From the NCBI GenBank assembly GCA_015709715.1, contig CP054184.1:186001-250000 (forward strand): a stretch of DNA of 64,000 bases, read 5' to 3'. The DNA is from Nitrospira sp. GTDB taxonomy: Bacteria > Nitrospirota > Nitrospiria > Nitrospirales > Nitrospiraceae. The notes beneath the pieces were generated by a model. The model was given only the letters and a program-made list of their open reading frames with translations, was not told the DNA's origin and searched no databases. The position numbers were made by a program, and so were the translations under genes. Each line of letters opens with the position of its first letter. The stretch's first letter is position 1. Below, piece after piece: positions 1-64,000 of the stretch.

Positions 1-580
1 CGTGTTCTTCCAGCGCATAGTCCTCTCCCCACACCCGATTGAGAAGTTCCTGGCGGGGCAAGACCATGCCGGGATGCAGAAGTAGCTGGCGGAGGATCTG
101 AAATTCCTTCGGGGTCAGATCCACAAGTTTGTCCTCAACCCGAACTTCATACCGGGCGACATCCATCGCAATTTTGTTTACCTGCAGCAATGACGTCTGA
201 GCAGTCGCCATCTGTTGCCGGCGCAGAATGGCGCGGATGTGCGCAACCAGTTCGCGAGAACTGGGCGAGCAAAAGACCAGGTCGAAACCTGCCTCAAGAT
301 CGGCAATACAGTCATCTTCGCAGCAAGACTGCTCGAAGGGTTGGATCGCAATCACGGCAACGCCGGTCGGAAAGTGATGCCGTTGCAGGACTTCTTCCAC
401 AAGCAGGCGTCGATCCACGATGACCAGGGCAGGAGTTTTGCACCGCACCTCTTGGACGGCTGCTGAGACCATCCCGACGACTCGTACCTGACACCCGCTT
501 GCCTCAAGCAGCTTCACCGCGTGGCCACCCAACAGAGGATCTGTCGTCACCACCAATACCGAGTCCTGGACCAGTGTCAT
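1..580 (-). CDS. OmpR/PhoB-family response regulator (3' end outside window)
   Basis: The minus-strand reading frame starts at ATG 578-580 and runs off the left edge (193 codons visible). The N-terminal 120 residues resemble a receiver domain with the phosphoacceptor-like Asp in ALVIVDRR, but the usual acidic pair reads TTD and the Lys expected before the last helix is replaced (VFCSPSSREL). The C-terminal part is a winged-helix DNA-binding domain (VDLTPKEFQILRQLLLHPG, then LLNRVWGED), as in PhoB/OmpR. It is divergent from a phosphate-type porin gene, with Pho-box-like repeats between them, so it may be the Pho regulator or a paralog (inference). No kinase is visible in the window. The receiver may not be phosphorylated normally. 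Confidence 0.85.
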   Translation of the reverse strand, partial: MTLVQDSVLVVTTDPLLGGHAVKLLEASGCQVRVVGMVSAAVQEVRCKTPALVIVDRRLLVEEVLQRHHFPTGVAVIAIQPFEQSCCEDDCIADLEAGFDLVFCSPSSRELVAHIRAILRRQQMATAQTSLLQVNKIAMDVARYEVRVEDKLVDLTPKEFQILRQLLLHPGMVLPRQELLNRVWGEDYALEEH

Positions 581-640
581 GCTCGTGCCCCTCCCGACAC
601 CCAGCCTAGAGGGTCGGCGTTGTTTCAGTGTCATCGCCCT

Positions 641-657
641 GTTACAGACGCGTAAAC
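641..657 (-). promoter_or_regulatory. Pho-box-like direct repeat before the regulator gene
   Basis: On the minus strand TTTAC (656-652) and GTAAC (645-641) are spaced 11 bp start to start, about 60 bp upstream of the regulator start at 580. The same 11-bp periodic TTAAC-like pattern recurs in front of several phosphate genes here. The match is weaker than at the pstS genes. It may allow autoregulation (inference). Confidence 0.45.
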
Positions 658-689
658 ACTTCCCCTCGGTTGGTTCGCAAAAGGCACTG

Positions 690-706
690 TTTACAGAAAC
701 TTAAGA
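690..706 (+). promoter_or_regulatory. Pho-box-like direct repeat before porin
   Basis: TTTAC (690-694) and TTAAG (701-705) are 11 bp apart, about 100 bp upstream of the porin start. Bacillus PhoP and cyanobacterial SphR boxes are also TTAAC-type repeats with an 11-bp period. Binding by the regulator encoded at 1-580 is inference. Confidence 0.55.
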
Positions 707-806
707 GAGCAGTGATGGTTGTGTCACCGACGACCCCGATACTCACTGGCGTGAAATGAATGGAGCCGTTCGGTTTTCAAACAGGGTCAACCGATTAGGA
801 GGAATG

Positions 807-2309
807 ATGGATTACTGCGGTATGCATGGTTTGAAATGGTCGGCGGCAGCCCTCTGTCTCGGAGGCGTGCTCGTGACGCTGCCTGACTATGTGTCGGCTG
901 GGTCGGGACCGACGCTGATCGCGCAAGGGTCCGCGCAATCGAGTCAGGCGGTGTCGCCCTTCGAGACAGCTCCTCACGCAACCCCGGTTGCGACCGGCGG
1001 CGAGCGTGAAACGTCGGGGCAGCGACTCTCGATTGAGAGCACGTCGTTGGAGAGCCTCTTGCTGGAGAAGGGGATTATCACTCAAGAAGACTGGATTCGG
1101 CTCAAGGCCGAGGAAGAGCGCCGTATTTTCGAGCAGTCGGCAGAACTGCAAATGGCCGGCAATCCGCGCTGGTATGAGCGGATCCGTATCACCGGCTACA
1201 TGCAGTTCAAATACAACATGGGCGCCACCGACCGACGGTTTGATTTGCCCTTAAACGATAGCTTCGGTGATCAACAGGGAAACGAATTCTATGCCCGACG
1301 GCTTCGCCTGGTCTTTCAAGGTCAGGTGTCTGAACGCGTGGCGTTTTTCACCCAGTTCGCCCTGGAGGGCGGGCAGCAGACACTGGCGAACAATGAAATG
1401 ATCGACGCCTATTCGGACTTCTACATCACCAAGGACAAGGAGCATCGGATTCGGTGGGGGCTCCACCGTGTCCCCAACTCCTTCGATACCTACCGATCGA
1501 GCACCAACCGGCAGGAGATGGACCGGCATGAGTCGATCCAAAGCGGCGCGCCGGGCGAACGGGACCTGGGCGTGGCCTACTACTGGAGTCCTAAGATCGC
1601 ACAGGAGCGGTTTGCTCAGCTCGCGGCCTACCACAATGGACCGGGCGACTATGGCGTCTTCGGTATCATGGTCTACAACGGGCAATCCCGGAGCCGCCTG
1701 GAACTGAACAAGGACAAGCATATCGGAGCCAAATTAGCCTATCCGTTTCAGTTTCCGAACGGACGACTGCTGGAAGCCGGCGTCCTCGGCTATCACGGAG
1801 TGTTTGCCGTGCAGGGAGCGAGTCAGCCGACTGTCGCGAGTGCGGCCAGATGTATCAGCCCTCTGACTTCGGAGGGCGGCTGCGATATCAAGGATCAACG
1901 TGTCACTGCCTACGTGTGGACTCCGCCACAACCCTGGGGACTCCTGGCGGAATTCACCGTCGGTCGCGGCCCTAAACGGAACGCTCAGACCAACTTCATC
2001 GAGGAAAGTAATGTGGTTGGTGGCTACGTACAGGGTTATTACACCTGGCGCTACTCCGATGTCGGTATGTTGACCCCTTACGTTCGTTACGGCGAATACT
2101 ATGGAGGTTTCAAATCCTTGAACGGAGCTCCGGATGGACAATCACGGACGTGGAATATTGGTTTGGTGTGGGAGCCTGACACCCATTTCCGGTTTGTGAC
2201 GGACTGGGTGTTTAAGGATGGTTTGAACAGTACCCTCGTCGCGAACCGTGCTCAAAGTGACTTTGACGCATCGCAACTGCGCTTCCAGGCGCAGTGGTTC
2301 TGGAATTAA
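807..2309 (+). CDS. Phosphate-selective porin (OprO/OprP-like) outer-membrane protein
   Basis: This 500-residue protein has a Sec signal peptide (MDYCGMHGLKWSAAALCLGG...) and, at about residues 85-110, a short helical segment with SLESLLLEKGIITQEDW. The rest has the alternating aromatic/polar strands of a porin barrel and ends ...FRFQAQWFW-type in Trp-Asn. It would sit in the outer membrane and pass anions such as phosphate. ATG 807 is preferred because AGGAGG lies at 797-802; ATG codons at 804 and 756 are in frame. A paralogous porin with the same N-terminal motif lies at 10392-11921. A Pho-box-like repeat upstream supports induction by phosphate starvation (inference). Confidence 0.85.
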   Translation: MDYCGMHGLKWSAAALCLGGVLVTLPDYVSAGSGPTLIAQGSAQSSQAVSPFETAPHATPVATGGERETSGQRLSIESTSLESLLLEKGIITQEDWIRLKAEEERRIFEQSAELQMAGNPRWYERIRITGYMQFKYNMGATDRRFDLPLNDSFGDQQGNEFYARRLRLVFQGQVSERVAFFTQFALEGGQQTLANNEMIDAYSDFYITKDKEHRIRWGLHRVPNSFDTYRSSTNRQEMDRHESIQSGAPGERDLGVAYYWSPKIAQERFAQLAAYHNGPGDYGVFGIMVYNGQSRSRLELNKDKHIGAKLAYPFQFPNGRLLEAGVLGYHGVFAVQGASQPTVASAARCISPLTSEGGCDIKDQRVTAYVWTPPQPWGLLAEFTVGRGPKRNAQTNFIEESNVVGGYVQGYYTWRYSDVGMLTPYVRYGEYYGGFKSLNGAPDGQSRTWNIGLVWEPDTHFRFVTDWVFKDGLNSTLVANRAQSDFDASQLRFQAQWFWN

Positions 2310-2324
2310 AAGACCTGTCCTTCA

Positions 2325-2354
2325 GGGTGTCCGGAATCGCAGTTCCGGGCACCC
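2325..2354 (+). terminator. Hairpin terminator after porin
   Basis: A 12-bp stem (2325-2336 with 2343-2354, one G-T pair) and a 6-nt loop lies 16 bp after the porin stop codon and is followed by a pyrimidine-rich but not T-only tract. It is a likely transcription end. The rest of 2310-2504 shows nothing else. Confidence 0.6.
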
Positions 2355-2504
2355 TCCTTCTCAGGACCGAGTCCGACCAATCTCACCTCTCCGCCGCCAC
2401 TGTACCGAGGTTGACCCTGCGTGCGAGCGAGGCCTCAGCGATCCTCGATTACCAAGACCGAGGCGGGTACGACCAACGGTTTGTGGACTGCGGCCCGAGT
2501 CGCG

Positions 2505-3200
2505 TCATGGGGCTGGAGGGACAGGCGATGGTTTAGGCTCAGAGGCTAGACGTTGGAGGTCGATGGTCAGGATACGGCCCTCATCGATGTAAGGCCAGGA
2601 CGGCCGCTTCTCAGCCGGTACGACAGCCGAGGGTGAGGCAAACTCTACTCGAAAACTCGTCCGAGAAATGGGAACGAGCGGACTATCGATGGGATCAAAA
2701 TCCGTCACCATGTTTTGATTCATCCCGTCGGTCGGGAGTGTCCGATCGTTAGCGAGGATGACGATCAGATAGTCGCCCTGCGCGAACAGTCCCCCGGAGG
2801 TAATCGCCAACCCGACGCCGGCGTCGGAAAAGCGACGATAAAACGTTACCAGCTCATCGGGCTTGGCTTCCGTCAACGCGCGACTGAGTTTCGGGGCCAA
2901 TGCCTGGATCTCAGCGGATGAAAAGGCTGGGTTGGCTTGAGCCTGTCCCGTGATCAAGGACCCGATAAATCCCGTCCGGGGTACGACCCGCAGGCCGCCA
3001 AGAACACGGGTCATCTGCTCGGGTGATACATGAGCCGGGTGGTCATGCCCGGTGTTGGAGTGATCATCCTTATAGAGCCGGATGGCGGTGATGGGATCTT
3101 GATACAGGGTTCGCGGCGGTAGAGGTGCCGCGCAACCGAATTGCGACACGATAACAAGGAGAAACGTGAGCACGAGTGATCGACACAGTGTGGGGTCCAT
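2505..3200 (-). CDS. Uncharacterised lipoprotein, phosphate-region family
   Basis: The 231-residue product begins MDPTLCRSLVLTFLLVIV with a lipobox-like SQFGC, so it is probably a lipid-anchored envelope protein. I chose ATG 3200 because GGAG lies 9 nt upstream; ATG 3215 is in frame. The body has no motif I recognise. It is visibly paralogous to the lipoprotein at 8548-9438: both carry HPA-x-x-SP, a G-x-IGSL/TIVGL-type segment, an ALTEAKPD/ALRQATPE segment, and GGLFAQG/GALFLRG followed by a hydrophobic strand. It lies downstream of pstS1 beyond a terminator. Function unknown; a role in the phosphate-starved envelope is inference. Confidence 0.7.
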   Translation of the reverse strand: MDPTLCRSLVLTFLLVIVSQFGCAAPLPPRTLYQDPITAIRLYKDDHSNTGHDHPAHVSPEQMTRVLGGLRVVPRTGFIGSLITGQAQANPAFSSAEIQALAPKLSRALTEAKPDELVTFYRRFSDAGVGLAITSGGLFAQGDYLIVILANDRTLPTDGMNQNMVTDFDPIDSPLVPISRTSFRVEFASPSAVVPAEKRPSWPYIDEGRILTIDLQRLASEPKPSPVPPAP

Positions 3201-3298
3201 TGATTCGATCTCCATTGTATGGCTTGTCAGGTACAGGCGGTCGGGAGGTCCTGTGATGTCCACGTCGGAATCGATCTCGCATCGTATCAGAGAAATGC

Positions 3299-3332
3299 AA
3301 AAAAGGGAGCGTCCGACATGTCGAACGCTCCC
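3299..3332 (-). terminator. Rho-independent terminator of pstS1
   Basis: The hairpin arms are GGGAGCGT (3305-3312) and ACGCTCCC (3325-3332), with a further GACATGTC palindrome inside. On the minus strand it is followed by six T residues (complement of 3304-3299). It lies just downstream of the pstS1 stop, so it ends that transcript before the lipoprotein gene. Confidence 0.9.
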
Positions 3333-3374
3333 GATTCCTTCAGTAGACGAGAGATTCGTTGCTCTCTAACGCGT

Positions 3375-4526
3375 TTACCGTTCGGCCACTTGCAAATCAG
3401 GATCGGGGACCGTGACCACAGCCTTATTGGCCAATCCCAGGCCCTGAAGATTCGTTGCTACCTGGGTGGCGCTGAGTGGATAGAGGCTCGCACGTGCGAC
3501 CGTCTCCTGCCCCTGGCGACTGTTGACGAAGGCCAGAAATTCTTCAACGATCGGATCCAGTTTCTCTTTCGGGCTCTTCTTCACATAAAGATACAAGGAA
3601 CGGCTCAGCGGATAGGCACCGGAGGTGACGGTGTCCACCGACGGCAACAGGGCCGGTCCTTCGGGTTGGGCGGCGATGGGAACCTGGCGCACGGCCGAGA
3701 TGTTGAAGCCAGCGCCGGCATAGCCGACGGCCAGAGGGTCCTGAGCGATCGCCAGGACCTCTGACGCCGAGCCGGGCTGTTCAATGACGCCGTCCACCAG
3801 ATCCCCGTCCTTCAGGGCGACATGCTTGAAAAATTCCCTAGTGCCGGATCGTTTGTCTCGCCCGTACAGATGCACCGGCTGCTTCGCCAGCGCCGAATTG
3901 CCCACCCCCAGTTGGCTCCAATTGGTAATGGAATCGAGTCCTCGCTTATGTTCCTTGCCGAAAATGGCGTCCACCTCCGCCAAGGTCAGTCGCTGAATTG
4001 GATTGTCCTTGTTCACATAGACGGCGACGGCGTCCATGGCAATGGGCACCTCCAGGGGACGATAGCCATAATTGGATTCAAATCCCTTGGACTCTGCCTC
4101 CGTCAACTGCCGGGAAGAAGCGAGCAACTCAACCGTGTTGGAGCCGGCAGTTCCACGGCTTTGAGCCTTGTCCCCGCGTCGTTGATAGGAGAGACCCAGC
4201 AAAAACTCGCGAATGGCTGCGCTCGAGCCGGTCCCCTCGACCGCAATTTGTGCACCGGGATGGAGACTCGAGAACTGCGCCGCAAGCTTTGAAATCAGCG
4301 GCCTCATGGTGTCCGACCCAGCAATGCTCAGTTTCCCCTGGAGGCCGTTCTGGGTGGCATAGGGTGCGATGCCAGGGGCGACGATTGGTCCACCGTCGAC
4401 ACTGAGCCCTGCATGTTCCGCCGCTGCCTGGCCCGCGAACAGCGTCAGCAGGGTGCCGGCTGTGATTGCCATGAGCAGCGAAACTCTACTCCCCTCGTAG
4501 CCAGAACGTGTCTGCTCTTCACTCAT
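3375..4526 (-). CDS. pstS: PstS-like phosphate-binding protein 1
   Basis: This 383-residue periplasmic binding protein has a signal peptide ending near GQAAAEHA. It would deliver phosphate to the PstCAB transporter. Family signs are KLSIAGSDTMRPLISKLA, a VEGTGSS segment, AMDAVAVYVNKDNPIQ, LYGRDKRSGTREFFKH (SGT contacts phosphate in the family) and YPLSRSLYLYV near the C-terminus. The start at 4526 is set by GGAGGAAC just upstream; a longer in-frame start at 4637 would add a non-signal extension. It is monocistronic, with a terminator after it and Pho-box repeats before it. It is one of three PstS paralogs in this region. Confidence 0.93.
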   Translation of the reverse strand: MSEEQTRSGYEGSRVSLLMAITAGTLLTLFAGQAAAEHAGLSVDGGPIVAPGIAPYATQNGLQGKLSIAGSDTMRPLISKLAAQFSSLHPGAQIAVEGTGSSAAIREFLLGLSYQRRGDKAQSRGTAGSNTVELLASSRQLTEAESKGFESNYGYRPLEVPIAMDAVAVYVNKDNPIQRLTLAEVDAIFGKEHKRGLDSITNWSQLGVGNSALAKQPVHLYGRDKRSGTREFFKHVALKDGDLVDGVIEQPGSASEVLAIAQDPLAVGYAGAGFNISAVRQVPIAAQPEGPALLPSVDTVTSGAYPLSRSLYLYVKKSPKEKLDPIVEEFLAFVNSRQGQETVARASLYPLSATQVATNLQGLGLANKAVVTVPDPDLQVAER

Positions 4527-4636
4527 GTCGTTCCTCCGTATGAAAGTGATATCAGTCCTTGCACAGCCGCGTGAGCCAACGTGCGCCTCAATGTCCCTAT
4601 GGCTCACCATGATAGGAGACCCCGATTGCCACCCCA

Positions 4637-4663
4637 TTAGGGCATGGTTAACTCTGTGTTAAC
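4637..4663. promoter_or_regulatory. Pho-box-like repeats between pstS1 and the small membrane gene
   Basis: GTTAAC occurs at 4647-4652 and 4658-4663 (11-bp period), with a weaker TTAGG at 4637, again 11 bp away. GTTAAC is palindromic, so the site could serve either divergent unit; it is 120 bp from the pstS1 start. It is among the clearest copies of the motif in the window. Confidence 0.7.
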
Positions 4664-4734
4664 TTTCCCGATCCAAGTGATTCTTCGCTCGTTTGCCCCG
4701 CCGAGCCTTCCTCGGCCTGAGGTCGGCCCACGAA

Positions 4735-4751
4735 GTAACGTCGCCGTAACG
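4735..4751 (+). promoter_or_regulatory. Pho-box-like repeat before the small membrane gene/psiE
   Basis: GTAACG is repeated at 4735-4740 and 4746-4751, exactly 11 bp apart and about 85 bp upstream of the 39-codon gene that leads into the psiE-like gene. Confidence 0.55.
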
Positions 4752-4832
4752 CTGTCTTGAGTTGCTCGGAACAACAGTCTTCTACACTGCAAAGCGACGA
4801 TTGATCTTCCCGCTCATAGAGGAGGCGTTCCG

Positions 4833-4952
4833 ATGTCGACAGAATTATTGATGACTCCAATTTCAACCGACGCAACGTTCTTTATCACCATGTCGCTCCT
4901 GGTAGGACTGTTCATGGGTCTATGGTCCGTCATGATCAAGAATGGATGGTGA
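4833..4952 (+). CDS. 39-residue single-pass membrane peptide
   Basis: This short gene starts at ATG 4833 after a strong GAGGAGG (about 4819-4825) and ends at TGA 4950-4952. The product has a polar N-terminus (MSTELLMTPISTDAT) and one hydrophobic segment (FFITMSLLVGLFMGLWSVMI), ending KNGW. It is 52 bp upstream of the psiE-like gene in the same direction and behind two Pho-box-like repeats, so it may be a small phosphate-starvation membrane protein. I do not recognise a family. The strong ribosome-binding site and clean membrane segment argue that it is real. Confidence 0.6.
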   Translation: MSTELLMTPISTDATFFITMSLLVGLFMGLWSVMIKNGW

Positions 4953-5004
4953 GCTCGAATCGTGACGGCCTTCAGGCCCCTTATCATGAAAGGAACCAGC
5001 ACGG

Positions 5005-5514
5005 ATGACGTCGCTTAATCTTCAACCTCGTCTCCCTCGAATCAATGTGTTCCTGGATCGGCTCTTAGATACCGATCTCACCGATGTCTGGGTAAAGGGC
5101 ATCAAGACGGTGTTGAGCCTACTCATCGTGACGATCTTGGCAGCGTTGGCCGGCGGTGTCATCAAGACCTTCCTGGATATCCGCTTCATCATCGAAGGGC
5201 CGGTGGAAGTGGGGCTCCGCCACATCATCGTGGATACCCTCATTCTGCTGGCAGTGGTCGAGGTGTTCAAAACCACGTTGACGTACTTTTCAGAAGGCCG
5301 CGTGAAGGTCACCTTCATCGTCGATACCATCCTGGTGGTGATGTTGACGGAGATCATTTCGCTCTGGTTCAAGGACGCCGACCACGGCAAATTGCTTTCC
5401 CTGGGAGCCATTCTGCTGGCGCTCGGCGCGATCCGGGTGGTCGCGGTCCGCTGTTCCCCCGTCCATGGAGACGGCAGCGGCAAGGGATGTTTCGGTGGGC
5501 GCGGTGAGAACTAG
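5005..5514 (+). CDS. PsiE-family phosphate-starvation-inducible membrane protein
   Basis: The 169-residue protein has four hydrophobic segments (about residues 30-52, 70-85, 105-122 and 130-145). Segments such as RHIIVDTLILLAVVEVFKTT, YFSEGRVKVTFIVDTILVVM and LGAILLALGAIRVVAVR fit the PsiE family (phosphate-starvation-inducible E). The start ATG 5005 has AAAGGAACC upstream. PsiE proteins are inner-membrane proteins of unknown mechanism that are induced by phosphate limitation in Escherichia coli. The Pho-box-like repeats ahead of the preceding small gene fit that expression pattern. Confidence 0.8.
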   Translation: MTSLNLQPRLPRINVFLDRLLDTDLTDVWVKGIKTVLSLLIVTILAALAGGVIKTFLDIRFIIEGPVEVGLRHIIVDTLILLAVVEVFKTTLTYFSEGRVKVTFIVDTILVVMLTEIISLWFKDADHGKLLSLGAILLALGAIRVVAVRCSPVHGDGSGKGCFGGRGEN

Positions 5515-5533
5515 ACACGTCCGATCCGGACAA

Positions 5534-5549
5534 TTTACCCCACGTTAAC
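5534..5549 (+). promoter_or_regulatory. Pho-box-like direct repeat before the small winged-helix gene
   Basis: TTTAC (5534-5538) and TTAAC (5545-5549) are 11 bp apart, about 113 bp upstream of ATG 5663. This is the same pattern as at the pstS genes. Confidence 0.6.
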
Positions 5550-5662
5550 GTCTCCCTGAGACGGCAGTGATTCAATGGGCGTACACCGTACCCATACGTT
5601 GAACGGCTTCCGTGACCGCCGCTCGATCGTCTGCCCACCAACCCCCAACCAGGAGGACCACC

Positions 5663-5902
5663 ATGGTGCCTTCACCCGTCTCTTTGGAGAGTGCCACATT
5701 AGTCCGCGATCTCTTGAGCGTTCGTCGGTCCGTCACGTTGGAGCAACTCGTGGCCTTGCTGCCCGAGCTCACCTGGAACCAGGTGTTCACCACCGTGGAT
5801 GAGCTAAGCCGACGCGGTGAGATCCTGCTCTTCCGGCGCGGATTCACGTACGAAGTCGAGTGGTCGGCTGCCAGGCCCAAGACGTTTTTCTGTGTCGGGT
5901 GA
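5663..5902 (+). CDS. Small winged-helix-like protein
   Basis: The 79-residue product starts at ATG 5663, 8 nt after AGGAGG; the in-frame upstream ATG 5612 lacks such a site. Residues about 10-62 look like a helix-turn-helix with a wing: VRRSVTLEQLVALLPELTWN, then VFTTVDELSRRGEILLFRRG, then a beta strand. It is probably a small DNA-binding or protein-binding domain. It has a Pho-box-like repeat upstream and lies between psiE and a transporter gene. Its target is unknown. Confidence 0.65.
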   Translation: MVPSPVSLESATLVRDLLSVRRSVTLEQLVALLPELTWNQVFTTVDELSRRGEILLFRRGFTYEVEWSAARPKTFFCVG

Positions 5903-6031
5903 GCGTGCTTGACTGCTCAACCGTCGGCGTGTAATCCCAATGTTCATGGACCAGCACGCTTCCCACACAGAACAAGATCTCGACATGGCTGCAGCGGAAA
6001 CACCCAAGTATGGCGTGAGGGCTGTCGGAAT

Positions 6032-6814
6032 ATGGAAGTCGTGCTGATCGGCGTAGCGGCCTTGCTGGCCTCCGGCCTGACCTTCTTCTCCGGGTTCGGC
6101 GTGGGGACGATCCTGATGCCGGTGTTCGCGCTGTTTTTTCCAGTCCCGCTGGCCATCGCGGCCACGGCAGTGGTGCACTTCGCCAACAATCTCTTCAAAT
6201 TCGGATTAATGGCCAAGCAGGCCGACTGGCGAGTGGTGGCTCGATTCGGTGTTCCGGCGGCCTTCGCCGCGATGGGTGGAGCGGTTCTCCTGACGCTGTT
6301 TGATCGGCTGCCGGTCGTGGCCAATTACAGTCTGGGCGATTCGACGTTCACGGTCACAACCGTCAAGGCGGTGATCGGTGTCCTCATCATGGTGTTTGCC
6401 TTGTTGGAATTCTGGCCACGCTTTCAATCCTTGACGTTCCCGCCGCGTTGGCTCCCACTGGGAGGAGCGCTGTCGGGATTCTTCGGCGGCCTGTCCGGCA
6501 ACCAAGGCGCATTCCGTTCGGCCTTCCTGTTGAAAGCCGGCCTGTCGAAAGAGGCCTTTGTCGCAACCGGCATTGTCTCAGCGGTCATCGTGGATGCCTC
6601 ACGGCTCTTGGGGTACGGCATCGGGTTCATGACCGGTCAGTTCACGCAATTCGGCGAACTGGCGGCGCCGGTCTTCGTGGGCACGGTCTGCGCGTGTATG
6701 GGTTCGTATGCGGGGATGCGGCTGTTGCAGAAGGTCACGTTCGTCGCTGTGCGGATTGTAGTCGCTGCAGGGATGTTGTTGATCGGCCTCGGGCTCATCA
6801 CTGGATTGCTCTAG
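6032..6814 (+). CDS. TauE/SafE-family membrane transporter
   Basis: This 260-residue polytopic protein has about eight membrane segments. Typical TauE/SafE features are the N-terminal GLTFFSGFGVGTILMPVFALFFPV repeat segment and the second-half GALSGFFGGLSGNQGAFRSAFL. The family exports or imports small organic or inorganic anions such as sulfite and sulfoacetate across the inner membrane; the substrate here cannot be read from sequence. ATG 6032 was chosen because the membrane domain starts directly after it; an in-frame ATG at 5909 would add an arginine-rich extension. No strong ribosome-binding site is visible. It overlaps the convergent regulator remnant by about 17 bp. Confidence 0.8.
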   Translation: MEVVLIGVAALLASGLTFFSGFGVGTILMPVFALFFPVPLAIAATAVVHFANNLFKFGLMAKQADWRVVARFGVPAAFAAMGGAVLLTLFDRLPVVANYSLGDSTFTVTTVKAVIGVLIMVFALLEFWPRFQSLTFPPRWLPLGGALSGFFGGLSGNQGAFRSAFLLKAGLSKEAFVATGIVSAVIVDASRLLGYGIGFMTGQFTQFGELAAPVFVGTVCACMGSYAGMRLLQKVTFVAVRIVVAAGMLLIGLGLITGLL

Positions 6815-7272
6815 CCGGACGGCATGCGCCCAGCCCCGCCGCGTGGAATCGATAGCGGAATCTCGGCAAGATTTCGATCGAACCCGCATCGCTGTTCTCG
6901 AGCGTACGGCGAAGGGTGCGAACGTATTGCTCCGCGTCCTCCGGCGGCATGCCCCGGTGGTCTCCCCCCAAAGCAGCAAGAAAACCCGCGGCCGATACCA
7001 GTTCACCTGCTCGCGCCAACATGAATCGGAGGATGGACCGTTCCATGTCCGAGACCGTGAGCTGGCGCTGTTGCAGGGAGACGACAAAACATGACTCCTG
7101 CCCCCTGAGCGACCCATTGGAGAGCATGGGCGCCGGCGAAATGGATGGCCGACTTCGACGTAGGACCGCCTGGACGCGTGATACGACCTTGCGTGGCCTG
7201 TTTCAGCGCGCGCTCAAGCAGCTGGGCATGAAGCGGTTCGTCTTCGATGATCTGGATCAGCGGAGCGATCAT
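6798..7272 (-). pseudogene. Response-regulator remnant with frameshift
   Basis: Two minus-strand frames carry pieces of one OmpR-type regulator. The first (from ATG 7272) reads IAPLIQIIEDEPLHAQLLERALKQ, a receiver start with the EDE acidic cluster. The second, in another frame and ending at 6798, reads LTVSDMERSILRFMLARAGELVSAAGFL...YVRTLRRTL, a winged helix. The middle of the receiver, including the phosphoacceptor Asp and the Lys region, is missing, and total length is about 158 codons instead of about 230. Deletion plus frameshift is the simplest reading. A sequencing error could explain the frameshift but not the missing segment. Confidence 0.55.
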
Positions 7273-7329
7273 ACGGAAATATGGTATGGCCGACAGGTTC
7301 CCCTGGCTCAGCATTCGGTTGCGGGACGG

Positions 7330-7366
7330 TTAACTCAGAAGGCGGGAAAGTTAACAATTCTGTAAC
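7330..7366 (+). promoter_or_regulatory. Pho-box-like repeats before pstS2
   Basis: TTAAC occurs at 7330-7334 and 7351-7355 and GTAAC at 7362-7366. The last two are 11 bp apart and the first is 21 bp (about two periods) upstream. The block ends 70 bp before the pstS2 start codon. Confidence 0.7.
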
Positions 7367-7435
7367 ATTCCGTTGTTCTCGTCGCAATCAGGCTTTTCTA
7401 GGCTCGTGGTCACGATTCAGAACAGGAGACCACCC

Positions 7436-8539
7436 ATGACGCAGTCAGACCTCGCCTTCCGCCGCCCCTTGCGATGGATTCATACGCTCCGCCTCGTCGG
7501 CGTCTTGCTCATCCTCCTGTGCGCCTTCCCAGCCCAGGCGGAACAGAGCGGGCCGTTCGCGAGCTTGATGGTTGACCCCAGCCTCGATCGATATGTCGCA
7601 AAGTCGCAGATCATCGGGGGATTCCGTGTCCAGGGGTCCGACACCATGCATGCGTTGATGCGGCGATTGGTCTCGGACTTCCAAAGCCGCCAGCCCAAGG
7701 TGGCTGTGGAACTGCGATCCGGCGGTTCGACGAAGGCCATCGCCGAGTTTGTCGAGCCGCCTCAACCAGGACGCATCGTGGTGAAGGAGGAACGCGCGAA
7801 ACAGGCGCTGCTGGTGAGTAGTTCGCGGGAATTGACGGATACCGAGGTGAAGCAGTTCGAGGCGCAACGAGGGTACGAGCCCCTTCGTGTTCCCATTGCC
7901 GTGGACGCGGTCGCGCTCTATGTCCACAAGGACAATCCACTGCAGGGCCTGACGTTGGATCAGGTCGATGCAATCTTCTCAACGTCCCGACAGCGTGGGT
8001 TCTACAAAGACATTACCCTCTGGGGCGATTTAGGCTTGCCCGACGGATGGGCGAAGGCGCCGATCCAACTGTATGGGCGGGATCGGAAGTCCGGAACCAG
8101 GGCCTTCTTCCAGGAGCACGTGCTCGCGGGAGGGGAATTCAAACCGAGTCTCCACGAAGAACCAGGCGCCGCGTCGGTGATCCTGGCACTCAGCCGCGAC
8201 CAGGTAGGGATTGGGTTCAGTGGTATTGGACTCCAGGCCTCCAGCGTGCGTATCCTGCCGATTGCAGAAGCGGACGGCATGCCGCTGGTGACGCCCTCAC
8301 CGACTACCGTGGCCGACCAGAGCTACCCGCTCCGCCGCCTCCTCTATTTGTATTTCGACAAGGAGCCCGCCGCCGCCTTACCGCCGGCGATCCAGGAATT
8401 CTTGGAGTTTGTGAAAAGCCGTGAGGGACAGGAAGCCGTGGTGCGAGCGGGCTTTTACCCCTTGCCGATGGATCAAGTCGAAAAACTCTCAGTGGCGCTG
8501 AAGTCACCGCCTTCCAGCGAAGGCCCAACCAAACAATAG
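7436..8539 (+). CDS. pstS: PstS-like phosphate-binding protein 2
   Basis: This 367-residue periplasmic phosphate-binding protein has a signal peptide (RLVGVLLILLCAFPAQAEQ). Family segments are FRVQGSDTMHALMRRLV, AVDAVALYVHKDNPLQGLT, LYGRDRKSGTRAFFQEHVL and SYPLRRLLYLYFDKE. ATG 7436 has CAGGAG upstream. It is a single-gene unit behind Pho-box-like repeats and converges on the lipoprotein gene at 8548-9438 with only 8 bp between stops. Having separate PstS proteins may give different affinities or expression thresholds (inference). Confidence 0.93.
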   Translation: MTQSDLAFRRPLRWIHTLRLVGVLLILLCAFPAQAEQSGPFASLMVDPSLDRYVAKSQIIGGFRVQGSDTMHALMRRLVSDFQSRQPKVAVELRSGGSTKAIAEFVEPPQPGRIVVKEERAKQALLVSSSRELTDTEVKQFEAQRGYEPLRVPIAVDAVALYVHKDNPLQGLTLDQVDAIFSTSRQRGFYKDITLWGDLGLPDGWAKAPIQLYGRDRKSGTRAFFQEHVLAGGEFKPSLHEEPGAASVILALSRDQVGIGFSGIGLQASSVRILPIAEADGMPLVTPSPTTVADQSYPLRRLLYLYFDKEPAAALPPAIQEFLEFVKSREGQEAVVRAGFYPLPMDQVEKLSVALKSPPSSEGPTKQ

Positions 8540-8547
8540 GCGCAGAA

Positions 8548-9438
8548 TCAGCGGGTGGTCGATTTCTTGGAGGGTGCAGGCCGTGGCGCCTGGCCCTTCA
8601 AGCCCTTCCGAATCCTCGCCAGTTCTTCCTTCAGATCTTGAAGCTCTCGGCTCTGCTGACTCAGCCGATCTCGAAGATCGAGGTTCGACTGGGTCAACTC
8701 GCGGATTTGCGTCCGCAGCTCCTGGGCGGGCTCCGTCGATGGTGAGGACGGCTTGACCTGGCTTTGCACCGTGGCGGGTTGCCTGTTGACGGATAGGTGG
8801 ACGGTTTCAAAGGGCGCCCACGCAGGCTCCTCCAAGGGCGGCAACCTGACGGCCTCATGCGGTGCCGAGGCCACCAGTGCCATGCCCTTCGTGTCTCGGA
8901 CATCCCGCTCCTCTCCTCCCGCCGTATCCGCCCTCAGGAAGGCCTTGTGGTCCGTGAGCACGAGATGTACATGCGGTCCTCTCAGAAACAGGGCTCCGGC
9001 AGTGGCATCGCCATAGGGTGAAGCAGGATTCGGCAGCCTGAAGAAGACCCGCTGCTCCGGTGTGGCCTGCCGTAAGGCTTCGGCAATCGGGGTGACCACG
9101 AGCCGGAGGTCGGCGTCGTCGAACAGACGGATGGCACGCGGGCTGTCGAAGAGTCCTACGATCGTGCCACTCCAGCCGCTGACGCGAAAGGACGCCAAGA
9201 GCGGAAGGAGGTCTTGTGGCGACAGCGCGGCAGGGTGCGCGTTGAACGCGGGCGGGGACGATCGCCGGATGGAAGGGTCAGGTTCGACCCCGACCTGAAC
9301 CCCTTCTCGATCATAGACCAGCCGTCCCGTTCCAAAGGCTTGGCAACCGGTCATCAGCAGCAGACAGAGCCCCACGCACCACCAGAACCGTGACGCGAAG
9401 CGACGAGCATGTCGCGGAGCCGACTTTCCTAGCGACAT
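8548..9438 (-). CDS. Uncharacterised lipoprotein with C-terminal coiled coil
   Basis: The 296-residue product starts at 9438, with GGGGAG about 10 nt upstream, and has a basic signal peptide ending in the lipobox LLMTGC. Residues about 55-210 form the same unknown domain as the lipoprotein at 2505-3200. The C-terminal 70 residues are a heptad-rich coiled coil (LRTQIRELTQSNLDLRDRLS...LKEELARIRKGL) followed by a basic tail (KKSTTR). Its start overlaps the end of the preceding small lipoprotein gene, so the two are likely translated together. The coiled coil suggests it oligomerises or reaches across the periplasm. Function unknown. Confidence 0.72.
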   Translation of the reverse strand: MSLGKSAPRHARRFASRFWWCVGLCLLLMTGCQAFGTGRLVYDREGVQVGVEPDPSIRRSSPPAFNAHPAALSPQDLLPLLASFRVSGWSGTIVGLFDSPRAIRLFDDADLRLVVTPIAEALRQATPEQRVFFRLPNPASPYGDATAGALFLRGPHVHLVLTDHKAFLRADTAGGEERDVRDTKGMALVASAPHEAVRLPPLEEPAWAPFETVHLSVNRQPATVQSQVKPSSPSTEPAQELRTQIRELTQSNLDLRDRLSQQSRELQDLKEELARIRKGLKGQAPRPAPSKKSTTR

Positions 9439-9785
9439 TCGAACTGGACTCCCCACAGGCGGTCCATCCCCATCTGCCCTCGCCACGCGCGGTCGGCGGC
9501 TTTACTCACCTTGGGAATTTCACCCTCTCGCAGAATGTGAGATCCCCCGGGGCATTTTGCGGCGATGAGACGAAAGGCGTCACGTCGTCCCGAAGACGCT
9601 AAGACCTCCGCATCGGTTTCGTAGTGATAGGACACGAGCCCGCCCCGTTCGCTTTCGCGCACCATTGTCGCATCACCGACACAACCTGCCGTGATCAGAA
9701 GAAGCAGCAGCAGACCGATGCCCCACTGGGAACCGGCTGCTCCGGCTCCTGACCGATCGGGACAGGAATGCGCATTCCAGCTCAC
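9429..9785 (-). CDS. Small lipoprotein of unknown function
   Basis: This 118-residue protein has a hydrophobic signal with lipobox LLITAGC near residue 35 and a short mixed domain containing several Cys (KCPGGSHI, QFEC) and Trp residues. It is the middle gene of a three-lipoprotein operon: it overlaps the Slp-like gene by 4 bp (ATGA type) and the next lipoprotein start by 10 bp. I do not recognise a family, though the YHYETDAEVLA... segment is like small envelope-stress lipoproteins. The operon lies between two phosphate genes. Confidence 0.65.
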   Translation of the reverse strand: MSWNAHSCPDRSGAGAAGSQWGIGLLLLLLITAGCVGDATMVRESERGGLVSYHYETDAEVLASSGRRDAFRLIAAKCPGGSHILREGEIPKVSKAADRAWRGQMGMDRLWGVQFECR

Positions 9786-10321
9786 GGTTGCACGGTGCAG
9801 AGCGTCTCTTCCTCCAACGGTTCGTAGCCGCCGCCCGCGTTATAGGGGAATTCGGCAATTTCCTTCCCGCCCGTGTTCCACACATGCAGGCAGCGGCCGG
9901 CCAAGGAGGGCAGGTTGCGCTGGACGTCGTCGACGACCACGACCCTCGCCTGCTCGGTCGTCCCGATCACGATCAGGCGATTCCCGGCCCTCAGCCATTT
10001 CGCATTGAGCGTCCCGTTATAACGGATTGCAAATTCCCCCGATCGCCGTCCGCCGTCTTTCGGCCCGTAGGCGGGCTGCTGCACGATAGGCAACTGCGTC
10101 ACGATGATGACCACCCCGTCGGCGGTGCTGTTCACCTGGACGATCCGGCCGCCCAGTTCGACTTTTTGGCCGGTCTTGGCATTGGGAATGGTCCGCCAAG
10201 CCGTGAAATCGAAATTCCGGTCCGTGTCGGCCGCCACATCGACCGGAAAGAGTTGCGTGTGGCCGCATCCGACCAGGGTGAGCCCGGCACAGAGAGCCAT
10301 GGTGGTTAGCACGCGAGTCAT
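9782..10321 (-). CDS. Slp-family outer-membrane lipoprotein
   Basis: This 179-residue protein has signal/lipobox LTLVGCGHT. The segment VELGGRIVQVNSTADGVVIIV followed by TQLPI...GRRSGEFAIRYNG and LRAGNRLIVIGT matches the Slp/YeaY family (starvation-inducible outer-membrane lipoproteins). Start ATG 10321 is preceded by GGAGAAACATC; a longer in-frame start has no signal peptide. It heads the three-gene lipoprotein operon and lies downstream of the second porin gene on the same strand (70 bp), so it could be co-transcribed with it. Slp proteins are linked to carbon starvation or stationary phase in enterics; the function here is inferred only from family. Confidence 0.75.
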   Translation of the reverse strand: MTRVLTTMALCAGLTLVGCGHTQLFPVDVAADTDRNFDFTAWRTIPNAKTGQKVELGGRIVQVNSTADGVVIIVTQLPIVQQPAYGPKDGGRRSGEFAIRYNGTLNAKWLRAGNRLIVIGTTEQARVVVVDDVQRNLPSLAGRCLHVWNTGGKEIAEFPYNAGGGYEPLEEETLCTVQP

Positions 10322-10391
10322 GATGTTTCTCCTTACGCTTTCCAGGGTGACTTTGCAACCGGACCCGGAGTCATCGGGACACTTCGCCGGG

Positions 10392-11921
10392 CTACATGAA
10401 TCGAATTTGGAACTGAACCAGAAAGGCGTTCTGCGCAAACGCATCGAAGGTCGCATCATAAGGCACCCCGGGGCCGTTCCCTTGGTGATGCCGGAACTCG
10501 TAGTTGAACTGGATCTTGGACTGCACCTTCGGCGGGAAATTCTCAAAGTAATAGGTGAGGCCCAGAATAGTGCGGGTGTAGAGGTCGTTGGAGACGCTCG
10601 TGCTGGGGTCGAACTGCTCGTACATGACCGTCGGCTCCCAGTTCTGCAGAGGACCGCTCGAGATCAGATACTTCGCGAGGACGTACCAGGTTCGCCGATG
10701 GGCGCCCGGCGCACCGGAGCCGCCGCAGACGGTCTGGTCGAGGCAGGCGCCGTTGGCGGGTCTGCCGACCGTGGTTTGGTTGGACCCATCGTGTCCCTGC
10801 CACCATTCACCCTGCACCATGAAGCCCGGGATGACCTTTGAGGTGTACCGGAAATCGAGGCCATATCGATCGAAAGCGCCTTTCCCCCGACCGTTGATGT
10901 TGGTGTTGGCGTTGTTGGACTCCCCTTGAATGGTGGTGAAACTGATCCAGGACACGTCGCTGCCGAACAGGCGCACGCGGGTATAGAAACTCTTGGGGGC
11001 GTTCGCCCCGGTGGCATTCGCGTGAAAGTTGTTGTTGTTCATGATGCCGGCGACATACTCAAGTCGGTTGAAGAGTTTGCCTCGCACATCGACGAAGAAA
11101 TCTCGCTCCTGCAGGAAGTCGATCGTTCCCGCCGACCCCGTGCGGTTGCCGTTGCCGCTGCCCACAGAAGTCAAGTATGGCGAACTGATGATGTCGCGCA
11201 GGCCGCCGGAGGTTTCCGTGAAGATGCCGAACGGCATCCGGAAGATACCCATGCGGATGAAGTTCATGTAGGGCGCCCAGGACTGAACGGGGCGGAAGTC
11301 GATGTACGACTCACGGAAAAACGTCGCGGCGATCGGCTGACCCGTGGCGGCCCCGCTGCCTCCCGTCGGCGTTTCCCGACCGAAGTTGATGCTTTGAAAC
11401 TCCATCAAGGCATGCCACCGCGGCAGCGTGTCGCTGATACGGCCCCAGAATAAAATTTCCGAACGGCGGATGGAGAAATTGTCTTGGCTCTTTCCCTCCG
11501 GGACGTGGGCGTCCTGGTGACTATACAGAAACTGCAATGCATTCAACCCGAAGTTCACCTTATCCCGTAGCATCGGCAACAGTTCGGTCCTGGTTTTCCA
11601 GTCCTCGATCGCATCGATGCGCCTGGCGTTCTCCGCTCCGCGATATTCCTGTTCGGCGCGAATTTGAATCCATTCGTCCATCGTGATGGAGCCCTTTTGA
11701 AGCAGCAGGTCTTCCAGGGAGGTGCCGCCGGGCGGGAGGACGGTCGACGTCCGCTCGGAGGCATCCGAACTTCCCGTTGGCTCAGCCTGAGCAACGAGCC
11801 GCGGCCGCCCGTCACGTGACTCTAAGCCGCCGCGCTCCCCTGCTTGAGCTAACGAGGCGAAGCTCCACAAGGCGGTTCCGACCAAACCAATCGTGGCCAG
11901 TAGATTCAGCAGGGATTTCAT
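10392..11921 (-). CDS. Phosphate-type porin 2 (OprO/OprP-like)
   Basis: The 509-residue outer-membrane protein has a signal peptide (MKSLLNLLATIGLVGTALWS...AQA). Like the porin at 807-2309 it has a helical segment before the barrel (TSLEDLLLQKGSITMDEWIQ versus TSLESLLLEKGIITQEDW), so the two are paralogs. The barrel part has repeated aromatic strand ends and finishes FLVQFQIRFM, a normal C-terminal outer-membrane signature. ATG 11921 has GAGAGGAG upstream. It is divergent from pstS3, with four TTAAC-like repeats in between, so both genes may respond to the same regulator. Confidence 0.85.
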   Translation of the reverse strand: MKSLLNLLATIGLVGTALWSFASLAQAGERGGLESRDGRPRLVAQAEPTGSSDASERTSTVLPPGGTSLEDLLLQKGSITMDEWIQIRAEQEYRGAENARRIDAIEDWKTRTELLPMLRDKVNFGLNALQFLYSHQDAHVPEGKSQDNFSIRRSEILFWGRISDTLPRWHALMEFQSINFGRETPTGGSGAATGQPIAATFFRESYIDFRPVQSWAPYMNFIRMGIFRMPFGIFTETSGGLRDIISSPYLTSVGSGNGNRTGSAGTIDFLQERDFFVDVRGKLFNRLEYVAGIMNNNNFHANATGANAPKSFYTRVRLFGSDVSWISFTTIQGESNNANTNINGRGKGAFDRYGLDFRYTSKVIPGFMVQGEWWQGHDGSNQTTVGRPANGACLDQTVCGGSGAPGAHRRTWYVLAKYLISSGPLQNWEPTVMYEQFDPSTSVSNDLYTRTILGLTYYFENFPPKVQSKIQFNYEFRHHQGNGPGVPYDATFDAFAQNAFLVQFQIRFM

Positions 11922-12014
11922 GGACGCTCCTCTCTCATCAGAAGACATGCATGCTCATCCAGACTGTCAGGCGCAGAGCTAAGCGCGAGAGGTCACGGGG
12001 AAATTGCCGCAATG

Positions 12015-12051
12015 TTACAGGAGCGTTAATTAGAATTAACCGCCTCTTAAC
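12015..12051. promoter_or_regulatory. Four-copy Pho-box-like array between porin 2 and pstS3
   Basis: TTACA (12015), TTAAT (12026), TTAAC (12036) and TTAAC (12047) follow at 11, 10 and 11 bp. This is the longest array in the window. It sits 61 bp before pstS3 and about 95 bp before the divergent porin start, so it can control both. Confidence 0.75.
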
Positions 12052-12111
12052 ACGGGTGCCATGTTCACGAAATACAGTCGCAGTACCGTGAGGCAACGAA
12101 AGGACGCCATT

Positions 12112-13113
12112 ATGCCTGATCTTGTGGTTCGTGTGCGGACAACAATGAGCGTGGTCACGATCCTGGCTCTTTATGTACTGATCATCCTTCCGCCGGCTTG
12201 CGCCGGCCAATCCGATGGGAAAGAGGCTTCGCTGCGGCCTTATCAAAAGGTCAGCGGCGTCTCCGGCACCATCAACAGCATCGGCTCCGATACCCTGAAC
12301 AATCTGATCACCCTCTGGGCCGAGGGGTTCCGGAAGCAATATCCCAACGTCAAGATCCAGGTCGAAGGGAAGGGCTCCAGCACCGCTCCGCCAGCCCTCA
12401 TCGAGGGCACCGCGCAACTGGGCCCTATGTCGCGCACCATGAAGTCCAGCGAGATTGATGCATTTGAATCCAAGTTCGGGTATCCGCCCACCGCCTATCC
12501 GGTGGCGGTGGATGCCTTAGCCCTCTTCGTCAACAAGGACAATCCCATCAAGGGGTTCACGATTCCCGAAGTCGATGCGTTGTTCTCCAAGTCCCGGCGG
12601 CAAGGCCACACGGCCGACATTACTCGCTGGGGGGAAATGGGCTTGAACGGTGATTGGGCTACCGCCCCGATCAGCCTGTACGGCAGAAATTCCGCGTCAG
12701 GCACCTATGGGTTTTTCAAAGAACATGCGCTCAAGAATGGAGACTTCAAGGATCACGTGAAGGAGCAGCCAGGCTCCGCCTCGGTCGTGCAGGGCATCAG
12801 CGAAGACCGCAACGGCATCGGGTACAGCGGAATCGGGTACACCACGTCGGGGGTCCGGATGGTGCCGTTGGCAGCGAAGGCCGGGCAGCCCTTCGTGGAG
12901 CCGACCCAGGCCAACACGAGAAACGGGAGTTATCCGCTCTGGCGGTATCTCTACATTTACGTGAATCAAGCACCGGGCAAGCCCCTTCCTCCGATCGTCA
13001 CGCAGTTCTTGACCTATGTCTACAGCAAGGAAGGCCAAGCCGATGTGCTCCGAGATGGGTACTTCCCTGTCGAGGGGAGCGTGGCCGAGCAGCAGCTGGC
13101 GAAAATCCGGTAA
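12112..13113 (+). CDS. pstS: PstS-like phosphate-binding protein 3 (operon copy)
   Basis: This 333-residue periplasmic phosphate-binding protein has a signal peptide ([21 protein letters not shown]). Family segments are [62 protein letters not shown] and [17 protein letters not shown] 12112 has GAAAGGA upstream. It is 24 bp from pstC and is the first gene of pstS-pstC-pstA-pstB-phoU-ppx, so it is the copy most likely to be matched to this transporter. The four-copy repeat array lies upstream. Confidence 0.95.
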
Positions 13114-13137
13114 CGGGAAAAGGAGTCGTTGGGGGAG

Positions 13138-15342
13138 ATGGCCGGATCGTTTCGCATTCGTTCTTGGCTCGATCGGTCCTCCGCCATCGTGATTACGGCG
13201 GGGGGCTTGGCCACCATCGTCAGCATTTTGGGCATCTTCTTTTTTCTCTTCCGCGAAGTGACGCCCCTCTTCACGACCCCGACGGCGAAGTTGACCCAGC
13301 GCCTGACTTTGCCGTCCTTTCTCACGACGCAAAGCCCTGTGCAACTGGTGGTGGACGAGCATCGGGAAATCGCGCAAGTCCTCACGGCAGGTGGAGTGCA
13401 TTTCGTAGAGCTGGCCTCAGGCAACCCGATCCCGATGGAATCGCCGGCGATGCTCAAGGGGCGGCACATCACTGCAGCGGCCCACGGCGGCGGAGTCAGC
13501 CCACGGTATGCATTGGGAACGGCCGAGGGCGAGGTTCTATTGCTGAAAATGGGAACGACCACCGACTTCACGGACCATGGCGAGCGCCGAAAGCGGCCAA
13601 CCATCCGAGTTGGGCAATCGATTCGCCTGACAGAGGAGCCCATCACAGAGCTCACCTATCGCTTTAATGATCGAGAGCAGGTGGTGGCGCTCCTCACGCA
13701 GACGGGGGAATTGTTGGTCGCGCGCTGGCCCTCTGACGACTCGGCTGCCGCAGAGCGTCGCATCACCCCTGTCGTCCTCCCTTCCGGGCGCGCCACCGCG
13801 TTGGCGCTGGACGCGGCGCTTGAGCATCTGTATGTGGGCACATCGGACGGGGTCGTTTGGCACGTCACCCTGTTGGACACAGGCGAGCCTGACAGTCAGA
13901 GCATCGACGCGGTCCCGGCTGCGTCAGCCGCAATTACCGAACTGGGGTTCCTGAACGGCGATCGTAGTCTGGTCGTGATGACCGGAGACGGCGCGGTCTC
14001 GACCTGGGGCCTGGTTCGAGTGCGCGACGCTGCGTCTGGTTGGCGCCTGACGCAAATGCATGACTTCCGCTCGCACGGCGCCCCGATCACGGCCTTTGCG
14101 CCCTCTCAGCGAGTCAAGGGGTTCGTCACAGCCGATGCCACGGGCCACATCTTTCTCCATCATGCGACATCGAGCGAGACACTCATTCGGCTCGCAAACG
14201 GCGAGTCCCCGATTCGCGCCCTGGCCTATGCCCCCAAGGGAGACGGACTGGCGGTCTTCGACGCGGTCGGACGGCTGAGCCTCTATCAGGTGCGGAATCC
14301 CTATCCCGAAGTGACGTTCGGCACATTGTTCGGCAAGGTGTGGTACGAGGGCTACGATGCCCCCGCCCATGTCTGGCAATCGTCGTCCGGCTCGGATGAT
14401 TTCGAGCCGAAGTTCGGCTTGATGCCGCTTGCATTCGGCACCCTCAAGGGAACGATCTATGCCCTGTTCCTCGCGGTGCCGATCGCCATTTTCGCAGCCA
14501 TCTGCACCTCACAGTTCATGCACCCCGACCTCAGGGCGAACATTAAACCGATCATTGAGGTCATGGCAGCCCTACCGACCGTCGTCTTGGGCTTCCTCGC
14601 GGGCCTGTGGTTGGCCCCTCTGTTGGAGCGACAGTTGCCAGCCGTGGCCGCCATGGCCGTGGTGTTGCCGCTGCTCGTGCTCCTCTGTGCTTTTGCATGG
14701 CAACTCATGCCCATCTCCGTGCGGCAACGCCTCCGTCCCGGGTACGAAGCCTTATTGCTCATCCCGATATTGGCCCTGGGGATCGCGGCCTGTTGGTGGG
14801 CCAACCCGCTCATCGAGGCCTGGTTGTTCGACGGAAACATCAAAACGTGGCTCACCGACCATCTGGGCATTCAGTACGACCAGCGCAATGCATTGGTGGT
14901 GGGCATCGTCATGGGATTCGCCATTGTCCCCATCATCTACAGCATCGCGGAAGAGGCCCTTTCCAATGTACCCAAGAGCCAGATCGCGGGCTCACTCGCA
15001 TTGGGCGCAACCCGATGGCAGACCGTTCGGCATCTGGTGCTGCTTTCAGCGAGCCCCGGCATCTTCTCCGCCGTCATGATCGGCTTCGGGCGGGCCATCG
15101 GCGAGACGATGATCGTGCTCATGGCGACGGGCAATACGCCCATCCTGGATTGGAATTGGGCCAACGGCTTCCGCACCCTGTCGGCCAACATTGCTGTGGA
15201 AATTCCCGAGGCGCCCCAAGGAGGGACGCTGTATCGGGTCCTCTTCCTGGCCGCCCTGCTGCTCTTCATCGTAACCTTCGTCATCAACTCGATCGCCGAA
15301 GTCGTTCGACAGCGATTGCGCAACAAATACAGCCATGGGTGA
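13138..15342 (+). CDS. pstC: Phosphate ABC transporter permease PstC, long periplasmic-loop form
   Basis: The 734-residue inner-membrane protein is about twice the length of enteric PstC. A first membrane segment (about residues 15-38) is followed by about 370 residues of periplasmic sequence built of repeats resembling beta-propeller blades (for example LAYAPKGDGLAVFDAVGRLSLYQV). A permease domain follows from about residue 425 (FGTLKGTIYALFLAVPIAIFAA), with the EAA-type loop EEALSNVPKSQIAGSLALGATRW. ATG 13138 is chosen; a TTG at 13129 is also possible with AGGAG at 13121-13125. Long-loop PstC is known from some Gram-negatives; what the loop binds is unknown. Confidence 0.92.
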   Translation: MAGSFRIRSWLDRSSAIVITAGGLATIVSILGIFFFLFREVTPLFTTPTAKLTQRLTLPSFLTTQSPVQLVVDEHREIAQVLTAGGVHFVELASGNPIPMESPAMLKGRHITAAAHGGGVSPRYALGTAEGEVLLLKMGTTTDFTDHGERRKRPTIRVGQSIRLTEEPITELTYRFNDREQVVALLTQTGELLVARWPSDDSAAAERRITPVVLPSGRATALALDAALEHLYVGTSDGVVWHVTLLDTGEPDSQSIDAVPAASAAITELGFLNGDRSLVVMTGDGAVSTWGLVRVRDAASGWRLTQMHDFRSHGAPITAFAPSQRVKGFVTADATGHIFLHHATSSETLIRLANGESPIRALAYAPKGDGLAVFDAVGRLSLYQVRNPYPEVTFGTLFGKVWYEGYDAPAHVWQSSSGSDDFEPKFGLMPLAFGTLKGTIYALFLAVPIAIFAAICTSQFMHPDLRANIKPIIEVMAALPTVVLGFLAGLWLAPLLERQLPAVAAMAVVLPLLVLLCAFAWQLMPISVRQRLRPGYEALLLIPILALGIAACWWANPLIEAWLFDGNIKTWLTDHLGIQYDQRNALVVGIVMGFAIVPIIYSIAEEALSNVPKSQIAGSLALGATRWQTVRHLVLLSASPGIFSAVMIGFGRAIGETMIVLMATGNTPILDWNWANGFRTLSANIAVEIPEAPQGGTLYRVLFLAALLLFIVTFVINSIAEVVRQRLRNKYSHG

Positions 15343-15348
15343 GGACCG

Positions 15349-16977
15349 GTGAGACTGACAACGTTCTGGCGTAGTGGCGAACCGTTCATCTGGATGACGG
15401 CCGCCGGTGTGGCGCTTAGCCTCCTCATGGTCGGCGGAATGCTCCTCCTCATCATGGTCAACGGACTCGGCCAGTTCTGGCCTGCGGCTCTGACCGAGCA
15501 TGTACTGACAACCGGAGAATTGGTGCTGGGACAGGTCGTCGGGAAAGAAGTCATTCCTTCCACCGTGACGCCTGACCGGCCGGAAGGCCGGCTACGCTTC
15601 CGCCTTCGAGTCGGCAATCGCGACGTGCTCGGATCCGACTATCGCTGGGTGAATGCCGACGACATCGCCTCGACCACTCAACCAAAAGAGGCGGCCTTCA
15701 TCGAGCGGCGTGAATGGGGCCCGGCCTATGGCCGGATCACCGCCGTGGTGGAAGGCGAGGTGGAACGGCCCGTCGCGTCCTGGCAAGAGATCACGACACT
15801 CGTGGGCGAAGCGAATGAACTGCGTGAGAAGATCGCGCAGCTGGAGCGAGACGAGATCGGCGCGATCAACCACCGCATCGAAGCCGCGCGCCTGGCCCGG
15901 CAAGCCCTGCTCGCCGATGGGACGGTCAGCCACGAGGAAGCGGCCGAAGACCGGCTGATCACCGAGCGGTTGTCCCACCTCGAGCGACAATATCAGGAGA
16001 AAACGGCTGTGCTGGAGCAATGGCATCGCGAAGCGGGACGGAAAGCGCTGATCCTGACGCTCGCCAACGGCAAGACGACCCGCATCTCCCTGGATCGGGC
16101 CTTAGCCGTGAGCCGTCCCAATGCTATGGGCCCTGTCGAAAAGCTGGGCTTCTACCTGCGGAACCTGTGGAACTTCGTTTCGACCGAGCCGCGCGAGGCC
16201 AATACCGAAGGCGGCATCTTCCCGGCCATTTTCGGGACCGTGCTCATGGTGTTCGTGATGACGGCGGCGGTCATGCCTTTTGGGGTCATGGCGGCCGTCT
16301 ATCTGCGCGAGTATGCCACCCAGGGTCTGGTGGTCCGGCTCGTGCGCATCGCCGTCAACAACCTGGCAGGGGTCCCCTCGATCGTGTTCGGCGTGTTCGG
16401 CCTGGCCTTCTTCGTCTACGCATTGGGCGGCACGATCGACCAGTGGTTCTTTCCCGAAGCCTTGCCCAATCCGACCTATGGCACCGGCGGCATCCTGTGG
16501 GCATCGCTGACGTTGGCCCTGCTGACTGTCCCGGTGGTCATCGTGGCGACGGAGGAAGGCCTCTCCGCGGTGCCGAAAGATTTTCGTGAAGGCTCGGTCG
16601 GGCTGGGCGCCACCAAGTTTGAAACGATCCGGCATGTCATCCTCCCCTGCGCCCTGCCCGGCATCCTCACGGGCCTGATCCTGGCCATGGCCCGCGCGGC
16701 TGGCGAGGTGGCACCCTTGATGCTCACAGGCGTGGTCAAACTGGCCCCGGCCTTGCCCCTGGACCAATATCTCCCCTTCCTCCATCTGGATCGGAAGTTC
16801 ATGCATCTGGGATTTCATATTTACGACGTCGGGTTTCAATCGCCCAACGTAGAGGCGGCCAAACCGATGGTGTACATGACGACGCTCATCCTGATCCTGG
16901 TCGTCGTGTTGTTGAATTGGGTGGCGGTGAGCCTGCGCAACCGTTTGCGCCGTCGTTACGCCACCTCGGCGGTGTAA
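15349..16977 (+). CDS. pstA: Phosphate ABC transporter permease PstA, coiled-coil loop form
   Basis: This 542-residue inner-membrane protein is longer than typical PstA (about 300). After the first membrane segment (about residues 15-40) a periplasmic region of about 230 residues holds a strong heptad-rich coiled coil (EANELREKIAQLERDEIGA ... LSHLERQYQEKTAVLEQW). The permease domain follows (GTVLMVFVMTAAVMPFGVMA) with the EAA loop EEGLSAVPKDFREGSVGLGATKF. It starts with GTG 15349 behind GAGG, 6 bp after pstC. The paired extensions of PstC and PstA may form one periplasmic assembly that receives PstS (inference). Confidence 0.92.
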   Translation: MRLTTFWRSGEPFIWMTAAGVALSLLMVGGMLLLIMVNGLGQFWPAALTEHVLTTGELVLGQVVGKEVIPSTVTPDRPEGRLRFRLRVGNRDVLGSDYRWVNADDIASTTQPKEAAFIERREWGPAYGRITAVVEGEVERPVASWQEITTLVGEANELREKIAQLERDEIGAINHRIEAARLARQALLADGTVSHEEAAEDRLITERLSHLERQYQEKTAVLEQWHREAGRKALILTLANGKTTRISLDRALAVSRPNAMGPVEKLGFYLRNLWNFVSTEPREANTEGGIFPAIFGTVLMVFVMTAAVMPFGVMAAVYLREYATQGLVVRLVRIAVNNLAGVPSIVFGVFGLAFFVYALGGTIDQWFFPEALPNPTYGTGGILWASLTLALLTVPVVIVATEEGLSAVPKDFREGSVGLGATKFETIRHVILPCALPGILTGLILAMARAAGEVAPLMLTGVVKLAPALPLDQYLPFLHLDRKFMHLGFHIYDVGFQSPNVEAAKPMVYMTTLILILVVVLLNWVAVSLRNRLRRRYATSAV

Positions 16978-16995
16978 CCCTTGAGAGGAGTGTCC

Positions 16996-17853
16996 ATGGA
17001 CATGCAGTCTGAACGTTTGGCGATACCGGCGCCGGCCACCTTCCCCTCCCCTTCCGCCAAGATCAGACCGGCCCGTGAACCGCAACCGGCCTCCCCCCTG
17101 GATGCCAAGGTCCTGGTGCGGGGGTTGGACTTTTTCTACGGGGAGCGGCAGACTCTGTTTCGCGTCTCGTTGACGGTCCGCAGCCATTCCGTCACGGCGT
17201 TCATCGGCCCATCCGGCTGCGGCAAGTCCACTCTGCTCCGCTGCCTGAACCGAATGAACGACCTGGTCGAAGGCGCCAGGATCGCCGGTCGAGTGGAATT
17301 GGACGGCGTCGACATCTACAGCCTGGGCATCGACGTCACCGACCTCAGGAAACGCGTGGGCATGGTCTTCCAGAAATCCAATCCGTTTCCCAAATCCATC
17401 TACGACAACGTGGCCTACGGGCCGCGTCTGCATGGAACCCGAGACAAACGCCGGCTGGACGAACTGGTGGAACAGAGCCTGAAGGGTGCAGGCCTCTGGG
17501 ACGAGGTCAAGGACCGGCTGGCACAGAGCGCCCTGGGACTGTCAGGAGGGCAACAACAGCGTCTCTGCATCGCGCGCGCCCTCGCGGTCCAGCCGGAGGT
17601 CATCCTGATGGACGAGCCCTGTTCGGCCCTCGACCCGATTGCGACCGCCAAGATCGAAGAGCTCATTTATACCTTGAAGGATACCTACACCGTCGTGATC
17701 GTGACGCACAACATGCAACAGGCCGCACGCGTCTCGGATCAATGCGGCTTTTTCCTGATGGGCGAGCTGGTCGAGTTCGGGGATACCAAACACATCTTCA
17801 CCACGCCGCGCGATAAGCGGACCGAAGACTACATTACCGGTCGCTTCGGATAG
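16996..17853 (+). CDS. pstB: Phosphate ABC transporter ATPase PstB
   Basis: This 285-residue cytoplasmic ABC ATPase drives phosphate import through PstCA. The Walker A motif GPSGCGKST is at residues 71-79, the Q-loop is at [19 protein letters not shown], the signature is LSGGQQQR, Walker B is [15 protein letters not shown] and the switch His is in [12 protein letters not shown] 16996 follows GAGAGGAG by 5 nt. It has a Pro/Ala-rich N-terminal extension of about 35 residues before the first strand. It is followed by phoU, 19 bp away. Confidence 0.97.
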
Positions 17854-17872
17854 AGACGGAGGGAGGCGCAGG

Positions 17873-18541
17873 ATGCAACGACATTTCGATCAAGACTTGG
17901 CCCATTTGAAGCGCCAGCTGCTCCGCATGGGAGGACTCGTGGAATCGCAGATCCAGCAGGCGCTCACCGCGCTCGTGGACCGCAACTCCGATCTCGCGGT
18001 CACCGTCATTCAACAGGATCATGACGTCAACGCCCTCGATGTCGAAATCGACGACCTCTGCATCCAATTGCTCGCCCTGCAACAGCCCACCGCCCGGGAC
18101 CTGCGTTTCATCACTACGGCCATGAAGATCTCGTCGGAACTGGAGCGGATGGGCGACCTCGCCGACAACATCGCGCGGCGTGCGCTCGAATTGAACGTCG
18201 AGCCGCAGTTGAAACCCTATATCGACATTCCGCGCATGGCCAACTGGACCATGCGGATGGTCAAGGAGTGCCTGGATGCCTTCGTGAATTCCGATCCGGT
18301 CTTGGCACGCAAGGTCTGCATGGACGACGATTTCGTCGACGATGTGAATGAACAGCTCTTTCGCGAACTCCTCTCCTTCATGCTGGAAAACACCCAGACG
18401 ATCACGCGCGCCCTCCGGCTGACCTTCGTCGCCAAATCGCTCGAACGGATCGCCGACCACGCCACCAACATTGCGGAGCTTGTCGTCTATATGGTAGAAG
18501 GCAAGAACATTCGGCACACCCTCCCCTCCGCGAGTGTCTAA
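17873..18541 (+). CDS. phoU: Phosphate transport regulator PhoU
   Basis: The 222-residue all-helical protein has two PhoU repeats, seen as MGGLVESQIQQALTALVDRN ... VNALDVEIDDLCIQLLALQQP and ELERMGDLADNIARRALE, then the second-half SLERIADHATNIAELVVYMVEG. PhoU couples PstB activity to the sensor kinase and represses the Pho regulon when phosphate is plentiful. Its stop overlaps the start of ppx (TAATG at 18539-18543), pointing to coupled translation. Confidence 0.97.
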   Translation: MQRHFDQDLAHLKRQLLRMGGLVESQIQQALTALVDRNSDLAVTVIQQDHDVNALDVEIDDLCIQLLALQQPTARDLRFITTAMKISSELERMGDLADNIARRALELNVEPQLKPYIDIPRMANWTMRMVKECLDAFVNSDPVLARKVCMDDDFVDDVNEQLFRELLSFMLENTQTITRALRLTFVAKSLERIADHATNIAELVVYMVEGKNIRHTLPSASV

Positions 18542-20094
18542 TGCCCAAACTTGCCGTTCTCGATATCGGCACCAACTCCATCCACATGGTGTTGGCCGAA
18601 GTCCAACCCGACTACTCGTATAAAATTCTCGATCGGTTCAAGGACATGACCAGGTTGGGCGACGGCGTATTTACCTCACGCCGCCTGTCCGACCAGGCCA
18701 TGACGCGCGGTCTTGATGTGATCCGTAACCTCGTGACCCTCGCCCGGAACAAGGGGTATGAGCGTATCGAGGGTGTCGCCACCAGCGCCGTCCGCGAGGC
18801 GCGGAACGGCGGCGAGTTTCTCGACCATGTGGCCCAGCAGACAGGGCTGGTCGTTCGCGTCATCACCGGAACGGAAGAAGCGCGGCTGATCTTCCTGGGC
18901 GTGCAAAACAGCGTCGCACTGCCGGAGCAACCCAGCCTGGTCATCGACATCGGCGGCGGCTCCGTGGAACTGATCGTGGGCAACCGCGACTCCATTCTCC
19001 ATGCCCGCAGCCTCAAACTCGGCGCGATCCGTCTCAAGGATCTCTATCTCACGAAGACCCCTCCCTCCAAGTCGATGCTGGAGGCGCTGGATGAGGCCGT
19101 CACCGCGCAGCTCAAGAGCGCACTCGGTCCCTACAAGACCAAACGGGTTCAGCAGGTCATCGCCACGTCCGGCATGGCCGCCAACCTGGCCGAGGTGATT
19201 CATCTGCAACGGACGGGGCGTCCGCTGCCTCAGTTGAACCTGGCCAAGGTCTCCGCCAAGGAAATCGGTGGCATAGAAAAACGGTTGGCCGAGTCGTCGC
19301 TGAAAGCGCGCTTGGAAATTCCCGGGCTCGACCCTAAACGCGTCGATACGCTCCTGCCCGCGGCGACGGTCTTTCGCGTCTTACTGGATCTCCTGGATAA
19401 GAAGGAGTTGACGCTCTGCGACAAAGCCATTCGCGAAGGGATCATTTACGACTTCGTCCAACGGCATCGCGAAGGGATTCAGGCCGAGCGCGATATTCCC
19501 GACGTCCGTCGGCGCAATATCCTCTCCCTGGCTCGGCGTTGTCATGTTCCCGAGGCCCATGCGCTTCACGTGGCAGCGTTGGCCCTGCAACTCTTCGATC
19601 AAACGACATCGCTGCATGGGTACGGCGCACGGGAGCGTGAATGGTTGGAGTTCGCCGCGGTCCTGCATGACATCGGCTACATGATCAATTCGCGGCAACA
19701 TCACAAACATGCCTATTACTTGATCAAACACAGCGACCTCTCGGGGTTCACCGCCGACGAAATCGACCTGATCGCCAATATCGCGCGGTATCACAGACGT
19801 TCGGTTCCTGGCCGGAAACATGAGGAGTACACCGCCCTGCCGAACGCCATGCAGCGCATCGTCACGCGGTTGTCCGCCTTCCTGCGCATCGCCGACGGTC
19901 TGGACCGGAGTCAGTTCGGTGTCGTGCAACAACTTTCGGTCGCGTTGGACAAAACGGTGCTGATCAGCGTGCGGGTGTCGGGGGATGCGGAGCTCGAACT
20001 GTGGGCCGCCCGTTCACGGAGCGACCTCTTCGAAAAGGTCTTCAAACGGCCGGTGGAGTTCGTCGTCGCGCCGCAAACGGAAGAGGCATCCTGA
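18541..20094 (+). CDS. ppx: Exopolyphosphatase / pppGpp phosphohydrolase (Ppx/GppA family)
   Basis: The 517-residue enzyme has the ASKHA-fold phosphate-binding motifs LDIGTNSIHMVLAEV (N-terminus) and VIDIGGGSVELIVG (about residue 135), followed by an HD-type C-terminal domain (VLHDIGYMINSRQHHKHAYY, about residues 375-400). It removes terminal phosphate from polyphosphate or converts pppGpp to ppGpp; sequence alone does not separate the two. Translation is coupled to phoU. It closes the pst operon and converges on sixA with 17 bp between. Confidence 0.93.
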   Translation: MPKLAVLDIGTNSIHMVLAEVQPDYSYKILDRFKDMTRLGDGVFTSRRLSDQAMTRGLDVIRNLVTLARNKGYERIEGVATSAVREARNGGEFLDHVAQQTGLVVRVITGTEEARLIFLGVQNSVALPEQPSLVIDIGGGSVELIVGNRDSILHARSLKLGAIRLKDLYLTKTPPSKSMLEALDEAVTAQLKSALGPYKTKRVQQVIATSGMAANLAEVIHLQRTGRPLPQLNLAKVSAKEIGGIEKRLAESSLKARLEIPGLDPKRVDTLLPAATVFRVLLDLLDKKELTLCDKAIREGIIYDFVQRHREGIQAERDIPDVRRRNILSLARRCHVPEAHALHVAALALQLFDQTTSLHGYGAREREWLEFAAVLHDIGYMINSRQHHKHAYYLIKHSDLSGFTADEIDLIANIARYHRRSVPGRKHEEYTALPNAMQRIVTRLSAFLRIADGLDRSQFGVVQQLSVALDKTVLISVRVSGDAELELWAARSRSDLFEKVFKRPVEFVVAPQTEEAS

Positions 20095-20111
20095 ACCGTG
20101 GTGATCGGTGG

Positions 20112-20609
20112 TCACCCGAGAGCGCGCAACTGTGCAGCGGTCAACCACCATACCAATGTGCCGCTCCCTGGCCGTACAGTTCCATCGATCTCAATCGAAC
20201 AAGCTCCGGCCTTCTTGAGCGACAGCCCCGCGCCGGAGCGTCCGAAAAGCAGGAGGCCCGCCAGGCGGCTCAAATGGGGTTCGTGGCCGACGCAGAGCAC
20301 GAGGCTCGTGGCAGACAGTGGTCGGAGCAGGCCGAGCAATTCCTTCGGGGGCGCAGCCGGTTGCAAGGCCTCACAGAGCTGCAGTGTCGGTTTCGGTCGG
20401 AAGAGTCGCTGTAATAGATCGGCGGTCTCCTGAGCCCGTCGCAGGGGGCTGGAAAACAGATGGGTCGGCAACGCGTCCATGGCCAGCAACCCCTTACCGG
20501 CCTGGCGCACGCGCGTCACACCCTTGTTCGTCAACGGACGGTCGCGCTCGTTGCCTTTCCACTCCTCGCGTTCCCAGGCGAGGCCATGTCGAAATAAGAT
20601 GAGCTGCAT
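20112..20609 (-). CDS. sixA: SixA-like phosphohistidine phosphatase
   Basis: This 165-residue histidine phosphatase has the RHG motif at residues 8-10 (LILFRHGLAWERE), LTNKGVTRVRQAG, the SSPLRRAQETADLL segment and a late CVGHEPHLSRL with the second catalytic His. SixA removes phosphate from His in Hpt domains or PTS proteins. Its start codon is only 15 bp from the start of the divergent CHAD gene. SixA, CHAD and Ppx genes are often neighbours, consistent with a phosphate or polyphosphate theme. Confidence 0.88.
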   Translation of the reverse strand: MQLILFRHGLAWEREEWKGNERDRPLTNKGVTRVRQAGKGLLAMDALPTHLFSSPLRRAQETADLLQRLFRPKPTLQLCEALQPAAPPKELLGLLRPLSATSLVLCVGHEPHLSRLAGLLLFGRSGAGLSLKKAGACSIEIDGTVRPGSGTLVWWLTAAQLRALG

Positions 20610-20624
20610 GGATGGTCATTCCCG

Positions 20625-21431
20625 ATGACATCACCTCAATTTACTGATACAGGAGCGACCGGGGCAACACAAGCCCTGCTCGAACGAGCACGCAGCTATC
20701 AGGCCACCGTCCTCACACTATTGCGCCAAGTCACGCAGAAGGGCTGCCCCGCGAAAACGGTCCATGCGATTCGAACCCATTGCCGCCGACTGCAAGCCCT
20801 GCTGGAACTGTCCGGAGAAGAGGAACGCGCGGCGGTGATGGCCAAGAGCGTCCGTCGCCTGAGCAAGCTCAGAGCGTTGCAGGTGTTTCGGCAATACTTA
20901 GAGAAGATCGACGCCCCTCGAGCGGATCTGGTCCAGATCGACGCGCGGATCGAACGACGGCACCGGCGTCTTGTGCAGGTCGACGCGTACCGAAAAATCA
21001 CACAGGCCCTGCAACAACAGGGGCTGCCGCAAGAGCATCGCTCCGAAGCGTGGTTGCGACAACGGGCCAAGGATCTCCGGCACACGCAAGCGGATGCGCT
21101 GCAGGTGCTCTTCGTCCATATTGCGGAGAAGCCGCGCCGTAAGCGACTCCATGCCTTGCGACTCCTGCTCAAAACCATTCGGTACCAGGCCGAAGCGCTG
21201 CCGGACCAGTCCGCCGAGATCCAGGAGATGGTGACGAAGCTGAGACAGGCGCAAACCAGCTTGGGCCGCTACGAGGAATTGGCGGACTTCGCCCGTTGGG
21301 GTAAGAGGTGGGAATTGAAGCGCTCTCTGCGGATTAAGCGGGATTGGAAGCGGGCGAGGACGAAAGCGCGAGCTGCCGCAACGGAGCTGACATGGCTGGT
21401 GGACATATTACGTGGCGGCGCTGCCGATTGA
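20625..21431 (+). CDS. CHAD-domain protein (polyphosphate-associated)
   Basis: The 268-residue protein is almost entirely helical and rich in conserved basic residues: VHAIRTHCRRLQALLELSG near residue 50, then ARIERRHRRLVQVDAYR, EKPRRKRLHALRLLLKTIRYQAEAL and a KKR-rich end (SLRIKRDWKRARTKAR). This is the CHAD domain, which binds polyphosphate through its positive groove. No CYTH domain is fused. It lies next to ppx and sixA. No clear ribosome-binding site precedes ATG 20625 and the gap to the divergent sixA start is just 15 bp, so the start could be further in or the mRNA leaderless. Confidence 0.85.
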   Translation: MTSPQFTDTGATGATQALLERARSYQATVLTLLRQVTQKGCPAKTVHAIRTHCRRLQALLELSGEEERAAVMAKSVRRLSKLRALQVFRQYLEKIDAPRADLVQIDARIERRHRRLVQVDAYRKITQALQQQGLPQEHRSEAWLRQRAKDLRHTQADALQVLFVHIAEKPRRKRLHALRLLLKTIRYQAEALPDQSAEIQEMVTKLRQAQTSLGRYEELADFARWGKRWELKRSLRIKRDWKRARTKARAAATELTWLVDILRGGAAD

Positions 21432-21470
21432 GGGGTAGGTCGGTCCGTACCATCCCAACGAGGCGCAGGG

Positions 21471-23621
21471 CTACAGCTGATAGGCGGAGCCGGACTGCAG
21501 GCTCCTGACGGCCAGGAGGCAGGCTCGGGTCACCGCCTCGACCTGCTCGAACGGAATTACAGGCGGCAACCCCCGTTCGACGGCTTGCACGAAACGGGTC
21601 ATCTCCTCCGTAAATCCCTTGTCCCGTTTCGGCGTCTTGAAGACACGGGTCTTCCCTGCCGCATAGCAATGCGTCTCGGTGAAATCATCCATCGTGAGGG
21701 ATTTCCCGTCTGTATGGGCCTCGAAACGTTCCTTCGGCAGCCCGGAATTGCCTTCGGCCGTATAGACGATCGTGCCGAGGGAGCCATCGCCGAACGTGAG
21801 GGTCAGGCTGCATTGGTCCTCGGTGATGCCGGAGCTGTGACGCCCGACTCGGGACGCGAAGACGGAGACCGGCGGCGACCCGCAGAGGGCCTGCATGTAA
21901 TCCACGAAGTGGCAGACTTCTCCGAGAATACGCCCACCGCCGACAACGGGGTCTTGCACCCAATGGTCCGGGGGGATGCGGCCGGCATTGACGCGATAGA
22001 GCATCGCGAGCGGATTGCTGCGGGACGCGAAGAAGGCCTGCGCTTCCTTCGCATGGGGCGAAAATCGCCGATTGAACCCTACCATCAGCTGCAGCCCGTC
22101 GGCGGCCTTCTTCTCATAGGTCGATCGAATCTCCGCCAACTCCTCTTCCGTCAGGCAGAGCGGTTTTTCGACGAACACATGTTTGTCGGCGAGCAGCGAC
22201 TTGACGACCATCGAGGCGTGGCTGTCGTGGCGGGTCCCGATCAGCACGCTGTTGATCGCGCTATCCTCCAAGATCGACTGGTGGTCGCTCGTGCAGTAGG
22301 CGGCGGTGATCTTTCCGGCCAGGGTTTTGGCGGTGATGCCCGAAGCGGTACAGATGCCACGAATGGCCACGTTCCCCATGCTCTGGAGCGGCGGCAACAG
22401 CATATCTTTCACATGGTTGCCCGCGCCGATGATGCCTACGGTCACCGCCTTCGCAGCCTGCCCCGCTCCGACCTCGACCCTGCGCGGCAAATTTCTGGTG
22501 CGATCAGACGGATAGGTGATCACCATCGCGATGTAGGGGGTGGCGCCTTCCATCATCAGGGCATAGGCCGATTCGGCTTGCTCGATCGGAAACCGATGGG
22601 TGATGAGCGGCTTGAGCAGGACCTTCCGTTCGGCAACCAACTCCAGAAACGCCTGCATGTTCCGTTGCTCGGTCCAGCGGACATAGCCGAAGGGATAATC
22701 GCGCCCATGTTCTTCGTACTGGTGGTCGTAGCGACCGGGGCCATAGGACATGGAGAGGCGCAGTTCCAGTTCCTTTTTGTAATAGGGTTCTCGCGGCAGG
22801 TTCATGCCGACGGCGCCGACGACCACCACTCTCCCCTTCTTGCGGGCAATGTCCCCGGCGACTTCGACCGGACCGTTGTCTTTGGTGCTGGCCGTAATGA
22901 TCACGGCGTCCACGCCATGGCCTTCGGAGAAGGTCGCCGAGGCCTCCAGGATCTCAGCTGGAGTCGTGGTCAGATCCGCGCCGAATTGTCGGGCCAGCTG
23001 CAGTTTCGAAGGATCGAGGTCCGAGCCGAGCACTCGGCAGCCCGAGGCCTTCAACAACTGCACGGTGAGTTGCCCCAGGAGGCCGAGCCCGATGACGGCG
23101 ATGCGGTCGCCGAGCCGAGGCTCAGCCTGACGGACGCCCTGCAGGGCGATGGCGCCGAGCGTGACAAACGACGCGTCCTCAAAATCGACGGCCTCCGGGA
23201 TCTTCACACAGAGATTTTTCGGGACATAGACCATCTCTGCGTGTGAGGCATAGTTCTGCCCGGCACAGGCCACCCGATCGCCGACGGAAAAGCGATCCGC
23301 GTCGCGGCTGGCCTCCACCACGGTTCCCGCGCAGCTGTAGCCGAGCGCCACCGGGGTGTCCAAACGTTGAAAGACTCGCTTGACCGTATCCCTCAGCCCA
23401 TCCTTCTGAACCGCGGCGAGGACTTTTCTCACCATATCCGGTCGGTCCATGGCCTTCCCCACGAGATTCTTCTGAGCAACCTGAACGGTCGACTTTTCGG
23501 TCCCTGGGCTGATCAGTGACGCCTCGTTAAGGACGAGCAACCCGTTTCCGCGTAGGGAAGGCGGAGGAACCTCATCCACCTTCAATGTCCCAGAACGGAA
23601 ATTTTGAATGATTTGCTTCAT
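21471..23621 (-). CDS. Two-domain oxidoreductase (zinc-type dehydrogenase + Gfo/Idh/MocA)
   Basis: The 716-residue fusion starts with a medium-chain dehydrogenase domain (residues 1-350: GYSCAGTVVEASRDADRF, GLGLLGQLTVQLLKASGCRV nucleotide-binding turn) and continues with a Gfo/Idh/MocA NAD-dependent sugar oxidoreductase (about 375-716: VGIIGAGNHVKDMLLPPL, VFVEKPLCLTEEEL with the family EKP motif, GGGRILGEVCHFVDYMQAL). Such fusions sit in many exopolysaccharide loci and may epimerise or oxidise a nucleotide sugar; the substrate is unknown. Its ATG overlaps the stop of the upstream ATPase gene (TAATG). It is the last gene of the XrtA cluster on this strand. Confidence 0.88.
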   Translation of the reverse strand: MKQIIQNFRSGTLKVDEVPPPSLRGNGLLVLNEASLISPGTEKSTVQVAQKNLVGKAMDRPDMVRKVLAAVQKDGLRDTVKRVFQRLDTPVALGYSCAGTVVEASRDADRFSVGDRVACAGQNYASHAEMVYVPKNLCVKIPEAVDFEDASFVTLGAIALQGVRQAEPRLGDRIAVIGLGLLGQLTVQLLKASGCRVLGSDLDPSKLQLARQFGADLTTTPAEILEASATFSEGHGVDAVIITASTKDNGPVEVAGDIARKKGRVVVVGAVGMNLPREPYYKKELELRLSMSYGPGRYDHQYEEHGRDYPFGYVRWTEQRNMQAFLELVAERKVLLKPLITHRFPIEQAESAYALMMEGATPYIAMVITYPSDRTRNLPRRVEVGAGQAAKAVTVGIIGAGNHVKDMLLPPLQSMGNVAIRGICTASGITAKTLAGKITAAYCTSDHQSILEDSAINSVLIGTRHDSHASMVVKSLLADKHVFVEKPLCLTEEELAEIRSTYEKKAADGLQLMVGFNRRFSPHAKEAQAFFASRSNPLAMLYRVNAGRIPPDHWVQDPVVGGGRILGEVCHFVDYMQALCGSPPVSVFASRVGRHSSGITEDQCSLTLTFGDGSLGTIVYTAEGNSGLPKERFEAHTDGKSLTMDDFTETHCYAAGKTRVFKTPKRDKGFTEEMTRFVQAVERGLPPVIPFEQVEAVTRACLLAVRSLQSGSAYQL

Positions 23622-25012
23622 TAACTATTTCCTTTCAACAGCTGCCGCACCTGTTTCCAGGCCTGCCCAATTCCCCAGGATGGGCTGCGGCCTCGCCCCG
23701 TATCGAGCGTCAGGTCACCTTCCAGATTCGAAAGCCTCTCGGCCGTATCCTTGAAGGTGCGGTCGGCACGAAAGATCAGCCGATATTGCTCCAGCGCTCC
23801 CGGCGCCTCTCCCAACTGTTCCAGCGTACGGCCAAGGAGATACCGCACACTCAGGCTCTGTTGGCGAGGCGCGTTGTAATCGGCACAGGCCTTTCGGAAG
23901 GCCGCCACGGCTTGAGGAACCTGGCCGAGCGCGCGGTGACAGAGTCCGATCTGGCCGTAAGCCCTGAGGTGGTAGGCGGGATCTTGAGCGGCCAGTTCGA
24001 ACTGAGCGATGGCCGCAGCGAAATCTTGGGTCTTTCGAAGCGCCATCCCGCGTTGATACCAGGTCTCGGCCTCGACGGCGGCCTGCGCTTTTTTTTGAGC
24101 CGGCGTCGATTCTTTCGAGCTGGGATGAGGCTCGGGCATGTCCGGCTCGTCAGCCCCTTCCGCCGCCGCCACCAGCGCCAGGTCCTCCTGCTCGGAGAGC
24201 GGCAGGATCCGATTCTTCCGCCGATCCAGCGCCGCCTGCGCCAGCAGTTTTGCCGTGATGCGTGGGGCCTGCTGGGCATACCCATAGGTCAGCGCCATCT
24301 CACAGACCTGATTGATCAGCCTTGGATTCCCTTGGCTCAGGCGATAGGCCAGGGCACAGGCTGGGGCGCTGAACAGCGGCTTAGTCGCGCCCGCCAGGTG
24401 GATACGATGACTGATGTACTCCGCCACCTCCTCTTCAGTGAAGGGCTGGAGGTGGTAGTCCACCACGACCCGCTGCGCGAACTGGGTCATGTCCACCCGC
24501 CGCAACAGGGCCTGCAGGTCCGGCTGACCGGAGAGGATGATTTGCAGATGCAGTGTCTTTTCCTGGTTGAGATTCGACAGGAGCCGCAACTCCTCCAGCA
24601 ATTTCACACCCAGATTCTGCGCCTCGTCCATGATCAGGACGACCCGCCGATGACGCGCCGCCTCCTGCGCCAGAAACTTGGCGAAGAGGTGTTGGGCCTC
24701 GACGGGATCGAGTTGTTTGTTATTCAAGCCGAGGGCCAGCAGGATCCAGGGCAGCAGGTAATCCACATCGTAGCGGGCATTGGCCAGAAAGCCGATGGCG
24801 TAGGAGTCCCGGTTCTCGGCGATGAGCTTTTGCAGCAAGGACGTCTTGCCCATGCCGGGATCGCCGGTCAGCACCATGAAGGGCGCCTCCGTCAGGAGCC
24901 CATACTCCAACAGGCTGTAGGCTGTTCGATGGGTGGCGCCGAGGTAGAGAAAGTCGCTGTCGGGAAGGAGGGAGAAGGGTTTGCTATGGAGGTGGTAGAA
25001 ATCTTTATACAT
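23621..25012 (-). CDS. XrtA-associated GspA/ExeA-type ATPase with TPR tail
   Basis: The 463-residue protein starts with the ExeA/GspA-like AAA ATPase (MYKDFYHLHSKPFSLLPDSD, Walker A GDPGMGKTS near residue 50, Walker B VVLIMDEAQNL near 130, then the SNLNQEKTLHLQIILSGQ sensor segment). Residues about 320-440 carry TPR-like helix pairs (WYQRGMALRKTQDFAAAIAQ...). This architecture matches the putative secretion ATPase of PEP-CTERM/exosortase loci. It follows the tyrosine kinase gene with an 8-bp overlap. Its role in polysaccharide or protein export is not established. Confidence 0.88.
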   Translation of the reverse strand: MYKDFYHLHSKPFSLLPDSDFLYLGATHRTAYSLLEYGLLTEAPFMVLTGDPGMGKTSLLQKLIAENRDSYAIGFLANARYDVDYLLPWILLALGLNNKQLDPVEAQHLFAKFLAQEAARHRRVVLIMDEAQNLGVKLLEELRLLSNLNQEKTLHLQIILSGQPDLQALLRRVDMTQFAQRVVVDYHLQPFTEEEVAEYISHRIHLAGATKPLFSAPACALAYRLSQGNPRLINQVCEMALTYGYAQQAPRITAKLLAQAALDRRKNRILPLSEQEDLALVAAAEGADEPDMPEPHPSSKESTPAQKKAQAAVEAETWYQRGMALRKTQDFAAAIAQFELAAQDPAYHLRAYGQIGLCHRALGQVPQAVAAFRKACADYNAPRQQSLSVRYLLGRTLEQLGEAPGALEQYRLIFRADRTFKDTAERLSNLEGDLTLDTGRGRSPSWGIGQAWKQVRQLLKGNS

Positions 25013-25850
25013 CGCCGACCTTCATCATGGCCTTCATGCCGGCCGGGGTGGCCGCCCCATATCCGACCTTATTGACGACGGTCCCCAACACCGGGGTGGC
25101 CTGTTTCACAAGCGCCAACGACCGTTCCACGTCTTCGGCCTTGGTATGGCCTTCCTGCACGACCAGCAACAGGGCATCTAGATAGGGCGCGAAGGCCAAC
25201 ACATCCGAAGTCTGCAACAACGGCGGCAAGTCGAACAGAATCATCCGTGATTGGTAACGATGCTTGAATTCTTCGACTAACGCAACCATTTTCGGCGAGG
25301 TCAGGGCTTCCGCCGAATGCGACACGGCGTGCCCGCCTGGCAAGAACACGAATCGCCCGATGCCGGGGTGAACCAGCAGCTCTTCGATCGGCACGTCATC
25401 GAGCAGATAGTCGGCCAATCCTCGGCAGGATCCCAGGTCGAACATCTCATGGACCGTCGGGTGCCGAAGGTTTGCATCGACCAGCAAGACGGATTGGGTC
25501 ACGTCCATGGCCAGGCTCGCGGCCAGGTTGACGGCTGTAAAGGTCTTGCCCTCCCCTTGACCGGGGCTGGTGATGCCGATGACATTCCATCCCCTTTCCT
25601 TCACTCGGTGCATGACCTGCGTGCGCAAGATCTTAAACGCATCCACGAAGGGGCCGGCGTCGAAGCCGGCCAGGATGCGCTGCTCTCGCAAGACCGACTC
25701 GGGAATCTGCACCGAGCGGGTGCGCGAGTACACGATCGGCGCGGGCACGGAGCGCATGGGGTGGCTACGCAGCACGCGAGAGCCGTGGTGAGTTTGGGGT
25801 TGGTGCTGCTGCTGTTTATATCGGTCGAGCGCCGCTTGAAACCATTCCAT
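25005..25850 (-). CDS. XrtA-associated tyrosine autokinase (CpsD/Wzc-type)
   Basis: This 281-residue BY-kinase-type P-loop protein has Walker A GQGEGKTFTAVNLA, Walker A' VLLVDANLRHPTVH and Walker B MILFDLPPLLQ. Such proteins phosphorylate themselves and control polysaccharide chain length with the Wzz-like partner, here the gene directly upstream (25877-27646). The start ATG 25850 has GGGATCACC before it. The usual Tyr cluster at the C-terminus is absent (it ends MKAMMKVGDV); a YKQQQHQPQ stretch near the N-terminus is the only obvious low-complexity region. Confidence 0.88.
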   Translation of the reverse strand: MEWFQAALDRYKQQQHQPQTHHGSRVLRSHPMRSVPAPIVYSRTRSVQIPESVLREQRILAGFDAGPFVDAFKILRTQVMHRVKERGWNVIGITSPGQGEGKTFTAVNLAASLAMDVTQSVLLVDANLRHPTVHEMFDLGSCRGLADYLLDDVPIEELLVHPGIGRFVFLPGGHAVSHSAEALTSPKMVALVEEFKHRYQSRMILFDLPPLLQTSDVLAFAPYLDALLLVVQEGHTKAEDVERSLALVKQATPVLGTVVNKVGYGAATPAGMKAMMKVGDV

Positions 25851-25876
25851 GGTGATCCCTTTCAGCCTTCCGCTCC

Positions 25877-27646
25877 TTATTCGATGCCGAATTTTCTGAG
25901 GGTCGCGTACCACACGACATCCAATGGCGTCCAAAACAGATGGCAGAGCAGCAGGAGTATTGCCACAGCGCCCAGGCCGGCGCGCCTGATTCTGCTGCGC
26001 CGCGCCACCGCCCTGGCCAACTCAGCCTGGTTCGGCATGTAGGGAATCACCGCCAAGGGAAAGGCCTGGGCCACACGCATCAGCTGCTCGGGTGTCCGGA
26101 TCGAGTGGTCGAGGTGCTCCGCCAAGGCAGCGGCCCCGGCACCCCCTGCCATCGCCAGAATGAATCCCAATAGGACGATGGCCTTGCGATTCGGCTTCTC
26201 GGGGCTCTCCGGCAAACCAGGCGGATCAATGAGGGAGAAACGCTCGCCCTTGCGCTGCACTTCCAATCCCTCCGACACCTTGGCTTCCAAGAGGCGGGAC
26301 CTGATGTCTTGGTATTTCTGCGCCGAGGTATCGCGATCACGGGTCAACACCAGATAATCCGGCTCGAGTTCCGGCGTCCGTTCGATGCGGCTTGCATAGT
26401 CTTGGAGACGCCGTTTCACAATGGCTCGGCTGGCCCGCAACGCTTCGAGTGAGGAAGTTGCCGAATTAAGCTGCGCCTGGATGTTGATGTAGGCCGGGTT
26501 TTCCGGCCGCAACAGCGGCTTGTTGGACCCGCCGGTCCCAATCCGGACCAGGTCCCGCTGCAGGGCTGCAATGGTCCGTTTCGTCTGCAACACATCGGGA
26601 TGGTCCGCGCCTAACCGATCAGTCAGGGTCGCCAGCCTGGCCTTAGCATCGATCAGCTGTTTGGCGATTTCTTCCTGTTCCGGTTTGGCTCCGGTGTCTT
26701 TTTCCAGCGCCGCAATCTCCTGTTTCATCTTGATGAGGTCAGGGTGGTCCGGTGAGAAATTGGCTGCAGCGGCAGTGTACTCGGCCCGTAACGCTCGTAA
26801 GCGCTCAAGACTGTCGAGAATGCGCTCGCCGGTCACCGAGAGGATCGGCGTATTGGGCTTGATGGTTGCCAGTTCACCTTCGAGGTAAGTCTTCCGTTCC
26901 TCCAGGCTCCGAATCTGCTGATCGAGATCCATCAGTTCGCGGTCGGCCTGGTTCATCATCTGCAGGTTCAGCGGCATCAGTTCCGGCAAGGCCCCGCTGG
27001 CCCGCTGCTTGAACTTGGATAGTTTGGCTTCCACCTCTTCGATGTGTTGCGCCAGACTCTCGGCCTCCTGTTTGAGAAAGGACGTGGTCTCCTGAGCTTG
27101 TCGTTCGCGGCTCTTCAGATTTTCTCCCAGAAACAGACTCGTTAATTCGTTGGCTACACGCTGCGCAATTTCAGGCGTCCTGCTGTTATACGAAACCGTG
27201 AAGGCAATCGTCGCCTTGGTGGCGTGCTGGGTCCGTTTGTCGATCACATCGGCGCTGATCACCTCGACTTCAATATCCTTGATGAAACGTTTGATGACCT
27301 CCTCGGTCGGACTTTCGCTGCGCATGTCTGGGTAGAGACCGTATTGCTCGACTACTTTCCACAGGCTGGCGCGGCTCATGACCTGCTGTTTGATCATCTC
27401 GATGCGCTGATCGGCATAACTGGTGATCGTGCTGTGGACCAACTCGGCAGGTACTTCCTGTTCTTCAATTAAGATCGTGGCCGTGGACTTAAACGTGGGT
27501 GGCCAGAGAATGGCCGCTGTAACCGCCAGGCACAGGAGCAAGCCGGCCGCAAGAAAGATGAGGGTGCGTCGGCGCTGGAAGACAGTGAGATACTCACGAA
27601 GATTCATAACGGGTTCCGATTCTTGTGGCCGCCATCGATCTGTCAT
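25877..27646 (-). CDS. Wzz-type chain-length determinant (XrtA system)
   Basis: The 589-residue inner-membrane protein has a Wzz domain with a first membrane segment (RRRTLIFLAAGLLLCLAVTAA), a long periplasmic part with coiled coils (residues about 170-440, for example KQEAESLAQHIEEVEAKLSK), and a second membrane segment near 490-510 after the proline-rich PPGLPESPEKPNRK. A third hydrophobic segment follows (about 560-580). It fits the PEP-CTERM-locus chain-length protein. ATG 27646 has GGGAGTGGGA upstream, while a Met 13 codons later is weaker. It sets polysaccharide chain length together with the kinase. Confidence 0.9.
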   Translation of the reverse strand: MTDRWRPQESEPVMNLREYLTVFQRRRTLIFLAAGLLLCLAVTAAILWPPTFKSTATILIEEQEVPAELVHSTITSYADQRIEMIKQQVMSRASLWKVVEQYGLYPDMRSESPTEEVIKRFIKDIEVEVISADVIDKRTQHATKATIAFTVSYNSRTPEIAQRVANELTSLFLGENLKSRERQAQETTSFLKQEAESLAQHIEEVEAKLSKFKQRASGALPELMPLNLQMMNQADRELMDLDQQIRSLEERKTYLEGELATIKPNTPILSVTGERILDSLERLRALRAEYTAAAANFSPDHPDLIKMKQEIAALEKDTGAKPEQEEIAKQLIDAKARLATLTDRLGADHPDVLQTKRTIAALQRDLVRIGTGGSNKPLLRPENPAYINIQAQLNSATSSLEALRASRAIVKRRLQDYASRIERTPELEPDYLVLTRDRDTSAQKYQDIRSRLLEAKVSEGLEVQRKGERFSLIDPPGLPESPEKPNRKAIVLLGFILAMAGGAGAAALAEHLDHSIRTPEQLMRVAQAFPLAVIPYMPNQAELARAVARRSRIRRAGLGAVAILLLLCHLFWTPLDVVWYATLRKFGIE

Positions 27647-27670
27647 TCCCACTCCCTTTTCATGCCGAGC

Positions 27671-28882
27671 TCAGTTCGCAATTGCCAATTTGGGTGGGTA
27701 GTAGGTCAACATGAACATGAGCATGTTTGACATAGCAGGCTCAGCAAAGGTTTCTACATCACGCAACCGGTAACTGTAGGAAGCCTCCAACCTCCACCAC
27801 TCTGCAACGTGCCATGCAAGCTTTGGGGTGACATACATCAGCTGTTGTTCCTGGAGCGTCCCGCCTCGGGCTATATTGGTCGCACCGGAGACCAAATACC
27901 CGGCAACATCCAGCGAGGCTGTCACAGTCTCGGTAAAATCGTAGGAGGCCATGGCTCCAATGCGGTCAGTTTGGATAAGCAATCCGAACCCGCTGGGGAA
28001 AATGTCTCTTGTGAGACTCACTTGCAGACTCGCCCTTTCGAGCTGCTGTGTCACAGTTGCCCCATATACCCACACTGTGTCGCTCGACTCCTGGCCCGAT
28101 CCACCAATTTTGGTAGTGGAACTGATGAACCTCGGCCCACCATAGACCGTGGCTTTTAGTCCTTCTGTAAAGGCATGCACGTAGGACAACATCGCCCCAG
28201 GGTAATAAGCCCTCAATCCAAAGGGAGCATTCGTCGTATGAAAATTGGTATAGGTAGCTGCTAACTGGACATCGTCACGTTCCGTCAGGTGGTACAGAAA
28301 CCCGGCTGAACCGCCGAACACCTGATAGTCGACCAATCCGAGGCGAAGGCCATCCTGGTAAGTGGCGTCGCTGAATTGGAAGCTACTCTGGAAGGCCAGT
28401 TTTTCCGTCAGCATCCTGGTCCAAGTCGGGTTGAGGTTCCAGAGGTTCCGCTGGGTAAATCGCAAGACCACCCCGGTCGTCAACAGTTCACCCATCAAGG
28501 TGTTATCCCGGGTAAAACCTCCCGTGAAGCCCCACTCGTCTTTCTCCGTGCGATAACGCAACGTGAGGGGCAGGAAGATATTTGTGAACCGGTTTGGTTC
28601 CCCCCCATAGTAATCGACAAAGTCCAACGCCGCCTTGCCGCTCGCCTCCAGCCGCTCGGTCTTCCCCGCAAACTCCACTCCCGGGGAGATCCAATATCCA
28701 TAGGTCGGATCATGGGGCAGCGGGGTCAGCAAGAGGTTGTCGTTGTAGTAGGCCTTCGTACTCAACGACGGCGCCATCGACCACTCCGCAGCGAAGCTTG
28801 AAACGGTCACCAAGCAGACCCACAAGACAACGGAAAGGCGAAAAAGGCTTCCACCGGGGCAACTGTTCAGTACAAGCTTCAC
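27671..28882 (-). CDS. Outer-membrane beta-barrel protein of the XrtA locus
   Basis: This 403-residue protein has a signal peptide (LSVVLWVCLVTVSSFAAEW) followed by repeated amphipathic strands with aromatic ends (STKAYYNDNLLLTP, RYRTEKDEWGFTGGFTRDN, VQLAATYTNFHTT, YSYRLRDVETFAEP), as in barrels encoded in PEP-CTERM/exosortase loci. It is probably the outer-membrane partner of the export machinery. The gene lies 3 bp after the Wza-like gene and 24 bp before the Wzz gene, in one operon. The exact family name is uncertain. Confidence 0.78.
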   Translation of the reverse strand: MKLVLNSCPGGSLFRLSVVLWVCLVTVSSFAAEWSMAPSLSTKAYYNDNLLLTPLPHDPTYGYWISPGVEFAGKTERLEASGKAALDFVDYYGGEPNRFTNIFLPLTLRYRTEKDEWGFTGGFTRDNTLMGELLTTGVVLRFTQRNLWNLNPTWTRMLTEKLAFQSSFQFSDATYQDGLRLGLVDYQVFGGSAGFLYHLTERDDVQLAATYTNFHTTNAPFGLRAYYPGAMLSYVHAFTEGLKATVYGGPRFISSTTKIGGSGQESSDTVWVYGATVTQQLERASLQVSLTRDIFPSGFGLLIQTDRIGAMASYDFTETVTASLDVAGYLVSGATNIARGGTLQEQQLMYVTPKLAWHVAEWWRLEASYSYRLRDVETFAEPAMSNMLMFMLTYYPPKLAIAN

Positions 28883-28885
28883 GAA

Positions 28886-29473
28886 CTACGGCACCATCAC
28901 GACGTCGCCGCGTTGCAACAGGATATTCTGGTCCAGGTCCCTCCCCTTGCGCAGGTCACCGTATCGCACCTGAAACACCTGCTGCTCCCCCATCACCCGC
29001 CGGATGACCTTGATGTCGTTTTCTGCTGCAAAGGGGGTCAGCCCTCCGGCGAGACTCAAGGCCTGCAGCACGTCGGTATAGTGGCCGACTAAATATTCCC
29101 CTGGCTTGTTGACACGCCCCACCACATAGATCTTGTAACTGAGCACCTTGATCACCGCGACCGTCACATTCACATTGGGAATGTACTTCACCAGTCGCCT
29201 CACCAGATCGGAACGCAACTCGTCGACGGTTTTGTTTTCCGCGACAAGGTCCCCCACCAGTGGAAACGAAATCATCCCGTCCGGTCGAACCACCACCTCT
29301 CTGGTGAGTTGTTCATCCTTCCACACCGAAATGAGCAAGACATCTTCCGGGCCCAATTGGTAGCCTGGATCGGTGACGGCCGTTTCCGGCGCTGCACGCA
29401 CAATGCCGACAAAGCCGAGACACAGCATGCTCAACACAAATAGTTTGCAGAGACGACGAACCGTACCGTGCAT
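28886..29473 (-). CDS. Polysaccharide export protein (Wza-like, XrtA system)
   Basis: The 195-residue periplasmic/outer-membrane protein has a signal peptide, a Poly_export domain (YQLGPEDVLLISVWKDEQLT, VVRPDGMISFPLVGDL, residues about 40-110) and a SLBB-like domain (IYVVGRVNKPGEYLV ... VLQALSLAGGLTPFA). It would make the outer-membrane export pore or its base. No lipobox Cys is seen after the signal, unlike classical Wza. ATG 29473 follows AGGAG; a TTG at 29482 is possible. The short length fits the PEP-CTERM-type export protein. Confidence 0.9.
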   Translation of the reverse strand: MHGTVRRLCKLFVLSMLCLGFVGIVRAAPETAVTDPGYQLGPEDVLLISVWKDEQLTREVVVRPDGMISFPLVGDLVAENKTVDELRSDLVRRLVKYIPNVNVTVAVIKVLSYKIYVVGRVNKPGEYLVGHYTDVLQALSLAGGLTPFAAENDIKVIRRVMGEQQVFQVRYGDLRKGRDLDQNILLQRGDVVMVP

Positions 29474-29485
29474 GCGACACAACTC

Positions 29486-31864
29486 CTATCCGCTCACCTG
29501 GGCGAGCAACTGTTCCGCCTCTCGGCGGCCTTGAAAGGCTTCTGAACTTCTCAGCGCCTTGGTCAGATATACCTTCGCTTCCTGCTTCTTGCCTGATTGG
29601 TAGAGCGCCAACCCGAAATGGTAGTTGAGGGCAGGAAGATCCGGGGCCTTGGCCACAGCCTGCTTGATCAAACGTAGCGCATCTTCCATGTGCCCCATTT
29701 TTAGACGAACCCACCCCACCGTGTCGAGGAACAGCGGATGGGGCGCCTCTTTTTCGAACTCACGACTCAAGAGAAAGGCCCGCTCCAAATGAGGCCCATC
29801 CTGCTTATAGTCGGCCAGGAGCGTTGCCAGGTTGTTAGCCGAGAGGATGTTGCGCGGGTTCATACGCAACACCGTTTCATAGGAGGCAATGGCTTCGTCG
29901 ACCAACCCTTGATCAGCCTGCACCGACGCAAGCAACATGTGCAGCTCCTCACTGGACGGATTGGCTCCCAAGCCTTGCTTCACGATCTTGATCGCTTGAT
30001 CGGGCTGCCGTTGTGCCTGCATCAAGTTCGCCCAGTTGAGCCATGGAGTCAGCCAGGTAGGATTGAGTGCGGTGGCCTCTCGATACTGTGCTGCCGCCGC
30101 GTCCCGGCGACCAAGGATCGACCACACTTCAGCCAACAGACCGTGGGCGTAGGGATGGGACGGCTGGGCCGTCACGATGGCTTCCAGCCGCCGGCGGGCG
30201 CGCTCTATCTGCTTCTGGGAAAGGTCGAGTCGAACGAGGGCCACAAGCGGATCTGCGACGGTAGGCGCCATGCTCGCCGCCCGCTCGAATGCGGCAGCTG
30301 CCTTGGCGTAATCCTTCTGGGTCTCATGTAGTCGGCCTTCAGCCATAGATAGCGAGGCATTGTCGCCGGTGGTTTGGCGTAGACGCTCGAGCATTGACCT
30401 GGCGTGGCCATATTCACCGGCTGCCAGGTCCAAGACGAACAGTCTTTCCAGCGCAGGCACATACTCAGGATTCACTTTCAACAATCCCAGCAGACGGGCG
30501 CGAGCCTTTGCTCCTTGTCCAAATTGACTCTCCAATGTAGCCAAGGCCAAGACCGATTCCACAGCATCGGGATGGAGCGCCACGGCCCGCTCGAAACTCT
30601 CACGCGCAAGCTGCGCCTCTCCCGTTTGGAGGTAGGCTTGGCCAAGGAGGTACTGAACATGGGCCAATTCCGGCTGGTCCCGCAGCACGGTCCGAAAGGC
30701 CTGCACCGCTTCCTTCCCGTGTTTTCCGACTAGAGCCATCTTTCCTTGGAGGATCAGCCCTTCGGCTGCGCGTGGATTTTCCCGTAATACCTCGGCCAGC
30801 CGTCGCTCCGCCTCGTCCTGACGTCCGGCATTGAAGTCGAGTTGCGCAATCTTGACCTGGGCATCCAAGCCCGCAGGTTTCTTCTCCTGCTCCTTGAACA
30901 CTGCCTCGTAGACTTGGCGTGCCCGGGTGACATCCTTGTGACGCTCGTACAGGGCCCCAAGGGCGAAGGGAATTTTCGTGGAATAGGGCAACCGCTCCAT
31001 GGCCTGGCGGAATGCCACCTCTGCCGCCTCTTTCCCCCTGCGCAGGTTCAAAAAATCAGCCAGGGCCAACCAGGCCTGTTCGTGATCGGGAAATATCTGG
31101 AGCGCTTCCCGCAACGAGACCTCCGCCTGGTCAAACGCATGGCGCTGATCGTAGAAGCGCGCCAGTCTCAGCCGGTGGTCGTAAAAGGTCGGCTCTTCCT
31201 GGATCATTTGCCGCAACACCTGTTCGGTGGCCTTGTCATCTTTCGCCTGATCCAGAATGGTCTTCAGATTGTTCAGCAGGTCCAGGTTATGTGGGTGCGC
31301 TTGGAGCGCCCGCTGCAGCGTCGATTTGGCTTCCTGGAATCGATGTTGATGGCCATAGAGTGTCGCCAAGAGAATGGCGACATCCGGCTCCGTGGGGTGA
31401 CGGCGGCTGAGGGCTTCTGCCCGGTCTAATGCCTCTGGAATCTTGTCCTGCTGGGCCCGCACGGCGATTTTCAGCGCCTCGGCCCGTGGATCCTGCGGAA
31501 CCTTCGCCAATACCTTGTCCGCGGCTCGCATGACATCATCGGTCAGCCTGGCTTCAAGGTAATATTTTGCCAAGGTGAGCAGCGCATCGCGGTGATCGGG
31601 AACGAGTTCGACCACCTGCTGGTAGTTGGCGACGGCATTGCGCCAGTTCTTTTCTTTCTCTTCCACTTGGGCCACGAGGAAGTAGGCCTCGGCATCCTTG
31701 GGATCGATCTTCAGGACATTACGGAGGGCGACACGGGCTTTGGGATAGTTCCCTGCCTGGATATAGTCCTGTGCCTTGGCGCGGTACTGGGCCTTGCGTT
31801 CCTGCGGGCCGCCGCAAGCCAGCAATCCCATCGTCACCAGGAGGATGAAGAGCCACTGTTTCAT
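29486..31864 (-). CDS. prsT: XrtA-system TPR lipoprotein PrsT
   Basis: The 792-residue protein has the lipobox LLACGG at about residues 13-18 and then an almost continuous array of tetratricopeptide repeats (for example GNYPKARVALRNVLKIDPKDAEAYF, RNILSANNLATLLADY) to the C-terminus. This length and design match PrsT of PEP-CTERM/exosortase loci. It would be an envelope scaffold for polysaccharide synthesis or export. ATG 31864 follows AGGAACGAA. It sits between the WecA-like and Wza-like genes with 7 and 12 bp gaps. Confidence 0.9.
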   Translation of the reverse strand: MKQWLFILLVTMGLLACGGPQERKAQYRAKAQDYIQAGNYPKARVALRNVLKIDPKDAEAYFLVAQVEEKEKNWRNAVANYQQVVELVPDHRDALLTLAKYYLEARLTDDVMRAADKVLAKVPQDPRAEALKIAVRAQQDKIPEALDRAEALSRRHPTEPDVAILLATLYGHQHRFQEAKSTLQRALQAHPHNLDLLNNLKTILDQAKDDKATEQVLRQMIQEEPTFYDHRLRLARFYDQRHAFDQAEVSLREALQIFPDHEQAWLALADFLNLRRGKEAAEVAFRQAMERLPYSTKIPFALGALYERHKDVTRARQVYEAVFKEQEKKPAGLDAQVKIAQLDFNAGRQDEAERRLAEVLRENPRAAEGLILQGKMALVGKHGKEAVQAFRTVLRDQPELAHVQYLLGQAYLQTGEAQLARESFERAVALHPDAVESVLALATLESQFGQGAKARARLLGLLKVNPEYVPALERLFVLDLAAGEYGHARSMLERLRQTTGDNASLSMAEGRLHETQKDYAKAAAAFERAASMAPTVADPLVALVRLDLSQKQIERARRRLEAIVTAQPSHPYAHGLLAEVWSILGRRDAAAAQYREATALNPTWLTPWLNWANLMQAQRQPDQAIKIVKQGLGANPSSEELHMLLASVQADQGLVDEAIASYETVLRMNPRNILSANNLATLLADYKQDGPHLERAFLLSREFEKEAPHPLFLDTVGWVRLKMGHMEDALRLIKQAVAKAPDLPALNYHFGLALYQSGKKQEAKVYLTKALRSSEAFQGRREAEQLLAQVSG

Positions 31865-31871
31865 TTCGTTC

Positions 31872-33500
31872 CTACAACCAGGCCCGGACTCCTAGACCAA
31901 ACAATATCCACAAGGACACCAGCCCGAATTGTTTCACGCGATCGGCGAACGTATGCAGCAACAGCTCAAACGAGAAATACAACACGATGAGTTTTGCCGC
32001 AAGGATGCTGAGCGTGGGCATGTCCGCCCGCATTTCCGGCAACAGCGGGACGATCAAGGCAAAAAACACCATGAGATAATCCAACGGCGTGGTCTGAAAC
32101 CGATTGCCCCGGCTGAACCGCATACTCAACAACACCAGGATGGCGATCACGGCCAGCAGGGTATTTTGCGTCACGTAAATCGGCCAGATGTCCAGGATAC
32201 CCGATTGTTCTCCCATATACATAAGGAAGGCGCTGCCCACGTACAAGCCCCCTCGCACGAAATGGGAGCGATATTCCGGCATGAGCCAGAGGCCTCCCAA
32301 AACCACGGCGAAGAGGCCCAGCGCCGCATACCCCACATCCATCGGGACATGGCCCGGCACAAACACATTGGCGATCAAAAACAGCGGCACCACGACCGCG
32401 AGAAACCGCGGCGCCATGTCGCTGAGCCATAACCCGATACGAGCCATCTTGGTATCGGAGAGGACCCGTCCGTCCGTCGATTCAGACAACAGAATGCCCC
32501 CGCGTTCAGTGGCGACGAACAGGGCAAACATGGCGAAGGCGAATGTGCCATACATGGTCAGGATCAAGGCGTCGGATTGCCAGCGCAGGAGATAGGCCAA
32601 GCCGACCATCACTGCTTGAATGCCATAGATGACGATGACGGCTTCGTAATGGGAGAGGCCCAGCGCCAGCAATTTATGATGCACATGGTTCCGGTCCCCA
32701 ATGAAGGGCGATCGGCCCTTCGCCAGCCGCTGTCCCATCACTGCAATCGTGTCCAGAAACGGCAACCCCAGCACCAGCAGCCCGATCGTCACAGGGAAGG
32801 GATTGCGCGATGGGTCGCTCAACAGCAGGACGAGCACACCCATCGAGAATCCGAGCAGCTGGCTCCCGGCGTCACCCATGAAGATCCTGGCCGGATAGGT
32901 GTTGTACCGCAGGAACCCCAGGAGGCCGCCCAAGAATCCCGCCGCAAACACCAGAACCGTGGTGTCATGGGAGAGATAGGCCAGATAGGCGATGCCGGCA
33001 AAACTCAAGAAGGCCAAGCCGCCGGCCAGACCGTCAAGGCCGTCGGACAGATTGACTGCATTGGCCGCCCCCACGAGAAAGACCACGGTCAGCGGCAGGG
33101 CCAGCCAGAGCGGAGCGTTCTCATCGTAGAGAAACGGAACCTGCTCGAGCCGAATGTCGCCGACGATCACCACGGCGAACACCGCGACAAGCTGACCGAT
33201 CAGCTTGACCTTGTAGTTCAGGTTCGCTCGATCGTCCCAAATCCCAAATGCCAGGATGACCAACGCGCTGAGCAACACGGGCCCCACGGCAGGATCTTGT
33301 GGTCCCCAGAAGAAGATGGAGAGGAGCGCGGCAGACCCGAAAGCGATGCCACCGATGCGTGGAATCGGGTTGGCGTGGACCTTGCGCCCACCAGGCAGAT
33401 CCATGAAACTCCAACGCCCCGCGTTCAACTGCAGCGGCGGGATCAAGGCCATGCAGATGAACAGTGAGGTGATGAAGCTGAAGAAGACGGCGCTGGTCAT
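31872..33500 (-). CDS. Polyprenyl-phosphate sugar-1-phosphate transferase (WecA/MraY family) with membrane tail
   Basis: The 542-residue polytopic protein has the MraY/WecA motifs PLPGGRKVHANPIPRIGG-type (about residue 35), DDR at FGIWDDRANLNY, NAVNLSDGLDGLAGG (about 150), GDAGSQLLG and the HHKLLALGLSH loop. It would attach the first sugar-phosphate to the lipid carrier. It is about 190 residues longer than WecA, and the extra part holds several more membrane segments (for example MYMGEQSGILDIWPIYVTQN to the end). ATG 33500 lies 2 bp after the xrtA stop. The tail's role is unknown. Confidence 0.88.
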   Translation of the reverse strand: MTSAVFFSFITSLFICMALIPPLQLNAGRWSFMDLPGGRKVHANPIPRIGGIAFGSAALLSIFFWGPQDPAVGPVLLSALVILAFGIWDDRANLNYKVKLIGQLVAVFAVVIVGDIRLEQVPFLYDENAPLWLALPLTVVFLVGAANAVNLSDGLDGLAGGLAFLSFAGIAYLAYLSHDTTVLVFAAGFLGGLLGFLRYNTYPARIFMGDAGSQLLGFSMGVLVLLLSDPSRNPFPVTIGLLVLGLPFLDTIAVMGQRLAKGRSPFIGDRNHVHHKLLALGLSHYEAVIVIYGIQAVMVGLAYLLRWQSDALILTMYGTFAFAMFALFVATERGGILLSESTDGRVLSDTKMARIGLWLSDMAPRFLAVVVPLFLIANVFVPGHVPMDVGYAALGLFAVVLGGLWLMPEYRSHFVRGGLYVGSAFLMYMGEQSGILDIWPIYVTQNTLLAVIAILVLLSMRFSRGNRFQTTPLDYLMVFFALIVPLLPEMRADMPTLSILAAKLIVLYFSFELLLHTFADRVKQFGLVSLWILFGLGVRAWL

Positions 33501-33502
33501 GG

Positions 33503-35080
33503 TCAATCCGGAATGTACCGGCTCAACTGAGGTTCGATCGTCCTGGCGAACCGCAACACCCGTTGCTCTACGTCCGCTTCATTCTCCCCGGGCCCAATCG
33601 CGGCAGAGAGGCGAATGAGGGCACCGTCACTCCGTTGGCTGGTCAGCGCATCCCAGAAGAGATAGAACTTGACGAGGTATTCGCTGGCCAGCCACCGATG
33701 GCGCTGCTTGAACCAGTAGACGACGAGCTGCTTTTCTCGATCTTTCTGGATCAACACCACATTGACCGGCGCAGCGAGGCCCTCCCTCCCATCCATCACG
33801 ACATCAACCGTGCGGTGGGAGGAAATCTCCCACCCTCCCCCAGGAATACAGCTTTGGGGAGAATGGGCGGATTGTCCCTTTCGCTGAGACTGGTAGTAGG
33901 CCATGTAGAGCGTAATGGGACTCGAGTGGGGCGTGGCATAGTCAGCCAACAGGTAATCGTCGAAACGCAACGCCGTAATAAACTGCGGTTCTACCGGCAA
34001 GGGAGTTCCCTGCCACTCTCCGATACGCATGGCAAAATCGACGAAGGGGGCACGTTCGTGGGTGGCCTCCTGCCGATCGCCCATTGACCAGGAAAACAGG
34101 GCCGCAGGGAGGATGAGGGCCAGGCTTCCGATATAAGCCGGAACCCTGAGGACCGTGGCAGTCGAAGGAGATGCGACCCCGGACCGCGAGCCGGACCGAT
34201 TCTCCTGGTCGTACAGCCGAAATCGGTCAAGGAGCCCGTGAGCGCCGGGCAGAGGCTGAATTCGGGAGAGCCCCAACATTTCAAGCACAATGAGCCCCAG
34301 GGTCGCCATAAACAGCACCCATCCTTCGAATAGATGCAGAAATCCATCCGCCGCCTGGGGCCCATACCACTCCACCAGAACCCCGACGATCCCGATCCGC
34401 AAGCCGTTGACCAACACCGAGATCGGCAAGGCCGAGAGCACCAGCACGATGCGTTTCCACATGCGATCGCGGAAACAGTACGCACACAACAGGGCCAGAG
34501 CCGTCAGCGGGAACAGATATCGAATGCCGCTGCAGGCTTCCGCCACCTGTAACTGAACCGGTCCGAGGTCGATGACGTTTCCTTCCCGAAACGCGGTGAC
34601 TCCGATGAACTGGAGAACCCCCACCCCCAGCGCGGAAGACCAGAGCTGCAGCCGGCTCGAAAGGGCGTTATAGAGAAAGACGGGAAGCGGGATGGCAGTC
34701 AGGAGATAGGCCACGGGAAATGCTAGCTCCCGCAAGGCTTTGACCCCGAGGAATGAGAGCACCAGCCCGACGATCACGATCCAGAGGGACAGGTGTGAGA
34801 CCACATATAGGGTGGCCAAATTTCCGATGAAATAGAGCAGCAGGCCTGCAAATACGATGAAAGGCCCAGACCATGAGGGATTCAGCCCCGCTTCCGTCAA
34901 CCGCTGCCGCCGCTGCCACACGAGAAAGAGGCTGATGAGAGGCACAACACTCCCGTGGCTATAGTCGTCGCTGCCCCATTGTCTTACTAGAAAAACCAGG
35001 CTGTCCGCATACATGTAGCCCAAGAGGGCAACCATGATCAGTGCGATGACAGCCACGAAACACCTAGGTGAAAAGCTCAT
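33503..35080 (-). CDS. xrtA: Exosortase A fused to EpsI domain (XrtA-EpsI)
   Basis: In this 525-residue fusion the N-terminal 290 residues are a multi-pass exosortase: the active-site Cys183 in EACSGIRYLFP, Arg228 in VNGLRIGIVGVLVEWYG and His249 in FLHLFEGWVLF are all present. Exosortase A is thought to cleave PEP-CTERM signals during polysaccharide-coupled sorting. Residues about 310-525 form the EpsI domain with AHSPQSCIPGGGW. The PEP-CTERM gene is directly upstream. The start codon and its ribosome-binding site lie inside a 13-bp hairpin (35076-35109), so translation may depend on upstream events. Confidence 0.93.
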   Translation of the reverse strand: MSFSPRCFVAVIALIMVALLGYMYADSLVFLVRQWGSDDYSHGSVVPLISLFLVWQRRQRLTEAGLNPSWSGPFIVFAGLLLYFIGNLATLYVVSHLSLWIVIVGLVLSFLGVKALRELAFPVAYLLTAIPLPVFLYNALSSRLQLWSSALGVGVLQFIGVTAFREGNVIDLGPVQLQVAEACSGIRYLFPLTALALLCAYCFRDRMWKRIVLVLSALPISVLVNGLRIGIVGVLVEWYGPQAADGFLHLFEGWVLFMATLGLIVLEMLGLSRIQPLPGAHGLLDRFRLYDQENRSGSRSGVASPSTATVLRVPAYIGSLALILPAALFSWSMGDRQEATHERAPFVDFAMRIGEWQGTPLPVEPQFITALRFDDYLLADYATPHSSPITLYMAYYQSQRKGQSAHSPQSCIPGGGWEISSHRTVDVVMDGREGLAAPVNVVLIQKDREKQLVVYWFKQRHRWLASEYLVKFYLFWDALTSQRSDGALIRLSAAIGPGENEADVEQRVLRFARTIEPQLSRYIPD

Positions 35081-35109
35081 CCTCTCCCCCGGTCGTGGGA
35101 GAGGATGAG
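35071..35109 (-). terminator. Perfect hairpin over the xrtA start, possible terminator or translation gate
   Basis: Arms 35076-35088 and 35097-35109 pair perfectly over 13 bp with an 8-nt loop; on the minus strand the stem is followed by C then TTTT. It lies 56 bp after the PEP-CTERM stop codon and includes the purine-rich ribosome-binding site and ATG of xrtA. It could end the PEP-CTERM transcript, limit xrtA translation, or both. Confidence 0.7.
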
Positions 35110-35164
35110 AAAGGGCGAGTTGGAAGGACGGTACAGGCGCTGAAGCGGAAGAGATGACGTGAGC

Positions 35165-35872
35165 CTACGATTCCTTACGCGTAGCCAAGCCGCGCGACCC
35201 AAGCCCGACCAACGCAATCAACCCAGCACCAAACAACCACACGGCTGCCGGCAAAGGAACGAGGGACGTCAATGCACCCTGCACTCTATGCCCAACTCCA
35301 GTGAAAATCAGTCGCCATTGATTGGAAGCAAAGGAGGACAGGCTCGGAGGAGCTGTTGGAAGATGGTCGCTACTGAACACATTGCCGCTAGGATCGTTCA
35401 ATTCCAATTCAAATCCACTGGGGAGGCGTCCGTTTATTTCAGGGCCTGTCAGGCCAGTCACGGAGATGCGGTAAGAATCACCGAACGCTGGGTGATTGTT
35501 GATCACTTCTATCGAGCTGGATCCCGGCACAAACGTCGCCGTGTAGTTGCCAACCGTTACGGTCAGATTTTGAATGGGACTGTTACTTCCGTTGCCGACA
35601 AAATCCCCAAATATATTGCTCCCCGTGTTCTGATCGCTGGCCCCGGAGTTGAAAGTCATACTACCGGACATGGGAAGGGAGGAACTAAAACCGTTTGAGC
35701 CTGTTCCGCCTGGAGTGAAAACCCGTCCAAACACATCCCCAACCGATCCGCTGAAGTTGAACTGGATGTTGGCAGCATTGCTCTGAGATACGCCGAGAGC
35801 GAGCACCGCACACACGCCACTCACTGCGAGCCCGAAAGCTCTCACAACTTGTTTCGCTCTTATCGTGTTCAT
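35165..35872 (-). CDS. PEP-CTERM sorting-domain protein
   Basis: The 235-residue protein has a signal peptide (AFGLAVSGVCAVLALGVSQSNAA) and a C-terminal PEP-CTERM signal of the VPLPAAVWLFGAGL subtype, followed by a membrane helix (GLIALVGLGS) and a basic tail (RGLATRKES). This is the substrate signature of exosortase A, encoded just downstream. The body is Gly/Ser/Asn-rich with FNFSGSVGDVF and SLPMSGSMTFNSG, as in many surface-matrix PEP-CTERM proteins. ATG 35872 follows AAAGGAGA. It is the only PEP-CTERM gene seen in the window. Confidence 0.92.
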   Translation of the reverse strand: MNTIRAKQVVRAFGLAVSGVCAVLALGVSQSNAANIQFNFSGSVGDVFGRVFTPGGTGSNGFSSSLPMSGSMTFNSGASDQNTGSNIFGDFVGNGSNSPIQNLTVTVGNYTATFVPGSSSIEVINNHPAFGDSYRISVTGLTGPEINGRLPSGFELELNDPSGNVFSSDHLPTAPPSLSSFASNQWRLIFTGVGHRVQGALTSLVPLPAAVWLFGAGLIALVGLGSRGLATRKES

Positions 35873-36183
35873 TGCGTCTCCTTTACCGGGATAGCCAAAA
35901 CCCTGCGGGATTTATGCTCATCCTCTTTCTAAGACGTATGAGACGTCCATAAGCCTACTGGGTTGATCGAATATTTTTGGGAGAATACTTAAAAGTAAAA
36001 ACCAGCGCAAGAGTTTTTTTATTAAGAAATGGAATATTGATACGTATTTGTTGCAGATGAGGGAAATTGCCCTCTATTCGATGTTTCGCGACACGCAACA
36101 TGTTTCCAAATGAGACACAATTGCCCCCGAATAGCCCTGTCCATTCGGCCCTCCATGTCACAATAGGCTCCGCACCGTATTTT
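35873..36183. other. 311-bp AT-rich intergenic region upstream of the PEP-CTERM gene
   Basis: There is no convincing gene in this stretch, although a frame of 68 codons is open on the minus strand. It should hold the promoter of the PEP-CTERM gene. I looked for a sigma-54 type site; the nearest (TGG...TTGC on the minus strand near 36092-36106) has 9 rather than 10 bases between GG and GC. A T-rich tract (36015-36022) and small palindromes occur. Base composition is lower in GC than the cluster to its left. Confidence 0.4.
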
Positions 36184-37422
36184 TTATGACAAAGATTGCA
36201 GGAGCTGTTGATAACGTTTGGCTAGCTGGGATCGATCGTAATTCTCCAGGACATGCCTCCTGCCGTTTAAACCGTACGTCTGGCACAGGGCACGATTGGA
36301 CCAGAGTTCGAGCATACGTGCGGCTAGCTCTTCGTCGTTTTCGGGTTCAATACAGAAACCAGCCTTAGCAGCTTGAAGAATCTCCGCACTTTCCCCTTCA
36401 ACACCAAGGATGATGGGTTTCTCCATCGCCATGCTTTCGAACAACTTTGACGGGATCACTGTTTTGAAGAGTTCCGACTTCTTCAACAGGATCAGACTGA
36501 CATGGCAGAGCGCCCACAACCACGGCATTCGCTCCTTCGGCTGTTGTTCAAGCATGACAACATTCGTCAGCGCTAGTTGGTCTCGTAAACTCAGCAGACG
36601 CTCGCGTTCCGCTCCGTCGCCGGCGAGCAAGAAAACGATGTCCCGATACCGGCGGAGCCGTTCAGCGGCATGGAGAATTGTTTCCAACTGATGTGCCATT
36701 CCGTGGGTACCGAAATACGCCGCGATGAATTTGCCATTGAGTCCCAGTTCCTGAATGAGCGGGTTTTGTCCTGCAACAGGCTTATACAGACTGAGATCCG
36801 CCCCATTTTTAAGCACTGTGATTTTTGATGCGGCGATTCCTTTCCTCTCCATGTGTCGCTGAAACGCATTCGTCACAGGAACAATTCGATCGGCTTTTCG
36901 ATAGGCCAACAATTCCAACCATTCGAGCGCTCTGATGATGGTACGGTTTGAAATCGCCCCTACCGCAAGGATCGATTCCGGCCAGAGATCGCGGATCTCC
37001 AGCACCCAAGGTGCACGTTTCTGCCGACTCACCACATACCCTGCAAGACCATTGAAGAACTGTGGCGATGTTGAAATGACGACGTCCACCTTTGGGAGGA
37101 AGGGAGCAATCACTATGGACGCTGCCATGTAGGACAGATAATTCAGAGTCCGTTTAAGGAAACCTTCATTGGCTGTCACGTACGTCCACACTCGCCACAC
37201 ATCAATGCCATCGCGCTCCTCACGTTCCCACAGCCCGTTGCGGTACCCGTCATAAACTTTTCCTCTCGGGTGATTAGGCGCGCAGGTGACGACCGTCACC
37301 CGGTGACCGTTCCGTACCCACTCCCTGCAATGTTCATAGGTACGAGACGCCGGAGCATTTACTTCGGGTGGAAAATAGTGAGACAAAAAGAGAATATGCA
37401 ATGGTTTATCCATGGCAAGCAT
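36184..37422 (-). CDS. Glycosyltransferase family 4 (WbuB-like)
   Basis: The 412-residue two-domain GT-B enzyme reads ILFLSHYFPPEVNAPASRTYEHC at the N-terminus (sugar-acceptor domain) and has the nucleotide-sugar domain with AAYFGTHGMAHQLETIL, LLAGDGAERERL and the late SKLFESMAMEKPIILGVEGE EX7E-type segment. It transfers a sugar to a growing lipid-linked glycan in the cytoplasm. ATG 37422 follows AGGTG; ATG 37413 is also possible. It is the first variable-region gene next to the conserved XrtA core. Confidence 0.88.
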   Translation of the reverse strand: MLAMDKPLHILFLSHYFPPEVNAPASRTYEHCREWVRNGHRVTVVTCAPNHPRGKVYDGYRNGLWEREERDGIDVWRVWTYVTANEGFLKRTLNYLSYMAASIVIAPFLPKVDVVISTSPQFFNGLAGYVVSRQKRAPWVLEIRDLWPESILAVGAISNRTIIRALEWLELLAYRKADRIVPVTNAFQRHMERKGIAASKITVLKNGADLSLYKPVAGQNPLIQELGLNGKFIAAYFGTHGMAHQLETILHAAERLRRYRDIVFLLAGDGAERERLLSLRDQLALTNVVMLEQQPKERMPWLWALCHVSLILLKKSELFKTVIPSKLFESMAMEKPIILGVEGESAEILQAAKAGFCIEPENDEELAARMLELWSNRALCQTYGLNGRRHVLENYDRSQLAKRYQQLLQSLS

Positions 37423-37455
37423 GAACACCTAAAACGAGAGTAGGTTATCGGTAAT

Positions 37456-39132
37456 TCACTGAGGTGTGACCGTCTTTAGCATTCGATAGGTCAATGTGAC
37501 CGGTACGCGGCCGCGATAAGCCATGACAATGATGCTGTTTTCGATTTCTTTACCGAATTCTGGGAAGTAGAAACCAGATTGAATAGAGACGGTTGCGTTG
37601 GCTGGCGGCTCGACCATCATATGTACCCTTCCCGTTCGATCTCTCACCTCCACACCCCCTGCCACAATATGGGGCTCGTACTCGGGGTGGAGGTGCAGAT
37701 AGCTCTCGAGGCTGTGCTCTCCCTTCCCCGAAAGAGTGTCTCGAACTGTCCACATCCCCGGAGAAGCATACTCGATCATCCGCTCGTGAGTAACACGACC
37801 CGGCAGTCGATGGTACCCATCGTGTGCACCCAGAAAAAGGGCGTGTCCTGGCCGATCAGATGTCAGGCTGGCATATAGCGGATAGGCGCGGCGTGCCACG
37901 CGAAACACTCCCCATACCTCGGACTGGTCTTGGCCATCCACACAGACCGTGTTATGGGCCCGCGTACTTCTGGCATAGGCGCGCCGCGAGCCAGGTTCGT
38001 AGTCGTAAACTCCCGTATCCACGACGACACGCCGGCCATCCAGGGCCAATTCAAAACTCAGCGTATCGGCATGGGCATGGCCCGGCTGATAGTCTGGCCC
38101 CACGGGTCCGCAGTCGATCACTATGATGTCTGTGTCGTGCCGAATCACGTAGTAGCCACATGGCTCCTTACACACAATGTGAGGTTGATTGTCGGGGCCA
38201 CTGCGCACATAGCCCAGGATGGCGGTTGCGTATGTGAGAATGTCCCGAGTGGAGGGGGCAATACCTGCTGCCGCGTCATTAAATAGAGGGATCTCCCCGT
38301 CGGACAGGCAGATGTCCTCCAAGAATTGAACACCTTTGATGGCCGCTTTCCTGAGAGAGGATGCCTCGGCGAGTGGCATCGAATGACTCCCCAGCTGCAG
38401 AATATTCAGCATATCAAGGCAATCTACTACCCAGATCGCGTGGTACATGGGGCTACGTTCAAAGTGTCCGCCATCTTGCAGTATCTGCTCCGACAACTCC
38501 TCGCGAATCATGCCACGCCCCTTTGCAAGCCACCGCTCTGCATCATTTCCTTCGAAGTACAGCCCCGCAATACACAGCGCAACGCCATTCTTGAAGAGAT
38601 GGTTCGCCATCAAGTGATACTCCAGATTGCGCTCCAACCAGAACACCTGATGGTAGAGGCTTCGCTTCCACTCATCGGGGGGATCGTGGCGTGATTGGCG
38701 AAAATATTTGATCCAGTTCACGATTCTCAGAGACAGCGTGTAGGGTTCCCAAGCATCCCCCGCGCCGGGTGGATTATGGGTAATCCAGCTAGAAATAAGT
38801 TGTTCTTTGTTGGCGGACGAGCGTTTTTCCTGGAACAGGTAATCAAAGTAATGGAGGTTGTAGCGCCACAGTTTAGGCATGTCCGAACTGGCCCAATCTA
38901 TCGACCCGGGCACAAATCGTTTGGATCTGTTGAGAAAGGAAAATACCCACTCATCCGGCACTGGCGAACGGTCCACAATGAATGCATGCGTACAGTCGAC
39001 TGATCGAATGGCCACGGTGCCTTCGAACGACATGGCTACTGACTGGGGGAAAAGCCTGTTTCGAATTAAGGCATAAATTTGGCGAGCACGCAGATACCGT
39101 ACCGTGTTGAAATAGAGCCCGATCCTCTTCAT
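37456..39132 (-). CDS. Heparinase II/III-family (alginate-lyase-like) polysaccharide lyase
   Basis: The 558-residue protein has an alpha/alpha toroid N-terminal domain (WRYNLHYFDYLFQ, GAGDAWEPYTLSLRIVNWIKY, EYHLMANHLFKNGVAL) and the heparinase II/III C-terminal domain with GHAHADTLSFELALDGRRVVVDTGVYDY and RAHNTVCVDGQDQSE. Family members cut uronic-acid or amino-sugar polysaccharides. In this cluster it may trim or release the polymer made here. No signal peptide is seen, although export may be indirect. ATG 39132 is chosen because the conserved sequence starts there; a TTG at 39186 is in frame. Confidence 0.85.
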   Translation of the reverse strand: MKRIGLYFNTVRYLRARQIYALIRNRLFPQSVAMSFEGTVAIRSVDCTHAFIVDRSPVPDEWVFSFLNRSKRFVPGSIDWASSDMPKLWRYNLHYFDYLFQEKRSSANKEQLISSWITHNPPGAGDAWEPYTLSLRIVNWIKYFRQSRHDPPDEWKRSLYHQVFWLERNLEYHLMANHLFKNGVALCIAGLYFEGNDAERWLAKGRGMIREELSEQILQDGGHFERSPMYHAIWVVDCLDMLNILQLGSHSMPLAEASSLRKAAIKGVQFLEDICLSDGEIPLFNDAAAGIAPSTRDILTYATAILGYVRSGPDNQPHIVCKEPCGYYVIRHDTDIIVIDCGPVGPDYQPGHAHADTLSFELALDGRRVVVDTGVYDYEPGSRRAYARSTRAHNTVCVDGQDQSEVWGVFRVARRAYPLYASLTSDRPGHALFLGAHDGYHRLPGRVTHERMIEYASPGMWTVRDTLSGKGEHSLESYLHLHPEYEPHIVAGGVEVRDRTGRVHMMVEPPANATVSIQSGFYFPEFGKEIENSIIVMAYRGRVPVTLTYRMLKTVTPQ

Positions 39133-39194
39133 GCGATAGATCCACTCCGATTGCGTGGAGGCGCTGGCTTTCGCGGGATTACCCAAGGTAGGTG

Positions 39195-40574
39195 CTAACG
39201 TACCGCACTGATTACGAAACGGAGTTTGCCTGACGGACTCTTCTCAAGCGCGTGCACATAGTCCAGCCGGAGCGCAATGTCGCTCCCCAGGCGTTTACGG
39301 GCTTCCTCCAGCAACCTCTGTTCGGACTGATCGGTGTAATTGCCGCCTCGTACGATTCGAATCACCAGCGACTGCCGGTCTGGCTGATAAATCTGTGCCT
39401 CCCTGATTTCCGTGAGGTCTTTAAAAATATGATCCAACCTCCCAAGGCGGACTCCGTTCGGAAGCAGCACATAATCTTCTTGACGACCATCAATAGAGTC
39501 AATAACCCTTCCCCTCATTTCACAGATCGGCGCGCCACGGCCTCCTATTTCTACGACATCTCCCGTGTCGTAGCGAAACAGCGGAAAGGCCGGATTGCTC
39601 CAATTCGTGCCGATCACCCGAAAGTGCGTCTCATTCTGATCGAGAGGCACAAACTCGACCAGAGAAAAGTCCTCATCGACGTGTAAGTGGCCGGAACGGC
39701 ATTCGGATATGTTGGCGACCGATTCTGCCTGGCCATAGTGTTGGCGAACGCGACACCCGAAAGCCATTTCGATCATATGTTTTTGTTGAGGAAGAAGGTT
39801 TTCAGCCCCGATGGTAATGATGCGTGGAGGTGTTCGTAGCGGGCGGCCGCGTTCAAGAACGTATCCTGCTACCAATGCGAGAACCGATGGGTACCCGTGT
39901 AACCATGGAGCCGCATATCGCTCGAGCGCATCGAGGTAGGCTTCTGCAGTCGATCCGGAAAGGTGGTAAGCACTGAACAGGATCTGCCGTCCTGGTTGAT
40001 TCACTCGCCAAAATGGCGGAGAGGTCTGCCGAAGGGGAACGACAGAGCGGCCACCAAAGTACCCACACCACGTTTCCGGTTTGATGCCGTGAACCCCACG
40101 ATAGCGCCACCAGACGGCCCACCGCTCCTTCTCCGCATCATACGTTTCCCAAAAATGAAGGCCAGCACCGGTTGTGCCACTCGTGTGGCAGGATAAGAGG
40201 CCATTCAGATCAAATTGTCGATTCAGAATGTTCGAGGCGTTATCCTGCACATCACTTTTGGTAAGAATTGGGAGCTTCCCAATCTCATTCAGAGGATCGC
40301 TGCTGGTGCAGTCAACCTCATACGCCTTGAACTGGTGTTGCCAGAAGGGGGTTTGCAAAGCTGCCGTAAAGTGTGAACGGAGGCGACAACGTCTGATTTC
40401 TTGAATACGGTCTGCAGCTACCGATGCGCGCTCCACCAACTCACGATTCAACTCTCGATAGCCTGCACCATATCGTCGCCTGGCCAGTCGCCACCCCTCG
40501 ATGGAGCATGCCAAGTTTTGCAGCCCAATAGGCAAGCAACTGTATAGGCGTTCGCGGTTCATGTGCGTGATCAT
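39195..40574 (-). CDS. Phenylacetate-CoA-ligase-like adenylate-forming protein (CapK/PaaK type)
   Basis: The 459-residue protein has the adenylation core motif SCHTSGTTGAGLHFWET (about residue 130), IITIGAENLLPQQ, HYGQAESVANISEC and the C-terminal KSPSGKLRFV, as in PaaK/CapK proteins of capsule loci. These may activate an acyl group for decoration of the polysaccharide; the substrate is unknown. Its ATG overlaps the stop of the methyltransferase gene (ATGA at 40571-40574), so the two are likely translated together. Confidence 0.85.
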   Translation of the reverse strand: MITHMNRERLYSCLPIGLQNLACSIEGWRLARRRYGAGYRELNRELVERASVAADRIQEIRRCRLRSHFTAALQTPFWQHQFKAYEVDCTSSDPLNEIGKLPILTKSDVQDNASNILNRQFDLNGLLSCHTSGTTGAGLHFWETYDAEKERWAVWWRYRGVHGIKPETWCGYFGGRSVVPLRQTSPPFWRVNQPGRQILFSAYHLSGSTAEAYLDALERYAAPWLHGYPSVLALVAGYVLERGRPLRTPPRIITIGAENLLPQQKHMIEMAFGCRVRQHYGQAESVANISECRSGHLHVDEDFSLVEFVPLDQNETHFRVIGTNWSNPAFPLFRYDTGDVVEIGGRGAPICEMRGRVIDSIDGRQEDYVLLPNGVRLGRLDHIFKDLTEIREAQIYQPDRQSLVIRIVRGGNYTDQSEQRLLEEARKRLGSDIALRLDYVHALEKSPSGKLRFVISAVR

Positions 40575-41407
40575 TTACCGACCAAGGCACAGAGCCAGAC
40601 ACTGTCCTGACTCACGGGATTGACGAACGTGAAATCCCGATGATCATATCGAAGCCCACCCCCACACCATCTGCGAAGGGGCTCGAGCCGTAGCGTTTTC
40701 CAAATCCGGCGCACTGAGTTCTGCCAGTACCATTCACCCAAAAGACGATAATCGGCGATGTTGCGCAAGACTATCCCCTGCTGCATTGCAAAGTGTTGTG
40801 CATTGGAGAAACGTTGCCCCCAGATCTCAACTTTGGAAAACTTCGCCTGCAGCATGTCGTGGAACTCACTCAACGTGTATTCTTTTATGTGTGTGTGATT
40901 TACCGGAGAAGGCTCATAATCCAACGAGAACACCGGACGGTTTGGAGTGGATATGAACGCGATTCCGGCGCCATCGAGATGACGATGAACCGTATCCAGC
41001 AACGCCTCGGGGTGGGGTACATGCTCGATAACCTCGCAACACAGGATCACATCCCACGCCGCTGTTCCGCAGTCTAGAAGCGGGCTTGAAATGTCTCCTT
41101 CAAGAAAGTGTCCAAAGGGATACGTTCTGCGTGCAAACTCGACTGCAGTTGTAGAGATATCCACTCCCAAAACCCGACTGGCGTTTAACTTGCTCATTAG
41201 ATAGGCAGTATTAAATCCCGCGCCACATCCCAGATCTAGAATTCCCTTTCCGGCTATCACGGTCTTACCCGCCAGGAATTTAATTCTGGCGATCTGCTCT
41301 TGGACCATCATGGCAGGATCATCATCTAAGTCTTGATCTGGCTTCTTCGGAAGCGCCCGTCCCATTCCCAGTCGCTGATCGTAGCCGGTTCGCTTCATTG
41401 TCTCCAT
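40571..41407 (-). CDS. Class I SAM-dependent methyltransferase
   Basis: The 278-residue cytoplasmic enzyme has the Rossmann SAM-binding motif ILDLGCGAGFNTAYL (about residues 55-70), an acidic strand end (VLGVDIS), and motif DVILCCEVIEHVPHPEALLD. It resembles UbiG/class-I methyltransferases of glycan clusters, which methylate sugars or lipid carriers. Its stop overlaps the PaaK-like gene start. Base composition is lower in GC than the XrtA core. The acceptor is unknown. Confidence 0.85.
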   Translation of the reverse strand: METMKRTGYDQRLGMGRALPKKPDQDLDDDPAMMVQEQIARIKFLAGKTVIAGKGILDLGCGAGFNTAYLMSKLNASRVLGVDISTTAVEFARRTYPFGHFLEGDISSPLLDCGTAAWDVILCCEVIEHVPHPEALLDTVHRHLDGAGIAFISTPNRPVFSLDYEPSPVNHTHIKEYTLSEFHDMLQAKFSKVEIWGQRFSNAQHFAMQQGIVLRNIADYRLLGEWYWQNSVRRIWKTLRLEPLRRWCGGGLRYDHRDFTFVNPVSQDSVWLCALVGK

Positions 41408-41415
41408 ACAGCCCC

Positions 41416-42612
41416 CTAGGAAAACTCCACGCGGGTAGGTGCTTCCTGTAGAAAGGAGAGGTCCGCTTCTCCTCTAAATCGAAATACCTGCCAAATACAT
41501 TTGCGATACATCTCGTAACGTTCCACCGCCGATGGAATTTGAGCAAGAACCGCTCTGCCTTTGTTGACAAGGTTGTTCCGCAAAGCAGGATCTATGCACA
41601 GTTTTGCAATCTCAGCGGCAGCGGACCTGGGGTTCATAGGTTCAAAATACAAGGCCGCCTGTTGACAAATCGAACGAGCGAAATCGAGATCAACGGTCAC
41701 AATGGGGAGACCCATCGCCATGGCCTCAGGATAGTTCGCTGAAAAGGTTTCAAGTACGGAGGGGAGAAACAAGAGGTGGCAAGACTTATAGAGACCAGGT
41801 CCGTCATTGACAGGCACGTATCCCACATTAATCAGGTGATGTGCCACGCCTAGCTTCTGCGCATGGTGCAGTATTCTCTGGGTAGCCTCAATATCTGCCG
41901 GCAGAGTGAGAACGAATTCAAATTCGCGGCCAGGCATACAAGCTTCGAGTGCCTTTGCCACAGCCGGAATAATCTCTAAGTTTTTATGCCTGTAATAGGC
42001 GGCCATACACAGGATCCGGAGTTTGCATTTTGGGTCGGTATGCTGGGGGGAGGATGAGGCCTGCAAATAATGCTCGCCGCAATTGTTGGGAACTATTCCA
42101 ATCCGGCGTTCCGCTATGCATAACCGGCGAGCCAATCCCTTCTTGGCAATCATTGCTTCTGTCACCCACGCATCAGCCTTACGATACATGTAGGCCTTAT
42201 AGGCAACGAGGCAGATTGATCGGCTTATATCCTTGAGGCCTCGCATAGTCTTCCATGCCCAATAACCCCCGTGCGTGACCCAGCCATCAGCTACGCCGCA
42301 TAGATGCGGCTTCGAGAAGGCAACATAGGCAGGACCAAAGAATGTGAATACGACATCTGGATTAACTTCTTCCTCCAGGCGTTTCATAGCATCACGACTT
42401 TGAGAGCTCCTAGCAGGGGAGACCTCGACAATCGAAACTTTCGATAACCCCCTTGCCAGATCAAAACCATGTAGCTCATCGAACACACGCCTGGAAAGGA
42501 CAAAATGCCATTTGATATCGTCCTTTTGTTCCAGCACTGTTCTAATAAAAGACACTGCAGCTTGGACACCGCCGCCCTTGAAAAGAGTGGAACAATTAAG
42601 AAATACGAGCAT
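41416..42612 (-). CDS. Glycosyltransferase family 4
   Basis: The 398-residue GT-B enzyme has an N-terminal acceptor domain (MLVFLNCSTLFKGGGVQAAVSF) and a donor domain with RIGIVPNNCGEHYL, LRILCMAAYYRHKNLEIIPAV and FLPSVLETFSANYPEAMAMGLPIV, which is the GT4 E-x7-E site. It adds a sugar to the lipid-linked repeat unit. ATG 42612 has no clear ribosome-binding site. It is part of the AT-richer island. Confidence 0.85.
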   Translation of the reverse strand: MLVFLNCSTLFKGGGVQAAVSFIRTVLEQKDDIKWHFVLSRRVFDELHGFDLARGLSKVSIVEVSPARSSQSRDAMKRLEEEVNPDVVFTFFGPAYVAFSKPHLCGVADGWVTHGGYWAWKTMRGLKDISRSICLVAYKAYMYRKADAWVTEAMIAKKGLARRLCIAERRIGIVPNNCGEHYLQASSSPQHTDPKCKLRILCMAAYYRHKNLEIIPAVAKALEACMPGREFEFVLTLPADIEATQRILHHAQKLGVAHHLINVGYVPVNDGPGLYKSCHLLFLPSVLETFSANYPEAMAMGLPIVTVDLDFARSICQQAALYFEPMNPRSAAAEIAKLCIDPALRNNLVNKGRAVLAQIPSAVERYEMYRKCIWQVFRFRGEADLSFLQEAPTRVEFS

Positions 42613-42687
42613 GGGTTAACGCTTAACTATTAAGCGTAAAATGTGTTTGTCTAAATTCGGCCGGGCACAGAATGCACAGAAAGGTTT

Positions 42688-43926
42688 CTAACTACTTACC
42701 GTTGGTTCCTGACATTGCTGCCGAGCCAGAGAATACATCGCTTCCAGCTTTGGAAGGCGATCCTGCCAGGAGTAAAACTTTCGAGCCAATGAATGGGCGT
42801 TCCTTTGAATAGCAGAGCGCATCGTGCCATTCTGCACTACATCGACAAGACAACACCCCATCGCATCATAGTCACTGGCTGCCAAAAAGTGCACCTTATC
42901 TTGTGCCTCCGGAATTCCTGCAAATGAGCTTTTGAAGCCCACTGCCACCAAACCAGCAGCCATCGCTTCGATTGCCTTGTTCAGAATCCCACACGACTTT
43001 AGAATCGGAATGACAGCTATTCCGCACTCTGCATATACCTCACCGAGGTCGCTCACATATCCCCTCAGTACAAGCCCCCCATCGGAATCAGCCAATTGTT
43101 TTACTACCTGTCCTTCTCTTCCTATTGCCCCTACTATATGCAATTTGGCCTGGGGAAGACGGGTTTTTACTATCGGCCAACTTTTTTTCAAGAACTGCAA
43201 AAGGCAATGCAGGTTATCTCCAGCCAGCTTTCCTAAAAACAGCATATTAACCTGTCCTAGGGTTGCGCCTGCGATTCCAAAGAGAGCTGGGTTAACACCG
43301 TTAGAAATAACGGTTGCACGAATATTAGTATTCAGTCGCATTAAGTATTGCTTGTCCGATTCACTCACGACGTGGGTAATGCCGAATTTGGGATAGGTTA
43401 TTCGTTCGTAGTTTCTAACCCGGTAAAACTCGTACATCCTATAAACTCGCTCCGCCCCTCTGTACTTTGAAGACCTTAGCCCATCTTCGAGTGCAAGTGT
43501 CCAGCTGTCGTTAATTGATGCGACTGTCCCAATTGTTGGTGGCACTAAATCTATGTACTGAGTCATAGGGATCAAATCGAAATGTATGACATCTGGATTG
43601 AACTCCTTGATGAAATGACTAAGTCGCAGCCGAAACTGGTCCGAGTAGTACCGCTCAATGAACACAAGCTTGTTCTTGAGGGCTGCCATTACTAACAGCT
43701 CATGCCTTTTGCGGTACCTGAGCGGCACCCACCAGGCAAGGTCTTTCCCGCAAAACCGAGCAGCCTGCGAGAAATGCCTTTCGGCATGTACGAGATCATC
43801 TGTAAGTACCGCCAGCCCAAGTTGATGGCCAGCCTCATGCATTAACCGCATAAAGTTGTGAGAAACGATCCGGACGCCATTGTTTGGAGGGTATGGCACA
43901 TCATTTGTAACGAACAGTATCTTCAT
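42688..43926 (-). CDS. Glycosyltransferase family 4
   Basis: This 412-residue GT-B enzyme begins MKILFVTNDVPYPPNNGVRI and has donor-site segments VISNGVNPALFG, NMLFLGKLAGDNLHCLLQFL, KLHIVGAIGREGQVVKQL and IPILKSCGILNKAIEAMAAGL; the usual first Glu of E-x7-E is replaced by Gly here (SCGILNKAIEAM). The N-terminus resembles sugar transferases tied to PEP-CTERM/EpsH systems. It follows the polymerase gene by 9 bp and is AT-rich compared with the flanks. Confidence 0.83.
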   Translation of the reverse strand: MKILFVTNDVPYPPNNGVRIVSHNFMRLMHEAGHQLGLAVLTDDLVHAERHFSQAARFCGKDLAWWVPLRYRKRHELLVMAALKNKLVFIERYYSDQFRLRLSHFIKEFNPDVIHFDLIPMTQYIDLVPPTIGTVASINDSWTLALEDGLRSSKYRGAERVYRMYEFYRVRNYERITYPKFGITHVVSESDKQYLMRLNTNIRATVISNGVNPALFGIAGATLGQVNMLFLGKLAGDNLHCLLQFLKKSWPIVKTRLPQAKLHIVGAIGREGQVVKQLADSDGGLVLRGYVSDLGEVYAECGIAVIPILKSCGILNKAIEAMAAGLVAVGFKSSFAGIPEAQDKVHFLAASDYDAMGCCLVDVVQNGTMRSAIQRNAHSLARKFYSWQDRLPKLEAMYSLARQQCQEPTVSS

Positions 43927-43935
43927 CAGAAGAAT

Positions 43936-45288
43936 TTAGGCTTTCCGGGTTTGCGTAAGAAAAAGCTTGAAAAGGTAGAGCTGAGCAAGGACTGCAAAGT
44001 ACATTTTTAAAGAATTAATCCCAAAGTTTTCATTCAGAATTTCAAAGAGCATCAAGATAAGAAATGCATACCACACGACAGCAAGCACACTTATCTTCGA
44101 AGTGCTGAGATCGAGCATTGCCTGGTAACTTTCTTTGTAGAGAAACCCGATGAATCCGTAGGTAGTTAATACTCCCAAAAGTCCCGCTGCGGTATAGGGG
44201 CCACCCGGCCCAGAACTGCCCACGCTGTGAGACTGCGTCGGTTCTATACCGTACACATTCCTATCTATGTAAACGGTTACGGAGCTGTTCTTTGCCATCA
44301 ACTCCTGAATAAGAAAATTGTTCGTGAATGACAAGGGTCCAAAATAATGGGCAACCTCGGCCAATCGCGTGGTTCCTTGCGATCTCAAGAATACGTTCCT
44401 TAGAAGTTCTTCGGTGCCTTTAGTAAATCCTGACTCTCCTCCAAGCCTCTCAGTTCTGACCATGCCGCCTAAATGAATCACCGAACTGCTGGAGACCAAC
44501 AAGATAATCAGCCACCCCATCGAAAAATGCTTGCGCTTTTCCCTTGAAATAAATTGGTACCAAAACGGGACTATGGCAATAATTATTACGTACAGAATCC
44601 CTCCTCGCCATCCCATCAAAGCTTGCGTAATCGCCATCCCAAGTAGAAGAAATAGCCCTAGAATCGCATGCATTCTTCTTTTATCGGTAAGTGCCTGGGC
44701 TAAGTACCAGACGCAAAGTATGAGCACACCGTGATAAAGGAGGAATTGGAGCACGCCTGCATAACCAACAGATGGTTGAGTACCAGCCTCGCCAAGATGT
44801 AACCACTTCCGTGTAGCACCTGCAGCCACCTGCAATACTGTGAGACCAGCAAAGCTCAAGATGGATGTACGTTTCATCTGCAAAGACGTGCTTAAAATTC
44901 TGCGCAGTGGACTCTTAGCATGGCTAGAAATCATAGCTCCACACATAAACCCCAATTGCGCCGACAAAACTATCACTAAGACCTTAGTGAGGGTCGCATT
45001 ATCGATATGAATATATGGCACATATCCCGCTGCAATCAGCGGGATATTAAAGCCGAATCCTGAGAATGCCACTAGGGTGAAAGCTCCAACGGGAGCTAGA
45101 AGATCATGACGGGCTCGCCAGAGCGAGAAGGAGCTCACAACAAGATATGAAATGTAGGCAATGATTAGATTGTCGTTAGATCCTGCTTCGATAAGGACAA
45201 GGATGCTCATGAGGGCCCAGATGGCCCACAGCATGAGGGCAAATCGGGCTGTATTTAATCGACGGAGCAGGTATATAGAGGTAGACAT
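43936..45288 (-). CDS. Wzy-like polysaccharide polymerase / O-antigen ligase-type membrane protein
   Basis: The 450-residue protein has about eleven membrane segments, short loops and a larger periplasmic loop between about residues 265 and 350 (HLGGMVRTERLGGESGFTKG ... GSSGPGGPYTAAGLLGVLTTYG). This topology fits an oligosaccharide repeat-unit polymerase; such proteins share little sequence. ATG 45288 has no clear ribosome-binding site and lies only 22 bp from the end of an IS5 element, which probably replaced its native leader. Confidence 0.75.
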   Translation of the reverse strand: MSTSIYLLRRLNTARFALMLWAIWALMSILVLIEAGSNDNLIIAYISYLVVSSFSLWRARHDLLAPVGAFTLVAFSGFGFNIPLIAAGYVPYIHIDNATLTKVLVIVLSAQLGFMCGAMISSHAKSPLRRILSTSLQMKRTSILSFAGLTVLQVAAGATRKWLHLGEAGTQPSVGYAGVLQFLLYHGVLILCVWYLAQALTDKRRMHAILGLFLLLGMAITQALMGWRGGILYVIIIAIVPFWYQFISREKRKHFSMGWLIILLVSSSSVIHLGGMVRTERLGGESGFTKGTEELLRNVFLRSQGTTRLAEVAHYFGPLSFTNNFLIQELMAKNSSVTVYIDRNVYGIEPTQSHSVGSSGPGGPYTAAGLLGVLTTYGFIGFLYKESYQAMLDLSTSKISVLAVVWYAFLILMLFEILNENFGINSLKMYFAVLAQLYLFKLFLTQTRKA

Positions 45289-45306
45289 CTACTGCGTGCT
45301 TTAGCT

Positions 45307-45310
45307 CTAG
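45307..45310. repeat. IS target-site duplication CTAG (left)
   Basis: CTAG directly precedes the left inverted repeat and matches the copy at 46488-46491. Four-base YTAR-type targets such as CTAG are typical for IS5-group insertions. Confidence 0.9.
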
Positions 45311-45328
45311 GGAACGTCTGATTAATTC
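45311..45328 (+). repeat. Left terminal inverted repeat of the IS5 element
   Basis: The 18-bp end matches the reverse complement of 46470-46487 at 16 positions. Confidence 0.92.
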
Positions 45329-45460
45329 GCGTTTCCACGAAGCAATCTGTTTCTCGGTGGATCAAGACGGGCCATCAGCTGGGAACCCGCTGGTCCGAGA
45401 GCGCCTTTCTCGGATTCCTCCGCCGTCAGGCGGCCCGCGCCCCGTTCGCACCCCCGTCCG

Positions 45461-46417
45461 CTAGGCTGCCGCCAGCAAGTGCCGGCGTGCTACATACAGA
45501 TTCGCCAAGCCGCAACTGATAGACAACCAGTGCGCATTCTTCGCGAGCCCCCGGTACCGCACTTTGGCCCACCCGAAGATCCGCTTGATCACCAAGAACA
45601 CATGCTCGACTTTGGCACGAACCTTCGACTTCGTCCGATTGCGGGCCCGCTCCGTCTCGCTCAAGGGCCGATGGCGATGGGCTTTCGTCTGGACGAAGCT
45701 CTTGGCATGGGGAGCATGGTGCTGAATCATGTCGCGTTGCCCGCTATAGGCGGCATCGCCCCATACTCGTGTCTCCTGTCCATGCAGCAACTCCGGCAAC
45801 ACCTGGCTGTCATGGACATTCGCCGCCGTGGCCGCCACTGAGTGAACCAGCTTCGTCCGGCTGTCCACTCCAATATGCGCCTTCATGCCGAAATACCACT
45901 GGTTCCCCTTCTTGGTCTGATGCATCTCCGGATCTCGCTCTTTCTGGCGATTCTTCGTCGAACTGGGCGCATTGATGATCGTGGCATCCACGATCGTGCC
46001 CCGGCTGACCTTCAGCCCGTGGGCAGCCAGATACGCGCCGATCCGCGCAAAGAGCTGTGCGCCCAAGTGGTGGGCTTCCAGCAGATGCCGAAACTTACAG
46101 ATGGTGGTTTCATCCGGTACGGGCTCGCGGCCCAGATCAATCCCCACGAACTGCCGCATGGCGTGTGAGTCGTACAGCGCTTCCTCCACCGCCGGGTCCG
46201 ACAGGTTAAACCACTGTTGCAGACAATGGAGGCGCAACATGCGTTCGACACCCACGGGCGGACGCCCTGGGCCCTCGGCCTTGGGGTAGACCGGCTCGAT
46301 CGCCGCTACCAATTCCGCCCATGGAACAACCTGGTTCATCTCGTTGAGAAACTGCTCCCGGCGGGTGGGCTTGCGATACTGTTCAAACGAGACTTCGGCA
46401 AACGTCTGTTGCTGCAT
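45461..46417 (-). CDS. IS5-family transposase
   Basis: The 318-residue DDE transposase has an intact catalytic triad at Asp144 (GTIVDATIINAPSS), Asp221 (VWGDAAYSGQ) and Glu271 (KVRAKVEHVFLVIKRI). The N-terminal FLNEMNQVVPWAELV segment is typical of the IS5 group. ATG 46417 follows GGAGG by 8 nt. It is complete, so the element may still move. Confidence 0.95.
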   Translation of the reverse strand: MQQQTFAEVSFEQYRKPTRREQFLNEMNQVVPWAELVAAIEPVYPKAEGPGRPPVGVERMLRLHCLQQWFNLSDPAVEEALYDSHAMRQFVGIDLGREPVPDETTICKFRHLLEAHHLGAQLFARIGAYLAAHGLKVSRGTIVDATIINAPSSTKNRQKERDPEMHQTKKGNQWYFGMKAHIGVDSRTKLVHSVAATAANVHDSQVLPELLHGQETRVWGDAAYSGQRDMIQHHAPHAKSFVQTKAHRHRPLSETERARNRTKSKVRAKVEHVFLVIKRIFGWAKVRYRGLAKNAHWLSISCGLANLYVARRHLLAAA

Positions 46418-46469
46418 GGGGCACGCCTCCAGTTCAGTGCTGCGCTACCCTTAGCACATCATGCAAAGA

Positions 46470-46487
46470 GAATAAATCAGACCTTCC
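46470..46487 (-). repeat. Right terminal inverted repeat of the IS5 element
   Basis: This 18-bp end pairs with 45311-45328 and is followed by the CTAG duplication at 46488-46491. Confidence 0.92.
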
Positions 46488-46491
46488 CTAG
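46488..46491. repeat. IS target-site duplication CTAG (right)
   Basis: This is the right copy of the 4-bp duplication. The stop codon of the beta-helix gene is at 46493-46495, so that gene was not broken by the insertion. Confidence 0.9.
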
Positions 46492-46492
46492 C

Positions 46493-47818
46493 TTAACGCC
46501 CCCTCTGTGTGCTCTTGTTTCCGCTTAGAGAGATATTGTTGCAGTAAAAACTGTAGGTGGGAGCAACATTGCCTTGTACCACTACATGACCAGCATAGGC
46601 ATCGCAATTGCCCGTCATACCAATTCCTAGAGGATATGCACCCTCACTACGATTTTCGACGATTGCAGTATCATGCACTCTTGCAACGGATGCTGGATCT
46701 TTAGAATCAGGATCGTTCCATCGTTTCGAAAATACGGCAGGGAGAACCCGCACAGCAGCGGCGTGCACATCAGAAGAGTCATTCGTAATTTTGTTTTTTT
46801 CCACAGAAACATCCCGCGGCCCATATAGATAGATGGCTGCTCCCTTATCAATTGCTCCCGGCGGGTAATATAAAGTATTTTGCTCCACCAGAATATCTGT
46901 TGGGGCAGCATAGCTGTTCGCCTCTAGCGTCTCAAACCCGATATACAGAAGCGAAATCCCTTCATAAAAGCGACCGTCCTTTGGGCTTCTAACCCTCTCA
47001 TGTCTATTGTTTGCGATAGTGACGTGTTGCGAGTTAACCACAAAAATTCTGCCATCAACACTGCTCAAGTCGTTATCAAGGATTCGTATATTCTTTGAAA
47101 AATGAATACCGATCGGGTCATCACCAACGCCATAAACCTTATTAGCCAGAATCAAAGCTCCATCAAAGTGGCCCAAGCCAATTCCCTCGCTACCATCGTA
47201 ATCAGCCGCTGCAACAATTGTATTGTGGGCAATCGTGATATTTTTTCTAATGCAATTGGTAAACCCATTTTTGACCACATCGTTATCATTTCCTGACGAT
47301 GTAGCCGAATATCTAAAAGGGCCGAAATCGAAATGGTTATCCCCTATCAATGCGCCATCCGTGCGCCAAAGGAAAAACAATCGCCCTCCCTCTCCACCTA
47401 TAACCTTGAAGGAAATACCGGTGATTGTTCCGGAAAATGCTCGCTCAAGTTTTTGCCGACCACTCAGACCCACATTAATCAAATATGGTGATTCGTGAAC
47501 ATCAAATATAAGGGCGCCCTGTAGCTTATCACCTACTAGATGAGCCTTACCCCAGATATAGAGAGGGCCCCTTATGAGAAACTGCTTCCCTGTAGTGACC
47601 ACGCAGGATAAACCTTGGCTGGAGCATAGGCTGAGCGCCCGCTGAACGGGTGCCGTATCATCAGAAACACCATCCCCTACTGCTCCAAAATCCATGAGAT
47701 CCACTATGCCCACACCCTCTCCTTGCGCATTCTCGTGCAGACCACCACCATGAGTCGGATCGATACAAACAACTAGCGCCGCAAGTGCAAGGCAAGCATT
47801 AACTCCAAAGTTCTTCAT
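46493..47818 (-). CDS. Secreted right-handed beta-helix (pectate-lyase-like) protein
   Basis: The 441-residue protein has a signal peptide (ACLALAALVVCIDPTHG) and then a pectate-lyase-3/GH28-like start DLMDFGAVGDGVSDDTAPVQRAL, followed by parallel beta-helix repeats with regular N-rich turns (ITIAHNTIVAAADYDG, IRILDNDLSSVDGRIFVVN, DILVEQNTLYYPP, VSVEKNKITND). This fold is used for polysaccharide lyases, epimerases and hydrolases. A periplasmic or cell-surface role in modifying the polymer is likely (inference). Six or so Cys residues occur, including a pair near the C-terminus. It is AT-rich. Confidence 0.82.
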   Translation of the reverse strand: MKNFGVNACLALAALVVCIDPTHGGGLHENAQGEGVGIVDLMDFGAVGDGVSDDTAPVQRALSLCSSQGLSCVVTTGKQFLIRGPLYIWGKAHLVGDKLQGALIFDVHESPYLINVGLSGRQKLERAFSGTITGISFKVIGGEGGRLFFLWRTDGALIGDNHFDFGPFRYSATSSGNDNDVVKNGFTNCIRKNITIAHNTIVAAADYDGSEGIGLGHFDGALILANKVYGVGDDPIGIHFSKNIRILDNDLSSVDGRIFVVNSQHVTIANNRHERVRSPKDGRFYEGISLLYIGFETLEANSYAAPTDILVEQNTLYYPPGAIDKGAAIYLYGPRDVSVEKNKITNDSSDVHAAAVRVLPAVFSKRWNDPDSKDPASVARVHDTAIVENRSEGAYPLGIGMTGNCDAYAGHVVVQGNVAPTYSFYCNNISLSGNKSTQRGR

Positions 47819-47832
47819 ACACAAATCTCAGA

Positions 47833-49086
47833 TTATGTTTGCTTTGTGCGGGATATCTTGACGCAGACGAACACTGCCAGTGCAATGGTCCGAATGCCAT
47901 ATACAACTACACACGATACCGCGGCACCTTGGAGCCCTTGAGTGGCGATCAGGATTGGACTAATAGTCAGAGCAAGCAATGCACCTAATAAATCAAAAGC
48001 TAGAATGTGTCTCGTGTATTTGTAAGCATATAGATACCCATTCAAACCGTACCCGATTATCAAGAGCAGGTGCCCAATTGCCAGATAAGGTATTAACGAA
48101 ACGCTTTGCGCGTACGCTGGACCCAGCAAATATTGAACTAGTAGATCACTGCTAAGAATGCAGAAAATAACGAGCAGTGCTCCAACTGCAGAATTAAAGA
48201 GGACCCATCTATAAAGATAAAACTTCGTCTTGTCCGATTGTTCTGTAGCTACAGCTTGGAAATATAAGGGACGGATAGTTAGCTCAGTAAGGCTTTGTGC
48301 CATCAGGAAAGGGCGACTAATCAAACCATGAACCGCCGAATAAATTCCTGCCTCATACAGGCCAACAAGATTCGCTAGGATATAGCGGTCCGCTAACGCA
48401 CTTAACCAGCCCACTATTCCCTGTGGCATAAGCGGATGAGCGTAAGCCCAAAAATGTTTCTGAATGTCTTGAGCTTTCTCTGAACTGAATTCACTTCGTA
48501 AATACCTGGTTTGGGAACCCCGTTTCTTTAGAATAGCGAAGGTTGCAGCAGATCCCACAGCATACGCACCCAAAACAACTTCAGTTCGAGGTCCTAAAAA
48601 CGTAACTGCAAAAACAGCGCTGAGAGGTCTTATCCAGGCTTCTGAAATGTTCCAGATGGCGTATCGCCGCTGTTCCCTCTGCGCATTGAGGAATGCCATC
48701 TCTATGCTTCTTGCTGTATCTATCGTAAGCAAAAAGACAAGCATAAAGATCGCTAACTGTGAATCTCCTGCCATACTAGCGTAGAAAACACCGGCTAGGA
48801 GTACGACAGTGGCGGCAATCTTAAGGTGTCGTGTAACCAACCGCCTTACAAATAATGAGAAATGCTCTTCAAGCCCTTGAGATACAGCTTCCCCCCAGAA
48901 TAAGGAGGCACCTCTCCAGTAAGGCACACATGTTACCGATAGAATCAGGGTTGAGACTCCTGAATATAGGGCCACTTGACCGTACACATCAGGTGGAATA
49001 ACCTCTGTTTGCAAACGTACACCTACCAGGACACCAAGAGCAGCTACGAGTTGCCCCGCAGCTACCCAAACCCCATCACGCCACAC
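47833..49086 (-). CDS. Wzx-like polysaccharide flippase
   Basis: The 417-residue inner-membrane protein has about 12 membrane segments and the layout of the MOP/PST exporters: MWRDGVWVAAGQLVAALGVLVG at the N-terminus, PPDVYGQVALYSGVSTLI, LADRYILANLVGLYEAGIYSAVHGL in the middle. It would flip lipid-linked repeat units across the inner membrane. It starts with GTG 49086. It is the most upstream gene of the minus-strand glycan cluster, so the cluster promoter is expected within 49087-49300. Confidence 0.85.
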   Translation of the reverse strand: MWRDGVWVAAGQLVAALGVLVGVRLQTEVIPPDVYGQVALYSGVSTLILSVTCVPYWRGASLFWGEAVSQGLEEHFSLFVRRLVTRHLKIAATVVLLAGVFYASMAGDSQLAIFMLVFLLTIDTARSIEMAFLNAQREQRRYAIWNISEAWIRPLSAVFAVTFLGPRTEVVLGAYAVGSAATFAILKKRGSQTRYLRSEFSSEKAQDIQKHFWAYAHPLMPQGIVGWLSALADRYILANLVGLYEAGIYSAVHGLISRPFLMAQSLTELTIRPLYFQAVATEQSDKTKFYLYRWVLFNSAVGALLVIFCILSSDLLVQYLLGPAYAQSVSLIPYLAIGHLLLIIGYGLNGYLYAYKYTRHILAFDLLGALLALTISPILIATQGLQGAAVSCVVVYGIRTIALAVFVCVKISRTKQT

Positions 49087-49559
49087 GTTTTATCCATATG
49101 CTGTTTAAAAGCCAAACCAACTTTTATCTAGCTATTTGCGGACATCATTGATTGATACCTACGAACCACGCACTCACGCTGTATAAGTAGTCGCACGTTC
49201 GTGCTTCGAACCAATTGCGACTGCGGCTAAGGGCCCTATGACAAGGTTCTAATCCGTGTCACCAAGTGATAGTGATTCGAATCACTCATTGAATTGATTG
49301 CAACCGCATAGGATTTTCTTCCATACCATATTTCTTCCACCAGGTGTGAGGGCCAAATGGCGCGTGGAGCCTCCTGCCACCCGTTTTTGTCGCAGCCTGG
49401 AACATTGTTCACTTGCCGCCTACGTAGTTCCTGCTTTTCTTGGCGATACGTGGTATTTCGTCATTGACCTCGGCTGTAGACGAAGGTACTGTGCCTTCAC
49501 ACATTGGGAACCTCCACAGAGCCGAACGGACAGGGTCTCTGCATGATTGTTCAACCGAG
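49087..49559. other. 473-bp intergenic region between divergent wzx and the second heparinase gene
   Basis: I see no convincing coding sequence. The left half (49087-49300) is AT-rich like the island, while the right half returns to high GC. Promoters for the leftward glycan cluster and the rightward heparinase gene should lie here, but I cannot place -35/-10 pairs with confidence. No JUMPstart-like element was found. Confidence 0.35.
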
Positions 49560-51452
49560 ATGGCGCTCAGAGGTCACGCCTTGCGTGTGACGCTTTCGTT
49601 CAACCCCGACGGCTTGCCGCAGAGACTCGCGGCTCCCGCCAAGGCGCTGGCCGCCGGCCGTCCGGCCGATTGGTGGCATGGGGCACGGGAACGGGGCCTT
49701 TTCTCCCTCTTCCGCCTCCAACAACAACTGGGCAGCCGCTGGTTGAGCCGAGCCTTTACCCTACAAGACGTGTCAGCTTCCGCGTTCTGCCGCAGCCCCT
49801 ATCCGCTGCTGCCCTCGCTGCCTTGGCAGTTCACCATGGACCGGGCGTCGAGTGAGGCGCTCTTGAACGGGACGCTCTCCGTGTTTGGATGCCCCTGGCA
49901 ATGGACGGCTGATGGTTCCTGCTGGCATCAAGCTCCCGACACAGGGCAGACCTGGCCACGGCAGTTTTTCCATCACATTCCGGTTCACACAGGCAATCCC
50001 TACGGCGATGTGCGGGTGGCGTGGGAACCGTCGCGGCTGCAACACCTCGTGACGCTCGCGCTGATGGCCCAAAAGGCGGAGCCGACCGTCCGAACCCGCG
50101 CCGTCGATGCAATGGAGGGGCACCTGTTGTCCTGGGTTCAGGCCAACCCGCTGTTGATCGGTATCCATTACATCTCGCCGATGGAATGCGGGCTGCGCGT
50201 CTTGGCCGCCTGTTATGCGCTGGATCTGGTTCGCTCTTGGCTCCAGCGGCCACAGCCGGTGTGGACCGCCTTGCTCACATTGGTCGCGGGACATGCGGAA
50301 TTGATCCGCCGGCGTCTGTCGCTTCCATCGCCGCCTCCCCATGATACCCTCGCAGGCGCTGTGGCCTTGATCCATGCCGGCCTGCTGTTTCCCGAACTGG
50401 AGGGCGCGGAACGTTGGGTAGCCTTCGGCCGATACCTCTTGGAAGAGGAAACGCCTCGCCATATCAGTCACGATGGTGGAGGGCAGGAGCAGGGGTTTGG
50501 TTTTCTGCGCTTCAGCACGGACCTCTACGGACTGGTGCTCTCCCTGCTCGATCAGCGTCAACTGTCGGTGCCGGAACGCATCCGCCATGTGTTCGATCGC
50601 AGCCGGGCCTTCCTGAACGAGTTTTGCCCTGTCACCGACGATCGGTTACCACCTATCGGTGACGGAGAGCACGAAACCGCCCTCTCCCCTTATCTCTGTT
50701 TCCCGGCCCCCAGCACCGCGCGCGCGGCGGGTCTGACCACGTTTCACCTGTCCGGTTACTCGATCATTCGTGGGCGAGACCTGCAACGGGCCGTGTTCGA
50801 CCACGGGCCGCTCGGTATGCCGCCTCGATTCGCGCATGGTCACGCCGACGCGCTCTCCCTGCTCCTTCATGTGGGGCTTCAGGATGTGTTGATCGATCCC
50901 GGCACGTTCACCTACCACGGCGATGCCCAGTGGCGGGCCTATTTTCGCGGCACGCGGGCTCACAACACGGTGACGGTGGACGGCCTGGACCAAGCCGTGC
51001 CGGAGGGGCCGCTGGCGTGGTCGCAGCCGTTTGACACGCACCTCATTTATAAGGACGAAACGCCGGAGGGCACAATCACTGTGATTGCTCGGCACTACGG
51101 GTACCGGGACCGGTTAGGGGTGACGCATCTGCGCGGCGTGTCATACGATCCGGCGGGAGTGTGGATGATTTGGGACTGGCTCACGGGCGACGGGACGCAC
51201 CACCTTGAGTTGAATTGGCATGTGGGTTGCCGACCGGTGGCGGTCGAGGGAGGCTATCGGCTGGAGGGCTTGGATCACCCGCTTCTGATGACGATCGAAG
51301 GCGGGACGAGCCGGCTCTATGAAGGGTCGCTCCAGCCGATCGCGGGCTGGCGCTCAACCGGCTATGGCACGAAGGAAGCGATCACGACGATCTGCGTCGA
51401 GCGCCAGGGGCCGCTCCCCCATGAGTTCATGACCCGCATTCGGTTCCTGTAG
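49560..51452 (+). CDS. Heparinase II/III-family protein (second copy)
   Basis: The 630-residue protein has the toroid domain (WQFTMDRASSEALLNGTLSV, FGCPWQWTADGSCWHQ, ISPMECGLRVLAACYALDLV) and C-terminal heparinase II/III domain with RFAHGHADALSLLLHVGLQDVLIDPGTFTYHGD and RAHNTVTVDGLDQAV. The same HGHADAL/RAHNTV motifs occur in the gene at 37456-39132, but the two differ in length and base composition. ATG 49560 is chosen; an in-frame TTG at 49440 would add 40 unusual residues. No ribosome-binding site is clear. It probably degrades or trims an acidic polysaccharide. Confidence 0.82.
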   Translation: MALRGHALRVTLSFNPDGLPQRLAAPAKALAAGRPADWWHGARERGLFSLFRLQQQLGSRWLSRAFTLQDVSASAFCRSPYPLLPSLPWQFTMDRASSEALLNGTLSVFGCPWQWTADGSCWHQAPDTGQTWPRQFFHHIPVHTGNPYGDVRVAWEPSRLQHLVTLALMAQKAEPTVRTRAVDAMEGHLLSWVQANPLLIGIHYISPMECGLRVLAACYALDLVRSWLQRPQPVWTALLTLVAGHAELIRRRLSLPSPPPHDTLAGAVALIHAGLLFPELEGAERWVAFGRYLLEEETPRHISHDGGGQEQGFGFLRFSTDLYGLVLSLLDQRQLSVPERIRHVFDRSRAFLNEFCPVTDDRLPPIGDGEHETALSPYLCFPAPSTARAAGLTTFHLSGYSIIRGRDLQRAVFDHGPLGMPPRFAHGHADALSLLLHVGLQDVLIDPGTFTYHGDAQWRAYFRGTRAHNTVTVDGLDQAVPEGPLAWSQPFDTHLIYKDETPEGTITVIARHYGYRDRLGVTHLRGVSYDPAGVWMIWDWLTGDGTHHLELNWHVGCRPVAVEGGYRLEGLDHPLLMTIEGGTSRLYEGSLQPIAGWRSTGYGTKEAITTICVERQGPLPHEFMTRIRFL

Positions 51453-51468
51453 ACATCTGAACCCGACC

Positions 51469-51708
51469 CTATTCCGGCTCGACCAACTGCCAGCCCTGCT
51501 TTCTTACACAGCGTTCCGTCGCTTCGAGAATCAGCAACTGAATCCCCTGCTGCAATTTGGGGTCACGCAAGGCGTCGGCCTGGCACTTGTTATAGTCCTG
51601 AGCGAACATGTCTTTGGGCTTGGTGGGGTGAACCCACTGGGCGCCGCTGCAGCCGGCGAACCAGACGACGAACAGCACAGCGGAGACCAGGCGTGTGAGG
51701 ACGGTCAT
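51469..51708 (-). CDS. Small lipoprotein
   Basis: The 79-residue product has signal/lipobox VVWFAGCSG at the N-terminus and a mature part with a CQAD...ERCVRKQGW Cys pair, which may form a disulphide. ATG 51708 is preceded by AGGTTTCC-type purines only. It lies between the convergent heparinase gene and the signalling genes. Function unknown. Confidence 0.65.
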   Translation of the reverse strand: MTVLTRLVSAVLFVVWFAGCSGAQWVHPTKPKDMFAQDYNKCQADALRDPKLQQGIQLLILEATERCVRKQGWQLVEPE

Positions 51709-51840
51709 GGAAACCTCGTGGGTGTGCGTAGGGTGAACCGCCGAGTTGGCGCCCGAAGATAAACTGCCTGGACGAGGCTCGTCAAGCGGTGAGGCGGCGA
51801 GGGGCTATGACGAGGAGCGTCCTGGACGGCCTGCTCGAAG

Positions 51841-52203
51841 TCATTCGGGGAAGCCTGTATGGATGATGGCTTCCAGGGCGGTGGTCAGTCGATCGAGTTC
51901 TTGCTGCATGGTCCCATAGAGGACGGACATGTCGTTTGCGACGCCGCTTCGTGCGGAATGTTCCAGCTGCTTGGCCGCCTCCACCATGGGAGCCGCGCAA
52001 AATTCCATGGCCGATCCCTTGAGCCGATGGGCTTCTTTGGCCAATCGTGGGAGATCGTGGGCGTCGAGCGCTGCGCGAATGGACAGGATGTCCTGGCCGG
52101 TGCGCTCCAAGAACATGCCTGCCAGAGTCAGAAAGAGTTCTTTGTCGCCGTCAAGCCAGTTGAGAGCGGCGGGCAGGTCCAAGATCGCGGCATGCTCCGA
52201 CAT
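51841..52203 (-). CDS. Hpt-domain histidine phosphotransfer protein
   Basis: The 120-residue four-helix Hpt protein has the phosphorylated His in KEAHRLKGSAMEFCAAPM (about residue 58). It passes phosphate between receiver and kinase domains. Its ATG overlaps the stop of the REC-PP2C gene (TGATG), so the pair is translated together. It is the last gene of the PP2C/STAS group; its phosphate donor is not encoded beside it but the CheA at 61916-63829 is a possibility (inference). Confidence 0.88.
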   Translation of the reverse strand: MSEHAAILDLPAALNWLDGDKELFLTLAGMFLERTGQDILSIRAALDAHDLPRLAKEAHRLKGSAMEFCAAPMVEAAKQLEHSARSGVANDMSVLYGTMQQELDRLTTALEAIIHTGFPE

Positions 52204-53414
52204 CACCGGTGACTCCTCTGTGCCGCAGGCTGTTCCACCATTTCGAGGCCCACGAGTGCGACATCGTCAGGAAACAGGTCGCTGCCCATCCACTGACGCG
52301 CGGCGGCAATCGTCTCCACCAATCCCTCGCCGAGTTTGCAGGTCCGATGTGCTTCAAGGGTGGCTTGCAGCCGTTCTCGCCCCCACAACTCGCCCTCCTT
52401 GGAGGGAGCCTCATAAATCCCGTCACTGAACACATAGAGGCGATCCTGCTTGTGGAGTTGCGTGGTGGCGGTGTGAAAGACGGACTGGGGATCGAATCCC
52501 AACGGCAAACTGGCAGAGGACAACCACCGGGAGCCACCCTGGGGTGACTGGAGAAACGCGCCGCCATGCCCAGCCGCCGCATAACACAACGTGAAGGACG
52601 TGAGTTCGAGGCGGCCGACCCACAGGGTGAAGTATTCGCCGTCCAGAGTGAGGGGAAACCGGCGGTTCGCCTCGTTCAGGATTAGGCCGGGATCATAATC
52701 GCCGGCCACCTTCACCAGGTTGTCTTCGCTGAGGAAGGTCATCAGGCTGATCGCCCTGAGTGCCGCGGCCACTCCATGGCCCGAGGCATCGAGCATGTAG
52801 ATTCCCATGTAGTCCTTTCCCCAACGGCTGATTTGAAACAGGTCCCCCCCGAGAGTCAACGACGGTTGATAGGCCCACTGCATCGTACACCCCGGTGCCG
52901 GTGTGCCGGGCTGCGGGAGGCGGGAGCGGACGAATGCGGCGGCCGACTGCAATTCCCTTTCGAGTTCGGCTTGCTTCGTGGTTAATGCACGATGGGACCG
53001 ATCGAGATCATCCCGCGTCTGTTCGATTTCCCGCACCAGGGCACGGGCACGCAGGTTCGCCTGAACCCGTGCCATGATCTCCTGTTTGCTGGCCGCCTTG
53101 CTCATGAAATCATCGGCGCCGCGCGAGAGGCCTTCGGCGATTTGTTCAGGCCGATCGTTGGCGGTCATGAGCACGACTTGGCTGGATTTCAGGTCGGCGT
53201 CGGCGCGAATGGCTTCGCACAGGGTGGGTCCGTCAAGGCCGGGCATCATCCAATCGAGAATGATCAAGTCCGGTTTGTGGCGGCGGATGGCGGCCAGGCC
53301 CCCGGTGCCGTCACCGGCTTCGATGACATGGTAACCCACCCGCTTGAGACGGTTGGCCATGCTGGTGCGGGCGATCACGTCATCGTCGACGACAAGAATC
53401 ATGGCGGTGGGCAC
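52203..53414 (-). CDS. Receiver-PP2C (SpoIIE/RsbU-type) phosphatase
   Basis: The 403-residue cytoplasmic protein starts with a receiver domain (ILVVDDDVIART acidic pair; phosphoacceptor in LIILDWMMPGLDG; MTAND; KAA switch region), then a coiled linker (about residues 130-165), then a PP2C-type SpoIIE phosphatase (GGDLFQISRWGKDYMGIYMLDASGHGVAAAL, YVFSDGIYEA, DDVALVGLEM). It would dephosphorylate an anti-sigma-antagonist protein, probably the STAS protein just upstream, under control of receiver phosphorylation. GTG 53414 is chosen since AAGGACG precedes it by 7-8 nt; an ATG four codons in is also possible. Confidence 0.9.
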   Translation of the reverse strand: MPTAMILVVDDDVIARTSMANRLKRVGYHVIEAGDGTGGLAAIRRHKPDLIILDWMMPGLDGPTLCEAIRADADLKSSQVVLMTANDRPEQIAEGLSRGADDFMSKAASKQEIMARVQANLRARALVREIEQTRDDLDRSHRALTTKQAELERELQSAAAFVRSRLPQPGTPAPGCTMQWAYQPSLTLGGDLFQISRWGKDYMGIYMLDASGHGVAAALRAISLMTFLSEDNLVKVAGDYDPGLILNEANRRFPLTLDGEYFTLWVGRLELTSFTLCYAAAGHGGAFLQSPQGGSRWLSSASLPLGFDPQSVFHTATTQLHKQDRLYVFSDGIYEAPSKEGELWGRERLQATLEAHRTCKLGEGLVETIAAARQWMGSDLFPDDVALVGLEMVEQPAAQRSHR

Positions 53415-53474
53415 GTTCGACGTCCTTCTGTCCCTCGACAAACCACGCGGGCCCTTCGAGGTTCACTCGCTTCC

Positions 53475-53813
53475 CTAGGCGGACTTTTTGGCGAGTCCGG
53501 GGGCGGGAGCTTCGATGAAGGGAATATTCTTGTGCAGATTGGCCAACTCGATGATCTGCCGGACGGTCGGCTGCGGATAGGCCAGCGAGAGCTGTCGTTT
53601 GTCTGCCTGCAGTTGACGATGGGTGATCATGAGCAGTCCCAAAGCCGCGCTATCTACGAAGCCGACTTGCGACAGATCCACGATGATGTGGTCGACCTTC
53701 TGGGCACAGACCGCCTGAATGACTTCTTGGAAGGGTTTCCGTTGGGTGTAGGTAAAATTGCCCTCCAGCCTCAATGTCGCCGTCTTGTCTCTCAGTTCCT
53801 TGATTATCTTCAT
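53475..53813 (-). CDS. STAS-domain anti-sigma-factor antagonist-like protein
   Basis: The 112-residue SpoIIAA/RsbV-type protein has the strand LRLEGNFTYTQRKPF, IIVDLSQVGFVDSAALGLLM with the phosphorylatable Ser in DSAALG, and a C-terminal tail LAKKSA. ATG 53813 follows AAAGGAG. It is the likely substrate of the PP2C phosphatase encoded next to it. The partner anti-sigma kinase is not visible in the window. Confidence 0.9.
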   Translation of the reverse strand: MKIIKELRDKTATLRLEGNFTYTQRKPFQEVIQAVCAQKVDHIIVDLSQVGFVDSAALGLLMITHRQLQADKRQLSLAYPQPTVRQIIELANLHKNIPFIEAPAPGLAKKSA

Positions 53814-53887
53814 GGTTACTCCTTTATCTATTGCGAACAGTTCCTGTCGCCCATGAGATGGGCTTGATGCATCCCCGATCATGTCGT

Positions 53888-54706
53888 CTAGACATCCCTC
53901 CGATAGATCGTGGGGACGGCGGTCTTAAACGGATGAGATACCCACTGCAAACTGTCCGAGTGGCCGATCACAAGGTACCCCCCCGGCTTGAGATGGTGAA
54001 AGAGTTTGTTGACCAGGCGTTCTTGAGCCGAACGATCGAAGTACATCATGACGTTCCGGCAAAACACCACGTCCAACGGGACACAGATGGGAAACCGCTC
54101 GTCCATGAGATTTATGCGCTGGAACTTGATACAGGCTGCGAGATGTGGTTTGACCTTGACGAGTCCGGCGCAGTCCCCGCGCCCCCGCATAAAATGCCGC
54201 TTGACGATCGCCGCCGGCATCGCTCTCACGCGGTCATCTGTATACAGCCCACTCGCTGCATGAGCGAGCACACGGGTCGAAAGGTCCGACGCCAGAATCT
54301 CAAAGGACCACTGCGTCGGGTTCGGAACGGCTTCGAACAGGGTCATCGCAATCGTGTACGGCTCCTCCCCGGTCGAGCAGGCGGAAGACCAGATGCGAAT
54401 ACGCTTCTCCCGCTCAAGCCCCGGGAGAATGCGCTCGCGCAGAAAATCAAAATGCTTCGGTTCACGAAAGAAATCCGTTTTGTTTGTGCAGAGCAGATCC
54501 AACATGCGGGTGAATTCTTCACCGCTGCCGTCCTGCATCACGTAGTTGTAGTAGGCCGTGAAGTTATCCAGTTGCAGCTCGCGCAAGCGTTTCGTGAGAC
54601 GGGACACCACGAGGGATTGTTTACTTTCTCCCAGGGAAATCCCGCTCTCGTCATACAAGAGCGTGCGAATGCGATCATATTCCTGCTTGGTGATCGAGTG
54701 CTCCAT
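53888..54706 (-). CDS. cheR: Chemotaxis protein methyltransferase CheR
   Basis: The 272-residue enzyme has an N-terminal helical domain (ITKQEYDRIRTLLYDESGI) and a SAM-binding domain with IRIWSSACSTGEEPYTIAM, LASDLSTRVLAHAASGLY and DVVFCRNVMMYFD. It methylates Glu residues of chemoreceptors such as the haem MCP at 58037-59722; CheB reverses this. ATG 54706 lies 4 bp after the stop of the DUF420-like gene; an ATG at 54730 would overlap it. It is separated from the main che group by motAB. Confidence 0.93.
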   Translation of the reverse strand: MEHSITKQEYDRIRTLLYDESGISLGESKQSLVVSRLTKRLRELQLDNFTAYYNYVMQDGSGEEFTRMLDLLCTNKTDFFREPKHFDFLRERILPGLEREKRIRIWSSACSTGEEPYTIAMTLFEAVPNPTQWSFEILASDLSTRVLAHAASGLYTDDRVRAMPAAIVKRHFMRGRGDCAGLVKVKPHLAACIKFQRINLMDERFPICVPLDVVFCRNVMMYFDRSAQERLVNKLFHHLKPGGYLVIGHSDSLQWVSHPFKTAVPTIYRRDV

Positions 54707-54710
54707 CGCG

Positions 54711-55172
54711 TCAGCTCGCATACCAGACAAACAGCATGAGATACACCAAATAGGCTGTGATCATCGTGCCGCTGAAGGTCCACACGAGTACCTTTCCCAT
54801 ACGCCGGTGCGTGGTCATCCCGGCGGCCATAGCGCCTACGCTCCCGTAGCGCAGACGATGCAGTCCCATGTGGAGGTTGTAGGCGCCCAAGCCAATCGTC
54901 GTTACGGCCAGCAGCATATGGGTGACGAACACCGGCAGATAGAAGGCCCAATACTCCATATCCGTCCCGCGAAACGCTTCCCGGCCGAAGATCACCTGCT
55001 TCAACAGATAGGCGACCAACCAGATTCCGACGATGGTGCACCCTGCGATCATCCGATGGGAATGGTGCGAGACGTCATGCGACTTGGCTGCCCGCACACC
55101 GGACAGCACGATGAGATAGGCAATGGTCAGACTGGAGAGGACGAGATACCACAGGATGGTCTTGAGATCCAT
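54711..55172 (-). CDS. DUF420-like four-helix membrane protein
   Basis: The 153-residue protein has four membrane segments (about residues 5-23, 42-60, 82-103 and 130-150) with conserved His residues at SHDVSHHSHRMIAG, THMLLAV, YNLHMGLHRL and TTHRRMGK. This is the layout of DUF420 proteins, some of which work near haem-copper oxidases. ATG 55172 follows GGGGGAG. It lies in front of cheR on the same strand and probably shares its transcript. Its link with chemotaxis is unclear. Confidence 0.75.
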   Translation of the reverse strand: MDLKTILWYLVLSSLTIAYLIVLSGVRAAKSHDVSHHSHRMIAGCTIVGIWLVAYLLKQVIFGREAFRGTDMEYWAFYLPVFVTHMLLAVTTIGLGAYNLHMGLHRLRYGSVGAMAAGMTTHRRMGKVLVWTFSGTMITAYLVYLMLFVWYAS

Positions 55173-55462
55173 GTTACTCCCCCGCAAGATGTGTCAAGGC
55201 ACCCACCGTGGTCTCACGGCATGCGGAGCGCGCAGGCAAGCTCACCGATGATATCGGCCCGGTGGTGTTCATTCTTGAGCGTGCGATTTGTGTGGACGGC
55301 GGTCGGAGTAAGGCAGGTAGTCGAGTCGGCGTGAGTTCGGGGCGAGGACCGCGACGGTGGAGGTCATTTTCTCCAGTCATGGAATGCAGATGAGAGAGCC
55401 TGCAATCGACACAGGCCAACCCCGATGAACGGCCACCGAAGGTCGGTAGAAATCAACGATCG
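55173..55462. other. 290-bp intergenic region without recognised genes
   Basis: Between the DUF420-like gene and the end of motB I see no convincing gene, RNA or terminator. Short open frames on both strands lack ribosome-binding sites and look non-coding. A promoter for the leftward DUF420-cheR unit probably lies near 55180-55300. Confidence 0.35.
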
Positions 55463-56233
55463 TCAGGCGGGAGGACCCTCCGTGCTTTGCCCACGTTCTC
55501 CCGGATTGTCATGGTCTGTCGTTTCCAGAACGACGATTTCGACCCGCCTGTTCTTGGAGCGCCCTTCAGGGGTATCGTTCGTCGCGATAGGCTTGGCATC
55601 GGCAAAACCCGTGGCTGACAAGTGGGTGATCGGCACACCGTACAACTCGGAGAAGATCCGGACCACCATGACAGCTCGCTCGGCAGACAACTCCCAATTG
55701 GAAGGAAATTGCGCCGTACGGATCGGCACATTGTCGGTATGGCCCAGAATACGGATATGTCGATCCATTTCTAGTAGGACTTCAGCGAGTGCTTTCAAGA
55801 ACGGCAGGGCATCCGGCTTGACCCTGGCCTCGCCGCTACTGAAGAGAATAGATTCCGGCAGAGAAATGATGATGGCGCCGTTTCCCGTTTCAATGACCTT
55901 GATGTCCGGCATTTCCAGCTTCGTCACCGGATGCATGCGCTTCATGATTTCACGCATCCGGCGGATGACCGGCTCGTTGGCACTTGTAATTTCCGGGGTC
56001 ACCATTTTCGGCTTCGCATCACCGATCGTGAACGGCAGGCGGCTGGTCGGCGTGCTATTGACAGGATTCAAGGCCGCCTTGATCGAGTCACTCACTGTGC
56101 GGTACTTGCCTTCATTAACCGAGGACACAGAATACATGACCACGAAGAAGGCGAACAGCAGCGTGATGAAGTCGGCATACGACACCAACCATCGCTCATG
56201 GTTCTCGTGTTCCTCGTGTTTCTTCTTAGCCAT
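55463..56233 (-). CDS. motB: Flagellar motor stator protein MotB
   Basis: The 256-residue protein has one N-terminal membrane helix with the proton-path Asp in WLVSYADFITLLFAFFVVM (about residue 21), a linker, and a C-terminal OmpA-like peptidoglycan-binding domain (IRILGHTDNVPIRT, NWELSAERAVMVVR, DTPEGRSKNRRVEIVV). With MotA it forms the stator that powers the flagellum. Its ATG overlaps the stop of motA (TAATG). Confidence 0.95.
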   Translation of the reverse strand: MAKKKHEEHENHERWLVSYADFITLLFAFFVVMYSVSSVNEGKYRTVSDSIKAALNPVNSTPTSRLPFTIGDAKPKMVTPEITSANEPVIRRMREIMKRMHPVTKLEMPDIKVIETGNGAIIISLPESILFSSGEARVKPDALPFLKALAEVLLEMDRHIRILGHTDNVPIRTAQFPSNWELSAERAVMVVRIFSELYGVPITHLSATGFADAKPIATNDTPEGRSKNRRVEIVVLETTDHDNPGERGQSTEGPPA

Positions 56234-57003
56234 TATTTCTTCTCGTCTTTGGTCCGTTCGTTCTGAGGCAGATAACTTTCCAATTTCTCCTGCAACAACC
56301 TAGGATTTTCGCCCTGGGCCAAGCCGACGAGACCGAGAATCACCATGGTTCTGAGCCCGGCCTCTTCCTTCAACTTCAACTTGATCTTATTGGCGATCGG
56401 GAGAAAAAACAGGTTGGCGGCACCGACTCCATAGACCGTCGCCACAAAGGCCACGGCAATACCGCCACCCAGTTTGGAGGGATCGGCCAGATTTTCCATG
56501 ACGTGAATCAAGCCCAACACAGCACCGAGGATGCCCACCGTCGGTGCGTACCCGCCCGCGGCTTCCCAGACTTTGGCCGCGAGCACACCTTCCTCTTCGT
56601 GGTGCTCGACTTCAATCTCAAGTATTTCTTGAAGTGCCTTGGGGTCTGTCCCATCGACGATCAATTGCAGGCCTTTCTTGAAGAAAGGATCGTGCAGATC
56701 CTTTATTTTTCCTTCAAGGGCCAACAGGCCCTGTTTACGCGAGACATTGGCCAGGTCCAAGATCTGCGTAATGGTTCCCTTCACGTCATGATGCGGGTTA
56801 CTGATCGCGAGCGAGAGGGAGCCCATGGCCTTAATGACCACGGGAAGGGGATTTTGGACACAACAGGCCCCGATGGTTCCTCCGATCACGATGATGAATG
56901 CCGTCAACTGCAGGATCGAGCCGATGTGGCCCCCTTCCAGTGCCTGTCCGCCCAGAATGGACCCGATCGCAATGACGACGCCTAATATCGTGGCTATGTC
57001 CAC
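56233..57003 (-). CDS. motA: Flagellar motor stator protein MotA
   Basis: The 256-residue inner-membrane protein has four membrane segments (about residues 2-20, 30-50, 148-170 and 180-203) and the large cytoplasmic loop; late helices GGIAVAFVATVYGVGAANLF are typical of MotA. It conducts ions with MotB. It is the first gene of the motAB pair and is divergent from the 81-residue gene at 57140. Confidence 0.95.
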   Translation of the reverse strand: MDIATILGVVIAIGSILGGQALEGGHIGSILQLTAFIIVIGGTIGACCVQNPLPVVIKAMGSLSLAISNPHHDVKGTITQILDLANVSRKQGLLALEGKIKDLHDPFFKKGLQLIVDGTDPKALQEILEIEVEHHEEEGVLAAKVWEAAGGYAPTVGILGAVLGLIHVMENLADPSKLGGGIAVAFVATVYGVGAANLFFLPIANKIKLKLKEEAGLRTMVILGLVGLAQGENPRLLQEKLESYLPQNERTKDEKK

Positions 57004-57139
57004 AGTGTCTGCACCTTACCCCTCATGTCCCATGACCCTCGAAAGTAGCTGTCCCAAGCTCGGATGACGGGCTTGCGCGCATCCGAACGACTTTGATACC
57101 GTCCCTGCCACCACTTCTGCCTGTCGTATTGGAGGTACC

Positions 57140-57385
57140 ATGGTTGGTCCGGTTGATAGCCTGATGCTTGATGCCAAGCAAGCCATTCTTGACGAGCAGC
57201 ACCGTAAGTTTCAGGCTCTGCAGCAAGAGGGGCGCTGGCAGGAAGCCATGCAACAATTCCAGGTTACGCTCTGTTGTGCCTCTGAGGTGTTAACGGAATC
57301 CTTGCAGTTGCTTGAGCGGGTCCTTGAGAACCAGAAGAAGCGCCAAAGCCCACCGCCAAGCTCCAACAATCCGGCCAACCACTGA
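57140..57385 (+). CDS. Small helical protein between motA and cheW
   Basis: The 81-residue product starts at ATG 57140 with GGAGGT 4 nt upstream. It is mostly helical (SLMLDAKQAILDEQHRKFQALQQEGRWQEAMQQFQ, LQLLERVLENQKKRQ) and ends in a Pro/Ser/Asn tail. It is the only plus-strand gene in the motility region, divergent from motA and convergent with cheW. I do not recognise a family; a small motility or chemotaxis accessory protein is possible. Confidence 0.6.
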   Translation: MVGPVDSLMLDAKQAILDEQHRKFQALQQEGRWQEAMQQFQVTLCCASEVLTESLQLLERVLENQKKRQSPPPSSNNPANH

Positions 57386-57395
57386 ATGCTCTCGC

Positions 57396-57422
57396 GGGGA
57401 GGGCGCTAACGCCACCCTCCCC
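57396..57422. terminator. Hairpin between convergent genes (candidate two-way terminator)
   Basis: GGGGAGGG (57396-57403) pairs with CCCTCCCC (57415-57422), with a further GGCG/CGCC inner stem. It lies 11 bp after the 81-residue gene and 70 bp after cheW. There is no T tract on either side, so it may be weak. Confidence 0.5.
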
Positions 57423-57491
57423 AGCTCCCCCACACCCCGCCTCACACCGCAACCGCTTCCTGTCCCAGTCCCGTCTCTTGAATTGGAGACC

Positions 57492-58010
57492 TCAGGCAGC
57501 TTCGCGGGCCAACAGTAAACGATTCAAGTCGACCAGGATCAGGAGGCGATCCTCGATCCGTCCGACTCCTTGCGTGAACTCCGATCCAGCCATCGTCCCC
57601 ACTGAGGGTGGAGGCTCGATCGCACTCTTGGGTACGCGCAACACTTCCTCCACAGAATCCACCACCAGCCCGACTAATCGTGACTGAACCGACACCACGA
57701 CAATGCGCGTCTGCGTCGTCTGTTTGGCGCCGGTCAAACCAAACAGCTTACGTAAGTCGAGCACCGGAATAATCCGGCCGCGCAGGTTGATGACTCCCTC
57801 CACATAAGGAGGCGTTTTGGGTACACGGGTTACTTCGGCTATTCGGTTGATTTCCTGTACGCTCAAGACATCAACCGCAAACTCCTCACTCCCGATGCGG
57901 CAGATCACGAATTGACAGAGGTCCTCCCCTGTCCGCTCCCCCGGATGGGCCGCAGACTGTTCTGCGGCCACCGGCGGAGCGGCATGGACCTGTTGTTCGA
58001 TCGCGCTCAT
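57492..58010 (-). CDS. cheW: Chemotaxis adaptor CheW
   Basis: The 172-residue CheW-domain protein has VICRIGSEEFAVDVLSVQEI, VINLRGRIIPVLDLRKLFGL and VGLVVDSVEEVLRVP. It links CheA to the receptor. An extra N-terminal stretch (about 30 residues, AAPPVAAEQSAAHPGERTG) precedes the domain. It lies 26 bp after the haem MCP gene, which is the receptor it most likely serves. Confidence 0.93.
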   Translation of the reverse strand: MSAIEQQVHAAPPVAAEQSAAHPGERTGEDLCQFVICRIGSEEFAVDVLSVQEINRIAEVTRVPKTPPYVEGVINLRGRIIPVLDLRKLFGLTGAKQTTQTRIVVVSVQSRLVGLVVDSVEEVLRVPKSAIEPPPSVGTMAGSEFTQGVGRIEDRLLILVDLNRLLLAREAA

Positions 58011-58036
58011 ACAGGCTCCTTCTCGACAGTGAGGGG

Positions 58037-59722
58037 TCAGATCTTGAACCCGCCCACGATTCCCTGGAGTTCGACTGCCAGCTGGCTCAGGTCTTGGCTA
58101 GCCTTGGCCGACTCATGCGCTCCAGACGAGGATTCTTTCGTAACCTTCGCGACCTGCTCGATGTCGCTGGCGATCTGTTGCGTCGCCACGGACTGTTCTT
58201 CCGAGGCCACCGCAATCTGTCGGATCATGTCCGCACTCTCAGAGACCATTCGGACGATCTGTGACAGCGCATCGCCGGTCTTATTGACCAGGTCCACGCC
58301 AGCCGTGACCTTCTGGGTCCCCTGCTGCATGGAGTCAACGGCTCCACGCGTGTCTTGCTGGATTTGCCGGATCATGTCCCCGATTTCCTTGGTGGCTTTG
58401 GTCGTTCGCTCGGCGAGCTTCCGAACCTCGTCGGCCACAACGGCGAAGCCACGGCCCTGTTCTCCGGCTCGCGCTGCTTCAATCGCGGCGTTCAATGCCA
58501 ACAAGTTGGTTTGGTCGGCGATGTCTTCGATCGTCCGGACGATTTCGCCAATTTGATCGGAAGACTTCCCCAGTTCGGCAATGATGGTGGCCGAGTGGGA
58601 AACCGCCTCGGAAAGTTGCTGCATGCCGGCGATCGTGCTGGAGACCACCGTCCCGCCGTCCTGAGCAGTCTTCACGGTGTCCTGCGCCAGACTGGCCGCC
58701 TTTCCGGAGTTCTGCGCCACCTGACCGACCGTCGCGTTCATCTCTTCCACCGCCGCTGCGGTCTGGGAAGCCCGCGAGGTCAAGGTATCGGTGCCCTTCG
58801 ATATTTCCTCCGCCGTCGCGGACAACTCAACGGAAGCCGAGGCCACCTTGTCCGTCACATGAGCCACTTTCTTGATCATGTGCTGCAGCTTCTCGATGAA
58901 CTCGTTGAAGTATCCGCCCATGCGAGCGATTTCATCGTTCCCTTCGCAGGGCACTCGCTTGGTGAGGTCACCTTCGCCCTTGGCAATATCCTTCGAAATG
59001 TCGCTCATGCGCTCCAGCGGCTTGAGGACGATATTGCGGAGCAAGAGATAGGTCACGAACATGATGACCACGACCACCCCCGTCATCAGGCTGCCGGTCT
59101 GCCACATGGAGCGACTAGACAGCGCGACCGCCTCAGCCATGGGTACCGAAACACTCAACATACCCAAGGTATCGCCGACCTGATTGTTCGTATGGCAGCT
59201 CAAGCAGGCGGCGGATGTGGCCTTGTCTGGGATGGCTCGTCGGAATGTCATCACTCCGTTGACCTCATCACGGCGCGCATAACTCTCCGCGCCGGCCATG
59301 ATGGCCCGGACCGCTTCGTTTTCGAAGTTGTCTTTTGGACTATTGGCCGAATTCATCGGGTTCTGGCTCACGAGGCGGACGCTGTAGGTGCCGGTCCGTG
59401 TGGCCTCTTCGCCCATTTCCCTGACCGCCGTCGCCGGGAAGGGAATGGCGTCCGGAAGATTGGCATGATCCTTGACCACCTGGATGTCAGCACCGGCCTT
59501 CGACTTCTTGACCTTGGCGACATAGTTCTGCGTGATATAGGCCCGCGTGATCACAATTTGGGTGCTGATCGCATTCACGCGACCGGTAAGCAAGGTCTCG
59601 ATCTTCGACTCTTCTTGCTGATAGAGGACGAACAGACCTGCGAGAATCACCAGAAGTGACACCGCGCAGATCGAGGTAATAAACTTGGGTCCAATCGTCA
59701 TATTCTTCATCATTCCCCCCAT
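58037..59722 (-). CDS. Methyl-accepting chemotaxis protein with c-type haem sensor domain
   Basis: The 561-residue receptor has two membrane helices (about 15-36 and 208-230). The periplasmic domain between them resembles the Tll0287-like/DUF3365 family and carries a c-haem site CLSCH (Cys173, Cys176, His177). A HAMP domain follows ([21 protein letters not shown]) and then the signalling hairpin with the tip [31 protein letters not shown]. It likely senses redox state or a gas ligand such as NO or O2 (inference). ATG 59722 follows AGGAGG; ATG codons at 59713 and 59710 are also in frame. No TTPP-type CheR tether is seen at the C-terminus. Confidence 0.93.
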
Positions 59723-59771
59723 AAGGCCTCCTACCCTTCTCCCTTGTGAACGGTTGAAACGCTGATCCCTG

Positions 59772-60869
59772 TCACACCATGTTCATGATTTCGCCAACAA
59801 CTTTGACCAGCGAAACCACCTTGTCCGCACAGCCTGATTCGATGACGGCTTTCGGCATCCCATAGACCACACTTGATGCCTCATCCTGCGCAATGGTCCG
59901 CCCATTGACTGCCTTGATTGCCTTCATGCCCTCCAACCCATCGTGTCCCATGCCAGTCAGGATGACCCCGATACTGCGTTCCTCATACACGGTCGCGACC
60001 GACTGCAGCATGATGTCGACTGAGGGTGCATGGGCATGGTGTTCAATATTCGGCGCGAGCGACACCACCGTCGTGGTGATGGATTTCTTGGCGACACGAA
60101 ATTGCATGCCCCCCGGGGCCACGAGGATACGGCCTGGTTTCACTTCGTCTCCATGGACCGCCTCGCGGACTTCTAATTGGCACAAACCGTTGAGGCGATC
60201 GGCGAAGGGCTTGGTGAACGATCTCGGCATGTGTTGGACGATGACGATCGCGGCCGGGCAGTCCTCGGGGATCGTCGGCATGATCTCAAACAGGGCCTGG
60301 GGGCCTCCGGTGGAACAACCAATCGCAATGAGTTTAGCCCCGCGCGTGACACTGACCGCATGACTACTCAAGGCTTTAACTGGAACGATCCGGTTCTTGG
60401 GCGTCTCCGCGTAGACAGGCCGGCGTAGCTTCGTGCCAGCATGTTTGGCCATCAGAACCTTAGAGACGAGTTGCTTCTGAATCTCCGCAATTCGAGGCGC
60501 GACGCCGTCCAGTTGTTTCGGGATGAAGTCAACGGCTCCCCATTCAAGAGCCTGCAGGGTTTCTTGCGCTCCCTCGGTCGTCAGCGAGCTCACCATCAAG
60601 ACAGGGACCGGGTGCTTGGCCATGATCTGTTGCAAGGCCTGCAGTCCGGTCATGCCGGGCATTTCCACATCCATGGTCACCACGTCAGGCTTCAACTGCA
60701 GCACCTGCTGGATCGCCTCTTCCCCATTGCGTGCGACCCCCACCACCTTTATTTGCTTGCCCTCTTCCAGCATGGTGGTAAGACTCTTCCGCATGAACGC
60801 AGAATCGTCGACCACCAAAACCCGCACGGGTTGGTTTGAAGTGGTCGTGTCTGGGAGTGCCATGGCCAT
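59772..60869 (-). CDS. cheB: Chemotaxis methylesterase/glutamine deamidase CheB
   Basis: The 365-residue enzyme has an N-terminal receiver ([30 protein letters not shown]) and a C-terminal methylesterase domain with the catalytic Ser in [14 protein letters not shown], His in [11 protein letters not shown] and Asp in [12 protein letters not shown]. It removes methyl groups from receptors and is activated by CheA. The start is chosen at ATG 60869; GTG 60872 and ATG 60863 are alternatives. Confidence 0.95.
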
Positions 60870-60899
60870 CACCGCGTTACTGCCCTGTCGAACCTGTAG

Positions 60900-61871
60900 C
60901 TATGCAGCCTGAGTGGTTTCCTGAGATCCAGTGTTCAAATGGAACGACAGCTTTTCTCCCAACAACTTCGCGTCGAACTTTGTAATGTAATCAGAGGCGC
61001 CGACTGTCTTCCCCTTTTCCATGTTGCAGGTGCCCGTCAGGGAAGAATGCAGAATGACCGGCAAGTGCCCCAGGCGCGGATCGGCGCGGATGTGTTTCGT
61101 CAAGGTAAAGCCGTCCATATCCGGCATCTCGATGTCGCTCAGCACGCACTGAATCTGATCTACGCGCAGTTTCCCCTCGGCAGTCGCCTGTTCCGCCAGT
61201 GCTTGCAGCTTGCTCCACGCTTCTCCGCCGGTCGTCGCCATGATGTAGGACATTTCCAGACGATCGAGTGCTTTCCGAATCTGCATCCTCGCCACCGACG
61301 AATCGTCAGCAAACATCACACATTTCGACTTGAGATCCGGTGAGAGCACCATCCCGGAAAACACTTCGTCGTCAGATCGGGGACAGATGTCGTGTAAGAC
61401 CTTCTCCACATCGAGGATCAGCACCATTCGGCCGTCGTCCAGCATTGTAACGGCCGTCACTGCGCCCTTATTGTTTTCGCGTACAATGGCCGGTGGCGTC
61501 TTAATGGCCGACCACGAAAACCGAATGATGCGATCAACACCCGAAACGAGAAAACCCTGAAGGCTCGCGTTGTATTCGGACACGATCAGGTAGGGATGAG
61601 AGGTCCCCGCCCCATCGGTTTCTGTTCCCAGCCCCAGACTGCGGCGGAGCCCTACGACCGGCACCATGATGCCGCGAATGTTCGCCATGCCCACAATACG
61701 ACTGTCGGCTTCAGGAATCTGAGTCAGCGCCGGCAGCTTCATGACCTCACGAACTTTGAACACATTGATACCGTAGATCTCGTTGGTTCCGAGCTTGAAC
61801 AGCAACAGCTCCATCTGGTTGGCGCCGGCCAAACGAGTTCTCGCATCAATTTCGTTGATGAGATTCGACAT
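60900..61871 (-). CDS. cheV: CheV-type adaptor (CheW domain + receiver)
   Basis: The 323-residue protein has an N-terminal CheW domain (LLFKLGTNEIYGINVFKVREV, VGMANIRGIMVPVVGLRRSL, residues about 20-165) and a C-terminal receiver (VMFADDSSVARMQI, VLSDIEMPDMDGF, LHSSLTG). CheV couples receptors to CheA and tunes adaptation through phosphorylation. It follows cheA with a 44-bp gap. Confidence 0.92.
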   Translation of the reverse strand: MSNLINEIDARTRLAGANQMELLLFKLGTNEIYGINVFKVREVMKLPALTQIPEADSRIVGMANIRGIMVPVVGLRRSLGLGTETDGAGTSHPYLIVSEYNASLQGFLVSGVDRIIRFSWSAIKTPPAIVRENNKGAVTAVTMLDDGRMVLILDVEKVLHDICPRSDDEVFSGMVLSPDLKSKCVMFADDSSVARMQIRKALDRLEMSYIMATTGGEAWSKLQALAEQATAEGKLRVDQIQCVLSDIEMPDMDGFTLTKHIRADPRLGHLPVILHSSLTGTCNMEKGKTVGASDYITKFDAKLLGEKLSFHLNTGSQETTQAA

Positions 61872-61915
61872 ACTTCCTCCGATTTCCTACTCGCTTCAGG
61901 CCCCAGGCTTGTCGC

Positions 61916-63829
61916 CTAGGCGGCCATTCCGGCGTTGTGCCACGCCTGCGCATTTTGAACCAACTCAGCCGTATCCAAGATCAAGACCACCTTGCCTTCT
62001 CCGGTAATGGTGGCCCCAGAAACACCCTTTACTGTCTCCAGGTAGTCCCAGATGGACTTGATGACAACTTCTTCCTGAGAGCGGAGTTCATCGACTACGA
62101 CTCCCACTCGACGGTCACCCAACGCCGCCACAACGACGTAAAACCGTTCGCGATCGGAATCCGTCGGAATCTCGAACTCCTGCGCCAGTCGGATAAGGGG
62201 AAGCACACGATCGCGCAAATGCAGCACTTCGCGACCGTTGATGGTCTTGATATCCGATTTCGTGATACGCACCGCTTCGATGACAGAACCCAGTGGAATG
62301 GCAAAGATCGACCGTTCGACTTCCACCATCAAGGCCTGAATGATGGCAATGGTCAAGGGCAGCTTGATGACGATTTGGCTACCTTTTCCGGGCTCTGATT
62401 CGAGTTCCACGCTGCCGTTGATCTTCCGAATATTTGTCCGGACGACGTCCATCCCCACCCCACGCCCGGATACATCCGTGACTTGCTCCGCTGTGCTGAA
62501 CCCCGGCAGAAAAATAAGGTTGAGAATCTCACGGTGCTCCATCGTGGCCAACTCGGCTTCGCTGACCAACCCCTTCGCCAAAGCTTTGGCCTTCACCTTT
62601 TCAACCTGGATACCACGACCGTCGTCCTTGATGCGGATGACAATACTGTTGCCCTCCTGACTGGCGACGATGGCCAATTGTCCCTCACTCGGTTTCCCCC
62701 TGGCCTGCCGTTCAGCCGGCATCTCGATACCGTGATCGATGGCATTGCGCACCAGGTGCACTAAGGGGTCGCCGATTTCGTCGGCCACTGACTTATCGAG
62801 TTCCGTCTCCTCGCCGTCCATTTCCAGCCGCACCTGTTTGGCCAATTTTTGAGAGAGATCCCGTACCATTCGAGGCAGCTTGGCGAACACCTTCTTGATC
62901 GGTAACATGCGCGTTTTCATCACCGCGAGCTGCAGGTCGGTCGTCACCAGATTCAGCTGCGCCAAGGTTTCACTGAGAGCCCGCACCTGGGGATCCGACT
63001 CGTGATCCTGTTCGAGTTGTGTACCGATCTTGATCAAACGGTTCCGCCCTAATACTAATTCGCCGACAAGATTCATCACACTATCGAGTCGCTTCGTCTC
63101 GACCCGAATCGTGGCGTCTTCTTCCGCCGGCTTGGCCTGCTTCTCCTGTTTTTGCAGCGCCTGATCCAACGCCCGTTCAGTAATGGCCTTGGCTTGGAGG
63201 AGAATCTCTCCCAAGGGTGTTTTGGGTTCCGGCTGATGCTGTTGCGCATTCAAGGCATCCAGCACTTGATCTTTCGATGCCAGTCCCTCGTTGACTAAGA
63301 TTTCCCCGAGCGTGGGGGGCGCCGGCTCCGAAGGCGCTACGGTCGAGCCCCTCGCTGAGACCGGAATCGAAGATGCCGAAGACGAGGCTTGAGCCTGAAC
63401 GGGGACTGATGCAACCTCCGGCGATGCCGATTCTCCGACCTGACCGTTGATGATGGCGTCCAGCTTGGCAGCAATACTGTCCGTCGCCACATGCAGGTCC
63501 GTGCCGGACTCGCGAATGTCGGCCATTAACGCCTTGATTACATCGATAGCTTCAAGAATGACGCTGATAACAGTCGGCACGACGGCCATTTCACCCTGCC
63601 GAAGCTTGTTGAGGATGTTTTCGCCACGGTGCGCGACATCCACGAGACGATTAAACCCCAAGAATCCAGCAGATCCTTTCATGCTGTGCATGGCACGAAA
63701 GATCTCATTCAACAGGTCCTTATTGCCAGGATCGGCCTCCAGCGTGATGAAACGCTGATCGAGCATCTCCAACATCTCGTTGGATTCGGTCAGGAAGTCA
63801 TTCAGAATCTCTTGCATTTCGTCGTTCAT
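61916..63829 (-). CDS. cheA: Chemotaxis sensor kinase CheA
   Basis: The 637-residue kinase has an Hpt domain with His48 (RAMHSMKGSAGFLGF), a Ser/Pro/Ala-rich linker, two LGEIL repeats (about residues 174-197 and 206-228) in place of a recognisable P2 domain, the dimerisation domain (about 240-310), the HATPase domain (HLVRNAIDHGIEMP N-box, DDGRGIQ, GRGVGMDVV) and a C-terminal CheW-like domain (EVLHLRDRVLPLIRLAQEF). It phosphorylates CheB, CheV and presumably CheY. The LGEIL pair resembles the c-di-GMP-binding MshEN motif. cheA starts 8 bp after the cheZ stop. Confidence 0.95.
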   Translation of the reverse strand: MNDEMQEILNDFLTESNEMLEMLDQRFITLEADPGNKDLLNEIFRAMHSMKGSAGFLGFNRLVDVAHRGENILNKLRQGEMAVVPTVISVILEAIDVIKALMADIRESGTDLHVATDSIAAKLDAIINGQVGESASPEVASVPVQAQASSSASSIPVSARGSTVAPSEPAPPTLGEILVNEGLASKDQVLDALNAQQHQPEPKTPLGEILLQAKAITERALDQALQKQEKQAKPAEEDATIRVETKRLDSVMNLVGELVLGRNRLIKIGTQLEQDHESDPQVRALSETLAQLNLVTTDLQLAVMKTRMLPIKKVFAKLPRMVRDLSQKLAKQVRLEMDGEETELDKSVADEIGDPLVHLVRNAIDHGIEMPAERQARGKPSEGQLAIVASQEGNSIVIRIKDDGRGIQVEKVKAKALAKGLVSEAELATMEHREILNLIFLPGFSTAEQVTDVSGRGVGMDVVRTNIRKINGSVELESEPGKGSQIVIKLPLTIAIIQALMVEVERSIFAIPLGSVIEAVRITKSDIKTINGREVLHLRDRVLPLIRLAQEFEIPTDSDRERFYVVVAALGDRRVGVVVDELRSQEEVVIKSIWDYLETVKGVSGATITGEGKVVLILDTAELVQNAQAWHNAGMAA

Positions 63830-63837
63830 GACCTACC

Positions 63838-64000
63838 TCAGTTAAAACCGAATTGCTTCAGGATCTCGTCGGCAAGATCCTGGTCCATCGACGTGTTTTT
63901 TTTTGCCTCCAGTTGCCTCAGCATTTCATTCGCTTTGCCTTGGTCCTTCTGCACCACCTGTTTCTGGTAGGGACCAAACACGACGACTAGCTGAAGCAAC
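63838..64000 (-). CDS. cheZ: CheZ-like CheY-P phosphatase, C-terminal end (runs off right edge)
   Basis: The frame enters from the right edge and ends at TGA 63838-63840. The last residues DQDLADEILKQFGFN resemble the CheY-binding C-terminal peptide of CheZ (Escherichia coli CheZ ends DQVDDLLDSLGF), and the hydrophobic LLQLVVVFGP before it matches the QLLMVLLENIP region. Its place directly before cheA fits a che operon. Only 53 codons are visible, so the call rests on this tail and context. Confidence 0.65.
   Translation of the reverse strand, partial: LLQLVVVFGPYQKQVVQKDQGKANEMLRQLEAKKNTSMDQDLADEILKQFGFN

What the first reader, a model, noticed from the sequence alone, without database searches (positions are those of the whole stretch)
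641..12051. An 11-bp-period TTAAC repeat marks a local phosphate regulon of about seven sites
Direct repeats of TTAAC or a close variant spaced 11 bp (one of 10) lie upstream of porin 1/the regulator (641-657, 690-706), pstS1 and the small-peptide/psiE unit (4637-4663, 4735-4751), the small winged-helix gene (5534-5549), pstS2 (7330-7366) and porin 2/pstS3 (12015-12051). The genes behind them are phosphate genes by family. The motif resembles Bacillus PhoP and cyanobacterial SphR boxes more than the Escherichia coli Pho box. It gives a rule to find further members of the regulon and implicates two unknown small genes.
Basis: partly seen in the sequence, partly recalled or inferred. Interest (0 to 1): 0.82.

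Follow-up and report, generated by a model that had tools for sequence, protein, structure and literature searches.

The report
Nitrospira phosphate-starvation DNA switch boxes
A nitrite-oxidising Nitrospira bacterium appears to turn on its phosphate-scavenging genes from promoters in which a 44-base, four-times-repeated switch sequence replaces a normal promoter element, and the regulator gene kept beside them has lost the chemistry by which such regulators are normally switched on.

Summary
The TTAAC repeats are the strongest parts of a four-unit, 11-bp-period box (44 bp). A matrix trained only on other Nitrospira genomes finds eight such boxes in the 64-kb window, all at 0.6-12.1 kb and all pointing at the gene behind them; the best score elsewhere is 4.0 against at least 20.7. 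In a 4.16-Mb genome scan a covariance model returned seven hits, all in this cluster. A pattern scan added a CBS-domain gene just left of the window and a remote dksA/traR-type zinc-finger gene beside ppk1.

Exactly 8 nt after the box lies a -10 hexamer TANNNT. It was not used in training, yet 99% of 134 genus sites have its A. Outside the genus, 87 of 119 sites fit at this offset and at most 11 at any other. So this is a PhoB-type operator in place of the -35 element.

The neighbouring regulator is not an ordinary PhoB. It is a genus-wide pseudo-receiver lacking the acidic pair and the lysine, while a normal phoB-phoR pair lies 1.4 Mb away. Other Nitrospirota with only normal PhoB carry the same boxes, so the box is probably the old PhoB operator, now possibly shared. 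Binding and phosphate response are untested.

The parts
617..660 (-). Pho box (4 x 11 bp) for the local regulator RR1; -10 TAGGCT at 603-608 (-)
   Evidence: matrix score 27.4; -10 at +8; conserved in relatives
2..580 (-). RR1: OmpR/PhoB-type regulator with pseudo-receiver (runs off the window; gene ends at L001:9891). The start at 580 is preferred because the longer ORF start (634) lies inside the box.
686..729 (+). Pho box for porin 1; -10 GATACT at 738-743
   Evidence: score 23.1
783..2309 (+). phosphate-selective porin O/P family (ORF; the exact start codon was not set)
   Evidence: PF07396 1.5e-16
4623..4666 (-). Pho box for pstS1 (GTTAAC x2 exact); -10 TATCAT at 4609-4614 (-)
   Evidence: score 32.6
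3375..4526 (-). pstS1, phosphate-binding protein
   Evidence: PF12849 2.3e-37 (longer ORF); TIGR02136 183.9 bits, below its 206.6 cut-off
4731..4774 (+). Pho box for the 39-aa peptide / psiE unit; -10 TACACT at 4783-4788
   Evidence: score 25.7
4833..4952 (+). 39-aa peptide, conserved in position before psiE in relatives (47-67% identity)
5005..5514 (+). psiE-family gene
   Evidence: PF06146 3e-11
5530..5573 (+). Pho box for the small winged-helix gene; -10 TACACC at 5582-5587
   Evidence: score 20.7
5663..5902 (+). 79-aa small winged-helix protein, genus-conserved, no Pfam family
   Evidence: 16-row alignment; AF2 order H-S-H-H-S-S, pLDDT 81; no Pfam match
6798..7314 (-). decayed canonical response-regulator gene (RR2; intact in relatives), frame broken
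   Evidence: two overlapping ORFs in different frames; PF00486 below cut-off; relative with own box in L093
7294..7337 (-). weak, degraded box pointing at the decayed RR2 gene
   Evidence: score 14.3
7347..7390 (+). Pho box for pstS2; -10 TAGGCT at 7399-7404
   Evidence: score 33.7
7436..8539 (+). pstS2
   Evidence: PF12849 1.3e-31
11990..12033 (-). Pho box for porin 2; -10-like TAGCTC at 11976-11981 (-)
   Evidence: score 24.1
12032..12075 (+). Pho box for pstS3-pstCAB-phoU-ppx; -10 TACCGT at 12084-12089 (so pstS3 probably starts at ATG 12112, not 12061)
   Evidence: score 31.1
12112..20094 (+). pstS3, pstC, pstA, pstB, phoU, ppx operon
   Evidence: pstS3: TIGR02136 257.6 bits; the rest by sequence and conserved order in relatives

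Best explanation
This is a compact Pho regulon. Shown by sequence: each promoter carries a four-unit direct repeat (about A-R-A-GTTAAC-N5-GTTAAC-N6-xTGA-N7-GxAAY, period 11), then a -10 hexamer TANNNT that begins 8 nt after the 44-bp box; there is no separate -35 element, and the box is oriented toward its gene. By family knowledge this is the operator of a PhoB/PhoP-type winged-helix regulator that binds head to tail, one subunit per 11-bp turn, and recruits RNA polymerase in place of -35 contacts. Inferred: under phosphate limitation two dimers fill the box and switch on porins, PstS proteins, the Pst system, PsiE, RR1 itself, the small genes and (outside the window) a CBS protein and a zinc-finger protein. 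The box is probably the ancestral Nitrospirota PhoB operator, read by PhoB from the distant phoB-phoR pair. The Nitrospira-family paralog RR1 (pseudo-receiver, invariant recognition helix, its own box) probably reads the same box without phosphorylation, as a co-activator or competitor whose level rises through its own box. My confidences: box and regulon about 0.93; canonical PhoB reads it about 0.7; RR1 reads it about 0.65; both about 0.5.
For: Training excluded this genome, yet eight sites were recovered in the window, and the covariance model's seven genome hits all fall in this cluster. The pattern scan agrees, with two added members (scores and ORFs). The -10 sits at a fixed offset although it was not used in training: A 99%, last T 95% of 134 sites; outside the training genus xAxxxT is at offset 8 in 87 of 119 sites and in at most 11 at any other offset. 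Genus-wide scan: 24 of 24 good genomes match, most with 4-14 hits against 0-2 control hits; the lowest, G027, has one. Box, gene order and orientation are conserved in relatives. Canonical PhoB as reader: L199, L191/L192 and L201 have canonical PhoB, no RR1 at E<=1e-30 in their genomes and boxes near their pst genes, and the phoB of L192 has its own box. RR1 as reader: boxes flank RR1 in nearly all Nitrospira loci, including lineages outside training; the DNA-recognition segment is invariant in 22 orthologs while the receiver diverged; family genomes with RR1 have 8.5 boxes on average against 3.3 without.
Against: No expression or binding data exist. 'Phosphate' rests on gene families, not on a measured response. 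The RR1-box correlation is confounded by presence of the pst cluster; G027 lacks both. G027 keeps the zinc-finger box (score 17.9) without RR1, so RR1 cannot be the sole reader unless that box is a relic. The canonical phoB-phoR locus of this genome has no box, unusual if PhoB autoregulates. Two of the eight -10 elements lack the final T (TACACC, TAGCTC). Orthologous promoters are not independent observations.
Confidence: 0.8

Rival explanations
1. RR1 alone reads the boxes in Nitrospira; canonical PhoB has moved to other targets (for example pit).
For: RR1 lies in the cluster and has its own box. Its recognition segment EEHALDVHIH[SA]LR differs from PhoB's TTRTVDVHVRRLK. Box number tracks RR1. 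The phoB-phoR locus has no box.
Against: Other Nitrospirota with the PhoB-type helix SRTVDVHIRRLRE and no RR1 carry the same box. Family genomes without RR1 still average 3.3 boxes against 0.7 control.
Confidence: 0.2
2. Canonical PhoB alone reads the boxes; RR1 is itself a target and acts elsewhere or by protein contact.
For: Canonical phoB-phoR (TIGR02966 312.8 bits, just below its 334.2 cut-off; E, D, D, T, K intact in PhoB) is present. Same boxes in genomes with PhoB only. RR1 has a box.
Against: RR1 keeps an intact, almost invariant DNA-binding domain while its receiver decayed, which suggests selection on DNA binding. No other target motif for RR1 was found.
Confidence: 0.25
3. The boxes are real operators of a PhoB-family protein but respond to another signal (for example envelope stress) and control phosphate genes only incidentally.
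For: Part of the regulon (CBS protein, zinc-finger protein, small winged-helix protein, 801-aa protein) has no known phosphate role.
Against: Three pstS genes, the pst-phoU-ppx operon, an O/P-type porin and psiE are behind boxes, and extra pstS genes in relatives are too.
Confidence: 0.05
4. The repeats are chance or compositional.
For: None after testing.
Confidence: 0.01

Closest known systems
Cyanobacterial SphR PHO box (three or more CTTAACCT repeats with 3-bp linker; PMC1906773)
   Same: TTAAC core, 11-bp period, several tandem units upstream of pst genes; also found by phylogenetic footprinting
   Different: Here units 3 and 4 are degenerate (TGA/TAA, GxAAY), the box has four units with a strictly fixed -10, in another phylum, and the co-located regulator is a pseudo-receiver
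E. coli PhoB PHO box (two 11-nt units, CTGTCAT; PMC4415409; about 10 bp upstream of -10 TAN3T, PMC1906773)
   Same: 11-bp direct repeats replacing the -35; the last conserved base of unit 4 is separated by 10 nt from TANNNT
   Different: Core GTTAAC rather than CTGTCAT; four units rather than two as the basic box
Bacillus subtilis PhoP box (four TTAACA-type repeats, period about 11; from own knowledge)
   Same: Four units with a TTAAC core
Pseudo-receiver OmpR/PhoB regulators such as GlnR, ChxR, HP1043 (PMC12632262 and references; PDB 8hih, 2hqr)
   Same: OmpR/PhoB architecture with phosphorylation residues missing; many RR1 keep the Asp, as GlnR does
   Different: RR1 forms its own clade and sits inside a phosphate regulon with its own box; none of the named cases is a phosphate regulator as far as I know

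Membership tests
PHO box (PhoB-type operator) in general | Two or more direct repeats of 11-nt units | tested here: met
   63 near-GTTAAC pairs at distance 11 against 1.6 shuffled; four-unit matrix
PHO box (PhoB-type operator) in general | Replaces -35 at fixed distance from a sigma70 -10 (TAN3T) | tested here: met
PHO box (PhoB-type operator) in general | Precedes pst and other phosphate genes, not random genes | tested here: met
PHO box (PhoB-type operator) in general | Bound by phosphorylated PhoB/PhoP/SphR; transcription induced by low phosphate | not testable with these tools
   needs footprint and RNA-seq
E. coli-type PHO box | CTGTCAT core | tested here: not met
   core is GTTAAC/GTAAC
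SphR-type PHO box | TTAAC-core units, three or more, 11-bp period | tested here: met
   units 1 and 2 match CTTAACCT-like cores; units 3 and 4 are weaker (PMC1906773)
PhoB equivalog (for RR1) | TIGR02154 score over cut-off | tested here: not met
   112.4 bits against 296.2
PhoB equivalog (for RR1) | Phosphorylation residues (acidic pair, D, T, K) | tested here: not met
   58 Nitrospira RR1/RR1-like rows: no row keeps the acidic pair (one Glu at the second position) and none keeps Lys; Thr never (Ser in 4); Asp 50, Glu 7, Gly 1
Pseudo-receiver response regulator (for RR1) | Receiver fold recognised but key residues missing | tested here: met
   definition in PMC12632262
Pseudo-receiver response regulator (for RR1) | Active without phosphorylation | not testable with these tools
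   needs biochemistry
Winged-helix protein (79-aa ORF) | H1-S1-H2-H3-S2-S3 topology | tested here: met
   AF2 model, pLDDT about 91 over residues 11-60; no fold search was run on it

The most novel reading that the evidence does not exclude
A pseudo-receiver paralog of PhoB (RR1), present across Nitrospira, directly occupies the Pho boxes without phosphorylation, so the Pho response there is set by RR1 amount, a ligand or partner contact, or by competition with PhoB, rather than only by PhoR-to-PhoB phosphotransfer. G144 may show an intermediate step: a normal phoB-phoR pair beside an RR1-like protein whose Asp has become Glu, flanked by boxes, though the tree leaves its place unresolved.
Probability: 0.5. 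Interest if true: 0.75.

Novelty: new variant of a known kind. Interest (0 to 1): 0.58.

Why it matters
It gives a working rule (44-bp box, 8 nt, TANNNT) for reading phosphate control across an environmentally important, genetically hard-to-handle genus of nitrifiers, and places several uncharacterised genes (39-aa peptide, 79-aa winged-helix protein, CBS protein, dksA/traR-type zinc-finger proteins, an 801-aa protein) in that response. It also supplies a pseudo-receiver regulator with a defined candidate operator, target genes and likely signal. [quoted passage not shown] here the question becomes directly testable. I found no earlier report of a Nitrospira Pho box in the held open-access library, which does not cover most subscription papers.

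Tried and rejected
1) Two-unit pattern GTTAAC-N5-GTTAAC: too weak on its own (21 genome hits, most outside the window inside ORFs). 2) ppk1 as a member: a two-unit hit lies about 40 bp upstream (C1:3266117), but the four-unit matrix gives no site there; rejected. 3) The hit at C1:3263565, first taken as the 3' end of ppk1, belongs to a separate zinc-finger gene on the other strand. 4) RR1 as sole reader, tested by presence and absence: boxes persist without RR1, so demoted to a rival. 5) E. coli-type CTGTCAT boxes near the fourth PstS-like gene (C1:1200636) and near phoB-phoR: nothing convincing. Model R2 was built but not used. 8) A paper search for the Bacillus TTAACA box gave nothing quotable.
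Full report
WHAT IS THERE. The window is positions 186001-250000 of a 4,156,062-bp single-contig genome. The 641-12051 region and its surroundings hold RR1 (regulator), an O/P-type porin, pstS1, a 39-aa peptide, psiE, a 79-aa protein, a TauE-family gene, pstS2, a porin-like gene and pstS3-pstCAB-phoU-ppx. Much of this gene order is conserved in the genus.

CHECK OF THE OBSERVATION. Pairs of near-GTTAAC words in upstream regions of these genes from the window and its relatives stand 11 bp apart 63 times against 1.6 in shuffles; no other distance exceeds 9 (some divergent regions are counted twice). Iterative footprinting on the relatives alone gave a 44-bp matrix of four 11-bp units with information peaks at the same place in each unit. 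Trained without this genome, it finds in the window eight sites scoring 20.7-33.7, and two weaker ones (15.4 and 14.3) overlapping or beside them. The best score beyond the cluster is 4.0. Each of the eight boxes points at the gene behind it. With the -10 included, eight sites exceed 20 while 30 shuffles reach at most 12.4; the fixed pattern gives 9 matches against 0.20 expected.

GENOME-WIDE. A covariance model of the matrix returned seven hits at E<=10 in 4.16 Mb, all in this cluster. It scores only part of its candidates, so I also used a 16-position pattern: 15 hits at up to 2 mismatches. Nine are at the eight window boxes, one is 69 bp before a CBS-domain gene just left of the window (C1:185252), one is before a 71-aa dksA/traR-type zinc-finger ORF beside ppk1 (C1:3263564; PF01258 6e-10), and four look like chance (reversed-pattern control: 3). 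In 29 Nitrospira genomes the pattern at up to 1 mismatch gives 1-14 hits per genome, the lowest in G027, against 0-3 control hits. Recurrent remote members are zinc-finger genes, an 801-aa protein without Pfam family, the CBS gene and further pstS genes.

PROMOTER ARCHITECTURE. The 44-bp matrix contains no sequence beyond the box. Exactly 8 nt further begins a hexamer with A at position 2 in 99%, T at 6 in 95% and T at 1 in 79% of 134 distinct sites. In loci outside the training genus, using the box matrix alone, xAxxxT is found at offset 8 in 87 of 119 sites and at any other offset in 0-11. The last conserved base of unit 4 is thus 10 nt from the -10, the spacing reported for E. coli boxes (PMC1906773). 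The box therefore occupies the -35 region and beyond. This also suggests two gene starts: RR1 at about 580 and pstS3 at 12112.

THE REGULATOR NEXT DOOR. RR1 is an OmpR/PhoB-type protein by sequence, model and fold search. In an alignment with this genome's PhoB, all 58 Nitrospira RR1 or RR1-like rows lack the acidic pair as a pair (a single Glu at the second position in one) and all lack Lys; Thr is never present (Ser in four); Asp is kept in 50, Glu in 7, Gly in 1. By the definition in PMC12632262 this is a pseudo-receiver. Across 22 orthologs the DNA-recognition segment DYALEEHALDVHIH is invariant. RR1 is one clade, apart from PhoB (100/99 support). A normal phoB-phoR pair followed by pit lies at 1.56 Mb, without a box. 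A second, canonical regulator gene beside pstS2 in relatives is broken here (6798-7314) and its box is degraded.

WHO READS THE BOX. Family genomes with RR1 carry on average 8.5 pattern hits, those without 3.3, control 0.7-0.8. So boxes track RR1 but exist without it, and the correlation is confounded by the pst cluster itself: G027 lacks RR1 and the cluster's pstA yet keeps the zinc-finger box. Outside the family, L199, L191/L192 and L201 have canonical PhoB and no RR1, and boxes precede or neighbour their pst genes; in L192 phoB itself has a box. In G144 (L193/L194) canonical phoB and phoR stand beside an RR1-like protein whose Asp is Glu, with boxes on both sides; the tree does not resolve that protein's place. 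I conclude that the box is the old PhoB operator of the phylum and that RR1 probably shares it. This last step is inference.

SMALL GENES. The 79-aa protein is conserved (16 rows) and is modelled with winged-helix topology. The 39-aa peptide is conserved in position before psiE in relatives. Both are placed in the regulon by their boxes; neither function is known.

COMPARISON. The unit core and period match the cyanobacterial SphR box (CTTAACCT with 3-bp linker, PMC1906773) and the general PHO box of 11-nt units (PMC4415409); the E. coli core CTGTCAT is not met. This is a known kind of operator in a new lineage, with a rigid four-unit form and an unusual resident regulator.

LIMITS. There are no binding, expression or phosphate-response data. 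Orthologous promoters are not independent. The literature search covered only the held open-access library.

Noticed in passing
window 6798-7314 (-): Broken canonical response-regulator gene (RR2) between the TauE-family gene and pstS2, with a degraded box of its own; present in relatives such as L093.
   Followed up: partly
L097, L107, L110 (genomes G004, G008, G003): An 801-aa protein with no Pfam match has a Pho box directly upstream in several Nitrospira genomes.
   Followed up: partly
L002:8658-8873 (+); L098:3078-3509; L108:2719-3117: Small dksA/traR-type zinc-finger genes with Pho boxes (the one in this genome lies beside ppk1) hint at a link between phosphate starvation and RNA polymerase control.
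   Followed up: partly
L160-L170: A second, divergent pseudo-receiver family in Nitrospira (helix FAIGEHTLDVHIHALRKLL, mostly Cys at the Lys position) with almost no boxes nearby (one at 18.5 in L168).
   Followed up: no
window 45461-46417 (-): ORF that looks like an IS5-type transposase (by eye, not searched) inside a polysaccharide-type gene cluster.
   Followed up: no
whole genome G000: GTTAAC-N5-GTTAAC (up to 2 mismatches) is rarer than the same pattern read backwards (21 against 102).
   Followed up: no
L122 and L157: N. moscoviensis carries two RR1 copies about 23 kb apart; the second (L157) stands next to another pst operon.
   Followed up: no
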